DNA of 56,330 nt from Peristeroidobacter agariperforans (lineage in GTDB: Bacteria; Pseudomonadota; Gammaproteobacteria; Steroidobacterales; Steroidobacteraceae). The DNA is taken from contig NZ_RYFW01000010.1 in the NCBI RefSeq assembly GCF_004138335.1, forward strand, positions 1-56,330, in the 5' to 3' direction. Below, one piece after another: positions 1 to 56,330 of this stretch (positions are counted from its first letter, which is position 1; each line of letters starts with the position of its first letter). Made by a program: the position numbers and the translations under genes. The notes below the pieces were generated by a model, which was not told the origin of the DNA, did no database searches, and saw only the letters and a program-made list of their open reading frames with translations.

Positions 1-119
1 CTTCAAGATCGCAATGATCTGACTGTCCGTAAATCGGGATTTCTTCAAGGGAATCTCCTCGGTCAAGGTTACGAGAAAATTCCACTTCTGGCCTCACCTA
101 ATTTTCGGGAGGATTACCA
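1..119 (-). mobile_element. End of an IS3-family insertion sequence with start of orfA transposase
   Basis: On the minus strand a TTG start at 48 follows a GAGGAGA ribosome binding site and opens a reading frame LKKSRFTDSQIIAILK that runs off the window. This is the classic N-terminus of the IS3-family (IS407-like) OrfA helix-turn-helix protein. About 70 bases of non-coding end sequence follow, finishing near 119 in a TGGTAATCCTCC-type terminus (minus-strand reading). The exact last base and the target duplication cannot be fixed because the other end lies outside the window. The element abuts the coding sequence of an arylsulfotransferase and appears to have truncated it. Confidence 0.75.
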
Positions 120-554
120 TTGAATCTCATCTTTGTGATCGACCCTGCCGCTATCAAAATCAAGTGGTGGCAATCTGGACCTTGGCGGCGGCAACATGAC
201 CCGGACTGGCAGCCGGATGGAACCATCACTGTCTACGATAACAGGATGGACCAGGTGTACAGCCGTATCGTTCGCGTTAACCCGTCTACTCGCGAGACAC
301 AGGTACTCTTTGACGGACAATCGCACGACTTCTACTCGCGAATTCGCGGGAAGCACCAGGTCACGGGCAGCGGCAACGTTCTAATGGCCATTCCACAGCA
401 AGGCCGAGCCCTCGAGATCGATGCGCGAGGACGAGTCGTGTTCGAGATGATGAATATCAGTACCGATGGTCGACGGAAGAACTATCCGATTTCGGAGGTA
501 ATGTGGTTCTCTCAAGATCCGTTTCGCATGGCAAGCGCCCACTGTCAGAGTTAA
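120..554 (+). pseudogene. Arylsulfotransferase (ASST) C-terminal fragment, cut by the IS
   Basis: About 144 residues resemble the C-terminal part of the ASST family beta-propeller, which transfers sulfate between phenolic compounds. Visible signs are NLIFVIDP, QHDPDWQPDGTITVYDN and a later GRALEIDARGRVVFE blade. Full-length family members are 450-600 residues, so roughly the first two thirds are missing. The homology begins right at the IS end, so the loss is most simply explained by insertion. The fragment could only be translated from an IS-derived start. Its 3' end overlaps the small membrane gene at 503 by 52 bases, and the next gene is a PAPS-type sulfotransferase, which suggests a former sulfation locus. 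Confidence 0.7.
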
Positions 555-745
555 CGGGGTGCCTTTTACTCCTGCTACTGTTACCGATGAACGCCGCCCA
601 TGCCTACATTGGACCTGGATTGGGCGTTGGGGTTATAGCTGTAGTGTTAGGCATCGTCGCCTCGGTCTTCTTCTCGGTAGTGGGGATTCTCTGGTACCCC
701 ATAAAGAATTTCATGAGACGACGACGATCTGGTCGCCGGAGTTGA
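503..745 (+). CDS. Small exported or membrane protein with YIGPG motif
   Basis: 80 residues. A hydrophobic stretch CLLLLLLLPMNAAHA near residues 20-34 looks like a signal peptide ending in AHA. The mature part starts AYIGPGLGVG, continues into one transmembrane helix (about residues 42-66) and ends in a very basic RRRRSGRR tail on the cytoplasmic side. I recall proteins of this shape beside sulfotransferase or arylsulfotransferase genes, but I cannot name a function. It overlaps the ASST fragment and lies 9 bases before the sulfotransferase, so it probably belongs to the same transcription unit. The start is the upstream ATG, because a start at 587 would lose the signal-like segment. Confidence 0.55.
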   Translation: MVLSRSVSHGKRPLSELTGCLLLLLLLPMNAAHAYIGPGLGVGVIAVVLGIVASVFFSVVGILWYPIKNFMRRRRSGRRS

Positions 746-754
746 CAGCCAGGT

Positions 755-1834
755 ATGTCTCCCGTGGCTGTGTCTCCGTCAAGGCCCAACACCCGCGATT
801 ACGGCCTCCTGGACCGTCTGCTACACCGTCTGGCACTAGGATCATCGATCGTTGCAGAGGCGAGCTTCGACGCTGATCAAGCAGTCGCATGGCGGGGCCG
901 ACAGGCAGTCGATCTGAACAGGCACGTCTTTATCGCCGGACTGGCACGCGCCGGCACCACCTTCCTCATGAGAAGATTTCACTCAACCGACCAGTTTCGC
1001 TCTCTGACTTACCGTGATATGCCCTTCGTTCTTGCCCCCAACATATGGGGCCGAATATCCTCGATCTCTCGTCGAACAATCCAAAGCGTCCAGAGAGCAC
1101 ACAACGACGCCATAGCAGTTGACGCCGACAGTCCTGAGAGTCTTGACGAAGTATTCTGGCGAGTCTTTGCGGATCATGAGTACGTTTCTCCGCAAGAGTT
1201 GCGCCCCCATTTTCCCAGTGAAGAACTGGTCAAAAAGTATGTTCAGTACGTGAGCGCCATACTCGCTTCGCAGGCATTCCGCCCGAATCGATATCTTTCA
1301 AAGAACAATAACAACATCCTGCGGCTGCAGGCATTGCGAAGCGCATTCCCCAATGCGTTGATCCTGATTCCCGTCAGAGAGCCGTTGCAGCATGCGTACT
1401 CTTTACTGAAACAGCATCGCCATTTTTCCTCTATTCAGACAACGAATCCGTTCGTCCTCGACTATATGAACTGGCTCGCTCATCACGAATTTGGTCTTGG
1501 CCATCGTCCATTTGCTTTTCCACAGACTCAGCGATCAACGAACTATCCGCCGAACTGCCTCAATTACTGGCTAGAACGGTGGTGCGATACCTATACTTGG
1601 CTAGCTCAATCTAAGCCACACACTTCTCTCTTTGTGTTCTACGAACACCTTTGTGGGCAATCGCACTGGTGGATCAGACTCGCAAAACTTGCTGATATAC
1701 CGGTGGCCGATTCATTCATAACTCCACCAACCTTAGTTCAGCACGTAATCTCCGATCTGTTTGATCCGGAACTGGCGCATTTTGCCTCGACGATATATGC
1801 ACGCCTCATCAGATCTTCCCATATCGACTTCTGA
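755..1834 (+). CDS. PAPS-dependent sulfotransferase family protein
   Basis: 359 residues. It transfers a sulfuryl group from PAPS to a hydroxyl or amino acceptor, with the acceptor unknown. The 5'-phosphosulfate-binding loop is GLARAGTTF at residues 62-70, following a beta strand (HVFIA). The 3'-phosphate-binding region is probably PVREPLQHAYSLL, after LILI. Length is normal for the bacterial sulfotransferase_3 type. No signal peptide is seen, as expected for a cytoplasmic PAPS enzyme. It follows the disrupted arylsulfotransferase and the small YIGPG protein. The physical association supports a sulfated surface glycan or lipid, but this is inference. Confidence 0.8.
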   Translation: MSPVAVSPSRPNTRDYGLLDRLLHRLALGSSIVAEASFDADQAVAWRGRQAVDLNRHVFIAGLARAGTTFLMRRFHSTDQFRSLTYRDMPFVLAPNIWGRISSISRRTIQSVQRAHNDAIAVDADSPESLDEVFWRVFADHEYVSPQELRPHFPSEELVKKYVQYVSAILASQAFRPNRYLSKNNNNILRLQALRSAFPNALILIPVREPLQHAYSLLKQHRHFSSIQTTNPFVLDYMNWLAHHEFGLGHRPFAFPQTQRSTNYPPNCLNYWLERWCDTYTWLAQSKPHTSLFVFYEHLCGQSHWWIRLAKLADIPVADSFITPPTLVQHVISDLFDPELAHFASTIYARLIRSSHIDF

Positions 1835-1849
1835 GTGGCTCGCCCATTC

Positions 1850-2290
1850 TTATGTACTGAAAGTACCATCACGCACTCTGCCGTCCGTAGACACTTGCGC
1901 ATCCTTTCGCGAGCGCCTCAGCTCGATTCCATGACTCTGGTGAGCCCGCCGATACAGGAACACGGACCGCCGAGCCAGGTTTGCCAGGTGCCAACAGCAG
2001 CTTACTGCGAACGTGGGTGAGCCAGCACCCGAAGCGGTCATCGAGGTTTTCCAGTAAATCGGCGCCGTCCGCGCAGTATCCCCAGTCGTTAATCACGATT
2101 AGTGAGGCTTTCGAAAGCGTCTTGAGAAACGTAACATCGCCGTGGGCCATAAGCAGCTCTCCATGAGCGCCGCACACGCCAGCACAACACCGACTTGCCT
2201 TGGCAACATGTTTGCTGAGCAAGGGCGCAGGCGATCCAAATCTGGTGCGCCCCTAAGCGACGCTGAGTATGCATACGGTGGCATGATGCA
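1850..2290 (-). pseudogene. istB: Decayed IstB-like ATPase of an IS21-family element
   Basis: Minus-strand translations contain recognisable IstB pieces in different frames: IWIACALAQQTCCQGKSV (the residue block after Walker A), then HGDVTFLKTLSKASLIVIND with WG, corresponding to the family Walker B region LLILDDWG. NLDDRFGCWLTH then resembles the ILEDRYGRRSTIIT block. At least two frameshifts are needed and Walker A itself is degenerate, so this is a relic. Nothing else is seen between the sulfotransferase and the flippase gene. No istA or IS21 terminal repeat was found here. Confidence 0.6.
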
Positions 2291-2315
2291 CAGAATGCCG
2301 CCGACTTTCTCATAC

Positions 2316-3302
2316 TCAGCTTAGCATCGAATCTCGGCGCATTCTTTGTTGCCGTAGAATCAAATAAAAACCGCCTCCGACGGTCGGTGGCAGCCATACA
2401 ACAGCGTGAATCAAAAAGGCATAGACAGTGGCGTACGATACGTCATTGCCAAGCGCCGTCATTGCTCGTACCGTAAAGTAATCAAATGTTCCGACATAGC
2501 CCGGCGTGCTCGGTACTAACGTCGCCAACGCACTGACCGGTAGCGCGAGCCATCCGGCGTTTGGCTTCTCCAGCAACGGCAGCGACAACGCCGTCAACCA
2601 GAACGCGCCCCCCTCCGCAAGCCAAGCGGCCGCGGACCAGAGCACCAACACGAGCATGCGGCTACCACCAGCGAGATGCTTCAGTGTCGCCAGACTTCTG
2701 TCGACCTCGGCAATAATTTTTTGGCCCAAGCGAGGTGACAAACGAGCCGCGCAATTTCCTAAGCCGAGAACCAGGGGCTGCACGATCCCTGGGAAAATCA
2801 ATACCGCCAGCACTAAGACGGCCATGGCGATAAGCACGATGCCGCTGACACCGACCAGACCGGTTGCATCGTTACCCAAAATTATCAATGCCGAGCCGAG
2901 CATGCCGAGAACAACCAACAAATCCAATAAACGCTCCACGAACACTGTTGCAAACACGACACCGGAAGTGGTGCCCAGTTTCGCATTGAATGCGATCGCG
3001 CGAAGAAGATCACCAACTCTGAACGGGAGGATATTATTGGCTGCGAAGCTCGCTAACAGCGGCCCGGCACAATCGCTCCATAGCAAAGTTGGATTGGCTC
3101 CAGCCAACATCAGACGCCACCGTTGTATGCGCAACCCGTAACCCAACATGAGCGCCATCAATGCTGCGGCGACATAGCTGAGATCTGCCCCGCCAAGCGC
3201 ATTCTCGATATCGCTTAGTGCGACCTGCCGCAGCGTCAACCAGAGGAACAGCGCCGCCAGCGAAAGTCCAACGGCCAGCTGCAGTGATTTTCTCTGAGTC
3301 AT
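2316..3302 (-). CDS. Polytopic flippase-like protein, AglD2/LPG-synthase TM (UPF0104) family
   Basis: 328 residues with about eight hydrophobic helices. Family hallmarks are seen: RIQRWRLML after the second helix, AANNILPFRVGDLLRA near residue 90, FVERLLDLLVVLG, and a late PSTPGYVGTFDY block. Members are membrane proteins related to the MprF flippase domain and are often found with glycosyltransferases, where they are presumed to translocate or transfer lipid-linked intermediates. The start ATG at 3302 gives a correctly oriented first helix. The gene is part of a region with GT2 and GT-C-like genes, and a broken paralogue lies at 10.6-10.9 kb. Confidence 0.8.
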   Translation of the reverse strand: MTQRKSLQLAVGLSLAALFLWLTLRQVALSDIENALGGADLSYVAAALMALMLGYGLRIQRWRLMLAGANPTLLWSDCAGPLLASFAANNILPFRVGDLLRAIAFNAKLGTTSGVVFATVFVERLLDLLVVLGMLGSALIILGNDATGLVGVSGIVLIAMAVLVLAVLIFPGIVQPLVLGLGNCAARLSPRLGQKIIAEVDRSLATLKHLAGGSRMLVLVLWSAAAWLAEGGAFWLTALSLPLLEKPNAGWLALPVSALATLVPSTPGYVGTFDYFTVRAMTALGNDVSYATVYAFLIHAVVWLPPTVGGGFYLILRQQRMRRDSMLS

Positions 3303-3558
3303 GGATCACAGGCTTCCATTCTCTGCGCACTCCACGCATGCGCACGACGGCAACCGCGTGACCATCCTTAAACGAGGCTGAATAGAGAGCGCCTCAAGTT
3401 GCGGTCCTGCGCCTTCTGACGTGCACCATCGCTCGCGACTCAGCAGGTTGTCCAACACAGCCATTCCCCGATTGTTGCGCCTAAGAAGATCCCTTAGTGT
3501 CGCCGCGCCTTCTCAACTACATCCCAGCTTGACTGATGAGGCAGTAGCAGATTCACCG

Positions 3559-5280
3559 CTACGGTATCACGCATGAGCCTCCCAGAACTCTCGAGATCGA
3601 AACGCGGTAGCAATTATCTGGGTGCATTTGCCTCGCTTCGTCAACAATCAGAGGACTTTTCGGCACTGGCTTGTGTTTCTCTAACACTCCCCACCCGCAT
3701 GGATACTCTGCCGCATCCCTGGCCAACTTCATACTCGCCATCGTGCCAGGAGCGGTGTTCGAACGGAGCGCCGCCGCGTTGAAGGCCGTCATGCTTTGCT
3801 GGAACTCGATGATTGCACTTCGGCTAAATGACGCGTACTCAAGCACCCCACCGAGCAGGTACGCCGCAAACAACGCGCGCGCCCACTGCAGATTGCCCGC
3901 CCGCCAAGACTCACCAATAACTGGCGCCCCAAGGTAGATTAGCGTGAAGATCGGGATTATGGACCCTCGCATACTATAATTTTCACTGTAGAAAACAAAG
4001 AATGTCGAAAGCAGATATAGCAACGAACCGACGAAAACCCACCGCATCGTCGAGTTCCGTCGCACTACACTGAACGCCGCAGCGGCGATCAAAGGCCCCA
4101 GCTCCAGGCCCAGAATCACCACAAAAGCACCGAACCCCAGCCATTTGTGATTCTGCAACAGAGGCGCGGCTAGAGCTCCGAATGGTTGCACCCCGACCCG
4201 TTCATTTCCCAAGAATATCCACCATAAGGGTATCGACAGGACACCGAAGACCAATGCGGCCACAGGTATGGCGGAGAATCTTCTGAACTTGATCAGATAC
4301 CAGAGAGACAACGGGATCGCACCGAAAACCGAGAATGGCGACGAGAACAGCGCAGATAAGAGCAGCACCCCAACTAAAGCGTAGACTGCCACCCCGTCGG
4401 ATTGCCGAAGAATGTACAGACAGAAAAGAACGCAGATGGCAGCGAGAAAGTGCTGCGACGTCCACATCGTAAGCGTGACGAAGTTCGAGTACTGCAAAAC
4501 GAAGCCAAACTCACTCGCCCACCATTCGCTGTGCTCTGGAACGAAATTCAGGTTGGCAATCCAGAACAAAAAGTCAAAACCACCGTACAGGAGACAAACC
4601 ACAATAAACGCACTGCGTGAGCGCCGATTCTCGAACAGCACCTTACCGGCATAGACCAACGCGTAAGAAATAAAGAAACAGTAGAGCAGCTTGGTGATCG
4701 CGAGCGCCTGCTTAACGGTACTTGCCACACCGGCGTGGTAAAGCACCGCACCTGGCATCCAGGGTGCGTAGTAGTAGGCAAGATATTCGCTGTTATCGTA
4801 GGTCGACCGTGGCGGAAAGGTTTCTGTGTGAATGATCGATGCCAGATTCGCGACGTGATATATGTCGTCCCCTAACGGTATTAATGAATAACCTATTGAT
4901 CCTTCAAACAAGTAAGCCATGCGAGGCAAGAAGAAAATCAGAGCCAGAGCACAGCACCCAAAGTGCTCCCGGGAGTTCAGCACCGGGAAACCAATGCGAC
5001 TAGCAATCATCAGCAGAGCCATCGCCACAATGGCAATTAGATAGATGGTCGGCGCGGCAGCGGTATGCGCCTCCATGAAGTTCATGATGGACATCGTCAG
5101 TACATTGGCGCCAAAAACGGACCCGAATAGTAACGGCATGAAGTTGACCGAAGATCTCCATTCGCCCATGACCGCCTTCCTGTAGATCAGACTTAACTTA
5201 CGGTTCGTCATCACCCTGTCGCCGCCATCAGTGCTAACCATAGAAACATTCAAGAGGCGGTCAGTCCAAACAGGGTCCAC
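3559..5280 (-). CDS. Large polytopic membrane protein, GT-C glycosyltransferase-like
   Basis: About 550-573 residues with a dozen or more hydrophobic segments. After two N-terminal helices an acidic loop with IPLGDDIYHV is followed by YLAYYYAPWMPGAVLYHAG. This is the layout of GT-C enzymes, with an acidic motif in the first external loop and a YYxPWMPG-like segment. The rest alternates helices and short loops, with a soluble C-terminal tail. I do not recognise the exact family. The listed start is GTG at 5280. ATGs at 5241 and 5211 are also possible, and none has a clear ribosome binding site. It is divergent from the GT2 gene with about 180 bases between. Confidence 0.6.
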   Translation of the reverse strand: MDPVWTDRLLNVSMVSTDGGDRVMTNRKLSLIYRKAVMGEWRSSVNFMPLLFGSVFGANVLTMSIMNFMEAHTAAAPTIYLIAIVAMALLMIASRIGFPVLNSREHFGCCALALIFFLPRMAYLFEGSIGYSLIPLGDDIYHVANLASIIHTETFPPRSTYDNSEYLAYYYAPWMPGAVLYHAGVASTVKQALAITKLLYCFFISYALVYAGKVLFENRRSRSAFIVVCLLYGGFDFLFWIANLNFVPEHSEWWASEFGFVLQYSNFVTLTMWTSQHFLAAICVLFCLYILRQSDGVAVYALVGVLLLSALFSSPFSVFGAIPLSLWYLIKFRRFSAIPVAALVFGVLSIPLWWIFLGNERVGVQPFGALAAPLLQNHKWLGFGAFVVILGLELGPLIAAAAFSVVRRNSTMRWVFVGSLLYLLSTFFVFYSENYSMRGSIIPIFTLIYLGAPVIGESWRAGNLQWARALFAAYLLGGVLEYASFSRSAIIEFQQSMTAFNAAALRSNTAPGTMASMKLARDAAEYPCGWGVLEKHKPVPKSPLIVDEARQMHPDNCYRVSISRVLGGSCVIP

Positions 5281-5460
5281 GCGAATGCACCGCTACGGGC
5301 TACTGACCCAAGTCAGTCAAGAACGCTGTGACTGACCATTTTTGACGCGAGGCACCCTTCATGAGCCCGGCTCGCAGGCATCAAGGGTTCACCGCAAGAT
5401 CATTCGCCATCCTGCCAATTTTTGCTGGTCGCAATGCGCCTGTTCGCTAGACTCAACCAC

Positions 5461-6492
5461 ATGAACGCGCAGACCTCAACACCTCTGTCGACGTGCCTCA
5501 AGCCTTCTGTAGCTGTGATCATTCCGTGTCACAACGAAGCCAATGCCATTGCTCGCGTGGTTCGAGATTTTCGATCAGCTCTTCCCGACGCGTCCATATT
5601 TGTCTATGACAATGTCTCTTCCGATGCGACATATGAGGTGGCGAAGTCTGCCGGCGCAATCGTTCACCGTGAATTTCGTCGAGGCAAAGGAAACGTTGTT
5701 CGCCGAATGTTCGCGGATATAGATGCAGATGTTCTGGTCATGGTCGACGGCGACGACACCTATGATGCATCGGCCGCTCCTACGCTGATCGAGCACCTGC
5801 TGAACAACTCACTCGACATGGTGAATGCAGCACGCGTTCCGTCGTCGACGGACGCCTATCGAAAGGGGCACCGGCTTGGAAACATCATTCTTACCGGAAT
5901 CGTCTCGATGGTTTTCGGCAATCAGATCACTGACATGCTGTCCGGTTACCGAATATTCTCCCGACGGTTCGTGAAGTCATTCCCAGCCATTTCCAACGGC
6001 TTCGAGATCGAGACGGAGCTGACGGTCCATGCACTGGATCTTCATCTGCCGGTGGGCGAGATTCCGGTGCGCTACAAGGAACGCTGCGAAGGAACGAGCA
6101 GCAAATTGCACACTTACCGAGACGGCATTCTGATCTTGAGATTCATAGTTCATTTGATCAAACAAGAGAAGCCGCTTGAGTTCTTCGGTTGCGTCTTCCT
6201 CTTGCTCTCATTGATCTCTTTGGCCGTGGAGATTCCTGTGATCGTCACATTCATCGAAACGGGACTGGTCCCGCAAATCCCGTCCGCGGTTCTCGGCGTC
6301 GGCATTGGCCTGCTCGCGTCCCTGAGCCTGGTATGCGGACTCATCCTGGAGACCGTCACTCAGGGGCGGAACGAGGCAAAAAGAATGCACTACTTATCTC
6401 TTCCACCAGTAACACCTGCCCACAATGAAGGCACTGGCCATCGGGGCGCCGCGAACGCGACGACCGGGCGCATGCTGAACCTCCGAAGCTGA
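5461..6492 (+). CDS. Family 2 glycosyltransferase, dolichyl-phosphate-sugar synthase type
   Basis: About 343 residues from the ATG at 5461; a start further upstream would add 13 residues. The GT2 fold is evident: VIIPCHNEANAI (nucleotide-binding start), IFVYDNVSSDAT, RGKGNVVRRMF and the catalytic-metal motif VMVDGDDTY. SGYRIFSRRFVKSFP then marks the acceptor region. Two transmembrane helices follow at the C-terminus, as in polyprenyl-phosphate-sugar synthases that anchor to the inner membrane. The probable reaction is NDP-sugar plus polyprenyl phosphate. It would feed the GT-C-like protein and the flippase in the same locus. Confidence 0.8.
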   Translation: MNAQTSTPLSTCLKPSVAVIIPCHNEANAIARVVRDFRSALPDASIFVYDNVSSDATYEVAKSAGAIVHREFRRGKGNVVRRMFADIDADVLVMVDGDDTYDASAAPTLIEHLLNNSLDMVNAARVPSSTDAYRKGHRLGNIILTGIVSMVFGNQITDMLSGYRIFSRRFVKSFPAISNGFEIETELTVHALDLHLPVGEIPVRYKERCEGTSSKLHTYRDGILILRFIVHLIKQEKPLEFFGCVFLLLSLISLAVEIPVIVTFIETGLVPQIPSAVLGVGIGLLASLSLVCGLILETVTQGRNEAKRMHYLSLPPVTPAHNEGTGHRGAANATTGRMLNLRS

Positions 6493-6622
6493 AGCACCAA
6501 GATATGGACACCGCAGCCAGGGATCCGCGCGAGTGGCGAGCCCCGAATCTCCGCGTTACGCAACGAGCGCTGCCTCAACACCAGCCCTCGATCGTTCCCT
6601 AGACCAGGGACGGTGTCACCAC

Positions 6623-8209
6623 ATGTATTACGTCATTGGCTCAGGCCCTGCAGGCATTGCCGCGGCAGCCGCATTGATTTCGGCAGGCAGCGAAGTGACG
6701 CTGCTGGACGTCGGTATTGAACTGGACGAGGAACGCGAGGTCCGCCGTCAGCGTATGGCAACGCGTGACGCGAGTGAGTGGACCGAGGAGGAGATCAGCT
6801 CGTCCCGGGCACACTTAGAGATCAATGGGGAACTCGAAGCCAAGCTGTGTCACGGCTCGGATCATGCATATAAGCCTGCGCCGTCGGCCACTCGCATCGA
6901 TTATGGATCTCTTGCAGTTCGAAGCTCGGCGGCAAAAGGCGGGCTCAGCAACGTTTGGGGTGCGGCATTGCTTCCGTTTCACCAAAATGACACGCTCGAC
7001 TGGCCAATAACAATGTCCGACCTGAGCGACTCCTACCGCGCTGTTCTCCAACTCATTCCAGTAGCAGGCATGCAGGATGATCTTCGTCGCCTGTTTCCAC
7101 TTTATACAGAACGACTGCATCGTCCGAGAATCAGCGCACAGGCAGAGAGCCTGTTAGCAGATCTTACGCGTAACCGCGCTGAGCTATCTCGCTGTGGCGT
7201 CACCTTTGGGTCGGCTCGTTTGGCCGTTCGCTTTTCCGGCGCATCTCCATCGGATTCCTGCAACTTCTGCGGACACTGCATGCACGGCTGTCCAAGAGAT
7301 CTCATATATTCGAGCCGACATACTCTTTCTGAGCTTCTTGCATCCGGCAAGCTAAAGTATGTTCCCAAGGTGGTGGCGCAAATGATATCCGAGCAGGGCT
7401 CACGCGTTACCGTTATGGCATCGGTGAATGGTTGTCCAGTCCAGTTCTCCGGGGAGCGGGTTTTTATCGGGGCAGGCGTCTTCAACTCGACAGCAATTCT
7501 CTTGCGCTCACTGGGATGGCACGACCGACCAGTTCAGATCTCAGACTCACAGTACTTTGTCTTCCCGTTATTGCGGGTCCGGGCCAGCTCGCATGTGGAC
7601 AAAGAGCGCCTGCATACTCTCGCGCAGGTGTTTCTGGAGATCTTGGCTCCCGCGATCAGCCCCTACCTGGTTCACTTGCAGATCTACGGATTCAACGATC
7701 TGCTCGCCGACTTAGTCAAGCTCCGTCTGAAGGCGCTATGGAAATTCTTCCCTCGGGACGCTCTACTCGGTCGCTTGCTGGTCGTACAAGGATTCCTTCA
7801 CTCTGGCCACTCAGGACACATCACGGCCACACTTAGACGCTCAGCCGAAGGAAGCGTTCTGCGCCTGGAGCCAGTTGAAAGTTCTGACGCGCGCGACCGC
7901 GTAGGGCGAGTCATCCAACACATGCGCCGGCTGTCTAAGTCCACGCGCGCGGTACCCCTTGCTTCCGCACTACGGATCATGCAGCCCGGGCGCAGTTTTC
8001 ATTGTGGCGGTAGTTTTCCCATGTCCCGCAGCCCGCACGACGGTCAGACCGACATACTGGGCCGCCCATTCGGCTTGAACCGTACGCATGTAATCGACGC
8101 GACCGTCTTCCCCAGCATTCCCGCTACCACCATCACACAAACAGTTATGGCGAACGCTTATCGGATCGCCTCACAATCCGTTGGACTCGATCAATTTCAT
8201 CAAGTGTGA
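6623..8209 (+). CDS. GMC-like FAD oxidoreductase with a CxxCxxCxxxCP motif
   Basis: About 528 residues from the ATG at 6623, chosen because the Rossmann motif (YVIGSGPAGIAAA) begins there at once; the longer frame adds 30 unlikely residues. The C-terminal GMC signature is present: a GGSFPM block, then NRTHVIDATVFPSIPAT and TITQTVMANAYRIA. These proteins oxidise alcohols or sugars with FAD. The middle contains CNFCGHCMHGCP, with cysteines at about 213, 216, 219 and 223, exactly the spacing of a ferredoxin 4Fe-4S ligand set. This suggests electron transfer to a cluster rather than to oxygen. It overlaps the next gene (TGATG), so the two are coupled. Confidence 0.78.
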   Translation: MYYVIGSGPAGIAAAAALISAGSEVTLLDVGIELDEEREVRRQRMATRDASEWTEEEISSSRAHLEINGELEAKLCHGSDHAYKPAPSATRIDYGSLAVRSSAAKGGLSNVWGAALLPFHQNDTLDWPITMSDLSDSYRAVLQLIPVAGMQDDLRRLFPLYTERLHRPRISAQAESLLADLTRNRAELSRCGVTFGSARLAVRFSGASPSDSCNFCGHCMHGCPRDLIYSSRHTLSELLASGKLKYVPKVVAQMISEQGSRVTVMASVNGCPVQFSGERVFIGAGVFNSTAILLRSLGWHDRPVQISDSQYFVFPLLRVRASSHVDKERLHTLAQVFLEILAPAISPYLVHLQIYGFNDLLADLVKLRLKALWKFFPRDALLGRLLVVQGFLHSGHSGHITATLRRSAEGSVLRLEPVESSDARDRVGRVIQHMRRLSKSTRAVPLASALRIMQPGRSFHCGGSFPMSRSPHDGQTDILGRPFGLNRTHVIDATVFPSIPATTITQTVMANAYRIASQSVGLDQFHQV

Positions 8210-9084
8210 TGTCTGACACTCCCGTAGTTGCCGTTACTGGTGCGAATGGCTACGTCGGCTCGATTATCTGTCGGGCGTTAACCTCGCACGCACATATCAT
8301 CCCGTTGGTGCGTGTCCCAAGACGTCCGGGCGAAGAAGCCTGGTCATTTGGCGCCAGTGAGGACATGGTTGCAGGGCTTCTGAGTAGAAATGGTGTAACA
8401 CACATCGTCCATGCAGCGTGGGATATGAAGCGCAGCGATCTGACTCATCTAAAGCAGACGTGCGTTGCGGGTACGGAACGCCTCGTTGTAGCGGCCAGAA
8501 TGCTTGGCATCTCGAATTTCATACTTATCTCCTCGATGAGCGCATTCTCCGGCACGAGATCCGCGTACGGCCAATCAAAGCTCCTCGCCGAGCAAGGAGT
8601 CTTTGACGGTGGCGGTACCGTGCTGCGGCTGGGCCTGGTGTGGGGCGATAGCCCCGGTGGCGTGTTCGGCAGCCTGTCCACGTTTGCCAGCCGTCTGCCA
8701 ATAGTCCCAATCATTGTAGGTGGCGCAGGTATGCAGTTTCTGCTGCATGAACGCTCGCTTACCACTGCGATCATTCGCGCGGTTCAGGGCGACTTCGCAG
8801 GTGAGCAGCGAGCGATAACGTTGGCCCACCCGATGCCGATCGCTCTTTCCAAACTGTTGCGGGCGCTAGTAGCTGCCAAGGGTCGTAGGGCGATATTTGT
8901 ACCAGTTCCATGGCATGCACCCTACCTCGTTCTGCGCTGTGCTGAGCGGCTGCATGTTCCCCTCAAGCTGCGCAGCGACAATCTACTGGGCTTTATTTAT
9001 CAGGATACTCAGCCTGACTTCACACCACTCGCCAAATACAGGATTGATATGGAGCCATTTCCCCCCGGTGCCGATCTGGGTTGA
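8209..9084 (+). CDS. NAD-dependent epimerase/dehydratase (extended SDR)
   Basis: About 291 residues. The NAD-binding motif VTGANGYVG is at the N-terminus, with SSMSAFSG and the catalytic AYGQSK (YxxxK). LRLGLVWG and a late substrate-domain region follow. It acts on a nucleotide sugar, sterol-like or other hydroxy/keto substrate that cannot be told from sequence. The ATG at 8209 overlaps the TGA of the GMC oxidoreductase, giving strong translational coupling. The pair probably performs successive redox steps on the same substrate. About 150 bases with no gene follow before the convergent FAD gene. Confidence 0.8.
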   Translation: MSDTPVVAVTGANGYVGSIICRALTSHAHIIPLVRVPRRPGEEAWSFGASEDMVAGLLSRNGVTHIVHAAWDMKRSDLTHLKQTCVAGTERLVVAARMLGISNFILISSMSAFSGTRSAYGQSKLLAEQGVFDGGGTVLRLGLVWGDSPGGVFGSLSTFASRLPIVPIIVGGAGMQFLLHERSLTTAIIRAVQGDFAGEQRAITLAHPMPIALSKLLRALVAAKGRRAIFVPVPWHAPYLVLRCAERLHVPLKLRSDNLLGFIYQDTQPDFTPLAKYRIDMEPFPPGADLG

Positions 9085-9231
9085 TCGACGATCCTGGAGC
9101 ATCACCGGAATGGCGCGACCCAACTAGAGCTTCGCTGAAGTGCATGAGCGGTCCATCTTCTAGCTGGAAACCCGGCGGCTATGCCTGACGATGGTTCGCT
9201 ACGATGTCCGGCGACGACAAGACAGGCTAGC

Positions 9232-10581
9232 TCATTCAGCGGCCTCGCAGTCCACCGCGGAGGAGCAGGACCGGGAGTGGAGCGCCGCTGCTGCCAGCCG
9301 CAAACCCAGCTTTCTGCCCTCGCGAATCGCGTAGTTCGTGCCTCGGTCCTCCGGATAGATCTGCGCCATGGAGCAAATGTGAAGTCCAGGAAACGGCGTG
9401 TCCACAGACGGTACAACCTTGCTGTAGTTCCGGCCGACAACCGGTTGCGACCACCGCGCACGCCATAGATGGTGGGCTTGAATCCATTCGCGTCTCAGCT
9501 CAGGAAACATTGCTTGCATGAACGGCAGGGCATAGGCAAGCACTTCCTCCGCGGTCATCGAAAATAGACGATCCGTGTGCGGCAAGTACTTGGACAGGTA
9601 CACGATATGCCTGCCGCCGTACGTCTCGGGCCGTTGAAAGTTCGTGTGTTCGATTATTCCGACAAAGGGGAAGCTCGGGTCGTTCACGTTCAGCCAATAG
9701 GTGCTCGATAATGGCCGGTCCAGTTCCAGAACCAGACACACGTTTCCGATGTACTGAATAACCTCGAGGCTACGTACATACTGATCATCCGCCCAACCTC
9801 GAATCATGTCCGCTATCAGCGGCAACGCCGTCGTCACCACGACACAATCAGAACGCACTTCGCCGCCTGACGCCGTGACTCTCCAGCCGCTGCCAACTGG
9901 CTCGATGCTCGAGACACGCGAGCCGAGGACAATCTTGCCGCCCTGCCGCCTGATATGCGTCGCGAGCGCTTCGGCCAGACAGACGAACCCTCCCCTAAAA
10001 TACGCCAGCCGCTCCCCGCCGCCCTTGCCCCGACTGCCGCCCCGCAGCTTGAGCTTGTTCCAGAACCACACTGCCGAGATCTGCCCCGCATACGGACCAA
10101 ACTTTCCTTTCAGCAGCGGCTGCCATACGACACGAAATACATTCTCACCGCCGAGCTCGCGCAGCCAGTCCTCCGCCACCTTGCTTTCGATCGCCATCCA
10201 GTCCTTGATACGTCGCGCTCGTAACGCGAGAAGTCCCAGACGAATTCGATCGGTGAACGATAGCGGCGAGAACCTCAGCAAGTCCAACGGACTGGAAAGC
10301 TTAAAGAACTTATTCGCATAGTAAACCCCGGTATTGGTCGGATTGATCTCGACATGATCACTCATGCCCAGTTCATCGATCAGACGCATCACATGAACGT
10401 CGTTGGTGAACCAGTGGTGATAGAAGCGATCCAGTTTTTCCCCACCCACCTCGAACGCTGCCGCCAGTCCACCCACTTCCCGTTCGGCTTCCACTACTAC
10501 GACGTCTACTCCGCTTCTGGCCAGCTCGTAAGCCACCGAGAGACCTGAGAAGCCACCGCCCACGACAGTTACCTGTGTCAT
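9232..10581 (-). CDS. FAD-dependent amine-oxidase/protoporphyrinogen-oxidase-like protein
   Basis: 449 residues. The dinucleotide motif VTVVGGGFSGLSVAYELA is at residues 4-21, followed by VVVVEAEREVGGLAA. This is the start typical of the HemY, phytoene desaturase and UDP-galactopyranose mutase-like group. A C-terminal FAD motif (PGLHICSMAQIYPEDRGTNYA) closes the fold. Members of this subgroup are often placed with glycosyltransferases and flippases in polysaccharide loci, as here, but the substrate is unknown. The start overlaps the stop of a decayed frame upstream by ATGA. It is convergent with the epimerase. Confidence 0.75.
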   Translation of the reverse strand: MTQVTVVGGGFSGLSVAYELARSGVDVVVVEAEREVGGLAAAFEVGGEKLDRFYHHWFTNDVHVMRLIDELGMSDHVEINPTNTGVYYANKFFKLSSPLDLLRFSPLSFTDRIRLGLLALRARRIKDWMAIESKVAEDWLRELGGENVFRVVWQPLLKGKFGPYAGQISAVWFWNKLKLRGGSRGKGGGERLAYFRGGFVCLAEALATHIRRQGGKIVLGSRVSSIEPVGSGWRVTASGGEVRSDCVVVTTALPLIADMIRGWADDQYVRSLEVIQYIGNVCLVLELDRPLSSTYWLNVNDPSFPFVGIIEHTNFQRPETYGGRHIVYLSKYLPHTDRLFSMTAEEVLAYALPFMQAMFPELRREWIQAHHLWRARWSQPVVGRNYSKVVPSVDTPFPGLHICSMAQIYPEDRGTNYAIREGRKLGLRLAAAALHSRSCSSAVDCEAAE

Positions 10582-10584
10582 GCC

Positions 10585-10949
10585 GACATCGTCCTCCGTC
10601 TCGACTCTGCACCGCCGCGTACGAGAATCGGCCCGACCAGCAGATGCACACCACCGGCTACAGTCAGTCCAGCCAGGCCCGGCTCATCCAGGCTGAAGAG
10701 CGCTGCGCGAGCCCAGTATTCGAGGGATGACTAGCAGATCCAGCAGTCGCTCCGCACGTACCGTTGCTACCACAATACCCTTAGGTGCGCCGAGCCTGTC
10801 GCTAACTGCAAAAGAGCGCATCGCATCGAGGGGCGTGAACGGCCAACATTGTTCGCTGCCATCACGTGCATCTCCTCCGCCATCCGTGAAATCATCGCAA
10901 ATCCGGCCACTCGAATTGAGTTCGGTTGCTCCGAATTATTGTCTGTCAT
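10585..10949 (-). pseudogene. Relic of a second AglD2/LPG-synthase-type flippase
   Basis: On the minus strand, pieces in at least two frames resemble the flippase encoded at 2316-3302. AANNVGRSR corresponds to its AANNILPFR. RSFAVSDRLGAPKGIVVATV followed by RAERLLDLLV corresponds to its IAFNAKLGTTSGVVFATVFVERLLDLLV. A downstream frame, LAGLTVAGGVHLLVGPILV, ends in a TGA overlapping the ATG of the FAD gene at 10581. The frames cannot be joined without frameshifts. The overlap suggests that an intact flippase was once coupled to the FAD gene. The stretch from about 10950 to 11083 shows no feature. Confidence 0.55.
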
Positions 10950-11083
10950 TTAGTAGGGCATTGAAGATCCTGTCGTTGTAACAAAGGCCTCGAAGCAACA
11001 GTCTTCGCGTCCGACGCTGGATTGTTGGCATCGGCCTCAGCCGGGGATCCGGTTACGCACCTGACTGCGTGGATCAGCTCCGA

Positions 11084-11926
11084 CTAGAGCGGATCTTGTT
11101 CCCGCCCCGCTTCTTCCTGTTTTGGGCTGATTCGTGCTGGCACGGCTCGATGCAACGGGTGCAAGTAAGTACTGAGGGTATGCCCGCCATCGACCAGTAG
11201 ATCGAGCCCGGTCACCAAGTCCGACGCCGCCGAGGCCAGGAAAAGAACCGCTCCATACATAGCACTATATGGAATGAGGCTCCCCATAGGAGTGACCTCG
11301 CGCATGCGCGCGCGCCATTCCGGATCAACGGGATTGCCATGGGTGAGCATCCAACCCGGGCTAATACAATTGACATTTATATTGTAGGAACCCCATTCGA
11401 CAGCAAGTGTCCTCGTGAGATGAATTACCGCCGCTTTCGACGCGTTGTAGGCGCAGTTACCAGCGGCGATGCGGCCGTACATCGATGCGATGTTAATGAT
11501 CTTACCGCCGCAGGGTTCCTGGCCCATCATCTGTTTGGCTTGGGCTTGAGCGCACCAGAACACTCCCGCCAGGTTGATGTCGATCATCTGATCCCAGTGT
11601 ACTGAATCCATTTCCAGCGCGCTCTGCGCGATACCTCCTCCGGCGTTGTTCACTGCGATGTCCAGGCGCCCAAAGCGGCGAGCGACTTCGGCCTGCATCT
11701 CGTGTATCTGGCGAGGGTCCGCAACGTCGCATTTGATGAAGAAAGAATCCACGCCCATTTGCCTCAGAGATTCGCAGGTGCGCTCCCCTCGCTCGGCATT
11801 TCGGCCGGCCAGCGCGACGTCGACACCTGAGCTGGCTAACGCGACGGCGCAAGCACGACCGACCCCGATCGCACCACCTGTGACCAAGGCCTTCCTCCCG
11901 CTAACATCAAAAAGGTCTCGATACAT
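11084..11926 (-). CDS. Classical short-chain dehydrogenase/reductase
   Basis: 280 residues from the ATG at 11926 (MYRDLFDVSGRKALVTGG). An upstream frame adds 65 residues that do not look like SDR sequence. The cofactor motif is TGGAIGVGRA, and NNAGGG is present. The catalytic Ser lies in INIASMYG and the catalytic Tyr/Lys in AYNASK. ISPGWM and LLVDGGH complete the fold. NAD(P) preference is not certain. A C-terminal extension after VDGGH is longer than usual. It is in the same direction as the E1 and NRPS genes, about 360 bases downstream of the E1 beta gene. It may reduce or oxidise an intermediate of that pathway. Confidence 0.8.
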   Translation of the reverse strand: MYRDLFDVSGRKALVTGGAIGVGRACAVALASSGVDVALAGRNAERGERTCESLRQMGVDSFFIKCDVADPRQIHEMQAEVARRFGRLDIAVNNAGGGIAQSALEMDSVHWDQMIDINLAGVFWCAQAQAKQMMGQEPCGGKIINIASMYGRIAAGNCAYNASKAAVIHLTRTLAVEWGSYNINVNCISPGWMLTHGNPVDPEWRARMREVTPMGSLIPYSAMYGAVLFLASAASDLVTGLDLLVDGGHTLSTYLHPLHRAVPARISPKQEEAGREQDPL

Positions 11927-12283
11927 AGATTGCCTCGAGTTGATCTGCCCCAGTTGCCGACGCGTGGACGATGCTGAGTCGTGTGGAACGGTAGAGCTGG
12001 TGATGGCCACTACATACTGTAGCAGGCGCTTCTCATCAATCGGCGGTTGAACGAGACGTCCTGATGGGGACATACAGCGCGTTGCGAGCCGCAGCAGGCC
12101 AAGCGACCGAGGCGGCACCACGCCGCAACGTGCGGTAGGTGACAGTCACCGGAAGGTTTTATTCCGAGCGATGCGAGTGACGCGATTACTGCTCCCACGA
12201 CTTGAACCCGCAGATACGTAAGCAGCGCCGTCGTGGCTCCGGCGCAATCACGCCCGACGCAAGACTGCTCAGATTCATTTGCT
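11927..12283 (-). other. Gap between E1 beta and SDR; no gene recognised
   Basis: The 357 bases contain open frames but none with family features, and no lipoyl or E2 domain could be found. A perfect inverted repeat, GGTGAC-A-GTCACC, lies at 12138-12150 and could be a protein-binding site. A GGTTCAAGTC string near 12208 mimics a tRNA T-loop but lacks a pairing stem. Confidence 0.4.
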
Positions 12284-13315
12284 TCAACGAAGCGCGGCGG
12301 GAAGGGGGGCTGGGGCGCACGCAGCCGTGGGGTTTCGACGTGAGTAGTTGCAAGTCGCTCGCACGGCTGCAGCAATACCCTCCGCAGTGGGATACATAAC
12401 TCCTTCGAGTTGCGGACTAAAGGGCACTGGCACATCCGGCGCCGTCAGTCGTTGTACGGGCGCTCTCAGGTATGCGAACGCCTCCTCTGAGACCAGAGCG
12501 GCGATCTCCGATGCCACGCTGCACATCCCAGGAGCGGGATCGACCACCACCAGACGACCGGTCTTCCGGACGGACTGGACAATGGCGCCCCGGTCCAGTG
12601 GCACAAGCGTGCGTGGATCGATGACCTCGACGGAGATACTTTCATGCTCAAGCACCCTGGCCGCTTGCAGGCTGCGATCAACGCAGCCCGCGATCGCAAC
12701 GACAGTAACATCCGATCCTACGCGCTTAGTATCGGCCGCACCGAACGGAACCTGGTACTCGTGGTCCGGCACTTCGCCGCTCACCTCTCCCAGCGCTGCA
12801 TCTTCGAAACAGAGCACTGGGTTGTTGTCGTCGATGGCGGTTTTGAGTAAACCCTTGATGTCATACGGCGTCGTGGGCACAATTATCTTCAACCCCGGAA
12901 TCTGCGCAAATATCCCCCAAGGCCGGTCCGAGTGATGTGCGGCGAGTCCCGCACCATAGGCCACGGACGATCGCACAACGATCGGCACGCTCGCCTGCCC
13001 GCCGAACATGTAACGGCTCTTCGCCGCCTGGTTCACGATCTGATCCATCGCTGAGTAGAGAAATGTGGAGAAAGCGGCCTCTATGACGGGACGCATGCCG
13101 GTCAGGGCGGCGCCGATGCCGGCACCGATGAAACCGGCTTCGCTGATGGGCGTGTCCCGGATTCTCTCCGGACCGAACTCCTGCAGCACATCGGAATAGT
13201 AGAACCCCTGCACATCCTCGCCCATCACGAAAACGTGAGGATCTCTGCGCATGGCAGCGACGATCGCGCTCTTCGCCGCTTCCAGGTAAGTTATCTGAGG
13301 CATTCTCGAAGTCAC
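12284..13315 (-). CDS. 2-oxoacid (pyruvate/acetoin) dehydrogenase E1 beta subunit, copy 1
   Basis: 343 residues. It is the pyrimidine-binding plus transketolase C-terminal half of a ThDP-dependent E1. Landmarks are VMGEDVQGFYY near residue 30, DTPISEAGFIGAGIGAA, HHSDRPWGIFAQIPGLK, and EVIDPRTLVPLD followed by GRLVVVDPAPGMCS. With E1 alpha it forms an alpha2beta2 enzyme that decarboxylates a 2-oxoacid, or cleaves an acyloin, to a hydroxyalkyl-ThDP carbanion. The C-terminal tail after RATCNY is about 20 residues longer than typical and rich in Ala/Pro. The gap to the E1 alpha gene is 12 bases. No E2 or E3 gene is adjacent. Confidence 0.85.
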   Translation of the reverse strand: MTSRMPQITYLEAAKSAIVAAMRRDPHVFVMGEDVQGFYYSDVLQEFGPERIRDTPISEAGFIGAGIGAALTGMRPVIEAAFSTFLYSAMDQIVNQAAKSRYMFGGQASVPIVVRSSVAYGAGLAAHHSDRPWGIFAQIPGLKIIVPTTPYDIKGLLKTAIDDNNPVLCFEDAALGEVSGEVPDHEYQVPFGAADTKRVGSDVTVVAIAGCVDRSLQAARVLEHESISVEVIDPRTLVPLDRGAIVQSVRKTGRLVVVDPAPGMCSVASEIAALVSEEAFAYLRAPVQRLTAPDVPVPFSPQLEGVMYPTAEGIAAAVRATCNYSRRNPTAACAPAPLPAALR

Positions 13316-13327
13316 TCCTTTGCGCTG

Positions 13328-14326
13328 CTAGCAATACAAATATTCCATGAGCGCATCCGGCTCCGGCACCGCACTGCTGTCGGCGAAGACTACGGCGCCC
13401 TCAACCTCCGCCTCAACGGCCGCCCTCATTTGTTCGACTTCCGCTCGCGATAACAGCGCCCGGCCTATCAAATCATTCACAAACAGCTCGATGGGGTCCC
13501 GCTTTCGCCATGCTGCGACTTCAGCTTCGCTCCGATAGCGTGGCGCCTGAAATTCCTCGCCGAACTCCTGGTGTTCGCAGTATCGATAAGTCTTGGCCTC
13601 TATCAACGTGGGCCCCTCACCGCTACGTGCGCGAGCGACGGCTGCGGCGACACAGTCATACACGGCGAGTACATCTTGCCCATCGGCAACGACCCCTGGA
13701 ATATTGTATGCACAAGCTCGCTTTGCGATGTCGATGACAGAGGTGGTCCTGGTTTGCGGCGTGAACAGCGCGTATCCGTTGTTCTCACAGAGAAAGATTA
13801 CCGGCAATCCCCAGATGGCGGCGAGGTTCAACGATTCATGGAATGGTCCGCAGTTCGCTGCCCCGTCGCCGAAGAAACAAAGGCAGACCTGATCCGTGCC
13901 TCGCAGCCGCGAGCTCAATCCGGCACCCACGGCAACCGGCATCAGCGAGCCCACGATGCCTGACTCCCCGAGACTTCCTGCGGAGAACGCGGCCAAATGC
14001 ATCGATCCGCCTCGTCCGTGACATAGGCCGGTTTGTTTACCAAAGAGCTCGGCCATCAGCGGCGCCAGCGCCACACCCTTTCCTATAGGGTGGCCGTGCG
14101 AGCGATGATTCCCGGTCATGTAGTCGTCATCGCGCACTGCCATGCAGGCACCAACAATCTCAGCTTCCTGACCCACAGAATTGTGCATGGCCCCGACCAG
14201 CCGCGATCGCAGCGAAGCAGCACGCTCCTCGAACAGGCGGATACGCAGCATCCGCCGCAGCATCTCTCGATGCTGATCCACGTTGAGATCTCGCGACGCC
14301 CGCTTTGAATCTGTGATCCTTGTCAT
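13328..14326 (-). CDS. 2-oxoacid (pyruvate/acetoin) dehydrogenase E1 alpha subunit, copy 1
   Basis: 332 residues. It carries the diphosphate-binding half of E1: GDGAANCGPFHESLN (GDG plus the downstream Asn of the ThDP motif), LCENNGYALFTPQ and HRSHGHPIGKG. GLCHGRGGSMH is typical of the acetoin/pyruvate E1 alpha group. It starts within the stop codon of the NRPS gene (ATGA), so its translation is coupled to the NRPS. This makes a role in tailoring or releasing the peptide, or in supplying a building block, more likely than central metabolism. Confidence 0.87.
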   Translation of the reverse strand: MTRITDSKRASRDLNVDQHREMLRRMLRIRLFEERAASLRSRLVGAMHNSVGQEAEIVGACMAVRDDDYMTGNHRSHGHPIGKGVALAPLMAELFGKQTGLCHGRGGSMHLAAFSAGSLGESGIVGSLMPVAVGAGLSSRLRGTDQVCLCFFGDGAANCGPFHESLNLAAIWGLPVIFLCENNGYALFTPQTRTTSVIDIAKRACAYNIPGVVADGQDVLAVYDCVAAAVARARSGEGPTLIEAKTYRYCEHQEFGEEFQAPRYRSEAEVAAWRKRDPIELFVNDLIGRALLSRAEVEQMRAAVEAEVEGAVVFADSSAVPEPDALMEYLYC

Positions 14327-17300
14327 CGCGCAATTCTCACCGGCTTGTTGGTGGCCTGTTGAAAATCCGTATCCCTGCGCCTCATGCTGTCGATGCAGGC
14401 GGCGATCATTTGACCATCCAGTACCGGCGCAACGATGCCAGCGGGCTCCAGCAAACGATAGGTCTCATCGCAGTCGAAAACGATCTTCTCGTCTCGCGTG
14501 TCGTACTGATGACGATCGAAAGCTTCCCGGCTCATGGAAAACGCAAACTCGATCAGCGGTACCGCAGGAAGGGACCAGCCGCTCTGGTGCAGCTTCTTCA
14601 TTTCTCCGATCCACTCGAAGTAAGGCTTCAGCTCCAACGAAGTGCCGAGCTGCGAATTGCAGCGCTCGAAGAGACCTTCGTAATGTCCGTGAGGAGAGGA
14701 GACGTGGAAGATACCGCCACCGTTCCGGTACTTGTTCGCCAGGTACACGATGGCACTTGCCACATAGTCGACCGGCGTCGGCGCAGCGCCGCTCAGGTAG
14801 CCTTGGATGCCGTATCCCGAAAGTAGACTGCTCTTGATGACACGATAGACGTTCTGTAGTTCATCGTAGCGCCCGCCCTGCGCATCTGCCCAGACCAACC
14901 CGATCCGGAAAACGTTGCACGGAATACCGCGGTCCTGCGCTTTCAAGAGGATTTTTTCTCCCACCCACTTGCTGGCGGCATAGCCACAAGACACGGGATG
15001 GCGTTCCCCATCGATGGAGCTGCGCTCGTTGATCACCCGAGCGGCTTCGCTCGTCAGCGGACTGAAGACGCTAAAGGTCGACACATAGTTGACGAGCTTG
15101 GTTCTTTCCGTCACTGCCAGCTTTAGCAACTCACTGACTCCGCCGACGTTCGCCGCCTTTGCCATCGCATAGGACTCCAGATGGTTCATGCTGGTGGCGC
15201 AGTGATAGATGCTGTCGATCGAACGCGCGAGCCGCGAGTACCACTCATCGTCCAGTCCCAGCCTCGGCAGTCGCAGATCTCCGAGAACGGCGGTGATGCG
15301 CTGTTCATATTCGTCGCGCCACAGGTCCCATATCTGGAGCGTCTTCTTGATTCGAGCCATACCCAGATACTCGGACGTTGCCCGCACCAGGCAGTAGACG
15401 CCGGCTCGCTCCTCTTGCAGCAGCCGCGCGAGCAGGAATCGCCCAACGAATCCCGTGGCGCCTGTCAGCAGGACTTTTTGCCTCCGCCCACCCCCCTCGA
15501 CCGCTCCCGCGCCCCGCACGCTCCGCACGAGTATCGCCTCACTTTCCAGATCTACCAACTCTTCGTCTGGAACCGAGCCGCCACGGATCCGTGCTGCGAG
15601 CTCTCGGATGGTCGGATACATGTAGATGTCGACAACACGTAGCGCGCAGCCGAGCATCTCGTTCGTTCGGGACAGCGCCTTGATCGCGAGCATCGAATGA
15701 CCGCCCGTTTCGAAAAAGTTGTCCTGGCGTCCGACTTGCTGCAGTCCCAGTAGCTCCTGCCAGATCTGCGCTAACCGCTGTTCGATCTCGCCCTGCGGCG
15801 GCTCGTATGGGCGAGCGCCCTCGCCCGCAAAATCCGGAGCAGGCAAGGCCCGCGTGTCGAGCTTGCCATTCAAGGTCATCGGCAATCGTTCCAAGCAGAC
15901 GAATGCACCGGGGAGCATGTAGTCGGGCAGTCCGGCGCGCAAATGAGTTCGCAACTCATCACTGCGCAACTGCATATTGCTTTCCGGCACAACGTAGGCG
16001 ATCAGTCGCTTCTCACCGCGCGAATCTTCTTGAGCTATCACGACGGCTTCCTTCACCTGAGGATGGCGAGCGATCTGAGCTTCGATCTCCCCAAGCTCGA
16101 TCCGAAACCCACGAATCTTCACCTGATGGTCGTTCCGGCCCAGATACTCAATCTGTCCATCCTCGCGCCATCGAGCCAAGTCCCCGGTCTTGTATAGTCT
16201 CGCTATGTTCCCCGGGTAAACGGCGTGAGTCACGAATCGCTCCTGCGTCAGCTCTGGCCGATTGAGGTATCCGCGCGCCACGCCTGCGCCTCCGACGTAT
16301 ATCTCGCCGGTGACACCCAGAGGCGTCGGATTTCTGCAACGATCGAGCAGGTACAGCTGAAGATCCGGGATCTGCCGGCCAATGATGCTGCTCCTCTCCG
16401 AAAAGATTTGCCCCTCGGTCAGCGGCTGATAGGTCACGTGCACCGTTGTCTCTGTAATGCCATACATATTGACCAGCTTTGGCCGATCGGCGCCGTTGCG
16501 CTCAACCCAGCGTCGCAACGTTCGTAGCTCGAGGGCCTCGCCGCCAAAGACGACCACCCGCAGCGAGTGCTTCATCTCAACGTTCGACTCCTGCGCATCA
16601 ATTAGCTGCGTGAAGGCACTCGGTGTTTGATTGAGTACCGTGACACCTTCCCTGCACAGCAGGGAATAGAATTCATGCGGCGATCGCGCGATCAGGTACG
16701 GAACGACAACCACCCGACCACCATACAACAAGGCACCCCACAGCTCCCACACCGAGAAATCGAAAGCAAATGAGTGAAAGAGTGTCCACACATCACGATC
16801 GTTGAACGAGAACCATTGTTCGGTCGATGTGAAAAGCCGCGCCACATTGCCGTGCTCCACCATCACACCCTTGGGCCTCCCGGTGGATCCGGATGTATAG
16901 ATCACGTAAGCGAGCGCATGAGAGTCCGCTTCGCTAGTGGCCAGCGGTACGTTTTCCACCGGCCAACCGTCGAGTTGCTCGTATCCCTCGCTCATGATCA
17001 GCGTTTGGATCCCTGAAGGGCTCATCCGGTCCTGCAGGTGCTCTTCGACAAGGAGCACCGTCGGAGCCGCATCGCTGAGCACGAAGTCCAAGCGCTCCCG
17101 CGGATAATGTGGATCGAGGGGTACATAGCCACCCCCCGCTTTCAGGATCCCGAGAATGCCGACGATCATCATCAGATGACGATCCACGCAAATTGCCACT
17201 CGATGGTCACGGCCGACGCCCTTGCTTCTCAGCAGCCAAGCGAGCTGGTTGGCCTTCTCGTTGAGCTCCGCGTAGCTTAGCGATCTGTTCTCGCAAGTCG

Positions 17301-18879
17301 CAGCTATGGCAGTGGGCGACCGGAAAACCTGGGCTTCGAACCTCTCATGGATCGGTCGGGGCTGCTCGCACGCGATCGCACTTCCGTTGAACGATTCGAT
17401 GAGCCGACGTTGGTCGTCGGTGAGCAGCGTCAGCTCGCCGATCTTCGCGTGCACGTCGCCAGTCACTGCCGGCAGTACCCAGCGCAGTGACTGCAGCCAG
17501 CGGTCAGCACAGCCGCTGGAGAACAGGTCTGTGGCGTAGTTGAGCGTCAGGACGATGTCCTCGCTGCTGTCGTCGACGGACAGCAGGAGATCGAACATCG
17601 CTCCCTGTTCCATACCCAGCTCGAGGGATACCGCCACTCCAGGCAAGGTCGGATGGCGCCGTAGTTCGGACTGTATGGTCAGCATGACCTGGAACACCGG
17701 GTTTTTACCCTTGAGCCGCTGCGGATGCAGCGCCTCGACCAACTTCTCGAAGGGCACATCCTGGTTGTCGAACGCGCCAAGCGTCGTCTCCCGCGCTTGC
17801 GCCAGCAGCTGATCAATAGTCATCTCGTCGTCGAGCTGCATGCGGAGCACGATCGTATTAGCGAAGAATCCGATCAGCCCCTCCAGCTCCGGGCGCTGGC
17901 GATTCGCCACTGGCGTTCCTACCAGGACGTCCTGCTGATCGGTCAACCTGTAAAGCAGCGCCGACCATGCCGCGTGGAATACCATGAACGGGGTCAAGCC
18001 GCGGCACCTTGCGAACTCCCGCAGGTGCGCGCTCAGCTCCAGGCCCAGGGAGGTCTCGACGTTGTCGCCTCGATAGCTTTGTGACACCGCCCGCTGCCGA
18101 TCGGCAGGCAAGTCCAGGTGCAAACAAGCCCCGCGTAACCTCTCTAGCCAATAATCCAGTTGTCCCTGAAGAGCACCGCTCTGCAGCCATCGCCTGTGCC
18201 ACTGGGCATAGTCTGCATATTGGATGTGCAGCGGTGACAGTGCCGGCTGTTGCCGCTGCCGATATGCGCGATACATCTCCTGCAATTCTTCGAAGAACAC
18301 ATTCATTGACCAACCGTCGAACACGATGTGATGCACGGTGATCAGCAGCAGGAACTCATCGGCATGGATGCGCAGCAGCCGGCCCCGGATGAGGGGGCCA
18401 GTGTCCAGATCGAACACCGCTTTCGATTCCAGCTGTTTATGCAGCTCGACCTGCTCCAGGCGACGCGACGCTTCCAGCGTCGTAAGATCGATGCTCTTAA
18501 AGGAGAAAGTCCCGTGCGTGGCGATGCGCTGTTTCAAGTCGCCATCGACGACGGCATACGTAGTGCGCAGCACTTCGTGGCGGCCCACTAGTCCGTCGAG
18601 CGCTTGTTGCAAAGCCTGCTCATCGAGGCTCCCTCGCAGTCTCATCGCAATGGGAATATGGTAGGCGGCGCCGCCGCCCTCCATCTGATCCACCAGCCAC
18701 ACACGCTGTTGCGCGTCCGAAGCGGGAAGTTGAACGAATGGACCGTCCGCGACACGAGCGACCTTTAGGATCTCCTGGCTCGCGCTCTCCTCGCCGCGAC
18801 GACTCCTGTCTCGCAACAGAAGCTGCAGCAGCCTTACCTTGTCGTTGGACAATCCTTCGATACGGTCGTTGTTTCGCAT
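14323..18879 (-). CDS. Nonribosomal peptide synthetase, C-A(Thr)-PCP-reductase
   Basis: 1518 residues. The condensation domain is at about 51-480 with an intact HHIVFDG (H183-G189). The adenylation domain spans about 505-1010: YTSGSTGRPKG, NMYGITETT, YKTGDLARW, GFRIELGEIE and NGKLD. The carrier domain has GGHS with the phosphopantetheine Ser at 1062. The terminal NAD(P)H thioester reductase is at about 1135-1490, with LLTGATGFVG, VSTFSVFS and the catalytic YAASK. Reading the ten pocket positions by hand gives D-F-W-N-V-G-M-V-H-K, one conservative change from the known threonine code. There is no thioesterase, so release is reductive (aldehyde or alcohol). AAGGGA just before the ATG serves as ribosome binding site. 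By domain logic it is the last module of the line. Confidence 0.92.
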   Translation of the reverse strand: MRNNDRIEGLSNDKVRLLQLLLRDRSRRGEESASQEILKVARVADGPFVQLPASDAQQRVWLVDQMEGGGAAYHIPIAMRLRGSLDEQALQQALDGLVGRHEVLRTTYAVVDGDLKQRIATHGTFSFKSIDLTTLEASRRLEQVELHKQLESKAVFDLDTGPLIRGRLLRIHADEFLLLITVHHIVFDGWSMNVFFEELQEMYRAYRQRQQPALSPLHIQYADYAQWHRRWLQSGALQGQLDYWLERLRGACLHLDLPADRQRAVSQSYRGDNVETSLGLELSAHLREFARCRGLTPFMVFHAAWSALLYRLTDQQDVLVGTPVANRQRPELEGLIGFFANTIVLRMQLDDEMTIDQLLAQARETTLGAFDNQDVPFEKLVEALHPQRLKGKNPVFQVMLTIQSELRRHPTLPGVAVSLELGMEQGAMFDLLLSVDDSSEDIVLTLNYATDLFSSGCADRWLQSLRWVLPAVTGDVHAKIGELTLLTDDQRRLIESFNGSAIACEQPRPIHERFEAQVFRSPTAIAATCENRSLSYAELNEKANQLAWLLRSKGVGRDHRVAICVDRHLMMIVGILGILKAGGGYVPLDPHYPRERLDFVLSDAAPTVLLVEEHLQDRMSPSGIQTLIMSEGYEQLDGWPVENVPLATSEADSHALAYVIYTSGSTGRPKGVMVEHGNVARLFTSTEQWFSFNDRDVWTLFHSFAFDFSVWELWGALLYGGRVVVVPYLIARSPHEFYSLLCREGVTVLNQTPSAFTQLIDAQESNVEMKHSLRVVVFGGEALELRTLRRWVERNGADRPKLVNMYGITETTVHVTYQPLTEGQIFSERSSIIGRQIPDLQLYLLDRCRNPTPLGVTGEIYVGGAGVARGYLNRPELTQERFVTHAVYPGNIARLYKTGDLARWREDGQIEYLGRNDHQVKIRGFRIELGEIEAQIARHPQVKEAVVIAQEDSRGEKRLIAYVVPESNMQLRSDELRTHLRAGLPDYMLPGAFVCLERLPMTLNGKLDTRALPAPDFAGEGARPYEPPQGEIEQRLAQIWQELLGLQQVGRQDNFFETGGHSMLAIKALSRTNEMLGCALRVVDIYMYPTIRELAARIRGGSVPDEELVDLESEAILVRSVRGAGAVEGGGRRQKVLLTGATGFVGRFLLARLLQEERAGVYCLVRATSEYLGMARIKKTLQIWDLWRDEYEQRITAVLGDLRLPRLGLDDEWYSRLARSIDSIYHCATSMNHLESYAMAKAANVGGVSELLKLAVTERTKLVNYVSTFSVFSPLTSEAARVINERSSIDGERHPVSCGYAASKWVGEKILLKAQDRGIPCNVFRIGLVWADAQGGRYDELQNVYRVIKSSLLSGYGIQGYLSGAAPTPVDYVASAIVYLANKYRNGGGIFHVSSPHGHYEGLFERCNSQLGTSLELKPYFEWIGEMKKLHQSGWSLPAVPLIEFAFSMSREAFDRHQYDTRDEKIVFDCDETYRLLEPAGIVAPVLDGQMIAACIDSMRRRDTDFQQATNKPVRIAR

Positions 18880-19443
18880 TTCCCTTGGCTTCCATCGTCA
18901 AGTAAAAACAGGTCCCCAGGGGTCCTTCGATAGCACCATTAAAGCCGGGAGACTGTAACGGAAACTCCGCCCCCCGGGGCTTTGACGTCGCTGCCACCTG
19001 CTACACAGCTGACCCGGAGCTGCGCAGTCAGCCCGAAGCTGCGCGGGGCTAGATCTCCGTGTTTCGGATGATCCCATTCCACGAACGGATCGCAAGGGAG
19101 ATGCAAGATTGAAATGTGCTCGCCGCGAGAGAAGCTTCCGTATGCACGCCACGACGGCTTGGCGCCCCCCCCACCCGATTTCGGTCAGTCACGCAAAACG
19201 TGAAATCTGGTTGATCAGCAACCCCTGATCCCCCGACACACCTCAGACTGAACATTACCGACTGCGCGAAACCGGCGCGTCCGCTCCAATACTCCAATTT
19301 TCCACCACGAGCTGAAGCTCACGTTATCGCTAAACTCTTTTTCTTCACAATGACTTAACGAGACGACACGACAGGCAACACCAAGGTGGCAAACGCGTCG
19401 ACGTAAATGCCAGTTCGGTTTGCTCACAACGTAGGGAAAGTGC
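18880..19443. promoter_or_regulatory. Divergent NRPS intergenic region
   Basis: The 564 bases separate the two NRPS start codons and must hold both promoters. No gene is seen. Visible elements are GGTTGATCAGCAACC (19209-19223, GGTTG and CAACC arms, a possible operator) and a repeated AGCTGCGC around 19019-19050. AGGGAAA lies just before the ATG at 19444 as the ribosome binding site. No confident -35/-10 pair was assigned. Confidence 0.5.
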
Positions 19444-22400
19444 ATGAAAGATCTCGCGTCATCCCAGTTGCTTCTGTCGCCCGGCCTGCTCCAGAAATTG
19501 CAGGACTTCGCGCACCAGCAGGACGCCAGTGTTGTCGAGGCTCTGATTACCGGTTGGGCGCTACTGCTGCGTCTCTGGCTGGAAAAGGATGAGGTGTCAC
19601 TCGATATTGCGATTCATTCATCGGCAGATGTCCGCGAAGCTGGCGCATTCCTGCCTGACACGACACCTATGCATGTAGTCATACCTCGGGACACATCTGT
19701 GCGAAACGCTCTGAGCGCGGTACATGCCGTGATCGAGCAGTTGCGTGCGATGGGATCGGACGATCTGCCAGCGCAAATCGTTCTGTCTTCGATGATTCCT
19801 CAAGCGCTGTTCTGGCACGAGCCTGCGCAGGCGAGCAATCACGCCTCGACGGACGCAATTCCCGTGCGGATGATGACCGTTCGCGTCGCTTGCGATCAGC
19901 AGGCATCGACGACACTGGAATATTCCAGGGCTGCTCTCAGCAAAGCAGCAGTCGAACGCCTCACAACCAGTGCGGCGGCGCTGCTGCAGCAAATGGCTGA
20001 CGGCCATGATCTGACCCACCCGGACATCAGCGGGCACACGACCGCTGTACGTGAGCTCATCTCTCATCGATACGTCGACAACCCGGCTCCTTACCGCCAC
20101 GACCACCTGATCCATCGATTGTTCGAAGAGCAGGCACGAAGGACGCCTGACGCTGTTGCAGTCGTACTCGATGAGCAATCGCTGACGTACGCAGAGATCG
20201 ATGCCCGCGCGGACTCGCTCGCGGGACATCTCGTGCATGCCGGCGTTCGTGTCGATCAGCCTGTCGCGGTTTTCATGGGACGTAGCCCGGAGATGATCGT
20301 CGCGCTGCTTGGTATCCTCAAGGCCGGTGGCGCCTATCTGCCTCTGGATCCCGGTTACCCGGCCGAGCGCCTGAAATACATGCTGGAGGACGCCGCTCCA
20401 ACGCTCGTGCTAACCCAGCACACGCTGCGAGCACTCTTGCCGCAGGTTGACATCCCGGTGCTGGCTCTAGATGACTACCTCGATGGCGACCGCTTCGATA
20501 CATCACTTCCGGACCGGCCCCAGAGTAGCGACAGTCTTGTGTATGTGATCTACACATCGGGTTCGACCGGTCGTCCGAAAGGAACCGCAATGCCCCACCG
20601 TGCCATGATCAATTTGATTGAATGGCACCAGCGAGTCTTCGAAACTCTCCCGGGCAGTCGCGTTGCTCAATTTGCCGCGTTGAGCTTCGACGTGGCCTTT
20701 CAGGAGATCTTCTCGACCTTGTGCGCCGGCGGTTGCCTGGTCCTGATGAACGAGTGGATCCGGCGGGACGCGCGCGCTCTGATGCGCTACCTCGATAGCC
20801 AGTCGATCCAGAGGCTGTTCCTTCCTCCTCTCGTCCTACATGGCTTGGCGCAATATCACACCGCTACCGGCGAGATCGCGACATCGCTTCGGGACATCAT
20901 CACAGCCGGCGAGCAATTGCGGATCACTCCGGATATCCGCCGCCTGTTCGAGCATCTGCCAGATTGCCGCCTCCACAATCACTATGGCCCCACCGAATCG
21001 CACGTCGTGACCGCGTGGACTGCGAACGGTGATCCGCAGAGCTGGCCAACGCTTCCCCCCATCGGCCAGCCGATCTCGAACACAAGAATCTATGTGCTCG
21101 ATGACCATCGACAGCGTGTCCCCACGGGATCGACCGGGGAGATCTACATCGGCGGGACGACCGTAGCGCGTGGCTACCTTGGCAAACCCGAGCTCACGCA
21201 ACAACGCTTCGTTCCCGATCCCTTCTCATCGAATCCTGCGGACCGCCTCTACAAGACTGGCGATCTCGCCCGCTGGCGAGATGGAGTGCTGGAGTATCTG
21301 GGCCGCAACGATGACCAGGTGAAGATCCGCGGTTTTCGCATCGAGCTAGGTGAGATAGAGACCCACCTCTGTACACACGAACTGGTAGGTGAGGCAGCGG
21401 TAGTTGCGCGCACCGAAGATCGTGGAGAAAAGCGGCTGGTTGCATACGTAACTCCTCGCAATCGCACACTCGTGAGCATCGAATCGCTTCGGTCACATCT
21501 GCAGACGCGATTGCCGGATCACATGATGCCGCACGTCTTTGTCGTCCTTGATCGCATGCCAGTGACCCCGAGCGGTAAGCTCGATCGACGATCGTTGCCG
21601 GCACCGACCTCGGAGGCAGTGGTAACACGACCCTATGATCCGCCGGCTTCCGACGCCGAGATCGCTCTAGCCGCCGTTTGGAGCGAAGTGCTTCGCGTCG
21701 AACACATCGGCAGGCAAGATCATTTCTTCGAACTCGGCGGAGATTCGCTACTGATGGTGCAGATGCTGGAAAGATTGCGATCGCGTGCTCTCTCGATCGA
21801 TGCGCAATGCGTCTATGAACGTCCGACGCTCGCGACCATGGCTGAGGTCATGCACCAGGATACGGCCGCCAATCAGCCGCCCTCCAAAGTAATTCCCGCC
21901 GAGTGCACTGAGATTACGCCACAGATGCTCACCTCGATTGAGATCGACCCGGAGCAGATTGCGCGGATCGTCAGCTCGGTGCCAGGAGGTACCAGCAACA
22001 TTCAGGATCTCTATCCACTTGCGCCGCTGCAAGAAGGTATTCTCTTTCATCATCTGTTCGGCGGGAACGCTGCCGACACCTATGTAGTCAGCGTGCTCTT
22101 GTCACTGGAATCGTCGGAGCGAGCCAGCGCGTTCACGATCGCCCTGCAGCGGGTTGTCGATCGACACAGCGCCCTGCGCACCGCCATTCTCTGGAACGAT
22201 CTGCCGCAGCCAGTGCAGGTCGTCTATCGACGAGCGATAGTGCCGGTCTCGACGATCGCGCTGTCTTCCGATCGCGACGGACTCGAGCAACTCGTCGAGA
22301 TGATGAGATCGGACCGACAGCCGAAGCTAAATGTGTCGCGCGCACCACTCTTGACCCTGGAGCTGGCGGATGACACGCGCAGCAGCCGATGCTATGCCAT

Positions 22401-25257
22401 ATTGCGCATTCATCATCTTGCCTGCGATCACGAATCGCTGGACACGATGTTCGATGAGATCTCTACCTTCATGGCCGGCCTCGAACACGAACTAGAGATA
22501 CCCGCCGAGTACAAAACCCACATCGCGCACTCGTTGAGCGCCAACAAAGACGGCGCCGCGGAAGAGTTCTTCCGTGACAAACTCTCTGGGATCGAGGAAC
22601 CCACGACTCCATTCGGTCTCACCGATGTTCACGCTGACGCTCTGCGTATTGCCGAAGCTAGCAGCGACCTGGACGCATCTCTCGCGGGACGCATAAGAAT
22701 GGAGGCACGAAAGCTGGGCGTTACCGCAGCGACTCTTTTTCACGCTGCATGGTCGATCGTCGTCTCACGCACGAGCGGTCGCGAGGATGTGGTTTTCGGC
22801 ACTCTGTTGCTCGGGCGTATGTACGGACCGGCCGGATCACGGCATACGCTCGGTATGTTCATGAATACATTGCCGATAAGGCTGCGCTTACGAGGACTGA
22901 CTGCCGAAACCCTGATCAAAGAAACGCATGCCGAACTTGCGCAGTTGCTGAGCCATGAGCAAACGTCACTAGCGCTGGCGCAACGTTGTAGCAACGTCGA
23001 CGCCTCCTGCCCCCTTTTTGGCGCCTTGCTCAACTATCGACACACTGCCAAACCCAAAAATGCGTTAAGTGCAGGCTTTCGAATAGTTAGCCTCCAGGAA
23101 TGGACAAACTATCCGGTCACGCTCTCCGTCGACGATGACGGCACAGGCTTTTCTCTCGTGGCACAGATTGACAGATCGATCGATCCGCAGCAGATCATTC
23201 GGTACACGGTTACGGCAATGCAGTCATTACTGGATGCACTGCAGGAGTCACCGCTCATACCTGCGTTAAGTCTGCCGATAATACCTGACTCGGAACGTCG
23301 GCAAGTGGTCGAGACATTCAATGCAACGATGGCAGCGTATCCAGACCGAAAGCCGATTCATGAGCTGTTCGAGGAGCAGGTGGAGCGCACCCCGGACGCG
23401 GTGGCAGTAGTTTGCGAAAAGCAATCGTTGACGTACGCAGAGCTCAACAGGCAAGCAAATGGGCTGGCCCATCTCCTCAGAAAGATTACACAGGTCGGTG
23501 ACCACATTGTGGTGCTGATGCACCGTTCATTGGAAATGCTTATCGCTCAGTTGGCGGTTCTCAAGTGTGGCGGCGTGTACGTTCCTATGGATCCGGATCT
23601 GGCCCCGCAGCGGCAGAAGTTCATGCTGACCGATTGCAATCCGCAGCTCGTGTTGACGGATCGACGGAAGGCCGCAGAGATGCGCATCGAGCCGTATCAA
23701 TGGCTGGATTGGAACGCAATCCATGCAGAAGTGGAAAAACAGCCGACTGACAACCTGTCGCTGCCCTTGAACCCGACTCCAGCGGCATATGTGATGTATA
23801 CCTCCGGGTCGACGGGCGTACCGAAGGGCGTAGTCGTTCCGCATCATGCAGTGAGTCGACTTGCCATCAATAACGGTTATGCGCAGGTCGAAGCTGGCGA
23901 CTGCATACCTCATTACAGCAACCCGACATTCGATGCATCCACATTCGAGATCTGGTGTGCCCTGTTGAACGGCGCGCGGGTATTGATTGTGCCGCAGGCG
24001 GTCGTGTTGGAACCAGCGAAGTTCGGCCGCCTGTTGCGACAACAGCAGGCGACGCTGCTGTGGATGTCCGTCGGGCTGTTCAATCAATGCGAACGGATGC
24101 TGGTGGATGTATTCACGCAACTGAGGTACCTGATCGTAGGCGGTGACCGACTGGATCCGACCGTGATCAGGCGTGTACTGATGCGTTCCCCCCCGCAGCA
24201 CTTCCTGAACGCATACGGCCCGACCGAATGCACGACGTTCTCGACTACTTACCTAATCGATGCGGTCGAAGAAGATGCCAAGAGCATTCCGATTGGCCGT
24301 CCGATATCGAACACGCAGATCTACATCCTGGACAATCAGCGTCAGCCGGTCCCCCTTGGAACAGTCGGCGAGATCTATATCGGCGGAGCAGGCGTCGCTC
24401 AGGGGTATTTGAACCAGGCGGAGCTCACGACGGAGCGCTTCGTGAGAGATCCATTCAGTACCGATACGAATGCCCGAATGTACAAGAGCGGCGACCTGGG
24501 ACGCTGGCGGGGGGATGGGAATATCGATTTCATCGGTCGCAACGATCAACAGATAAAGATTCGCGGCTTCCGGATTGAACCCGCCGAGATCGAGCTCCAA
24601 CTATTGAAACATGCGCAAGTTAGGGAGGCCGTGGTTATTGCCCGGGAGCATGTGCCTGGAGAGAAGCGCCTTTTCGCGTATTTCATTGCTGAGAATTGCA
24701 AGGCAGCGCCGAGTGCCGCAGCCCTGCGCACACACTTGAAGGCAGCACTACCGGAGTACATGATTCCCGGCGCCTTCGTCGCTCTCGAGCAGTGGCCTCT
24801 GACGCCGAATGGCAAGCTGGATCGTCGAAAGCTGCCGGAGCCGCCTGCCTCGGCTCATGCACTTACAGAGTACCAGCCTCCCAACGGCGAAATGGAAATA
24901 CTCCTGGCAGGACTGTGGCAGGAGATATTCAAGAGCGAACGCGTGGGGAGGATGGACAACTTCTTCGACCTCGGCGGTAACTCCCTTTTGGCTATGAAGT
25001 TGATGGTACGTTTGCGTTCGCTGTTGATGATGGATGTGCCGGTAAGGACTCTGTTTCAGTTTGCCAACGTCGCTGAGTTGTCAGCAGAACTGGAACGCAT
25101 GCGTCGCGCGTCAGTGACCACAGCCCTTGCGCACGCAGGCAGCGCAGCGGACGCGTTACTGCACGACGTTTCCACGATGTCGGAGAGCGATGTGCGGCGG
25201 CGCCTCGACGAGCTGCAGGCGATGGAGCTGCAAGGCGATCAGCTGTCGCTTCAGTAG
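19444..25257 (+). CDS. Nonribosomal peptide synthetase, half-C-A(Pro)-PCP-C-A(Val)-PCP
   Basis: 1937 residues. Residues 1-205 align with only the C-terminal half of a condensation domain (LSPGLLQKLQDFA onward) and lack any HHxxxDG. A1 spans about 225-720 with YTSGSTGRPKG and NHYGPTES. Its hand-read pocket D-V-Q-F-I-A-H-V-V-K matches proline codes. PCP1 has GGDS with Ser768. A full condensation domain (about 855-1275) starts YPLAPLQEGILFHH and has HHLACDH (H990, H991, D995), with His in place of the usual Gly. A2 (about 1300-1790) has pocket D-A-F-W-I-G-A-T-F-K, closest to valine. PCP2 has GGNS with Ser1847. There is no epimerase, thioesterase or reductase, so the chain must pass to the second NRPS. 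Confidence 0.92.
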   Translation: MKDLASSQLLLSPGLLQKLQDFAHQQDASVVEALITGWALLLRLWLEKDEVSLDIAIHSSADVREAGAFLPDTTPMHVVIPRDTSVRNALSAVHAVIEQLRAMGSDDLPAQIVLSSMIPQALFWHEPAQASNHASTDAIPVRMMTVRVACDQQASTTLEYSRAALSKAAVERLTTSAAALLQQMADGHDLTHPDISGHTTAVRELISHRYVDNPAPYRHDHLIHRLFEEQARRTPDAVAVVLDEQSLTYAEIDARADSLAGHLVHAGVRVDQPVAVFMGRSPEMIVALLGILKAGGAYLPLDPGYPAERLKYMLEDAAPTLVLTQHTLRALLPQVDIPVLALDDYLDGDRFDTSLPDRPQSSDSLVYVIYTSGSTGRPKGTAMPHRAMINLIEWHQRVFETLPGSRVAQFAALSFDVAFQEIFSTLCAGGCLVLMNEWIRRDARALMRYLDSQSIQRLFLPPLVLHGLAQYHTATGEIATSLRDIITAGEQLRITPDIRRLFEHLPDCRLHNHYGPTESHVVTAWTANGDPQSWPTLPPIGQPISNTRIYVLDDHRQRVPTGSTGEIYIGGTTVARGYLGKPELTQQRFVPDPFSSNPADRLYKTGDLARWRDGVLEYLGRNDDQVKIRGFRIELGEIETHLCTHELVGEAAVVARTEDRGEKRLVAYVTPRNRTLVSIESLRSHLQTRLPDHMMPHVFVVLDRMPVTPSGKLDRRSLPAPTSEAVVTRPYDPPASDAEIALAAVWSEVLRVEHIGRQDHFFELGGDSLLMVQMLERLRSRALSIDAQCVYERPTLATMAEVMHQDTAANQPPSKVIPAECTEITPQMLTSIEIDPEQIARIVSSVPGGTSNIQDLYPLAPLQEGILFHHLFGGNAADTYVVSVLLSLESSERASAFTIALQRVVDRHSALRTAILWNDLPQPVQVVYRRAIVPVSTIALSSDRDGLEQLVEMMRSDRQPKLNVSRAPLLTLELADDTRSSRCYAILRIHHLACDHESLDTMFDEISTFMAGLEHELEIPAEYKTHIAHSLSANKDGAAEEFFRDKLSGIEEPTTPFGLTDVHADALRIAEASSDLDASLAGRIRMEARKLGVTAATLFHAAWSIVVSRTSGREDVVFGTLLLGRMYGPAGSRHTLGMFMNTLPIRLRLRGLTAETLIKETHAELAQLLSHEQTSLALAQRCSNVDASCPLFGALLNYRHTAKPKNALSAGFRIVSLQEWTNYPVTLSVDDDGTGFSLVAQIDRSIDPQQIIRYTVTAMQSLLDALQESPLIPALSLPIIPDSERRQVVETFNATMAAYPDRKPIHELFEEQVERTPDAVAVVCEKQSLTYAELNRQANGLAHLLRKITQVGDHIVVLMHRSLEMLIAQLAVLKCGGVYVPMDPDLAPQRQKFMLTDCNPQLVLTDRRKAAEMRIEPYQWLDWNAIHAEVEKQPTDNLSLPLNPTPAAYVMYTSGSTGVPKGVVVPHHAVSRLAINNGYAQVEAGDCIPHYSNPTFDASTFEIWCALLNGARVLIVPQAVVLEPAKFGRLLRQQQATLLWMSVGLFNQCERMLVDVFTQLRYLIVGGDRLDPTVIRRVLMRSPPQHFLNAYGPTECTTFSTTYLIDAVEEDAKSIPIGRPISNTQIYILDNQRQPVPLGTVGEIYIGGAGVAQGYLNQAELTTERFVRDPFSTDTNARMYKSGDLGRWRGDGNIDFIGRNDQQIKIRGFRIEPAEIELQLLKHAQVREAVVIAREHVPGEKRLFAYFIAENCKAAPSAAALRTHLKAALPEYMIPGAFVALEQWPLTPNGKLDRRKLPEPPASAHALTEYQPPNGEMEILLAGLWQEIFKSERVGRMDNFFDLGGNSLLAMKLMVRLRSLLMMDVPVRTLFQFANVAELSAELERMRRASVTTALAHAGSAADALLHDVSTMSESDVRRRLDELQAMELQGDQLSLQ

Positions 25258-25288
25258 CGGCTACTCATCGAATCAGCGGAGAATCGGC

Positions 25289-26839
25289 ATGCTAGCTCAA
25301 GACATTGAACGCGTTGCTGTTGTCGATTCCACTCGAACGCGTCATCTGTGGACGTTGCTGCTGATTTGCGTGGCCGCCGGGCTGTCGCTCGGGCCTTTGC
25401 AGTTCCAGACGATCAGTCCACAGGACGAAGGGATACTGTTGCTCTATCCCGACCTGATCCTGCAGGGGTATGTTCCGTATCGCGACTTCTCTGCGATCTA
25501 TCCACCCGGAACGTTCCTCCTGTTGGCGGGAGCATTCCAACTGCTCGGTGAGAGCATCGTGATAGAGAGGTTGGTTGGAGTTGCGTACCAAGTCATGATG
25601 GCAGCGGCCGTCTATCTGCTCGGGGCACGTCTGACGTGGACAACTGGGCTCGTGGCGTCCAGCGTCATGCTGCTCGTACTACACTTTTTTCCAGCCGCTG
25701 GCGCTTACTCGATGTTCGCCGCGCTGGCATCAATATTATTCGGAATGCTGTACGCACATTCAGCCGCAGCAATGCACGATGATGGCCGCGCAGGGACCTG
25801 GAGGATTGCTGCTGGAGTACTTGCATCCCTCGCGTTTTGGTTTCGCCAGGAGATCGGTGTCGTCGGTACGGTTGCGATCTTGGTTGCGCTGCATCCACAA
25901 ACTAGACGCCAGTTCCGTGATTTCTGTTTCGGATTCGCACTGCCTGCCGGCGTATTGGCTGTCCTACTAGTTCTGATCGGCCTTGAACCAAGCTTCGATA
26001 GCCTGGTTCTCGATGTTCTGCATATGTTACCCGGGAGAAAGTTTCCCGTCGAATGGAGTCCGGCGCTGTTCGCTGTTTTACTCTGCGTAGTCATTAGCGT
26101 GACGATCGCCTTCGTGGGGCAGCGCTGGAGAAGAAAAGACCACCTCCAACTAGCGCGCGCCGTGGCAGTGCTTTCCGCGGGACTGTTGCCATCTGTACTG
26201 CAACAAGTTGGCGCGTGGCATCTCTCCTACGTGGGCTGCGTGATCGGCGCCTTGACGGTTGTTTCGCTGCGACTCGCCACGACCCATCGCCTTTCTCGTG
26301 CGACCGGCCAAGCAGGTACAGCAATGCTACTGGCGTCGATCGCTGGCGCTTTCATCGTCGCATTCATGCACGGCGCTTATCGATATAGTGTAAACACACC
26401 CCGACTGGCAGTCGAAGACAGGTGGGTATTCATAGAAGACAATCTTTATCCCGGGGATCCAGGCCGTCATTCGGACGCCGCGGCTCTGCTCAATGAAACA
26501 ATCAAAGTCGCCAAGCCGGGCGAGCGCCTGTTCGTCGGGCCCGAAGACCTGCGGTACGCTGTCTATAGCGACACGTTCTTCTACTATCTCCTGCAGCAGT
26601 TGCAACCCGCCTCTCGCTATCTCGAAATGAATCCCGGCGATGCCAATGGCGAGGATTCAGGCCTGGCGGCCGATGTAGCCTCTGCGGATTGGCTGATCCT
26701 GACATCCCGATATGACAATCTCTATACACCAGCCGCCGCACGCATTCCGGGGTCACAGGCGCCTAACGATGTGGTCCGCCGCTTGTTCTGTGAGCACTCG
26801 AAGCATGGTGTATGGCGGTTGATGCGCCGCTGCACATAG
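25289..26839 (+). CDS. Polytopic membrane protein, GT-C (PMT/ArnT)-like
   Basis: 516 residues from the ATG at 25289, 31 bases after the NRPS stop and preceded by a GGAGA-like site. The first external loop has QDEGILLLYPDLILQGYV, then PYRDFSAIYPPGTFLL. The acidic pair plus YxPG is the pattern of GT-C glycosyltransferases using polyprenyl-phosphate sugars. About ten to twelve helices and a soluble C-terminal domain follow. It is in line with the NRPS gene and probably co-transcribed, so glycosylation of the product or of an envelope lipid is possible. The exact family is not recognised. It ends 8 bases from the convergent MFS gene. Confidence 0.65.
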   Translation: MLAQDIERVAVVDSTRTRHLWTLLLICVAAGLSLGPLQFQTISPQDEGILLLYPDLILQGYVPYRDFSAIYPPGTFLLLAGAFQLLGESIVIERLVGVAYQVMMAAAVYLLGARLTWTTGLVASSVMLLVLHFFPAAGAYSMFAALASILFGMLYAHSAAAMHDDGRAGTWRIAAGVLASLAFWFRQEIGVVGTVAILVALHPQTRRQFRDFCFGFALPAGVLAVLLVLIGLEPSFDSLVLDVLHMLPGRKFPVEWSPALFAVLLCVVISVTIAFVGQRWRRKDHLQLARAVAVLSAGLLPSVLQQVGAWHLSYVGCVIGALTVVSLRLATTHRLSRATGQAGTAMLLASIAGAFIVAFMHGAYRYSVNTPRLAVEDRWVFIEDNLYPGDPGRHSDAAALLNETIKVAKPGERLFVGPEDLRYAVYSDTFFYYLLQQLQPASRYLEMNPGDANGEDSGLAADVASADWLILTSRYDNLYTPAAARIPGSQAPNDVVRRLFCEHSKHGVWRLMRRCT

Positions 26840-26847
26840 CCGGCGCC

Positions 26848-28128
26848 TTATATGTCGAGCTTGCTATGTTCTAGCACACGCTCCACTTCGGGATTCGCGA
26901 AGGAATTTCGGCTAAGGCCGAAGACGATCGCACCAAGCACGCCGGTGATGCCGCACACTAGCGCCAGCGCCTCTCCAATCGCCGTCGCCCCCCCAAGCTC
27001 GCCGGAAAGGCTGCTGACCACCAGCGGAGCCACACCATCGCTGAACAACGTTGCCGCTGTGAGGCTCACAGCGACGAACAAACCACGCAGCTCTCCCGGC
27101 ATGACAACAGTGCCCAGCGCCATCGCCGCAGTAAGTACGGTGAAATCCAAGGTGAGCAGCGAACCAAGCAGAATGCAGGCCAGAAGAACATTCGGCGCGA
27201 CGGCGAAGAACGACATGAACACGCTGAGAAATGTCAGACCTGTCAGGGCGATCATTGTCTGACGTGGCCCACCCTTGCGCTGACAGATATCGGCGAGCAA
27301 ACCGCCAAGGATGGGCCCCAGAAGGCTGCTGACTAGCAGCACGGCTGCCATGATCGCTCCAATGCGATCGGGCGACAGGTGGAGACGGCGCGCAAAGCTG
27401 GGAGCGGTCCAGACCAGGACCGCGCCGACGGCCACCCATACCATAATTCGCGCCAGAAGCAATGGAAGCACCACCCTTCTATATCGCCACAGATCCGACC
27501 AGATTTCGGCCCAAGCCAATCTCCTTTCGATAACGCCGATCCTGCGCGGCTCGCGCAGGAGCAGCAACAGGAAGACTGCGGGCAGCAATGGCACACACAT
27601 TCCACCTAACGCAGATCGCCAACTTCCGACATCCGGCCCGGCCGCTACCAGTAGAAGTCCACCCAGCGCGAAGACAGCGGGAGGGCTCGTGACCTCCCCC
27701 ATTCCGACCACGCTCGTGGCACGGCCGCGCTGAGCCGGAGCGTACAGATCGCCGACCATGGAGTAAGAGGCGACCAGAACCGCGGCCATGGATAGGCCGG
27801 ACAGACAGCGGGCGGCAAAAAGTTCGATAAGGTTGTCTGCGGATGCGGTCCACACCGCCGAGACCAGATTAACGACCGTAAATATATACAGCAGTCGAGT
27901 GCGCGAGTAGCGATCAACAAGAATCCCTATGGGAATGGCTGCGATCGCCATCGGCACCGCAACCGCCGGCCCCTGTAGCCACGCAATTTGATTGTCGCTG
28001 AGCCCCAGATCGACGCGGACAGCTTCCTGTAACGGCCCAAGAATAAATCGAGCGTAGGTCACCGACCAAGTTGCGAGCCCCAGCAGAAACAAATACCACA
28101 GGCGCGATAAGCGAGTCGTTTCACTCAT
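26848..28128 (-). CDS. MFS transporter, Spinster/MhpT-like
   Basis: 426 residues from the ATG at 28128 (MSETTRLSRLW). A longer frame adds 17 unlikely residues. Twelve hydrophobic helices are seen. The signature loop between helices 2 and 3 is GILVDRYSRTRLL, and a second related loop, GLLADICQRKGG, opens the C-terminal half, as expected for MFS proteins. The N-terminal WLQGPAVAVPMAIAAIP resembles the Spinster-like subgroup often seen in sphingomonad and Steroidobacter catabolic operons. The substrate is unknown; export of a peptide product or import of a small organic compound both fit. It is last in the minus-strand operon that starts with the TonB receptor. Confidence 0.82.
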   Translation of the reverse strand: MSETTRLSRLWYLFLLGLATWSVTYARFILGPLQEAVRVDLGLSDNQIAWLQGPAVAVPMAIAAIPIGILVDRYSRTRLLYIFTVVNLVSAVWTASADNLIELFAARCLSGLSMAAVLVASYSMVGDLYAPAQRGRATSVVGMGEVTSPPAVFALGGLLLVAAGPDVGSWRSALGGMCVPLLPAVFLLLLLREPRRIGVIERRLAWAEIWSDLWRYRRVVLPLLLARIMVWVAVGAVLVWTAPSFARRLHLSPDRIGAIMAAVLLVSSLLGPILGGLLADICQRKGGPRQTMIALTGLTFLSVFMSFFAVAPNVLLACILLGSLLTLDFTVLTAAMALGTVVMPGELRGLFVAVSLTAATLFSDGVAPLVVSSLSGELGGATAIGEALALVCGITGVLGAIVFGLSRNSFANPEVERVLEHSKLDI

Positions 28129-28187
28129 AAACTCCGTTCTTTGCTCTGTAACCGTTGAACACAGCCCCACTGCGCACAACAGTCGAT

Positions 28188-29000
28188 CTACCGTCCCATC
28201 ATAGACATGTGATAGGTATCACAATGCACCGTTCCCCCGTCAACAACAAGCTTTGCACCAGTTATGTGGCGCGAGTCCTGCTCGCAGGCGAGGAACGACA
28301 CTGCTGCGGCGATGTCTTCGGGGCGGGTGAAATCTCCCATCGGAACGACGGCTTGGTCTTCTTTCAAGATCACATCGATCGACACCCCCCGAGAATGTGC
28401 GCATTCGATGGCCCGCCGCTCCCACATTTGGGTCCGAACGTTGTTTGGATGAACAGAGTTGCAGCGAATTCTCAACCGCTTCTCGACACAGTGTTGTGCA
28501 ACCGACTTCGTGAGCTGCCGGACCGCCGCCTTGCTCGCTCCGTACGCGGTTGCAAACGGCGTGGCCAGGAGCCCCGCGATTGACGATATGTTGACTATGG
28601 AGCCTCCGCCCGAACCGGCAATCACCGGGATGGCAGCGCGGCAACCGAGGAACACGCCCTCGACATTAACAGCGAATATGCGTCGCCAGTCCTCGAGGCT
28701 GGTGCTCTCCGGGCTGACTCTGTCACCCGGTCCTAGGATGCCCGCGTTGTTGACTAAAATGTGCAAGCCCTGGTGTCGTTTCTGCAGGAACTGCATCGCG
28801 TCTCTCCAGCTTCCTTCGTCGGTGACATCTTGAAGGATGAAGTCGCACTTCAATTCCGTGGCTGTGGCCTCCCCCACCGAAGCCTGCACGTCAGTGATCA
28901 CAACGCGCGCACCGTCAGCGATGAGGCGCGCCGCGATCGCCCTGCCAAGTCCGGACGCGCCGCCGGTGACCAGTGCGACCTTAGTGCTCAGTCTGCTCAT
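28188..29000 (-). CDS. Classical short-chain dehydrogenase/reductase
   Basis: 270 residues from the ATG at 29000 (MSRLSTKVALVTGGASGLG). The motif TGGASGLG, VITDVQ (an acidic residue ending the second strand, favouring NAD), NNAGILG, NISSIAG and AYGASK are all present. The C-terminus reaches LVVDGGT and an HMSM tail. It probably interconverts an alcohol and a ketone. It lies between the 65-aa ORF and the MFS gene in the E1/ALDH operon. An acetoin/butanediol-type step would fit that company, but this is inference. Confidence 0.82.
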   Translation of the reverse strand: MSRLSTKVALVTGGASGLGRAIAARLIADGARVVITDVQASVGEATATELKCDFILQDVTDEGSWRDAMQFLQKRHQGLHILVNNAGILGPGDRVSPESTSLEDWRRIFAVNVEGVFLGCRAAIPVIAGSGGGSIVNISSIAGLLATPFATAYGASKAAVRQLTKSVAQHCVEKRLRIRCNSVHPNNVRTQMWERRAIECAHSRGVSIDVILKEDQAVVPMGDFTRPEDIAAAVSFLACEQDSRHITGAKLVVDGGTVHCDTYHMSMMGR

Positions 29001-29013
29001 GCTTGCTCCAACA

Positions 29014-29211
29014 CTAGTAGGAAAGACCTTCGACAATCAGACTCTGCGTATCTATGGAAGCTGACGGATTGCAGATCCGTCGGCACTCATCCTTCGTTTG
29101 CTTCGCGTCGGCCGCCGGATACAACGCTTTCACTTCAGCGGCGACGGCACGACCCGTCTTGCCATCAGCGGTCGGACACAAAGTGCGGAACAGCTCGCTT
29201 TGCTGTGTCAT
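29014..29211 (-). CDS. Unrecognised 65-aa ORF between lipoyl and SDR genes
   Basis: 65 residues, starting MTQQSELFRTLCPTADG. It has charged helical stretches, three cysteines (one near residue 12 and a DECRRIC pair near 43-47) and a C-terminus NPSASIDTQ then SLIVEGLSY. No domain is recognised. It fills most of the only gap in a tightly packed operon and points the same way, which argues for a gene. The absence of a strong ribosome binding site argues against. It could also be the remnant of a larger protein. Confidence 0.35.
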   Translation of the reverse strand: MTQQSELFRTLCPTADGKTGRAVAAEVKALYPAADAKQTKDECRRICNPSASIDTQSLIVEGLSY

Positions 29212-29263
29212 GGCCGTGGCAACGGTAGTGAGCAGATAAGAGAGCGGAACAACAGTCTACGAA

Positions 29264-29509
29264 TCAACCATCGTGTTGCTCGATCGTGCCGAGATCAGTG
29301 TTTACCAACGCAGTCTCACCTTCAGCCACAAGAATCTTGGTCAGACGGCCGCTGACCGGAGCGTCGACCGATTGACTCGCCTTGGCTGTTTCGATTTCCA
29401 CAATGGGCTCTCCCGCAGCAACCGAATCACCTTCGGCTTTCAGCCACCGAATTACGGTTCCTTCATCGATGCCCATTCCCCACTTGGGAAGCACTATCGG
29501 CGTAGTCAT
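29264..29509 (-). CDS. Free-standing lipoyl-attachment domain protein
   Basis: 81 residues, only one lipoyl/biotinyl hammerhead: VLPKWGMGIDEGTVIRWL, then GDSVAAGEPIVEIETAKAS with the modified Lys in ETAKA near residue 43, then GRLTKILVAEGE. Such domains are normally the N-terminus of a 400-residue E2. Here the protein stops right after the domain, with no subunit-binding or acyltransferase part. It starts 17 bases after the E1 beta stop, so it is the carrier for that E1. It would accept an acyl or hydroxyalkyl group on the lipoyl arm and need an acyltransferase and E3 from elsewhere, or act on a different partner. Confidence 0.85.
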   Translation of the reverse strand: MTTPIVLPKWGMGIDEGTVIRWLKAEGDSVAAGEPIVEIETAKASQSVDAPVSGRLTKILVAEGETALVNTDLGTIEQHDG

Positions 29510-29526
29510 GATTCCTTCCCTTCGCG

Positions 29527-30528
29527 CTAGATAAGTTTTTTGATTGCTGCAACGATCGTCGCCTTCCGCGGAAACATTTGCCCTTCGAGCGCGGGGCTGA
29601 AAGGGACATGCACGTCGCTCGCGGTCAGGCGCTGAATCGGCCTCTTCAAGTACTCGAAGCCTTCTTCTGCCACGATGGCGGCAATCTCGCCCGTAACGCT
29701 ACACATGCGGTGCGCGTTCTCCACCAGCACCAGACGACCCGTCTTGGCCACTGATTCGATGATGGTTGCAGTATCCAGCGGTTTAAGCGTGCGCGGATCG
29801 ATGACCTCAACGGAGATCCCTTCTTTGGACAATGCCTGCGCTGCATCGAGCGCCGGGCGCATCGCCCCTGCGATTGCCACCAGCGTCACATCCGTACCCT
29901 GACGCTTGACGAGCGCCGAGCCGAGCGGGATGAGGAAGTCCGGATCCGTGGGAATATCGGCCTTCAACGGCCAAAGTTTGGTGTCTTCGAACACCAGCAC
30001 GGGATCGTCATCGCGAATGGCGGCCTTCATCAGCCCTTTGATGTCTGTCGGACTCGCGGGGCACACTATCTTCAGCCCCGGAATGTTCATGAACATCGGA
30101 TACGGACGGTCAGAATGCTGCGCAGCCAGGGAGGCCCCATAGTACATGCAACATCGGAACACGATGGGCACGCTGATCTGCCCGCCCGTCATGTAACGCA
30201 GCTTGCTCGCTTGGTTGATTATCTGATCTGCTGCCAGGTACATGAAGCTTGCGATGTTGAGGTCCACGATCGGACGCAGGCCATTGATGGCCGCACCGAT
30301 GCCGACACCCGTAAAGCTGCTTTCGGAGATCGGCATGCTCCAGATCCTGTCCGGACCAAAGCGTTCGACGAGCTTGCCACCGCCATAGATCGCTATATCC
30401 TCACCCATCATGATGACGCGCTCATCCCGCTCCATCTCTTCGACCTGAGCTTCAACCAGCGCGTCGAGATAATTCATTCGAATGTGGTCGCCGGCGCCGA
30501 GACCGCTCTTTTCCACTGCGGTGGACAT
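29527..30528 (-). CDS. 2-oxoacid/acetoin dehydrogenase E1 beta subunit, copy 2
   Basis: 333 residues from the ATG at 30528 (MSTAVEKSGLG). The frame is open 47 residues further up but that part overlaps E1 alpha and is not family-like. Landmarks are MMGEDIAIYGGGK, MPISESSFTGVGIGAA, QHSDRPYPMFMNIPGLK, EVIDPRTLKPLD and GRLVLVENAHRMCS. It is the ThDP pyrimidine-domain partner of the E1 alpha just upstream. It resembles the acetoin/pyruvate group, as copy 1 does, but the two are clearly diverged and not a recent duplication. Confidence 0.87.
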   Translation of the reverse strand: MSTAVEKSGLGAGDHIRMNYLDALVEAQVEEMERDERVIMMGEDIAIYGGGKLVERFGPDRIWSMPISESSFTGVGIGAAINGLRPIVDLNIASFMYLAADQIINQASKLRYMTGGQISVPIVFRCCMYYGASLAAQHSDRPYPMFMNIPGLKIVCPASPTDIKGLMKAAIRDDDPVLVFEDTKLWPLKADIPTDPDFLIPLGSALVKRQGTDVTLVAIAGAMRPALDAAQALSKEGISVEVIDPRTLKPLDTATIIESVAKTGRLVLVENAHRMCSVTGEIAAIVAEEGFEYLKRPIQRLTASDVHVPFSPALEGQMFPRKATIVAAIKKLI

Positions 30529-30550
30529 GTTCCAGGACTCCCGAGGTTCG

Positions 30551-31531
30551 TTATGAAGGGGTGAGGGGCGTGCTATACATGAAGTCCGCCAGTGTATCCG
30601 GCGTGGGAAACGCGCTCTCTTCGCCGAAGCGAATCGCCGCCGCCAACTCCGCCCGCACCTCCGACTCAAGCTCGGTCAAAGCCGCTTCGCCAACGCCGCC
30701 ACTCGACAGTGCCTCACGATACAGTCGGATCGGATCGCGTCTGAGCTTGTACTCCTCGACCTCATCAGGACTGCGATACGGCTCGCCAGGAACGATCAGG
30801 CCGACTTGATGCTCGTCGAAACGATAGGTCTTCGCTTCTATCAGAGTAGGACCCTCCCCGCGACGCGCACGCGCGACAGCTTCGCTGGTCACTCTGTACA
30901 CCTCTCGCACGTCCTGGCCGCATACTTCGACGCCCGGGATGCCATATGCGTCGGCTCTTCTGGATATGCTCGTCTGGCCATGACTAAGTGCAATGGATGT
31001 CGTGATGGCGTATCCGTTGTTTTCGCAGAGATATACAACGGGCAATCTCCACAGTGACGCCATGTTGAGCGATTCGTGAAACGTACCCTGATTGACTGCA
31101 CCATCGCCGAAGAAGCATAGGCTGATCTGGTCAATCTTGCGGATCTTGGCGCTGAGCGCACAGCCGGTCGCGAGCGGGATGCCGCCGCCGACAATGGCCG
31201 ACTCGCCCATGATCCCAACGCTGCTGTCAGCCAGATGCATCGAGCCGCCGCGCCCCCTGCAGACACCAGTCTGCTTGCCCATCAGCTCGGCCATCAGCGC
31301 TTTCAGATCAGCGCCTTTTCCGATCGGATGCCCGTGCGAGCGATGCGTGCCCGTCATGACATCGTCGTCTCTCAAGGCCATGCACGAGCCGACGATAGCC
31401 GCTTCCTGCCCAATGCTCGCGTGGAAGGCACCGGGGATCTTCCCCGCGATGTACAGTCGCGTTCCCTCCTCCTCGAACATCCGTATGCGCAACATTCGGC
31501 GATACGTTTCCCGCTGGTGGCTGTCAAACAT
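30551..31531 (-). CDS. 2-oxoacid/acetoin dehydrogenase E1 alpha subunit, copy 2
   Basis: 326 residues from the ATG at 31531 (MFDSHQRETYRRML). A start at 31567 would overlap the ALDH gene. The ThDP motif GDGAVNQGTFHESLN, LCENNGYAITT, HRSHGHPIGKG and GVCRGRGGSMH mark it as E1 alpha. It has the expected length. It lies between ALDH and E1 beta in a compact operon. The likely reaction is oxidative cleavage or decarboxylation to an acyl group passed to the adjacent lipoyl protein. Confidence 0.88.
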   Translation of the reverse strand: MFDSHQRETYRRMLRIRMFEEEGTRLYIAGKIPGAFHASIGQEAAIVGSCMALRDDDVMTGTHRSHGHPIGKGADLKALMAELMGKQTGVCRGRGGSMHLADSSVGIMGESAIVGGGIPLATGCALSAKIRKIDQISLCFFGDGAVNQGTFHESLNMASLWRLPVVYLCENNGYAITTSIALSHGQTSISRRADAYGIPGVEVCGQDVREVYRVTSEAVARARRGEGPTLIEAKTYRFDEHQVGLIVPGEPYRSPDEVEEYKLRRDPIRLYREALSSGGVGEAALTELESEVRAELAAAIRFGEESAFPTPDTLADFMYSTPLTPS

Positions 31532-31559
31532 CAATGCTCCTGCATGACCTGAATGCCGC

Positions 31560-33041
31560 TCAAGCACCGATGAAGCTGATCGACTTGAGCGTCGAATATG
31601 ATTCCAACCCTTTCAATCCGATCTCCACTCCGAAGCCCGAGGCCTTCTGTGGTTCCTGGCTCAATACGAAAACCTCACCGTCCTGCTTTCCGGACGTTCG
31701 TATCGAGACGCCACCCGCTTTGATGGCATGAGCGAGGCGCTTGCTGCGCCCCATGTCTCGCGTCCACACGGTCGCCTCCAGCCCGTAGTCAGTACCGTTC
31801 GCAAGCGCGACAGCTTCTTCTTCCGTGCTGAATCTCTGCACACAGAGGACCGGCCCGAAGATCTCCTCCCGAACGATGCGCATGTGAGGCTGGACGCGGT
31901 CGAACACCGTAGGGGATACATAGCATCCGCCACGTTCCTGGATCATTCCCCTGAGCACCGCACGCGCACCGCTCTTCGTTCCCTCCTCAACGTATGCCTT
32001 GACTCGTGCACGCTGAGCCGGACTGGCGAGCGGCCCGTCAATGGTTGCCTCCTTGAGCGGGTCGTCTGGTTGCCGCTGACTCGCTCTACGCACGATACTT
32101 TCCACCAGGGAATCGGCGATCTCTTCCTCTACGAGCCAGCGCGTATGAGCACTGCAAACCTGGCCTTGATTCCACAGCGCTCCTTCTACCGTTGCCGCCG
32201 CAACTCCCTCGATATCTCCGATGTCGGCGAATACGACGTGAGGAGACTTGCCACCGCACTCGAGCAACACCGGCTTGCCGTTGGACCGGCCCGACAACTC
32301 CATGATTTTTCGTCCCGTGCCGGTGGATCCGGTGAACGAGACCATATCGACGCCAGGATGCAGCGCCAGCGCTTGACCAACGGTCGATCCGAGGCCCGGC
32401 ACGACGTTCAACACGCCTTCGGGGAGACCGGCTTCGAGTGCCAGCTCAGCCAGCTTCAACGCCGAGCTGGGAGCCAGCTCCGAGGGCTTGAGCACCACCG
32501 CGTTCCCCGCCGCCAGAGCCGGAGCAAGCTTCACGACCGCATTCACGACCGGAAAATTCCATGCGGTGATCGCGCCGATGACTCCTCTTGGCTGGTACGT
32601 GTTGAGCACGACGGTGCTCGAATTGATTGGAGCGGCCAGGCCCATCAACTTATCGGCGTACCCTGCCCAAGAGCGTATCAAACCGGGCGCGAACGTCTCC
32701 GCATCGAACAACGATGCGGTAATGGGCTTGCCCATCTCCAGAGTATCCAGTAGCGCCAACTGAATCTTGTTCTTCGTAATCAGCTCCGCGAGCTTGAGCA
32801 GAACCTCCATGCGACGAAACGGCGACACGTTGGACCAGCAGCCATCATCGAATCGCTGCCGTGCCACGCGCACGGCCTGATCGATATCCTGTGCGCATCC
32901 ATTCGGGATATCGCACAGAGACAGCTCGGTCGCGGGATTCACGTTCTGGAAGACTTCCGTCGAGTCAGAGGGCCGATAGCGTCCACCTATGAACGGCTGA
33001 ATGTTCCACTTGACGGTAGCCGACAGCTCGCTCCAGTCCAT
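31560..33041 (-). CDS. NAD(P)-dependent aldehyde dehydrogenase
   Basis: 493 residues, normal length. ALDH motifs are complete: ITAWNFPV near 158-165, FTGSTGTGRK, catalytic Glu261 in LLECGGKSP and nucleophile Cys296 in NQGQVCSA. It oxidises an aldehyde to an acid. It is separated from the TonB receptor gene by 2 bases and from E1 alpha by 28, so it is operonic. If the E1 cleaves an acyloin, this enzyme would oxidise the aldehyde released. Alternatively it oxidises the peptide aldehyde predicted from the NRPS reductase. Confidence 0.88.
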   Translation of the reverse strand: MDWSELSATVKWNIQPFIGGRYRPSDSTEVFQNVNPATELSLCDIPNGCAQDIDQAVRVARQRFDDGCWSNVSPFRRMEVLLKLAELITKNKIQLALLDTLEMGKPITASLFDAETFAPGLIRSWAGYADKLMGLAAPINSSTVVLNTYQPRGVIGAITAWNFPVVNAVVKLAPALAAGNAVVLKPSELAPSSALKLAELALEAGLPEGVLNVVPGLGSTVGQALALHPGVDMVSFTGSTGTGRKIMELSGRSNGKPVLLECGGKSPHVVFADIGDIEGVAAATVEGALWNQGQVCSAHTRWLVEEEIADSLVESIVRRASQRQPDDPLKEATIDGPLASPAQRARVKAYVEEGTKSGARAVLRGMIQERGGCYVSPTVFDRVQPHMRIVREEIFGPVLCVQRFSTEEEAVALANGTDYGLEATVWTRDMGRSKRLAHAIKAGGVSIRTSGKQDGEVFVLSQEPQKASGFGVEIGLKGLESYSTLKSISFIGA

Positions 33042-33043
33042 GT

Positions 33044-35200
33044 TTATTGACCACCAAAGCGATACTCAACCTGCAACCCGATTCGACGCGGCGGCAGGCG
33101 ACGCAGATCATCGGGGTCACCACTGCTGCCATACTCGATCGTGCTGCGGCGATCGGTAATGTTTTCGCTGAACAGGGAAAGCTCCCAGTCGCTCGGCGAG
33201 CTGAGCACAATGCTGGCTCGAGCCAGAAGAATCTCGTCGCCCTCGGGTGGTTGGGCTTCGGTGCCCAGCAGAACGTTGCTACCGTTCGCAGACGTGTAAT
33301 TGGCGGAAGTGGAGAACGCCCCGGTGTACCCGGACCTGCCAAGTGAAAACTTGTATGCAGCAGATAGGCTGGCCGTATATTCAGGGGAATGCCTCAGACG
33401 ACTTCCCTTGGCGAATAGAACCGAGCCACCGGAGTAAATATCTCGATCGAATGTCAGGTCGTTCATGCTGAAGCCCGCAGCGACTTCCAGGCTGTCGGTG
33501 AGATGAGCATTGATCGCCGCATCGAAGCCGAAGCCACTTGCGGATCCGGCATTGGTGATAGCAAGGGCGTATGTGTCTTCGGCGAACGGCACCTGAACTC
33601 CCTGCTGAACGTCATTCCAATCCAGGTAGTAGACCGCGAGGTCGTAACCGAGTAAGTTGCCCCACGCACTACCCTTGGCGCCGATCTCGTAGTTGGTCAA
33701 CTTGTCCGGGTTCGCCGGAGGCAAGCCGGGACGGGATGCTTGCACGATGACGTCCTGCTCGAATCCGCTGCGAAATCCGCGGCTGTAAGAGGCGTACAGC
33801 GACAGGTCGTCAGACGGGCGCCAGCTGACCGCAAAGCGTGGCGTAGTTGCATCGAATTTTTTGCTCGTGGCATCCACGGGCAGCGTTGGGTCGGGAAAGT
33901 GGATGTATTCTTGTTGCTCGACGCGGTCTCTGAAGTATCGAAGGCCTGCGGTAACCTCGATCTTCTTGTCGAACAGCCTTCGGGTTACCTGACCGAAAGT
34001 AGCGAATGACCTAGAACTGTCGAACCAGACGAGCGCCGGTACCAAACCCTCCGGCACGAAATCCTGATCCTGGGGATCCTTCGCGTCTCGATAGAACCCA
34101 CCAAGCGACCACAACCACGCACCGCCTTCGTCGTAGCTCGCCAGCAGTTCCTCCGCGAAGACATGAGACTTGAACGTGCTGATGAGCCCGATGGGCTCAC
34201 CCAGGCCGAATGCATCTCCCAGATCAGAGCTGTCCCTTCGCCTGTAATCAATGTAGCTGGTCCTGCTAGACAGCGTAACGATTGGGAAGGCGTAATCTAG
34301 CTGGAGACCATAGGCATCGAAGTCTTCCATGGACGACTCGTCGAGCGTGCGAAGGCGGCGGTCGAAGCGATCACTGGTTGGGGGCGCATTGTTGTCTCTG
34401 CGAGAGCTCCATACCGACGCCAACACCGAGAAATCGTCAGTAGGTTTTGCGGCCACTTTCATACGAAAGTTGCCGACGTCTGAATCGTTCAGATCCTTCC
34501 CCGCAGGTCCGTCGATCCAGCCACCTATGTGGTTGTAGCCTGCGACTGCACGCACCGCCAACTTGCCAGTGACAATAGGAACATTCACCGCCATATCGCC
34601 GCGGTAGCCGTCACCGCCGCCCTTGGTGCTCGAGAGGGAGGCCATACCCTTGGCTTCCAGCTCGTCCATATTGGGGTCGTTGGTCAGGATGCGCACCACG
34701 CCACTGATTGAGTTGGCTCCGTACAGGGTTCCCTGAGGCCCCTTCAGTACCTCGACACGGTCGAGATCGAACACCGTCGCATCCGGCACCATAGCGCTCT
34801 TGACGAAGCCGAATGGAGTGGAATCCAGATAGTAGCCAGTGGGTGAGGAGCCACTGAATGAGGAACCCGCCGCTGAAACGCCGCGCACTGTAATTGTCGT
34901 GCGGCCACCATCAAACATCGTCACGCCAGGTACACGATTCAGCGAATCAGTCAGGCCTTGAACCGTACTCTGGTCGAGCAGCTCACTATCGAGCACAGCG
35001 ATAGTCATCGGTACATCCTGAAGGCGCTCCTGGCGCCTCTGAGCGGTCACGACGATCTCCTCGAGCGCTCTGTTCGGACGAGTCGGTTCGGGCGACGCCG
35101 CCGTCGCAAGCTCACTGACAACACATACGCACACAACGAAAGCAGCCGAGTTGGCCACCTGCATATGTAACTTGGTGTTTCTATTAGTGTGTGTAGCCAT
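33044..35200 (-). CDS. TonB-dependent outer-membrane receptor
   Basis: 718 residues. An N-terminal signal peptide ends near residue 33 (AATAASP). The TonB box region EEIVVTAQRRQERLQDVP follows, then a plug domain (VLKGPQGTLYGANSISGVVRI) and a long beta-barrel ending in VEYRFGG with a terminal aromatic-rich strand. It imports a substrate across the outer membrane using TonB energy. This sequence type is common in sphingomonad- and Steroidobacter-like bacteria for organic substrates rather than a particular siderophore. It is the first gene of the ALDH-E1-lipoyl-SDR-MFS operon. An operator-like array lies just upstream. Confidence 0.9.
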   Translation of the reverse strand: MATHTNRNTKLHMQVANSAAFVVCVCVVSELATAASPEPTRPNRALEEIVVTAQRRQERLQDVPMTIAVLDSELLDQSTVQGLTDSLNRVPGVTMFDGGRTTITVRGVSAAGSSFSGSSPTGYYLDSTPFGFVKSAMVPDATVFDLDRVEVLKGPQGTLYGANSISGVVRILTNDPNMDELEAKGMASLSSTKGGGDGYRGDMAVNVPIVTGKLAVRAVAGYNHIGGWIDGPAGKDLNDSDVGNFRMKVAAKPTDDFSVLASVWSSRRDNNAPPTSDRFDRRLRTLDESSMEDFDAYGLQLDYAFPIVTLSSRTSYIDYRRRDSSDLGDAFGLGEPIGLISTFKSHVFAEELLASYDEGGAWLWSLGGFYRDAKDPQDQDFVPEGLVPALVWFDSSRSFATFGQVTRRLFDKKIEVTAGLRYFRDRVEQQEYIHFPDPTLPVDATSKKFDATTPRFAVSWRPSDDLSLYASYSRGFRSGFEQDVIVQASRPGLPPANPDKLTNYEIGAKGSAWGNLLGYDLAVYYLDWNDVQQGVQVPFAEDTYALAITNAGSASGFGFDAAINAHLTDSLEVAAGFSMNDLTFDRDIYSGGSVLFAKGSRLRHSPEYTASLSAAYKFSLGRSGYTGAFSTSANYTSANGSNVLLGTEAQPPEGDEILLARASIVLSSPSDWELSLFSENITDRRSTIEYGSSGDPDDLRRLPPRRIGLQVEYRFGGQ

Positions 35201-35232
35201 TGAAGCTTCCCCTTCCGAGCTGACGTGTGCGA

Positions 35233-35278
35233 CGCAACTAACGAGTTGCGATCATTATTGTGTTGCAATCATCATTGT
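35233..35278. promoter_or_regulatory. Operator-like palindrome plus tandem 17-bp repeats upstream of TonB receptor
   Basis: An 18-bp palindrome, CGCAACTAACGAGTTGCG, occupies 35233-35250 with 7-bp arms. Overlapping it, two 17-bp units stand in direct tandem: GTTGCGATCATTATTGT (35245-35261) and GTTGCAATCATCATTGT (35262-35278), differing at two positions. They lie 33-78 bases upstream of the receptor start, where a repressor or activator would bind. The regulator is not encoded nearby. Confidence 0.55.
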
Positions 35279-35513
35279 TATTGACTGGGCGAGACCAGCT
35301 CTTGTCCCGTCTATCTAGCGGTGGTCTGTGAATCATCTGCACAATAGCAATGGCCTCACCCGCAGATCTGTCAACCAAATTGGGTCGTTCCTCTCTATGT
35401 CGGCATGTCGGCGTCGCGCAAAAATGGGGCGTTGTTATGGAGGACCGTTATCGCGCCACACCGCCGTGGCTCTTTGTTTGTTCGGGCAGAAGGGAACGAG
35501 CCTCATACGAGCG

Positions 35514-35951
35514 ATGAGCGCATTCGTCGCGCTTTTGTGCGTTTTGCAAATCAGCGTAGGGGCGAATATAAGAGCACAGCATTGCGTCGGCGTCGGGCAT
35601 GATATGCACGCGCGACCGAACACGGACGAAATCATCCTCAGTCATCATGACCATGAGCCGGTGTCGACAGCCCCGATCATCTCCCGCTCGATTAGTAGTG
35701 CTACGCCCGTGCTGCTCGGCGAGCGGATTCAGCCCGGTACCTTCGTTGCCGCTTCGAACCCGGTTCAATCGATCGTGAGCAGATCGTGGACGAACGCGCT
35801 TGTTTGGTTTGCCGGACGGCTCGGCAATGAGCCACGCTCTTCAAATCGGTCGGAACTGCTGGAAGACCTTACTCCAGGCCAACTGATCCTCTCAAATGTC
35901 CTGCCGCTGTTCTGTTTATTCCAATCATCCAATGCAAACAGATATTCGTGA
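35514..35951 (+). CDS. Hypothetical small exported His-rich protein
   Basis: About 145 residues from the ATG at 35514 (MSAFVALLCVLQ), chosen because a signal-peptide-like helix starts there; the frame is open back to 35328. After the hydrophobic segment come GVGHDMHARP and SHHDHEP, a possible metal-binding cluster. The shape recalls small DUF2946-type exported proteins but no motif proves it. It overlaps the start of the S9 peptidase by 20 bases in another frame. It may be spurious. Confidence 0.3.
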   Translation: MSAFVALLCVLQISVGANIRAQHCVGVGHDMHARPNTDEIILSHHDHEPVSTAPIISRSISSATPVLLGERIQPGTFVAASNPVQSIVSRSWTNALVWFAGRLGNEPRSSNRSELLEDLTPGQLILSNVLPLFCLFQSSNANRYS

Positions 35952-37923
35952 CACAGATAACTATCGAGCGGCACAAGAGCTTTATGAGAGGTTGCGCAAA
36001 CCCGGCACGCAAAGCATTACCGATGCCGTCGATATCAATGTCGACTCTGACGGCAGCAACGCCGTTTTCTCAGGCTTTCTCGCCGACACGCTGCACGGCT
36101 CGATACCCACCCGCATCTGCCAGATCAACCTCGCCTCGGGCGAGCAGCGAGTCCTGACGTTCGGCCCGAACTCAGATCGTCTTGCGAAATACGCCCCAAA
36201 CGGCAGGCTGATCGGCTTTCTTTCGGACCGACTCGACCCCGGCAATTTTCAGCTCTATCTATTGGATCGAAGCACCGGGGTAGCACGCGCGACTCCGCAA
36301 GTTCCCGGCTGGGTAGAGTACTTTCACTGGTCACCCGACGGCACGCAGATTCTGCTCGGAGTAGCCGGCCATGGTGCGGATCTGTCCAGCGGACAAGGCG
36401 CTATAGCAAGCAAAAAGAGGGGAACAGACGCCCCGCCCTGGACGCCAATGGTTTTCACCGGCAATGAGAACTTTCGCTGGCGCAGAGCTTGGATCTACGA
36501 CCTCGCGAGCGATAGTAATCGCGCAGTCGGCGCATCAGGTCTCAACATGTGGGAAGCGAACTGGTGTGGATCCGATCAGATTGCAGCTGTCGCGTCCACA
36601 GGTCCGGAGGAAGGCGAGTGGTACGGAGCAAGCCTGCACATCGTCAATACGCTCACTGCGAGGCACCGCTGTATCTATACACCCCAGTATCAGCTGGGCT
36701 GGCCTGCCGCGTCCGCGTCCGGAAGGCATCTGGCGATCGTCGAAGCTGTCAGCAGCGATCGCGGCCTCGTTGCCGGCAGCCTGCATATCGTTGAGATTGG
36801 AACCAACCGCATCTACAAGGTAGACACCAAGGGCGTTGACATTACTCACACTGAGTGGCGCTCTGATCGACATCTGCTTCTCAGCGGCCACCGCGGATTC
36901 GAAACGGTTGTGTGCATGTACGATCTGGAGGCAAGCGAGTGCGTCGAGATCTGGGCCAGCGCGGTTCTGTCGACCTCCGGCAACTTTGCCACGGTGTCTG
37001 GCATTGGTAGGACCGGCGACTGTGTGATCATCGGCGAGAGTTTCGGTTCCGCTCCGGAGATCGCTGTCATTCGGAGCGGCGAGTATCGGTCCATCAACTC
37101 GTTCGAGACTGCCCGTGCGGATACAGCTGACAGCATCGCCGGGGTTGATCGGTTGCAATGGCGTGCACCCGACGGCCTGGAGATACAAGGGTGGCTGCTG
37201 ACCCCACATGCCAAGGGTCCCCATCCCGTGATCATGAACATCCACGGCGGTCCGGTGTTTCATTGGCGTCCTTCCTGGTTCGGACGCCGTACAGCACATC
37301 TATGGATGCTGTTGCAGAGAGGTTACGCGCTCTTCCTTCCCAATCCGAGAGGCTCATCGGGCCGTGGACAGACTTTCGCAAGCAGCGTGGTGGGAGAGAT
37401 GGGCGGGGCGGACACCAGCGACCTTCTGTCTGGGCTGGACGCTCTCGTCGAGCAGGGGTTCGCGGATCCTCGTCGGCTCGGGGTGACTGGCGGCAGCTAC
37501 GGCGGCTACATGACTTCTTGGCTCATCACACAAGACTCGCGCTTCGCTGCTGCTGTGACACTGGCACCGATCACCAATCATGTCAGCCAGCATCTCACTT
37601 CGACAGTGCCGCAGTTCGTAAAGCTCTTTCTCGCTGATAGCTATACCAATCCGGCCGGCAAATACTTCGAGCGCAGTCCCATCATGCATGCTCGCAAAGC
37701 CAGAACGCCGACGCTGAATATCTGCGGCGCGCTCGACCGCTGTACACCGCCGGAAGAGGCAGTGCAGTTTCACAATGCACTGCTGGAAAACAATGTTCAA
37801 AGCGAGCTCGTTATCTACCCGCAGGAAGGTCACGGTATTCGCACGTTTCCAGCGATCCTAGACTACGCCGCACGTCTCACGTCGTGGTTCGAAGAGCACA
37901 TGCCGGCAACGCCTCCTCGTTGA
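35932..37923 (+). CDS. S9 family prolyl-oligopeptidase/acylaminoacyl-peptidase-like enzyme
   Basis: About 663 residues from the ATG at 35932 (MQTDIRDTDNY); the frame extends 12 residues further. The N-terminal half is a beta-propeller with WSPDG-type blades (VEYFHWSPDGTQILLG). The C-terminal alpha/beta hydrolase has nucleophile Ser522 in GGSYGGYM, Asp602 in GALDRCTPP and His634 in EGHGIRTF. No signal peptide is seen, so it is probably cytoplasmic. Such enzymes cut short peptides, often after proline or at blocked N-termini. Its place beside an NRPS locus predicted to load proline first makes self-protection or maturation a reasonable guess. Confidence 0.85.
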   Translation: MQTDIRDTDNYRAAQELYERLRKPGTQSITDAVDINVDSDGSNAVFSGFLADTLHGSIPTRICQINLASGEQRVLTFGPNSDRLAKYAPNGRLIGFLSDRLDPGNFQLYLLDRSTGVARATPQVPGWVEYFHWSPDGTQILLGVAGHGADLSSGQGAIASKKRGTDAPPWTPMVFTGNENFRWRRAWIYDLASDSNRAVGASGLNMWEANWCGSDQIAAVASTGPEEGEWYGASLHIVNTLTARHRCIYTPQYQLGWPAASASGRHLAIVEAVSSDRGLVAGSLHIVEIGTNRIYKVDTKGVDITHTEWRSDRHLLLSGHRGFETVVCMYDLEASECVEIWASAVLSTSGNFATVSGIGRTGDCVIIGESFGSAPEIAVIRSGEYRSINSFETARADTADSIAGVDRLQWRAPDGLEIQGWLLTPHAKGPHPVIMNIHGGPVFHWRPSWFGRRTAHLWMLLQRGYALFLPNPRGSSGRGQTFASSVVGEMGGADTSDLLSGLDALVEQGFADPRRLGVTGGSYGGYMTSWLITQDSRFAAAVTLAPITNHVSQHLTSTVPQFVKLFLADSYTNPAGKYFERSPIMHARKARTPTLNICGALDRCTPPEEAVQFHNALLENNVQSELVIYPQEGHGIRTFPAILDYAARLTSWFEEHMPATPPR

Positions 37924-37928
37924 GTCCC

Positions 37929-37943
37929 TTCGCTCGGAGCGAA
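37929..37943. terminator. Short hairpin after the S9 gene
   Basis: TTCGCTC-G-GAGCGAA begins 6 bases after the stop codon. It forms a compact stem but has no T tract, so a terminator function is only possible. Confidence 0.25.
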
Positions 37944-38039
37944 ACCCTGCCGAAAATTCTCGCGGCCTGAATGAGCCTGGCATCGTGAGGATCCACTCTC
38001 AAGCGCATAGAACCCGAGACACAGCAGAACGCGAATATT

Positions 38040-38300
38040 GAGCGATACAGGCGTGCAGGGACGATTGGCTTGGCCCCACGTCTCTGCTCGACCACGGAAG
38101 CCCAGGCTGGTGTGATTGGGGGGCAATCGACTCGGCCAAGGACATCTACTATGGCCCTCGAACAATTCTCAGCGATCCAGCAGTTATCCGTGGCTACATT
38201 CCACTGCATCACTTGAGAACCGAAGATTATCTACCGACTTTTCCGAACCAGAGGCGACTAAGCCTCATGGTACCGAGTACTTTGTGTTGGACAGTTCATG
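38040..38300 (+). pseudogene. 3' remnant of an unidentified gene once coupled to GH127
   Basis: From about 38050 a frame reads DDWLGPTSLLDHGSPGWCDW, then GAIDSAKDIYYGPRTILSDP and IPLHHLRTEDYLPTF. After one frameshift near 38245 it continues SEPEATKPHGTEYFVLDSS and stops at a TGA that overlaps the GH127 start as ATGA. The composition looks like genuine protein, and the overlap is that of two coupled genes. The 5' part is gone. I do not recognise the family; a glycoside hydrolase or esterase partner of GH127 would be natural. The stretch 37944-38040 shows nothing. Confidence 0.45.
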
Positions 38301-40250
38301 AGCTACACGTACGACACCAGATGCTTCACCCGACGTCAGTTCATGCGGATTTGCGGCGTCACAGCCGCAATCGCGCCACAAGGCATCCCGTTCGCCCTGT
38401 CTGCTGACTCTACGCCATATAACTCGGGACACGGCGCGCCGTTGCGAGAGTTCACTTACGCAGACGTGCAACTCGCACCTGGACCACATGAGACTCAGCT
38501 CGAACAGGCGCACGGGGTTCTCATGGGCCTGAGCGAAGACAGCCTCTTGCGCCCGTTTCGCTTGGCGGCCCAGATGCACGCGCCGGGAAACGATCTCGGG
38601 GGTTGGTATAGCAACCGGCGCTACCTGGGGGAAACCTTTGGTCAGTGGATCTCCGCACTCAGTCGCTACTATGGGGCCAAGGCCGACCAGTCCACCCTGG
38701 AACGCGTCGACAGCCTGATCAGCGAGTTTGCCAAGACCGTTGAACCCACCGGAAATATCTTTCTAATCAACGGAAACCCGGCCTATCTGCACGAGAAGCT
38801 CGTGATTGGCCTGAACGACGCGGCGCTCTATTGCCGGAACCGCGAAGCCAGGAACCTCTTGTCGAAACTAATGGACGCTTCACGTCCCGTTCTTGTGCTG
38901 AAGTCCTCGCCACATTTTTACGAAAGGACGCATCAAGCCGGCGAGAACTATAACTTTGCTGACACCTATTTCAAGGCGGGTCGCACTGCGTCAGATTCCC
39001 GCTATCTTGAAATGGCGAAACGAGATCTTGACGACGGATTCATCGAACCATTATCCCGAGGCGATAACGTTCTTGAGAATCGGCACGCTTACAGCCATAC
39101 GAATGCGCTCTGCGGAGCGGCCGAAGCCTATCTGTCGCTCGGCGACCAAAAGTTCCTCAGGGCAGCGATCAATGGACTCCGATTCGCTGAGCAGCAAAGC
39201 TTTGCTACTGGAGCATTTGGTCCAGGGGAGTCGTTCCTGCCGAAGGTGGCATACGATTCTACTTCGCCAGTGACCGGCGAGGTTCGCCACTACGTTGCGA
39301 TAGATACTCTAGGCGCCAGCCTCCTGCGTGAGCACGATCACTTCGAAACCGGATGCGGCTCCTACGCGCACATGAAGCTCACTCGATATCTCATTCGCAT
39401 CACGAAGGATGCGCGCTACGGAGACAGCATGGAGCGCGTCATGTACAACTGCGCCCTGGGAGCTCTACCCATCCACAAACTCGGCAAGGCCTTCTATCAG
39501 TCAAACTATCAGAACGCAGCGACGAAGGCGTACTTCGATGGTTACGAAAACTTCGTGGAGGACGAGTGGCCTTGTTGTTCGGGTACTCTGCCCCAGCTCG
39601 CCGCGGATTACCGCATCAGCTCCTACTTCTTCGATGACGAAGGGATATTCGTAAACCTCTATATTCCGTCGACAGTTCGCTGGTCCAAGTCAGGGCGCCA
39701 GATTTGCCTCACGCAAACGGGAAGCTATCCGCTTTCGGACAAGATCACGCTAGTTGTCGACTTGGCCAATACAGAGACATTCACACTGCGGCTACGCATT
39801 CCGGAGTGGACGAGCTCGCCGTCACTCGTTGTGAACGGCACACGCGCGCGTGTTGAGCTGAAGTCGGGCACGTTCGCGGAGCTCCGCCGTCGCTGGCGCT
39901 CGGGCGATCGGATTGAGCTGACCCTGCCGAAGCATCTGCACCTGAAGGTTGTCGATGCGCAGCACCCGAATTTGGTGGCTCTTTGCTGCGGCCCACTTGT
40001 GTTGTTTGCGGTCGGAGCAGAGATTCCGAAGGTCGATCGACAACTACTGTTGTCTGCGAAACAAGTCGCCCCCGACGCACCAGAATGGCGTGCCGGAAAC
40101 GTAAGACTCACTCCGTGGTGGCACATCGGCCATGAGACCTATACGACGTATCATGACGTAAGCGCGAAGCTGCCGGTTCCACCAATGTCGGCCAGTGATT
40201 CCGGCCCCGCGCCCTCCATCGATTCCGGCACATGCCGGCCGCAGTCCTAA
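38298..40250 (+). CDS. GH127/DUF1680 beta-L-arabinofuranosidase-like, Tat-exported
   Basis: 650 residues. The N-terminus has a twin-arginine motif (TRRQFM, residues 10-15) and a hydrophobic stretch ending near SADS. The (alpha/alpha)6-barrel domain follows, with YSNRRYLGETFGQW and MERVMYNCALGALP. The metal/catalytic cysteine elements are ETGCGSYAHMKLTRYL and DEWPCCSGTLPQ. In well-known members the first element is ETC; here one residue lies between the Thr and Cys. The enzyme would remove L-arabinofuranose from plant glycans in the periplasm. The ATG overlaps the stop of a decayed upstream gene. Confidence 0.8.
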   Translation: MSYTYDTRCFTRRQFMRICGVTAAIAPQGIPFALSADSTPYNSGHGAPLREFTYADVQLAPGPHETQLEQAHGVLMGLSEDSLLRPFRLAAQMHAPGNDLGGWYSNRRYLGETFGQWISALSRYYGAKADQSTLERVDSLISEFAKTVEPTGNIFLINGNPAYLHEKLVIGLNDAALYCRNREARNLLSKLMDASRPVLVLKSSPHFYERTHQAGENYNFADTYFKAGRTASDSRYLEMAKRDLDDGFIEPLSRGDNVLENRHAYSHTNALCGAAEAYLSLGDQKFLRAAINGLRFAEQQSFATGAFGPGESFLPKVAYDSTSPVTGEVRHYVAIDTLGASLLREHDHFETGCGSYAHMKLTRYLIRITKDARYGDSMERVMYNCALGALPIHKLGKAFYQSNYQNAATKAYFDGYENFVEDEWPCCSGTLPQLAADYRISSYFFDDEGIFVNLYIPSTVRWSKSGRQICLTQTGSYPLSDKITLVVDLANTETFTLRLRIPEWTSSPSLVVNGTRARVELKSGTFAELRRRWRSGDRIELTLPKHLHLKVVDAQHPNLVALCCGPLVLFAVGAEIPKVDRQLLLSAKQVAPDAPEWRAGNVRLTPWWHIGHETYTTYHDVSAKLPVPPMSASDSGPAPSIDSGTCRPQS

Positions 40251-40299
40251 GGGCGGTACATCACCTCGCGGCTGCGATCATGCGCATCCAGCCGCCTTC

Positions 40300-41095
40300 A
40301 GCACGACACAATGGCTGCTGGAGACGCTCTCGAAGATTGCCTCCGCCGGCATCAGCTCGTTAACTTTGGCGTGCCACGGATATGGAAGCTGACTGTTGGT
40401 GAACTTGGGAAGTTCTTGTTGGCAACGAAGCGAAGTTCGTGCCAGGGGCGCCGGCCGAATCGAATGACCAAGGCTCTTTAACCAGCGCTCACTTTCGACT
40501 TTGGATTCGTTGTACGGAAGCGGAGATCGGGCTTCGTGGATCCAATAACGTGCGGCGGTATAAGTCTCCGCGCTTGCCGCATCCCAGCCGCTTGGGTTCG
40601 CCGCCGGCAGAGTGCTGCCTGGTACCAACCCGAGCCATGCGGCAAGTTGTCTGCCAGTGCTGAACTGCTTAACGCCTTGGACTGAAGCAACGAGCGCGTT
40701 GGCGGTCAGCGGCGCGACACCTGCGAGATCTTAAGTCTTCGGCTAAACGCATTAAGATGCCAACGTCGACTCCGGCGCTGCAACGATTTCCTCGATGATC
40801 TAGCGATCTGAGCTAATCGAGCAGCCTCAAAGGTCAGTGCGCGAAAGGAACCAAGCAGCCATCCGTCGGCCGCATCCAGCAGCTTCGGCACGCTAGTTGT
40901 CAACGCGGATTGAATTGCCAGAAAAAAAAGCCAAAGAAGACTTGCCCCAACCGGATAGCTTTCCTTGGCCGATAGCAAATCGGGCGCCGCTTTAATTGGC
41001 TTGTAGCCCCTGGTAGCACTCGGCGCTGCGAGGAAGCAACCAGCCTGGATCGTTTGACGATCGGTGAGAACAATTCGCTGCACACTCGTCATCCA
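40300..41095 (-). pseudogene. Decayed IS110-family transposase
   Basis: Minus-strand frames carry successive IS110/IS116/IS902 blocks. LLDAADGWLLGSFRALTFE resembles the central coiled region. LAGVAPLTANALVAS corresponds to the PGIGPLTATALVA signature. FSTGRQLAAWLGLVP is almost identical to the family motif, and RQHSAGGEPKRLGCGKRGD is the next block in a different frame. Several frameshifts and a lost N-terminus make it non-functional. It fills most of the gap between GH127 and the PQQ dehydrogenase. The last 370 bases before the PQQ start show no gene. Confidence 0.75.
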
Positions 41096-41468
41096 TCAAT
41101 GTGCTGAACCTTCTCACCAACCAGCCTAAACCTAAGCAGACTGTCACTGCAGCACTTCGAACGGCGGACCGCTTCGTCCGCTCAATGATTGATGTGATCC
41201 GATTCTTAATATCGCAATTCAGTGCGGTCCGCCCGGGCGCGCCATTCGATCTTATCTGTACGAGCATCAGAGGCAGCGTTACTTCGTATGGCCGAGACGC
41301 AGCCCACCGCGATACCTGCCGCCGCAGAGCCCCAGGATTGGGGGCGCACATTGATAATTGAGCGAATCTGCTTTCGGTATCAGTAATGAGTCCAGCCGGC
41401 AAGGACGCCACTTGCGTAACTCGATATCGGTCCAACAGGTTGGCTATTCACCATACGATCGAGCGAAC

Positions 41469-43454
41469 ATGAAGATAATCATTGGTGCATGTGCATCATC
41501 ACTTCTTTTCATGTCCGCTGGCGCGCAAACCAGTGTGGATGGCCGCGCAATTGCTGACGAACAACGAGGCAACAACTGGCTCTCCTACGGGAGAACTTAT
41601 GCAGAGCATTTCTTCAGCCCGCTGATGGGTATCAACGACCGTAATGTAAACCGTTTGGGCCTTTCGTGGTTCTTGGATCTACCAGGTCAGCGGACATTAG
41701 AGGCGACCCCGCTTGCCGTCGATGGAGTGCTGTACTTCTCTGGCACGTACGGTAAGGTCTTCGCCGTGGACGCAAAGAGTGGTCAGAAACTATGGGAGTT
41801 CGACGCCGCATCTGGTATCTATCGTCCTGAAATCTTCCGATTTAGCGGCAGCTTAGGGGGGCACCGCGGTGTGGCCTTTTGGCGCGGCAAGGTCTATGTC
41901 GGTGTTATCGACGGGCGTCTATTTGCTATTGATGCTAAAACCGGAAAGCCGGTGTGGAACGTGCAGACGTTCGATGAACCGAAAGGACGCAAGGCAATTT
42001 CCGGCGCTCCGCGCGTATTCAATGGCAACGTCATCATTGGCCACAATGGCGACCCGGGCGCACGGGGCTACGTGACTGCTTATGACGCAGAGTCCGGCCA
42101 GCTGCGGTGGCGTTTCTATACCGTCCCGGGTGATCCCGACAGGGGATTTGAGAATGAAGCGCTGGCTATGGCTGCGAAGACATGGGAGGGGCAATGGTGG
42201 AAGTCGGGTGGAAACGGGTCCGTATGGGACAGCATCGTCTATGATTCCGAGTTCAATCGAGTTTATTTCGGCACGGCAAACTCCATCTCAGAACGCTCGT
42301 CAGTCAGTACGCCCCCGAAGGGTGATAATCTATTTGTTTCATCGATCGTCGCAGTAGATGCAGATTCGGGGAAGTATGCTTGGCACTACCAGGAGAATCC
42401 GCGCGGTCACTGGGATTATGATTCAAACATGCCGATAGTGCTCGCCGATCTTCACATCGGCGGCAAACCCCGCAAGGCGCTACTACACGCGCCAAAGAAC
42501 GGATTCTTCTACGTAATAGATCGAACTACCGGCAAAGTGATCTCTGCCGAAAAGTTCGCAAGAGTTACTTGGGCGGAGCGGATTGATCTCAAGAGCGGCC
42601 GTCCAATCGAAATGCCTGATCCTCCTGAAACGTGGCCTAGCATCCTTGGCGCCCATAGCTGGCAGCCCATGTCTTTCAATCCTGCTACACGACTTGTGTA
42701 TATCCCGACCATGAACATTGGGTCGACATTCACTCGTGTAAAGTCCGAGGGCATCGCGACGATATTAGCATGGGATCCTGTAGCTCAGACTAAGAGGTGG
42801 GAGGTACGCCACGAGGACAGCTTATGGAATGGTGGCACAATGACCACTGCCGGGAACTTGGTATTTCAAGGAACGGGGCGAGGCCAATTTGTTGCCTACA
42901 GCGCCACAACGGGAGACAGGCTTTGGAGCTTTGATGCCGGGCTTGGTATTATCGGTACACCAGTCTCGTATGAGATCGACGGCGTGCAGCACATTTCTGT
43001 CTTGGTCGGATACGGCGGCGCAGTTGGTGTGCTCGGCAAGCGGTTCGACTACGGTTGGCGATATAACGAGCAGCCGCGACGTCTACTAACCTTCGCTCTG
43101 GACAAACAACTAGCTTTGCCAGTTCACAGAGCCCCCCGTTATGTGGTTCGAGCCGCAGATGACCCTACCTTCGTGATTGACAAGGAGAAGGCTGCGAAAG
43201 GTTCCGAGCTGTACGAGTCGGCGTGGTGCAGCCTCTGCCATGGCCCGAAGTTGGAGAACAACGGTTCGTTTGCACCAGACTTGCGTGAATCGTTTCTTGC
43301 GATGAACTGGGAAGCTTTCAGATCGGTGTTGCGAGACGGCTCACTTTCACGGGCTGGCATGCCGAAATATGACGATCTCAGCGAGCATCAACACTACGCG
43401 ATTTTCATGTATGTTCGTCAGCGTGCACGCGAAGCAGCTCAAACACCCCCTTAG
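41469..43454 (+). CDS. PQQ-dependent alcohol dehydrogenase with C-terminal cytochrome c
   Basis: 661 residues from the ATG at 41469, chosen because a signal peptide (MKIIIGACASSLLFMSAGAQ) starts there; the frame runs 37 residues further up. An eight-bladed quinoprotein propeller is visible: LLDPD-like repeats such as GTYGKVFAVDAKSGQKLW, GNGSVWDSIVYD, DNLFVSSIVAVDADSG and the catalytic-Asp region GHWDYDSN. The tail has a single c-type heme site CSLCH (C587, C590, H591), so this is a quinohaemoprotein. The adjacent-cysteine disulfide that normally precedes NRGVAVW is replaced by SLGGHRGVAFW. It oxidises alcohols in the periplasm. Confidence 0.85.
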   Translation: MKIIIGACASSLLFMSAGAQTSVDGRAIADEQRGNNWLSYGRTYAEHFFSPLMGINDRNVNRLGLSWFLDLPGQRTLEATPLAVDGVLYFSGTYGKVFAVDAKSGQKLWEFDAASGIYRPEIFRFSGSLGGHRGVAFWRGKVYVGVIDGRLFAIDAKTGKPVWNVQTFDEPKGRKAISGAPRVFNGNVIIGHNGDPGARGYVTAYDAESGQLRWRFYTVPGDPDRGFENEALAMAAKTWEGQWWKSGGNGSVWDSIVYDSEFNRVYFGTANSISERSSVSTPPKGDNLFVSSIVAVDADSGKYAWHYQENPRGHWDYDSNMPIVLADLHIGGKPRKALLHAPKNGFFYVIDRTTGKVISAEKFARVTWAERIDLKSGRPIEMPDPPETWPSILGAHSWQPMSFNPATRLVYIPTMNIGSTFTRVKSEGIATILAWDPVAQTKRWEVRHEDSLWNGGTMTTAGNLVFQGTGRGQFVAYSATTGDRLWSFDAGLGIIGTPVSYEIDGVQHISVLVGYGGAVGVLGKRFDYGWRYNEQPRRLLTFALDKQLALPVHRAPRYVVRAADDPTFVIDKEKAAKGSELYESAWCSLCHGPKLENNGSFAPDLRESFLAMNWEAFRSVLRDGSLSRAGMPKYDDLSEHQHYAIFMYVRQRAREAAQTPP

Positions 43455-43579
43455 TTGTACCCATTATGATTTCATCTAGCAGTTGCCTCTGTGATGACGG
43501 CCCTCCGGGTCAGGTAAGTCATCAACTTCCGATAGGTTAGTCTGCCGTCTTCTGACGCCGCTATCGGCATCCGTCTACA

Positions 43580-44010
43580 AGCAGAAGGTCAACGCGCCGA
43601 ACGACCGCAAAACCTCAAGTCCTCCATCGTCTTCGCGTGCTGTGGGCGTCGAACAAGAACGACAGACGCCCGTGCAACTTAACGCTCTTTGCTTTCGAGC
43701 CCTGGCCGATGCCATACAGATTGCGGCGGCCACGGCGCACATGACGGTGCCCCTAAATCATCTTCCCTGCCCACCGATAACGAACGGCCGATTGGCGCGG
43801 TCTCACATCGGTTGTTGTCCAACGGCGACCTCGCCGTGAGCTTCGATACAACGTGTAGAGCGGCTTTGCCGAGCAGGCCCTGACGCTCTGCAGGAGCACC
43901 TGTCATGCCTGCGCCATCAGCGAATCGCGCGCCGATCGGTTCGGGCAACTCGGCACTCACACGCAGCCATTCGATCAGCCGATCTTTGTCCCACAGTGCA
44001 TGCTCGAGGG
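43580..44010 (-). pseudogene. Decayed IS66-family transposase (TnpC C-terminus)
   Basis: On the minus strand RLIEWLRVSAELPEP, LLGKAALHVVSKLTA and SPLDNNRCE, then IGRSLSVGRED, match the IS66 TnpC tail (LGxAIxYxLxxW, IDNNxxEN, xVGRKNW). A frameshifted continuation reads LYGIGQGSKAKS, corresponding to the family LYSLIETAKANG. The rest of TnpC and the accessory genes are absent. Between about 44010 and 44455 no gene is recognised. Confidence 0.65.
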
Positions 44011-44455
44011 GATAGAACTCGCAAATGAAGCTCCGGCGATCATCGCCTGACTGTCGCTCGAACAGACGATCGAGGGTCGATCGCTACTCAGGCATTCTGC
44101 TTATGCACTCCTATGCGAATTTCACTCATGACGGTCATCGCTTACTACGGTGGACGGCGCCCGGCGCCCGAGCCACACGGAACTTATCCAATCGATTGGT
44201 GACGGACTACCACTGGACGGGCAGGAGAATTCGAATCAATACAACCAGCTCCCCGTCAACACCGCAAACTGTTGCAACTACATCAGCACGGCCATAGTAC
44301 ACATGCTCGGAAGCTCTTAACTGACGGCCGACCTTCCGCCAAAAGAATTGACTTACGGAGATTCAACACTGATGGCTGCAGCAATCGAGTGCTGACATTG
44401 CGCACGCACATTGATCTGTGAGCCACGTTAGTAAGAGGGACATGAGGGCGAACTT

Positions 44456-45577
44456 ATGCCGGACTCTGAGGACGGGAATGAGATGGCGCTGGCTTCACCT
44501 ACGCGTCGACGCTTTCTGAAGCAGACCGCGCTCGCGACCGCAGGCGTATCCGCAGCAAGCTTGCTACCTGCCACGGCACAGGCTGCGACACTGGAAGCTG
44601 AGAATGTAAGGCCAAGCAAGTGTAGCTCCGAGAAGATTCCCATGAGGAAAGTGGAAGACAAGGTGGCCTTTATCACGGGAGGCTCTAGCGGAATCGGTCT
44701 CGGTATCGCAAGAGCGTTTGTAGACAAGAAAATGAAGGTCGTAATTGGCTATCGGACGAAAGCACATCTTGAGGAGGCAATGAGATTCTTCGAAAAGACT
44801 CGCGACCGCGTTCATGCGCTCAGCGTGGATGTCACCGATCGCCAAAGCATGGAAAAGGCGGCAGCGGAGACGGTTCAGGTATTCGGTAAGGTTCACGTTC
44901 TGGTCAATAACGCAGGCGTGGTCGGTTTTGCCCCCCTGAGCGGAACAAGCTATGACGACTGGCTATGGATGATGAATGTGAACGTCCATGGTGTGTTCAA
45001 TGGCGTGCATTCCTTTCTGCCGCGCATACAGGCACACGGAGATGGCGGGCACATCATTACAACGTCATCTATAGCGGGACTGTTCGCCGGCAGTGGCGCG
45101 GCGAGCTACATAACGTCTAAGTTTGCCGTGATAGGAATGATGGAAGCATTGCGGTGGGAGTTAGATGACTCGAACATCGGCGTATCGGTGTACTGCCCTG
45201 GCATGGTCCGATCCAACATCATCCACTCGAACCGAAATCGTCCGGGCAATCTTGGGAATACAAGCTTTGACCAACGTCCAGAGACGATAGCAGCCGTGGA
45301 GAAACACATGAAGAACCCAGAAATCGCCATGGACCCGCTGAAAGCGGGTCAGCTCGTGCTGCGTGGAATGCGCAATAATGATCTATATATTCTCACACAT
45401 CCTGAATACCGTCAGATCATGAAAGATCGCCTCGAGGCCATCATCACCTCGAACCCAACCAATCTTCACCCAAACAACATGCAGAAGGAGGTGATGCGCT
45501 CAATGCGTCAATCTATTTATCGTAGTGAGCTTGACCGCAAAACTTGCACCGAAGAGCGCGGCGAAACAGCCAAGTGA
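44456..45577 (+). CDS. Tat-exported short-chain dehydrogenase
   Basis: 373 residues. The N-terminus carries a twin-arginine signal (TRRRFLKQTALATAG, RRRFL at 17-21, cleavage near AQAAT at 45). The mature part is a complete classical SDR: ITGGSSGIGLG, NNAGVVG, TTSSIAG and ASYITSK, with the Ser-Tyr-Lys triad. A start at the internal ATG 44642 would give an ordinary cytoplasmic SDR, but the Tat sequence in frame is convincing. SDRs need NAD(P), so a folded export with cofactor bound is implied. It follows the periplasmic PQQ enzyme, suggesting linked alcohol/ketone chemistry outside the cytoplasm. Confidence 0.82.
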   Translation: MPDSEDGNEMALASPTRRRFLKQTALATAGVSAASLLPATAQAATLEAENVRPSKCSSEKIPMRKVEDKVAFITGGSSGIGLGIARAFVDKKMKVVIGYRTKAHLEEAMRFFEKTRDRVHALSVDVTDRQSMEKAAAETVQVFGKVHVLVNNAGVVGFAPLSGTSYDDWLWMMNVNVHGVFNGVHSFLPRIQAHGDGGHIITTSSIAGLFAGSGAASYITSKFAVIGMMEALRWELDDSNIGVSVYCPGMVRSNIIHSNRNRPGNLGNTSFDQRPETIAAVEKHMKNPEIAMDPLKAGQLVLRGMRNNDLYILTHPEYRQIMKDRLEAIITSNPTNLHPNNMQKEVMRSMRQSIYRSELDRKTCTEERGETAK

Positions 45578-45689
45578 GCCAATGAATCGCAGGAACAGCG
45601 CGCCAGCTGTAGCCGATCACGGAAATGCGATTATTCTTTCGCTGGTACAAGCCTTGCATTTCCGCGACAGTCTGGATCTCCGGGCTAGG

Positions 45690-45930
45690 GTTTAAACAGC
45701 CGTTTGCAGCGGCTCGTTGGCCTCCTCTGTCGGGATGATGTCGGGGATCTCGGCGGATGCCTAGCGCGTCCATCAATGCCTATGCAGGCGTGCGGCCCTT
45801 TAAGCGGTAACCCTGATGACTGCGCTCGAGGTTGTAGTATCGTATCGCATCGAATCGATCCTGATCACGCCGGATCTCATCAACGCCGATGTACCACGTT
45901 TGACGGCCTTATACGCGGACACCAGCGTGT
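45690..45930 (-). pseudogene. IS481/IS3-type integrase C-terminal relic
   Basis: The minus strand reads VDEIRRDQDRFDAIR followed by YYNLERSHQGYRLKGRTPA and then a stop. This matches the end of DDE integrases of the IS481 group (YNxERxHQGYxLxGRTPAQAF). A following frame reads EIPDIIPTEEANEPLQTAV, also like an IS481 tail. The catalytic core is missing. Confidence 0.65.
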
Positions 45931-46055
45931 GAGAGCAAGCTCAAGCGACCCGACTATCTCATTGTCGAGGAGGCCATGACAGCGAAGGAATCAAAGTTCA
46001 CTGCCCACCGATCAGATGGAACGAAGATCAAGATCAGCAATGCCACACTCGGGGA

Positions 46056-46330
46056 CTATTTAAGATCGAACTCTCGCTCGGTGTGACCGTCGTCGGTGAC
46101 GGCAATCCCGCGATCGAGCACCATGTGCGTTCGACTCGGACACTTCTCGATCACTATGACGGCTCGACTGCGAGTACCAAGTAGCAGAAGCGCGCGGTCG
46201 TACGAGCCCGGTGACCCTCCGGCCACCAGCGAGGACAGGGCACGTTTGGCGGCCGATGCGGAGTACCTCAAACCCGAGACTACAGTCGCGCGAGCAGGCG
46301 TGCATCGACGGCATCTGACCTGAACACTGA
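46056..46330 (-). pseudogene. Probable ABC-transporter ATPase relic
   Basis: A frame ending at 46056 reads SRAVIVIEKCPSRTHMVLD, then RGIAVTDDGHTEREFDL. It resembles the ABC-exporter end TVIVIAHRLSTIRxADRIxVLDRGxIVEDGTHEEL. A neighbouring frame has LAGGRRVTGLVRPRA, like the LSGGQRQRxALARAL signature. Frames do not join. The identification is tentative. Confidence 0.4.
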
Positions 46331-46753
46331 CGCGCACATCGGCCCGTAACGGTAAATGTTCGGTGAGAGGCCCGTGGCACCCATGTGGTTGGGGAAGATA
46401 AGTCTGATTCTGCGCACCGGCGTTGGTCCATGACGCCCGAGCGTTGCAGGAGGCGCAGCTGGCCGAGCCGTTGTTCGCTGACCCGATCCGTCGGTCCACC
46501 TTCACATCGTTCCATCAAGAACGGACGGACCCAACTTTCTGTGGCCAATAAACTAATCACACTCACCGGCTCCGATGAGAATGACTTCCAGATCGAGAGC
46601 ATCGGGTAAGGTCGGCTGTGACGCTTCCGGTGTTTTGCTACAACGCAATCCTTAGCGAGGAACAGCATCGACAAGAATGAGCGGTACACGAGAACTCTCC
46701 ATCACCTCGATCACATGTTTCGGTTTGCGCGGTTCATTGCGCAGCCAGCACTC
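46331..46753. other. Non-coding or fully decayed stretch
   Basis: Open frames exist on both strands but none has family features or a credible start. It is probably part of the same decayed insertion as the relics on its left. Confidence 0.3.
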
Positions 46754-48127
46754 TCACAGACGCGGCACCGCCTTCTTCGCAAGCTCCAACGCCTGCTCGG
46801 AGAACCAGGCGCCTGCCTCCGGATCTTTGCGCCCCCACAGGGGATCGAATGTTTGCTGCTCGAGGAATATCGTCGGCCAGCCAGGCTCGCTGTATGAGCT
46901 GTAATCCCAGGCGCGAACTCCGCCAGCTGCCGCGCAGGAGCCATCTGACTCGCCGACGATCTTGATCCAAAGATAGGCGTCGACGAGAGCATTGCCGGTT
47001 GCCGCCGTCGGGCGAGCGCCGGCTCCTGCACCGGGCAAATTGCACCAGCTGCCGGCCGCCAGGGTGGAGATGACGTTCGAAGGCTGATTGTAGGGTGATT
47101 GTGCGTACAGCGTCATGCGCCCGGGTGGCTCGGTCGCGTACGTCGGATCATTTGGCGAATTGGAAGCGTGTACCTGGCCGTTGCGACTGGTGTCGATGAT
47201 GAAGTGCGTCGGATTCTGCGGCGGCCCGGATAGATTGTTCGCGTACCATTCGTCGGTGAGCGCCCAGGTGCTGTAATCGTCGGCGTTGGCTGGATAGTAC
47301 TGGCTGGCGCAATAATCATAGTGTCCCAGTCTCCAGCCGCCGTCCGACGGATCGCTCGCGAATGCGATGCAGTTGCTGATCCACGTGCCGTATTGAACCT
47401 GCGCAGGTGTAGGTTGGTAGTTGGAAGCGTTCAGGAAAAAGCCCGAAGTGCTGGCGACACCCGCTTGCGCAAGACGACTTGCTATCGTGCCCACCGCATG
47501 CCAGCGACTGTGACCTGCATCGACATACACACGGGTTCCAGGCAATGCACCGAGAGTATCGATTGCATGGCGCAGCTGTGTGTAGCGATCCACGGTGAGC
47601 TCGCCCGTCGGATCGTAACCACAATCCACCGGCAGATTGGCCAGAGCGTCCGGCTCGAGAATTACAATAGCCTCGCGGTCACGGAGCGCGCCGCCAATCG
47701 CGTCGATCCAAGCCACATACGCGGCCGTCGTCTGCGCACCACCGCCGGAGTAGCTGCCGCAATCACGACCCGGTATGTTGTAGAGAACGAAGACCGGCGT
47801 CGCCTGCTGAAGCTTGGCCTCGAGCAATGTACGTCGGGCGACCTGCGCAACCTCCTGCGGCGAACCACCGACCAACCACGTTGCCTGCGGCACGAGCACC
47901 AGTTTGAGCAGGAGCTCGGCGTTTTTATACTGCCGCTGCCGAATTAGTTCATAGATCTGTTGGAGCGCCGCCGGGTTCGGACTTCGCACATGGAATCGGA
48001 CGTGAGACTGCCCGCCCCTATCGTTGTCCTTGGCAATGGCCGGCGCAGCCACGCCAGCGAGAATTATGACAGCGCCGCTCAAGAACGCGATTGTCACGGA
48101 GCGGAGCGCGCGGGCGAGCTGAAACAT
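46754..48127 (-). CDS. Glycoside hydrolase family 6 (cellulase)
   Basis: 457 residues. A signal peptide ends near residue 32 (AAPAIA). About 60 residues of linker-like sequence precede the GH6 barrel. GH6 landmarks are VLYNIPGRDCGSYSGGG (115-130, the catalytic-loop Asp and Cys), VILEPDALANL (catalytic acid Asp160), VYVDAGHSRW, HFIIDTSRNG and AYLWIKIVGESDG. It hydrolyses beta-1,4-glucan with inversion, as an endoglucanase or cellobiohydrolase. No carbohydrate-binding module is seen. It is divergent from the DUF1349 protein gene, with about 230 bases between. Confidence 0.9.
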   Translation of the reverse strand: MFQLARALRSVTIAFLSGAVIILAGVAAPAIAKDNDRGGQSHVRFHVRSPNPAALQQIYELIRQRQYKNAELLLKLVLVPQATWLVGGSPQEVAQVARRTLLEAKLQQATPVFVLYNIPGRDCGSYSGGGAQTTAAYVAWIDAIGGALRDREAIVILEPDALANLPVDCGYDPTGELTVDRYTQLRHAIDTLGALPGTRVYVDAGHSRWHAVGTIASRLAQAGVASTSGFFLNASNYQPTPAQVQYGTWISNCIAFASDPSDGGWRLGHYDYCASQYYPANADDYSTWALTDEWYANNLSGPPQNPTHFIIDTSRNGQVHASNSPNDPTYATEPPGRMTLYAQSPYNQPSNVISTLAAGSWCNLPGAGAGARPTAATGNALVDAYLWIKIVGESDGSCAAAGGVRAWDYSSYSEPGWPTIFLEQQTFDPLWGRKDPEAGAWFSEQALELAKKAVPRL

Positions 48128-48355
48128 AGCACCTTCCCTCGGTTACGCGTCACCATACAGATGTCCGTTCACAGCCCCACCTTGGGCTGTTCTGGCAAGC
48201 GCTGTCATTGTCCGCCGATCCGCGGCGATGTCAAACGTCTTGCCCCAAGTCCGCACGACGGATGAGGACTCGAGCGATGTCTTCTATAGTATGGCTATCA
48301 CGGAGAGACGCTGGGAATCGTCGACGACCTCGGGCCAACTCGACCAGGAGCGAAC

Positions 48356-49045
48356 ATGATGTTGAACAAGGTCCCATTTGCTGCGCTGATTGCCGCCATG
48401 TGCATACCAGCGCTGGCCTCCGCAGAGGACCCCGGCCACAGCGTTAGCATTGCCTTGCCGGGGATCACCTTTACTCGTTCGCTCAACGGAGCCGGCGAGA
48501 ACACCAAGATCAGCGGCAGTAAACTAACGCTCACCAGCGCGGCGAAACGTGACAACTTCCGGGATCCCAACGGAAAGCTGTCGAACAATACGGCGCCCGT
48601 TCTGTTGGCCGCCGTCGACAACAAGAAGCCATTCACGCTGACGGCGCGAATAACACCGACATTTGTCGAAACCTACGACGCCGGTGCGCTCTATATCTGG
48701 GTCAAGGACGATCTATGGTTGAAGATGGCCATGGAGATGGACGAGCGCCGCCGCACTCGGATGGTCACGGTCCGCACCACCGGTACATCGGATGACAACA
48801 ATCACGAGGTGATCTCCGAACGCGGCGTGCATATGAAGATATCCTCGGATACCCAGACTGTCGGCTTCTACTACTCTACGGACAACCAAAGCTGGCAGCT
48901 CCTCCGACTCTTCAGGAATGAGTATCCCGAAAAAATATGGGTGGGCGTCAGCGCTCAATCGCCGCTCGGCAATGGCACATCCGCGACGTTCGAAGACGTG
49001 TCTCTTACTCCGACCAGCGTAGCCGACTTCCGCTTGGGAAAGTGA
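48356..49045 (+). CDS. Secreted DUF1349 (concanavalin-like) protein
   Basis: 229 residues. A signal peptide ends at ALASAED (about residue 23). AGGAG-like AGGAG at 48346-48350 is a good ribosome binding site for the ATG at 48356. The mature part is a beta-sandwich: FTLTARITPTFVETYDAGAL, YIWVKDDLWLKMAMEMDE, VGFYYSTDNQSWQLLR and VGVSAQSPLGNGTSATFEDV. These are the DUF1349/laminin-G-like landmarks. Such proteins probably bind or modify carbohydrates. Beside GH6 this suggests a polysaccharide-related role. Confidence 0.8.
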   Translation: MMLNKVPFAALIAAMCIPALASAEDPGHSVSIALPGITFTRSLNGAGENTKISGSKLTLTSAAKRDNFRDPNGKLSNNTAPVLLAAVDNKKPFTLTARITPTFVETYDAGALYIWVKDDLWLKMAMEMDERRRTRMVTVRTTGTSDDNNHEVISERGVHMKISSDTQTVGFYYSTDNQSWQLLRLFRNEYPEKIWVGVSAQSPLGNGTSATFEDVSLTPTSVADFRLGK

Positions 49046-49076
49046 GCCGAAGCAGCAACCTTTCGCTACTGGCAGG

Positions 49077-49457
49077 CTAGGCCTCAGCGATGGCTGCAAC
49101 GGAAACCTTCAGGCCGGGGATGCGCACAGGTAGCTTCGCGCCCTGACGGGCCGGCGGATCGGACGGGAACCACTTGATCCACTCCTCGTTCATGCCGGCG
49201 AAATCCTCTTCATCTGCGAGCACGACAGTGACGCTAACGAGCTTGTCCAGGGAACTACCTGCTTCCTCGAGGATGGCTCTTATGTTGGCCAGACACTGAG
49301 CAGTCTGCTCTTGAATGGTCGTTCCTTTGATCGCGCCACTCAAGGGATCGACCGGTGCAGTGCCTGAAACGAACACCAGACCGGCTGCTTTGACAGCTTG
49401 ACTGTATGTCGCCGGCGGCTTGGCCGCCTTTGGCGTGAATATGATTTGACGGGTCAC
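49077..49457 (-). CDS. RidA/YjgF family protein
   Basis: 126 residues. It shows the RidA fold: PPATYSQAVKAAGLVFVSGT, VDPLSGAIKGTTIQEQTAQC, LANIRAILEEAGSSLDKLV, and the terminal VRIPGLKVSVAAIA. The usual catalytic Arg near the end (IPxxAxVExxxIA with R about residue 105) appears as PVRIPGL. It would hydrolyse reactive imines/enamines or degrade a ring-cleavage product. It is the last of three minus-strand genes after FMN reductase and SnoaL-like protein. About 170 bases separate it from the FMN reductase. Confidence 0.85.
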   Translation of the reverse strand: MTRQIIFTPKAAKPPATYSQAVKAAGLVFVSGTAPVDPLSGAIKGTTIQEQTAQCLANIRAILEEAGSSLDKLVSVTVVLADEEDFAGMNEEWIKWFPSDPPARQGAKLPVRIPGLKVSVAAIAEA

Positions 49458-49626
49458 TTTGTCTCCTTCGACGGCGTCGGTGGGAAGTGGCGTCTTCTAG
49501 TGCTCGGCTAACAGTGACAGCGAACGAGGCGATAATGCCTGCCAGCTACGCAGCTTGCCACAGCGTGCGAAGCGGTGACATAGATCTGGTCGAATGGCAG
49601 TTACCACACGACCAGGCTGCGGATCT

Positions 49627-50199
49627 TCAAGACCCGCGTCCGGTCTTCAGCGTTTGAGCCCACCATCCCAGTTCGTCGAGCATCGTGGCAGCCGCGCGAT
49701 TCAATGAAGGAAAGTCGGATAGGCTACGACCCTGATCTCGCACGGCCGCGTACGGCTCCACTCCGATGTGCACGGCATTTCGAGTACACGCCATCTGCAG
49801 TTCGATACAAATGAGCCGCAGGTGCTCGATGGCGCGAACGCCGCCGTTGCCTCCATAGCTGACAAAGGCCGCCGGTTTGCGATTGAACTCGTAATAGGCA
49901 TGATCGAGCGCGTTCTTCAGGACGGCCGGGATGCTCCGGTTGTATTCCCCTGTGACGAAGATGTACGCGTCGAGCTCGGCAACTCTGGTCCGCCAACGCG
50001 TTGCGACTTCGTCAGCTGGAGCTCGCGCTGCAGGCGCCTGGGGCTCGGAGAACAGTGGCATCGGATAGACGCGGAGGTCGATGGTCTCTGCGGCGAACGA
50101 GGCGCGCTCAGAGATCAGCTCTCGAATCCATTGCGCTGGATGATCCGCGAAACGTGCTTCGCGCGTTGTGCCAATGATGATTCCAACGTTACTTGTCAC
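49627..50199 (-). CDS. NADPH-dependent FMN reductase-like flavoprotein
   Basis: 190 residues from a GTG at 50199 (VTSNVGIIIGTTRE). This start is set by the flavodoxin-like first strand, since the open frame upstream overlaps the SnoaL gene and is not conserved-looking. IIIGTTREAR, then AYIFVTGEYNRSIPAVLKNALDH with YGGNGG further on, are the hallmarks of the NADPH-FMN reductase/quinone reductase family. The start overlaps the end of the upstream gene by 11 bases, indicating coupling. Likely a small redox or quinone-detoxifying enzyme. Confidence 0.82.
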   Translation of the reverse strand: MTSNVGIIIGTTREARFADHPAQWIRELISERASFAAETIDLRVYPMPLFSEPQAPAARAPADEVATRWRTRVAELDAYIFVTGEYNRSIPAVLKNALDHAYYEFNRKPAAFVSYGGNGGVRAIEHLRLICIELQMACTRNAVHIGVEPYAAVRDQGRSLSDFPSLNRAAATMLDELGWWAQTLKTGRGS

Positions 50200-50626
50200 G
50201 GCTGAACCTTTCGTCGCGTGCTGCGAGTATCTTGGTGTTGTGTGACGCACGGATCGCCCACCTGCCATCGCGGCGGACCAAGACCATCGTGATGATGCCT
50301 CCAGCATCCGCAGCTGGTCCGCCCGTGGGCGGCATGAACCCGGGCCAGTACCAGTGGGCGTGCACCAAGGCAATGCCATCGGCGAGCAGACGAATCGAGG
50401 AGACCTGCAGCTCGTAGCTCACCTTTTGTTCGATCACCGAAGCCGGCACTGATTCGTGCCCTGCTACGTTCTCCGCGTTGGACCTCCACCAAAGCCCCGC
50501 GTGCGTGACAAAATCCGCATCGTCGGTAAACAATGCGCCCCAGGCCTGCATGTCGTGGCGCCGCCACGCCGCCAGGTACGTCTCGAGTAGTTTGCGAATC
50601 GCTTCCAACTCTGCTGCTGCTTCCAT
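50189..50626 (-). CDS. SnoaL/DUF4440-like (NTF2-fold) protein
   Basis: 145 residues from the ATG at 50626 (MEAAAELEAIRK). The motif pattern AIRKLLETYLAAWRRHDMQA, then WGALFTDDADFVTHAG and a final WAIRASHNTKI is typical of SgcJ/SnoaL-type NTF2-fold proteins. They bind small hydrophobic substrates and act as isomerases or hydrolases. The gene opens the minus-strand unit with FMN reductase and RidA. It is divergent from LysR, which probably controls it. Confidence 0.75.
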   Translation of the reverse strand: MEAAAELEAIRKLLETYLAAWRRHDMQAWGALFTDDADFVTHAGLWWRSNAENVAGHESVPASVIEQKVSYELQVSSIRLLADGIALVHAHWYWPGFMPPTGGPAADAGGIITMVLVRRDGRWAIRASHNTKILAARDERFSRDK

Positions 50627-50701
50627 CTTTCGCTCCAGGATGGTGAGTGGCGCATCATAGAAACGGACGCGTGGCTCAGACAGAGGTAGAGCGGAAACAG
50701 T

Positions 50702-51640
50702 ATGTCCACAGGCGTGGACGCTGGAACAGGAATGCTGAATCTCAATGATGTTTATTACTTCGCGCAGGTGGTAGAACGCAAAGGGTTTGCGGCCGCAAGC
50801 CGCGCGCTGCACGTACCGAAATCCACGCTGAGCAAGCGCGTGGCCGCGTTGGAAAAAGCACTGGGCGCGCGCCTGATCCTCCGCACGGCGCGTAGCTTCG
50901 CGGTCTCGAAAGTTGGCATGGAGTTCTATAAACATGCCGCTGCAATGCTGTCAGAAGCCGAGGCGGCCGAGCACCTGGTCAGAAAGCGGGTGGCCGAGCC
51001 GAGTGGCGCCGTTCGAATGACGATGTCCATGACGACCGCGCAGCTCGCCATGCCCAGCCTGCTCTCGAAACTCGCAGCAAGCCACCCGAAAATCCAAGTC
51101 GAATTGCACGCGACCAATCGGTTCGTCAATCTGGTCGATGAGGGCTTCGACATCGCTGTACGCGCACACTACAACGAGTTGCCGGACTCCGGACTAGTGC
51201 AGCGGCGACTCGGTCATTCACCCATGTACCTGGTCGCATCGCCGCGCTACTTGAATGCGCGTGGCGCTCCCAGGCAGCCTGAAGATCTCGACCAGCACGA
51301 AGCACTGCTCACGCAGCCATCCTCCGCGCCCGTCGTTTGGAAATTGTGGAGCTCAGCCGGTGGGACGCACGAGGTGCTTGCGAGCGCCCGCTACTATCTC
51401 GACGAACCGCTCACCTTGCTCAACGCGGCTGTCGCAGGACTTGGGATCGCATGTTTGCCGAAGGCGCTCTGTGCGACCTCGATCGAGACGGGCGCGCTCG
51501 CGCGCGTGCTGCCGGAGTGGAATGCAAGGGGTGCAACCATCACGGTGCTCACTGCGCACCGAAGATTGCAGTTGCCTGCGGTCGCCGCCACTCTGGAACT
51601 TCTGACGACGCAGTTGCGTGTCGTCATGCGATTGGAATGA
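50702..51640 (+). CDS. LysR-family transcriptional regulator
   Basis: 312 residues, or 302 if the ATG at 50732 is used (MLNLNDVYYFAQVV, the normal LysR beginning). The winged HTH is AAASRALHVPKSTLSKRVAA, then LEKALGARLILRTARSFAVS. The C-terminal effector domain has VDEGFDIAVRAH and a GLGIACLPK loop. It is divergent from the SnoaL-FMN reductase-RidA genes across 75-105 bases, the standard arrangement for LysR control. Confidence 0.88.
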   Translation: MSTGVDAGTGMLNLNDVYYFAQVVERKGFAAASRALHVPKSTLSKRVAALEKALGARLILRTARSFAVSKVGMEFYKHAAAMLSEAEAAEHLVRKRVAEPSGAVRMTMSMTTAQLAMPSLLSKLAASHPKIQVELHATNRFVNLVDEGFDIAVRAHYNELPDSGLVQRRLGHSPMYLVASPRYLNARGAPRQPEDLDQHEALLTQPSSAPVVWKLWSSAGGTHEVLASARYYLDEPLTLLNAAVAGLGIACLPKALCATSIETGALARVLPEWNARGATITVLTAHRRLQLPAVAATLELLTTQLRVVMRLE

Positions 51641-51670
51641 ATGAGTGAACGCGTAGCTGGCGGCTGCAGT

Positions 51671-51693
51671 GCGCGCTGGAGAGCTCAGCGCGC
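51671..51693. terminator. Bidirectional hairpin between LysR and lipoprotein genes
   Basis: GCGCGCTG (51671-51678) and CAGCGCGC (51686-51693) form an 8-bp GC-rich stem with a 7-base loop. It lies 31 bases after the LysR stop and covers the stop of the convergent lipoprotein gene. There is no T tract. Confidence 0.45.
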
Positions 51694-53802
51694 GTTGTCC
51701 GGTATGTATTCCACCAACACCCCGTTGGTGCCCGCAATGAGCAGCGTCCAACCTTCCGCCGTGATCGTCATGACGACACGCCGTAGCGGATCGCCGGCGC
51801 TGGCGCTGGGTGACCACGATCGTATCGGCGTGACGGTCGTGCCGGTGAGGTCGTAGCTCGACAACTGTCCGGTAGAGTCGTAAGCATAGATGCGAGGCAG
51901 ATTCGGCGAGAACACCGCAGCGATCGTGTCCGCAGACAGCTGGCCCAGCAGCTGGAAATCGCGGTCGTACACGTCGGTATTGTTCAGGAGAATACGGCTG
52001 CCCGTTCGATCGAGCTGGATGGCGTCAGCACGCATGACCTGGTCAATCCTGCGCAACGTGCTCGTCGCCGAATCGTATTCATACATCTCTGCAGCCGCCG
52101 CCGAGCTGGCGATGAGCACACGCGAGCCGTCGCCAGCCGCGCCGGCCACGCCGTTGTCGAACCAACCGTCTTCCGATCCCGTCCCGAGAACGACCTGTTC
52201 GAGTGAAGGCGAGTCCCATCTCCCAGCCGCGTCCATGACCGGTGCGACACTCGAGTACAAGTAGAGCGGACGCCGCCCGCCGCTGATCGCGGCGGACACC
52301 ATCACTGCGCGGCCGTCGTTGGCCGCGGCGATGGAATTGATGAAGTTGTCGGTCCAGCCTCTGTGCAGCGTCGCGTAGCGGCCCCCGCCCAGCTTCAAAT
52401 TCGACAACGCCATCCCCGATTCGCTGCCATTGCCGCCTAGCCAAGTGGCGTCGGCTTCACTGAGCAGCAGGGATTCGCCGTCAAGGGAGAACGTCATCGC
52501 CTTGAGCTTGTTGTAACTCGTATAGGCATTCGCGCGTACCCACGAGCCGGCGCCAATCGGCTGATACGTGTAACGGGCCACGAAATCCGGCGTGCCCTCT
52601 GGCTGATCCACGGCGACGAAAATGCGCTGACCGACCGCGTCGTAAGCAATTGCGCTAGGTTCTGCATTCGCAGCTGCACCCGATGGCAACGGCAGGTGAG
52701 TCGAGACATAGGGCGCGGGAGCAACCACTTCGAAATTCGCATCGGAAAGGGCCGACGCTGCGTTGTCCGTCAGCGTGATCGCGTGACTGCCCGTGCCGAG
52801 CGAGCCTGGCGTAGTGGCCCGGATCTCGCTGGCACTGACAATGTTGAAGGAGGTCGCATCGACACCGCCAAACTGGACGCCGGTGACGTCGGCCGCATTG
52901 AAGTTGACGCCGCGGACGATGACCTCGCGCTCACCGAACAGCACCCCGAGATACGGCGCCACTGTGTAGACCTGGGTTCGATCGATGTTGACGTTGACCG
53001 TGACGTACTTGGTCTGGGTCGGACCGACCACCCTGAGCGTTGGGTGGTAAACCCCATTTCTCAGCAAACCTCCTGACTCATCGACCACCACGTCGACCGG
53101 CGTGGGATCCGCCGTGCTGCCGCTGGCACGGGACAGCGTCAACCAGGACTCAGCGGTATCGAGGAACCAAGCCTGCTCCGGATAACCGATCACGGTGAAC
53201 GAGCGCGTGCGCTCGGTCGTGGAGGCGCCATTACGCAGTGTGAATTCCAGCGGCGACGCCGAGACTTTCAAGCCACGCCGCTCGTACGTGACGCTGACGG
53301 TCTTCGGGCTGCCATCGAGCTGCTGAGTACAGGCGACTTGCGCGCATGCCCTGATCGTGACGGTCGCCGAGTGCAGGCCGGGATCCAGCAGGTATGGGTC
53401 AATCGGCCTCACCTGAACCGATCCATCCACGGTCAGATAGGCCTCGATGGCGCTACCGTCGACGACTGTCTGATAGTAAACATCGTTGCGCTCCCTGCCG
53501 GTCACGTTCATCGTAATCGTTTGAGTGGGCGGCGCCGACCATTCGTCGTCCGCCATGAACACGAAGTTCAGCGACTCGCTCGAGACGCTGAATGAACCTG
53601 CTGATTCCGCCGGAGGGTTCGGATCGCTCGAAGGCGGCGGCGTGTTCGGATTGCCCGAAGGCGGTGGTGTGTTGGGGTTGCCTGACGACGGTGGCGGCGC
53701 GACTCCTGCGCCACCTCCCCCGCCGCCTCCGCCACAAGCGCTCAACAGAGAAACGCAAAGAATGCCGACAGCCAGAGACAACCTGCGCGCACGACACCGC
53801 AT
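51685..53802 (-). CDS. Lipoprotein with IPT/TIG-like and beta-propeller domains
   Basis: 705 residues. The lipobox LLSACGGGGG (Cys at about 22) predicts lipidation, followed by a Pro/Asn/Ser low-complexity linker to about residue 68. Immunoglobulin-like BACON-type segments then follow (SVSSESLNFVF, LEFTLRNGASTTERTRSFTV with WLTLSRASGST). An IPT/TIG-like domain comes next (YLGVLFGEREVIVRGVNF, then ATTPGSLGTGSHAITL). A WD/NHL-type propeller occupies residues 380-700 (AIAYDAVGQRIFVAVD, FSLDGESLLLSEAD). It is probably a surface or periplasmic binding protein of unknown ligand. Confidence 0.78.
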   Translation of the reverse strand: MRCRARRLSLAVGILCVSLLSACGGGGGGGGAGVAPPPSSGNPNTPPPSGNPNTPPPSSDPNPPAESAGSFSVSSESLNFVFMADDEWSAPPTQTITMNVTGRERNDVYYQTVVDGSAIEAYLTVDGSVQVRPIDPYLLDPGLHSATVTIRACAQVACTQQLDGSPKTVSVTYERRGLKVSASPLEFTLRNGASTTERTRSFTVIGYPEQAWFLDTAESWLTLSRASGSTADPTPVDVVVDESGGLLRNGVYHPTLRVVGPTQTKYVTVNVNIDRTQVYTVAPYLGVLFGEREVIVRGVNFNAADVTGVQFGGVDATSFNIVSASEIRATTPGSLGTGSHAITLTDNAASALSDANFEVVAPAPYVSTHLPLPSGAAANAEPSAIAYDAVGQRIFVAVDQPEGTPDFVARYTYQPIGAGSWVRANAYTSYNKLKAMTFSLDGESLLLSEADATWLGGNGSESGMALSNLKLGGGRYATLHRGWTDNFINSIAAANDGRAVMVSAAISGGRRPLYLYSSVAPVMDAAGRWDSPSLEQVVLGTGSEDGWFDNGVAGAAGDGSRVLIASSAAAAEMYEYDSATSTLRRIDQVMRADAIQLDRTGSRILLNNTDVYDRDFQLLGQLSADTIAAVFSPNLPRIYAYDSTGQLSSYDLTGTTVTPIRSWSPSASAGDPLRRVVMTITAEGWTLLIAGTNGVLVEYIPDNAR
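53596..53712. repeat. Low-complexity tandem repeats in the lipoprotein linker
   Basis: Imperfect repeats of about 27-30 bases encode NPNTPPPS-type units, next to a run encoding eight or more glycines after the lipobox Cys. They are prone to slippage, so linker length may vary between strains. Confidence 0.6.
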
Positions 53803-54058
53803 TTTTCAAGGCTCCCGCTGAGCAATTCCGTTATGCCTTCGCCGCGCACCCACCGCCACGGGCGAGCCTACTTATATGTCATTCGGGCGAGAGCGACCTT
53901 ATAGCACGCTGTGCGCGGGGACGAGGATGGCCAGTAAAATGGGTTATGTCATCTGTGATCATGGCTGAATCTCGCTGCCATGACGGTTGATCAGTTGGAG
54001 ATCAAGCGCCGCCCCAAAGCGGTCTATCCACGGGACCACCGTGCACGAGGGCTTGGCC

Positions 54059-54724
54059 GTGCCCAAACATTCGATACTCGCAGTGATCACAGTGGCGGCT
54101 TGCTGGCTCGCGTCGCATGCAAGCGCCGACGAGTGTCGCACCACCCTGCCACGCTACAGTAAATTCCTGTTCCCGCAGTTGTTGTCGGCGCTGGACAAAT
54201 CCTGCCTGACGACGCTCGACAGAAAAGAACAACTGTTCGTCGCGGGCATGGCGGAGTACTTTCTGTCGAACTGTGACGTTCCCACGCTGCACCGACTCGA
54301 GCTGCAGAAGTTCCTCACCTCCTCCGCCTTGGTCGGCGCCATGGGCAGCGAGTACAAGACGTCGAGTTTGGGCGATGGCCTCGCCGACCAGCAGCTCAGC
54401 GGCACGGCCTATGCAACCGGTGGCAGCGTCGCCCGCGACATCGGCTGCCAGGGCTCGGCCCCGCTCACCAAAGGCCTGCTCGCGTACCTCCATCGGACCG
54501 GCTCCGCCGATGGTGAAGGCGCCAGGTACGTTCGAGGCTGCGCCGAATACTACCGAGGCAGGTACACCGAACAGAACTGCCAGTGTCTGGCGGATCTCGG
54601 CCGATCCGTCCATCCCAAGATTCACTCCGCCGAGTTCTCTCCCGAGAGCATCAAGAACATCATCGAGAGCAATCCGCTCGTGGGGCTGACCATCGCGTTT
54701 CAGTGCGGCATTGGCGACTACTGA
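54059..54724 (+). CDS. Exported protein of unknown function
   Basis: About 221 residues. No ATG lies near the signal peptide; GTG at 54059 (VPKHSILAVITV) or 54041 is the likely start, and the frame is open from 53987. The signal ends at SHASA followed by DECRTTLPRY. Seven or more cysteines in the mature part (C near the start, SCLTTL, NCDVP, IGCQG, GCAEY, NCQCL, QCGIG) suggest disulfides in the periplasm. I do not recognise the family. The stop is 2 bases before the next gene, so the two form a unit. Confidence 0.55.
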   Translation: MPKHSILAVITVAACWLASHASADECRTTLPRYSKFLFPQLLSALDKSCLTTLDRKEQLFVAGMAEYFLSNCDVPTLHRLELQKFLTSSALVGAMGSEYKTSSLGDGLADQQLSGTAYATGGSVARDIGCQGSAPLTKGLLAYLHRTGSADGEGARYVRGCAEYYRGRYTEQNCQCLADLGRSVHPKIHSAEFSPESIKNIIESNPLVGLTIAFQCGIGDY

Positions 54725-54726
54725 CA

Positions 54727-55866
54727 ATGGCGGGACGGGATACCCGGATCCTCAAGCGCATTTCCGGCATTCTGGCCGTCGGCGCCATGCCAGGCGCGCT
54801 GCTCGGATTCATCGGCGACTTTTTCGTCGCCCAAGGCGGCTGGGCGATCGTGCTCAGCATCGGATTGCTGTCGCTGATTGCTGCTGTCTACCTGCTGGTG
54901 ATGCTCGCGCTGTTTCCGAGCAAAGCCAGGCGCAGCTGGTGGTATCGCGTTACAACCTCCGATGGCGACATGGAATGGTTCTGGGAAGGCTCGCCCTGGC
55001 TCGCTCACGGCCTGCACGTGGTCGTCATGTTCTCGATCGCCAGCATGGTCATGGCCTCGCAGTCCTACCACAACCGGCAGGACGGCGGCCTGATGGCCCA
55101 ACTATTCGACGTTGTCGACGGGCTGCAAAAAATCCGCAGCGAAAACGAAAGAATCGCTCGTGACGTCCGGGAAACGAAGCAGCTGATCCAGGACAACCGC
55201 CTCGATGAGATCGTGCGGCTCGGATTCAATCCACCTGACCGCGACAATTTCATCAAGGCCTTACAGGCACGCCACTATCGGGCAGTCGAGCTGTTCCTGC
55301 AGACCAATGTCGGGCTGGATGACGGCCAGGTCGTCACCGCCTACGTCGTGAACGATGCACGCATCTTCGAGCTGCTGGCACAACATCCGGAGCACTCGAC
55401 CGGCCGCGACTGCGTGCGGCTCTTCGGCATACTCACGCCCAAGGACGTCGAATCCATGCCGGATGCGGCGATTCCGATGTTCAAGAGTCTCTGCAACCGG
55501 AAGGTGATGCATGTTTTCGCACGCGAAAAGCTGACACAGGCGGGCACTACGTTCGCCGAGAACGAGCATAGGTATCAACGTCAGCTCGCCGCTCGCCGTG
55601 ACATCAAAACGTGCATGACGGAAGAGTTACGTAGTGGCGGCCAGCCGCTACTCGATGAAGCTGCCCGGTTCAAGTTCTGGGAACATCAGGAAACGCCGCG
55701 CGAGACCATGCTCGCACAACTCGCTTCTGTCGTAGCGTTGGGGTTCGGAGATATTCAAGGACCCGTGCGCGAGTACTGCACCCTGCAAGCTTCGCCACAA
55801 CGCCACTTCGACGATCGCGAGGTCAGGATGTGGCGGACCATCCTGACCTGGACCAGCGCCACCTGA
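54727..55866 (+). CDS. Membrane protein of unknown function, N-terminal TM with soluble C-domain
   Basis: 379 residues from the ATG at 54727, chosen by its position 2 bases after the upstream stop; the frame extends 48 residues up inside the previous gene. Three hydrophobic helices are seen: about 12-34, 40-62 and 100-120. A probable coiled coil follows (LQKIRSENERIARDVRETKQ). A helical cytoplasmic or periplasmic domain of about 230 residues has ankyrin-like phrasing (FIKALQARHYRAVELFLQTN, VNDARIFELLAQHPEH), but I cannot assign a family. Co-transcribed with the exported Cys-rich protein. Confidence 0.6.
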   Translation: MAGRDTRILKRISGILAVGAMPGALLGFIGDFFVAQGGWAIVLSIGLLSLIAAVYLLVMLALFPSKARRSWWYRVTTSDGDMEWFWEGSPWLAHGLHVVVMFSIASMVMASQSYHNRQDGGLMAQLFDVVDGLQKIRSENERIARDVRETKQLIQDNRLDEIVRLGFNPPDRDNFIKALQARHYRAVELFLQTNVGLDDGQVVTAYVVNDARIFELLAQHPEHSTGRDCVRLFGILTPKDVESMPDAAIPMFKSLCNRKVMHVFAREKLTQAGTTFAENEHRYQRQLAARRDIKTCMTEELRSGGQPLLDEAARFKFWEHQETPRETMLAQLASVVALGFGDIQGPVREYCTLQASPQRHFDDREVRMWRTILTWTSAT

Positions 55867-55918
55867 TTTAGGGTGTCTGCGACTCTCTTTGGAAGACTGG
55901 AAGCTCACGGAGGCGAAC

Positions 55919-55954
55919 CCCACAGCGCCTCACCGGATGGCTTGGCGCTGTGGG
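55919..55954. terminator. Strong hairpin between convergent genes
   Basis: CCCACAGCGCC (55919-55929) pairs perfectly with GGCGCTGTGGG (55944-55954): 11 bp, 14-base loop. It lies between the membrane gene stop and the stop of the convergent gene at 55975. No T run follows, so it may be a bidirectional terminator or an mRNA-stabilising stem. Confidence 0.55.
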
Positions 55955-55974
55955 TACTGCTCACTTATTCATAG

Positions 55975-56330
55975 TCACACCAGGCGTTGCACCCCCGTGT
56001 GTAGCGAGCTCGTCGGCTGCAGCGTCTGTGGAGCGATACCGAACTGCGCATCGCTCATCGTTGTCGTTGCGGGCACGACGCCGATGTTGGTGAGGTTGCG
56101 ATTCAGGCCGTACTGATATGCCAGATCGCCACCGATCGCTGCAGTGTCGCTGCCTCCGGTGTGGAAGTCGAGCAACGCCGTTGTCAGCGCCCAGCTCGTC
56201 AGCGAGGGATGTGCGGCCCGCGCCAGGTCGAACTGATTCACCAGGCCCAGGAAGTCGAATTGCTCGACCTTCTGATCCTTCAGCGGATCGGCGCCGCCGG
56301 CGGCGAAGTCCGCCATCGCTTCGGCGATCA
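55975..56330 (-). CDS. C-terminus of a large surface/VCBS-type protein (partial)
   Basis: 118 residues, open to the window edge. The segment VEQFDFLGLVNQFDLARAAH, then LTSWALTTALLDFHTGG and AAIGGDLAYQYGLN, then NLTNIGVVPATTTMSDAQFG, resembles the C-terminal end of very large repeat adhesins or VCBS/haemolysin-like proteins. No enzymatic motif is seen. The assignment is from general recall of this tail. The rest of the gene lies beyond the window. Confidence 0.5.
   Translation of the reverse strand, partial: IAEAMADFAAGGADPLKDQKVEQFDFLGLVNQFDLARAAHPSLTSWALTTALLDFHTGGSDTAAIGGDLAYQYGLNRNLTNIGVVPATTTMSDAQFGIAPQTLQPTSSLHTGVQRLV

Follow-up and report, generated by a model that had tools for sequence, protein, structure and literature searches.

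Peptide aldehydes are usually regarded as the final compounds of their pathways, which go on to cyclise or act as protease inhibitors. Nonribosomal peptide synthetases (NRPSs) with a C-A-PCP-R ending, where R is a thioester reductase, are known from the myxalamid protein MxaA and from MxcG and AusA. In naphthyridinomycin-type systems, an acyl unit made by an E1-type thiamine diphosphate (ThDP) enzyme is passed to a carrier. The E1 of E. coli pyruvate dehydrogenase (PDH) is of the single-chain type. This E1 alone forms acyloins from pyruvate and linear, branched, and alpha-hydroxy aldehydes (PMC7696235). In paulomycin biosynthesis, Plm8/Plm9, which resemble PDH E1 alpha and beta, have been given the role of attaching a two-carbon chain derived from pyruvate to a sugar, and the same paper cites kosinostatin and avilamycin as similar (PMC4802897). 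For obafluorin, the ThDP enzyme ObaH had been proposed to carry out an acyloin step, but tests showed no such reaction and ObaH only decarboxylates; the same paper also describes a PDH-like complex for ripostatin by which phenylacetyl stays bound to a carrier protein (PMC5490192).

The locus described here, from the soil bacterium Peristeroidobacter agariperforans, encodes an NRPS protein (NRPS2) that is like MxaA, MxcG, and AusA in its C-A-PCP-R ending. Unlike those systems, it has an E1 alpha/beta pair (pair 1) encoded directly after R. Coordinates refer to the window, the whole stretch of 56,330 nucleotides that was analysed. The aldehyde from the NRPS line is probably not the final product, because it would be made right beside ThDP-dependent enzymes that may be able to add carbon. 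Our main reading, to which we assign a probability of about 0.42, is that the peptide aldehyde is an intermediate that pair 1 would condense with a carbanion derived from a 2-oxo acid, giving a peptidyl acyloin, by analogy with Plm8/Plm9 and the E. coli E1.

NRPS1 is encoded by a 1937-aa open reading frame (ORF) on the plus strand (19444-25257) with the order C remnant-A-PCP-C-A-PCP, and its Pfam content is two AMP-binding, two PP-binding, and one Condensation stretch. The domains comprise A-Pro (20122-21597), the first PCP (approximately 21646-21843), a C domain of a D-donor/dual-like class (21979-23313), A-Val (23368-24834), and the second PCP (24904-25089). At its start (approximately 19444-20088), a local C HMM detects a very weak remnant of the C-terminal half of a C domain (14 bits, E = 2.3e-6 in a search of three sequences). 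No Pfam stretch is found there, and the HHxxxDG motif is absent. NRPS2 is a 1518-aa ORF on the minus strand (14323-18879) and consists of a canonical HHxxxDG-type C domain (17401-18729), A-Thr (15844-17340), a PCP (15586-15780), and R (14364-15492), matching Condensation, AMP-binding, PP-binding, and NAD_binding_4 in Pfam. The first-pass annotation had described a two-protein line at these same positions, and its coordinates were exact. Its C-A-PCP-R order for NRPS2 is confirmed by Pfam and TIGR01746; for NRPS1, A-PCP-C-A-PCP holds, and the "half C" placed in front of it shrinks to the very weak remnant.

The adenylation pockets read DVQFIAHV-K and DAFWIGAT-K in NRPS1 and DFWNVGMVHK in NRPS2 in a multiple alignment; position 331 of both NRPS1 codes is an alignment gap, where V and F were taken by eye from the context. 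This agrees with the earlier reading of Pro, Val-like, and Thr-like codes. By the code-to-substrate table for adenylation domains, they would specify Pro, Val, and Thr. Profile searches of NRPS1 and NRPS2 at E 0.001 matched neither a thioesterase nor a second Condensation/E stretch, and NRPS1 yielded no E domain, as the first reading of the sequence had also concluded. The top NCBIfam match of NRPS1, SolG of solanimycin, was rejected because its 1436 bits fall short of the cut-off of 2200. The identities MxcG, AusA, and EntF were likewise rejected, since their scores lie below the respective cut-offs, far below in the case of MxcG and AusA. Immediately after NRPS1 lies a PMT_2-type membrane glycosyltransferase-like gene (25127-26839) that has no BLAST match at 1e-15 in the related loci L010-L047.

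The C domains before Val and before Thr fall into two separate clades (SH-aLRT 100) in a quick tree of 11 C domains from this genome and its relatives. The domain before Thr carries the HHIVFDG motif, and its best solved matches are Txo1, Txo2, and TycC. The domain before Val carries the motifs YPLAPLQEGILFHH and HHLACDH, and its closest solved relatives are the C domains of McyB, TycB, PvdL, BacC, and SrfA-C, which we take to be of the type that accepts a D-residue donor (DCL). Because of this resemblance, and because NRPS1 has no E domain, the all-L peptide proposed at first is doubtful. Dual E/C domains have an additional N-terminal HH[IL]xxxxGD motif, to which HHLFGGNAAD in the domain before Val is a near-match only. 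As no E domain precedes it, this domain may plausibly act as a dual E/C domain, and the Pro may then be D.

The R domain scores 256 bits against TIGR01746 (cut-off 213) and contains the Rossmann motif TGATGFVG, the Thr in YVST, and YAASK, so the active site is intact, as had been noted. NRPS2 thus combines a terminal R, a Rossmann motif, and a T-Y-K site with the absence of a thioesterase, the features by which reductive release is recognised. The best solved-chain match of R is MxaA (4u7w), presumably a four-electron, alcohol-forming reductase, and for this reason the R sequence alone cannot tell aldehyde from alcohol. The first-pass annotation had predicted Pro-Val-threoninal or, instead, the corresponding alcohol or a cyclic imine as the product. 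Reductive release stands, and such a compound is doubtful as the end product given the adjoining E1 pairs, lipoyl protein, aldehyde dehydrogenase, and short-chain dehydrogenase/reductase (SDR) proteins described below, which that annotation, ending at the edge of NRPS2, had not taken in. An R of the NRPS2 kind is rare among the sampled Pseudomonadota (overlapping draws of 246 genomes of the order, 369 of the class, and 398 of the phylum). Seven R loci were found outside the genus, and none has an E1 match within approximately 4 kb, a span that reaches only about 1.5 kb past R.

All genes of the E1 group beside NRPS2 lie on the minus strand. The start of the E1-alpha-like gene of pair 1 (13328-14326) overlaps the NRPS2 stop in the tetranucleotide ATGA, and the E1-beta-like gene (12284-13315) follows after 12 nt. 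An ORF for an SDR oxidoreductase (11084-12121, with a likely start near 11926 judging from the translation) comes after a gap beyond E1-beta. Against the PDH E1-alpha model TIGR03182, E1-alpha scores 321 bits, below the cut-off of 393.85; E1-beta passes the cut-off of the broader PDH E1-beta subfamily NF006667 (328 against 321). In alignments with solved E1 chains, all eight E1-alpha proteins of the four clusters known (this one and the three introduced below) have GDG, and all eight E1-beta proteins have PI[SC]E and HSD. We take these to be the ThDP motif, the activating Glu, and the catalytic His, respectively; with these roles assumed, the catalytic apparatus of a ThDP-dependent E1 is intact. 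A single E2 query matched no E2 acyltransferase domain in the window or in loci L010, L011, L012, L021, and L023, so the arrangement of a 2-oxo acid dehydrogenase complex, in which an E2 with a lipoyl domain stands beside E1, is not found. No lipoyl gene lies beside pair 1 in any of the four clusters (in one, the metagenome-assembled genome (MAG) ZC4RG39, 0.8 kb downstream is covered). Since a lipoyl gene occurs only beside pair 2 and no E2 was matched, pair 1 has no nearby partner to accept an acyl group.

Pair 2 is located approximately 15 kb from pair 1, with the NRPS genes lying between them, and its subunits are 56% (E1-alpha) and 54% (E1-beta) identical to those of pair 1. E1-alpha lies at 30551-31567, and E1-beta (29527-30669) probably starts near 30528 judging from the translation. 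A gene for a free-standing lipoyl-domain protein of 81 aa (29264-29509) adjoins pair 2, as a lipoyl gene does in all four clusters. An aldehyde dehydrogenase gene (31560-33041) overlaps the E1-alpha gene of pair 2, and it is flanked by a gene for a TonB-dependent receptor (33044-35200). On the opposite side lie a second SDR oxidoreductase (28188-29036) and an MFS transporter (26848-28179). All of these genes are on the minus strand. MFS genes also occur in the loci of Steroidobacter agaridevorans and S. gossypii, and TonB matches are found near pair 2 of both species. The feature probably extends beyond the NRPS genes to 11084-14326 and approximately 26848-35200. Near the TonB receptor lies an S9 prolyl-oligopeptidase-family gene (35896-37923), and the loci of S. 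agaridevorans and S. gossypii contain M24 peptidase genes; both kinds would fit a Pro-containing peptide. The region to the left of the cluster (755-10581) contains sulfotransferase-like, LPG-synthase-TM-like, family-2 glycosyltransferase, GMC-type oxidoreductase, epimerase, and amine-oxidase-like genes, which perhaps have a separate function.

With E1-alpha of pair 1 as the query against genome contigs, 140 relatives were found, and the best 80 loci were analysed. NRPS C, A, and R domains are present in three of 82 E1 loci (these best 80 of 140 and two plasmid loci), namely those of S. agaridevorans (L010), the MAG ZC4RG39 (L011), and S. gossypii (L012). Three further candidates (L057, L075, and L076) were rejected as NRPS loci because their AMP-binding matches are weak (24-25%). 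Within the genus, E1-alpha matches at E<=1e-90 occur in four of 14 genomes, including the present one, with two matches in each that correspond to pair 1 and pair 2, and all four genomes also encode an NRPS with R. The ATGA overlap of the NRPS stop and the E1-alpha start recurs in S. agaridevorans, and in S. gossypii the earliest possible E1-alpha start is 25 nt past the NRPS stop. ZC4RG39 has, on one strand, NRPS-R, more than 1 kb of sequence, E1-alpha and E1-beta of pair 2, an SDR gene, and E1-alpha and E1-beta of pair 1. In S. gossypii, the two pairs are on different contigs.

The residue selected by the R module is Thr in the window, Gln-like in S. agaridevorans (DAQDLGMVDK), and Pro in both S. 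gossypii and ZC4RG39; therefore, the peptide varies among the four clusters while both E1 pairs are constant. NRPS1 of S. agaridevorans begins with a full C domain. A quick tree of 92 E1-alpha rows, from which, as from the E1-alpha counts, 29 loci (L091-L119) had been left out beforehand, separates the two sets, pair 1 forming a clade of four rows (SH-aLRT 99) and pair 2 a clade of six (SH-aLRT 100). The latter also takes in Ensifer sp. BR816 and a Mesorhizobium amorphae plasmid. Since the clades are separate, both pairs seem to have been retained through the changes in R-module residue. The two pairs differ at many positions, each of which is fixed within its own set. In Ensifer sp. BR816 (L026, 9989-14666), the E1 pair is similar in sequence to pair 2 (68% and 71% identity). 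Beside it are a lipoyl match, a separate E2 catalytic domain, and genes for an aldo-keto reductase and an SDR, with recombinase/transposase flanks.

In the 92-row tree, both pairs belong to a clade of 28 rows (SH-aLRT 98), in which the "GH" of the active-site loop is replaced by EH (18 rows), DH (7), or HH (3). Outside it, GH is kept in 57 of 64 rows and DH appears in one. Within 2.7 kb, 14 of the 28 have a lipoyl neighbour without E2, six have both, and eight have neither, four of these eight being pair 1. Just past this limit, a lipoyl match is found in L015, and E2 lies further downstream in L013, L027, and L031. L029 and L125, from the same clade as pair 1, have no lipoyl neighbour either. 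This subfamily is spread over Pseudomonadota, Actinomycetota, and Chloroflexota. At the family level, an E1-alpha match at E<=1e-60 is present in 52 of 100 genomes, and an E1 as such is therefore common.

In the pathway that we propose, the NRPS line would assemble Pro-Val-Thr, in which a dual E/C domain could possibly convert Pro to the D form. The R domain at the end of the line would then release the chain as a peptidyl threoninal. Pair 1 would decarboxylate a 2-oxo acid, for which pyruvate is the simplest candidate, and the resulting carbanion would join the aldehyde. The predicted product is a peptidyl alpha-hydroxyketone (acyloin), which with pyruvate as the donor would be C16H29N3O5 ([M+H]+ 344.218). 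An SDR may then reduce or oxidise the acyloin. Pair 2, together with the lipoyl protein, the aldehyde dehydrogenase, and the SDR, may carry out a second related step, which could be further processing or oxidative breakdown. Acyloin formation would be the simplest use of a carrier-less E1 beside an aldehyde-releasing NRPS.

Several features count against acyloin formation by pair 1. Its E1-beta passes a PDH cut-off, relatives of its E1-alpha are common and, among the loci examined, mostly NRPS-free in their surroundings, and MxaA, the nearest solved relative of R, presumably forms an alcohol. L029 and L125 share with pair 1 the lack of a lipoyl neighbour, and the pairs of S. gossypii are on separate contigs. 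The two-carbon precedents act on sugars, and the obafluorin result (PMC5490192) also weighs against the proposal. Judged by the description in PMC4802897, Plm8/Plm9 and pair 1 are alike in being two-subunit E1-like ThDP enzymes inside biosynthetic clusters; the acceptor is a sugar for the former and presumably an NRPS-released peptide aldehyde for the latter. E. coli PDH E1 resembles the proposed role more directly, as an E1 that by itself joins pyruvate and aldehydes (PMC7696235). It is, however, a central-metabolism enzyme used in vitro, whereas pair 1 is presumed to be a dedicated biosynthetic enzyme.

The E1 pairs, the lipoyl protein, the aldehyde dehydrogenase, the SDRs, the TonB receptor, and the peptidases could instead serve uptake and breakdown of, or self-protection against, a peptide aldehyde or related compound, with pair 1 oxidising or cleaving it. 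The grouping of pair 2 with lipoyl, aldehyde dehydrogenase, and TonB receptor genes is consistent with such a function, as are the M24 peptidases of two related clusters and the prolyl-oligopeptidase-family gene of the window. The Sphingobium sp. RAC03 plasmid pBSY17_1 (L126), the only NRPS-free E1 locus annotated in full, is like the pair 2 locus in having consecutive genes for E1-alpha, E1-beta, and a small lipoyl protein, with SDR and TonB receptor genes close by. Unlike it, the plasmid locus has no NRPS domain and has an adjoining PQQ dehydrogenase and M24 peptidase, and this E1-lipoyl cassette looks catabolic. Pair 1, however, comes directly after the NRPS-R gene, has no lipoyl gene to accept an oxidised acyl group, and differs from pair 2 at the set-specific fixed positions. 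We consider a breakdown role unlikely, although it deserves some weight.

Less probable still is that the line ends at Pro-Val-threoninal, the alcohol, or the cyclic imine and that the E1 pairs serve another purpose. R does terminate the line, its nearest solved relative is MxaA, and NRPS-free relatives of the E1 are common, with NRPS domains in only the three of 82 loci (the best 80 of 140 and two plasmid loci). The overlap of pair 1 with the NRPS2 stop, and the presence of both pairs with NRPS-R in all four genus genomes that have close E1-alpha matches, argue to the contrary. Least probable is the transfer of an E1-made acyl unit to a lipoyl or assembly-line carrier and not to a free aldehyde. 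The free-standing lipoyl protein that accompanies pair 2 in all four clusters, the full C domain at the start of S. agaridevorans NRPS1, and the ripostatin precedent (PMC5490192) would suit it. Against it, no E2 catalytic domain was matched by the one E2 query in the window or the five loci searched, and what precedes the first A domain of NRPS1 in the window is a C remnant that lacks HHxxxDG.

If pair 1 does form acyloins, the four clusters may represent a family of NRPS pathways that has so far been seen in a single genus. A dedicated E1-like acyloin synthase would extend the released aldehyde, a paralogous E1-lipoyl pair would do a second step, and an interchangeable C-terminal residue (Thr, Gln, or Pro) would give a series of peptidyl alpha-hydroxyketones. 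We hold this wider picture tentatively, as a possibility somewhat short of even odds. The parts are of known kinds, and their combination is new as far as tested and found only in the genus. The literature searched, which was open-access with most subscription papers outside it, held nothing on point for NRPS-R combined with E1 or acyloin formation, and likewise nothing that contradicts the earlier remark that a cluster of exactly this form is not known to have been described. If the proposal is true, peptidyl alpha-hydroxyketones would be accessible by a modular route of reductive release followed by an E1-type carboligase, with the chain lengthened by ThDP chemistry once it has left the assembly line. 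It would also give a function to members of a multi-phylum E1 subfamily, many of which have no adjacent E2, and product prediction for R-terminated lines with neighbouring E1 genes would need to change.

The same genome also carries a second, larger NRPS system on contig C10 (approximately 1485567-1506467, from L129 5567 to L130 6467), which is rich in Pro codes. It starts with a better kept half C followed by a Gln-like A domain, contains four C domains of the YPLAPLQ (D-donor/dual-like) type, and ends with a separate 523-aa ORF of the C/E family.
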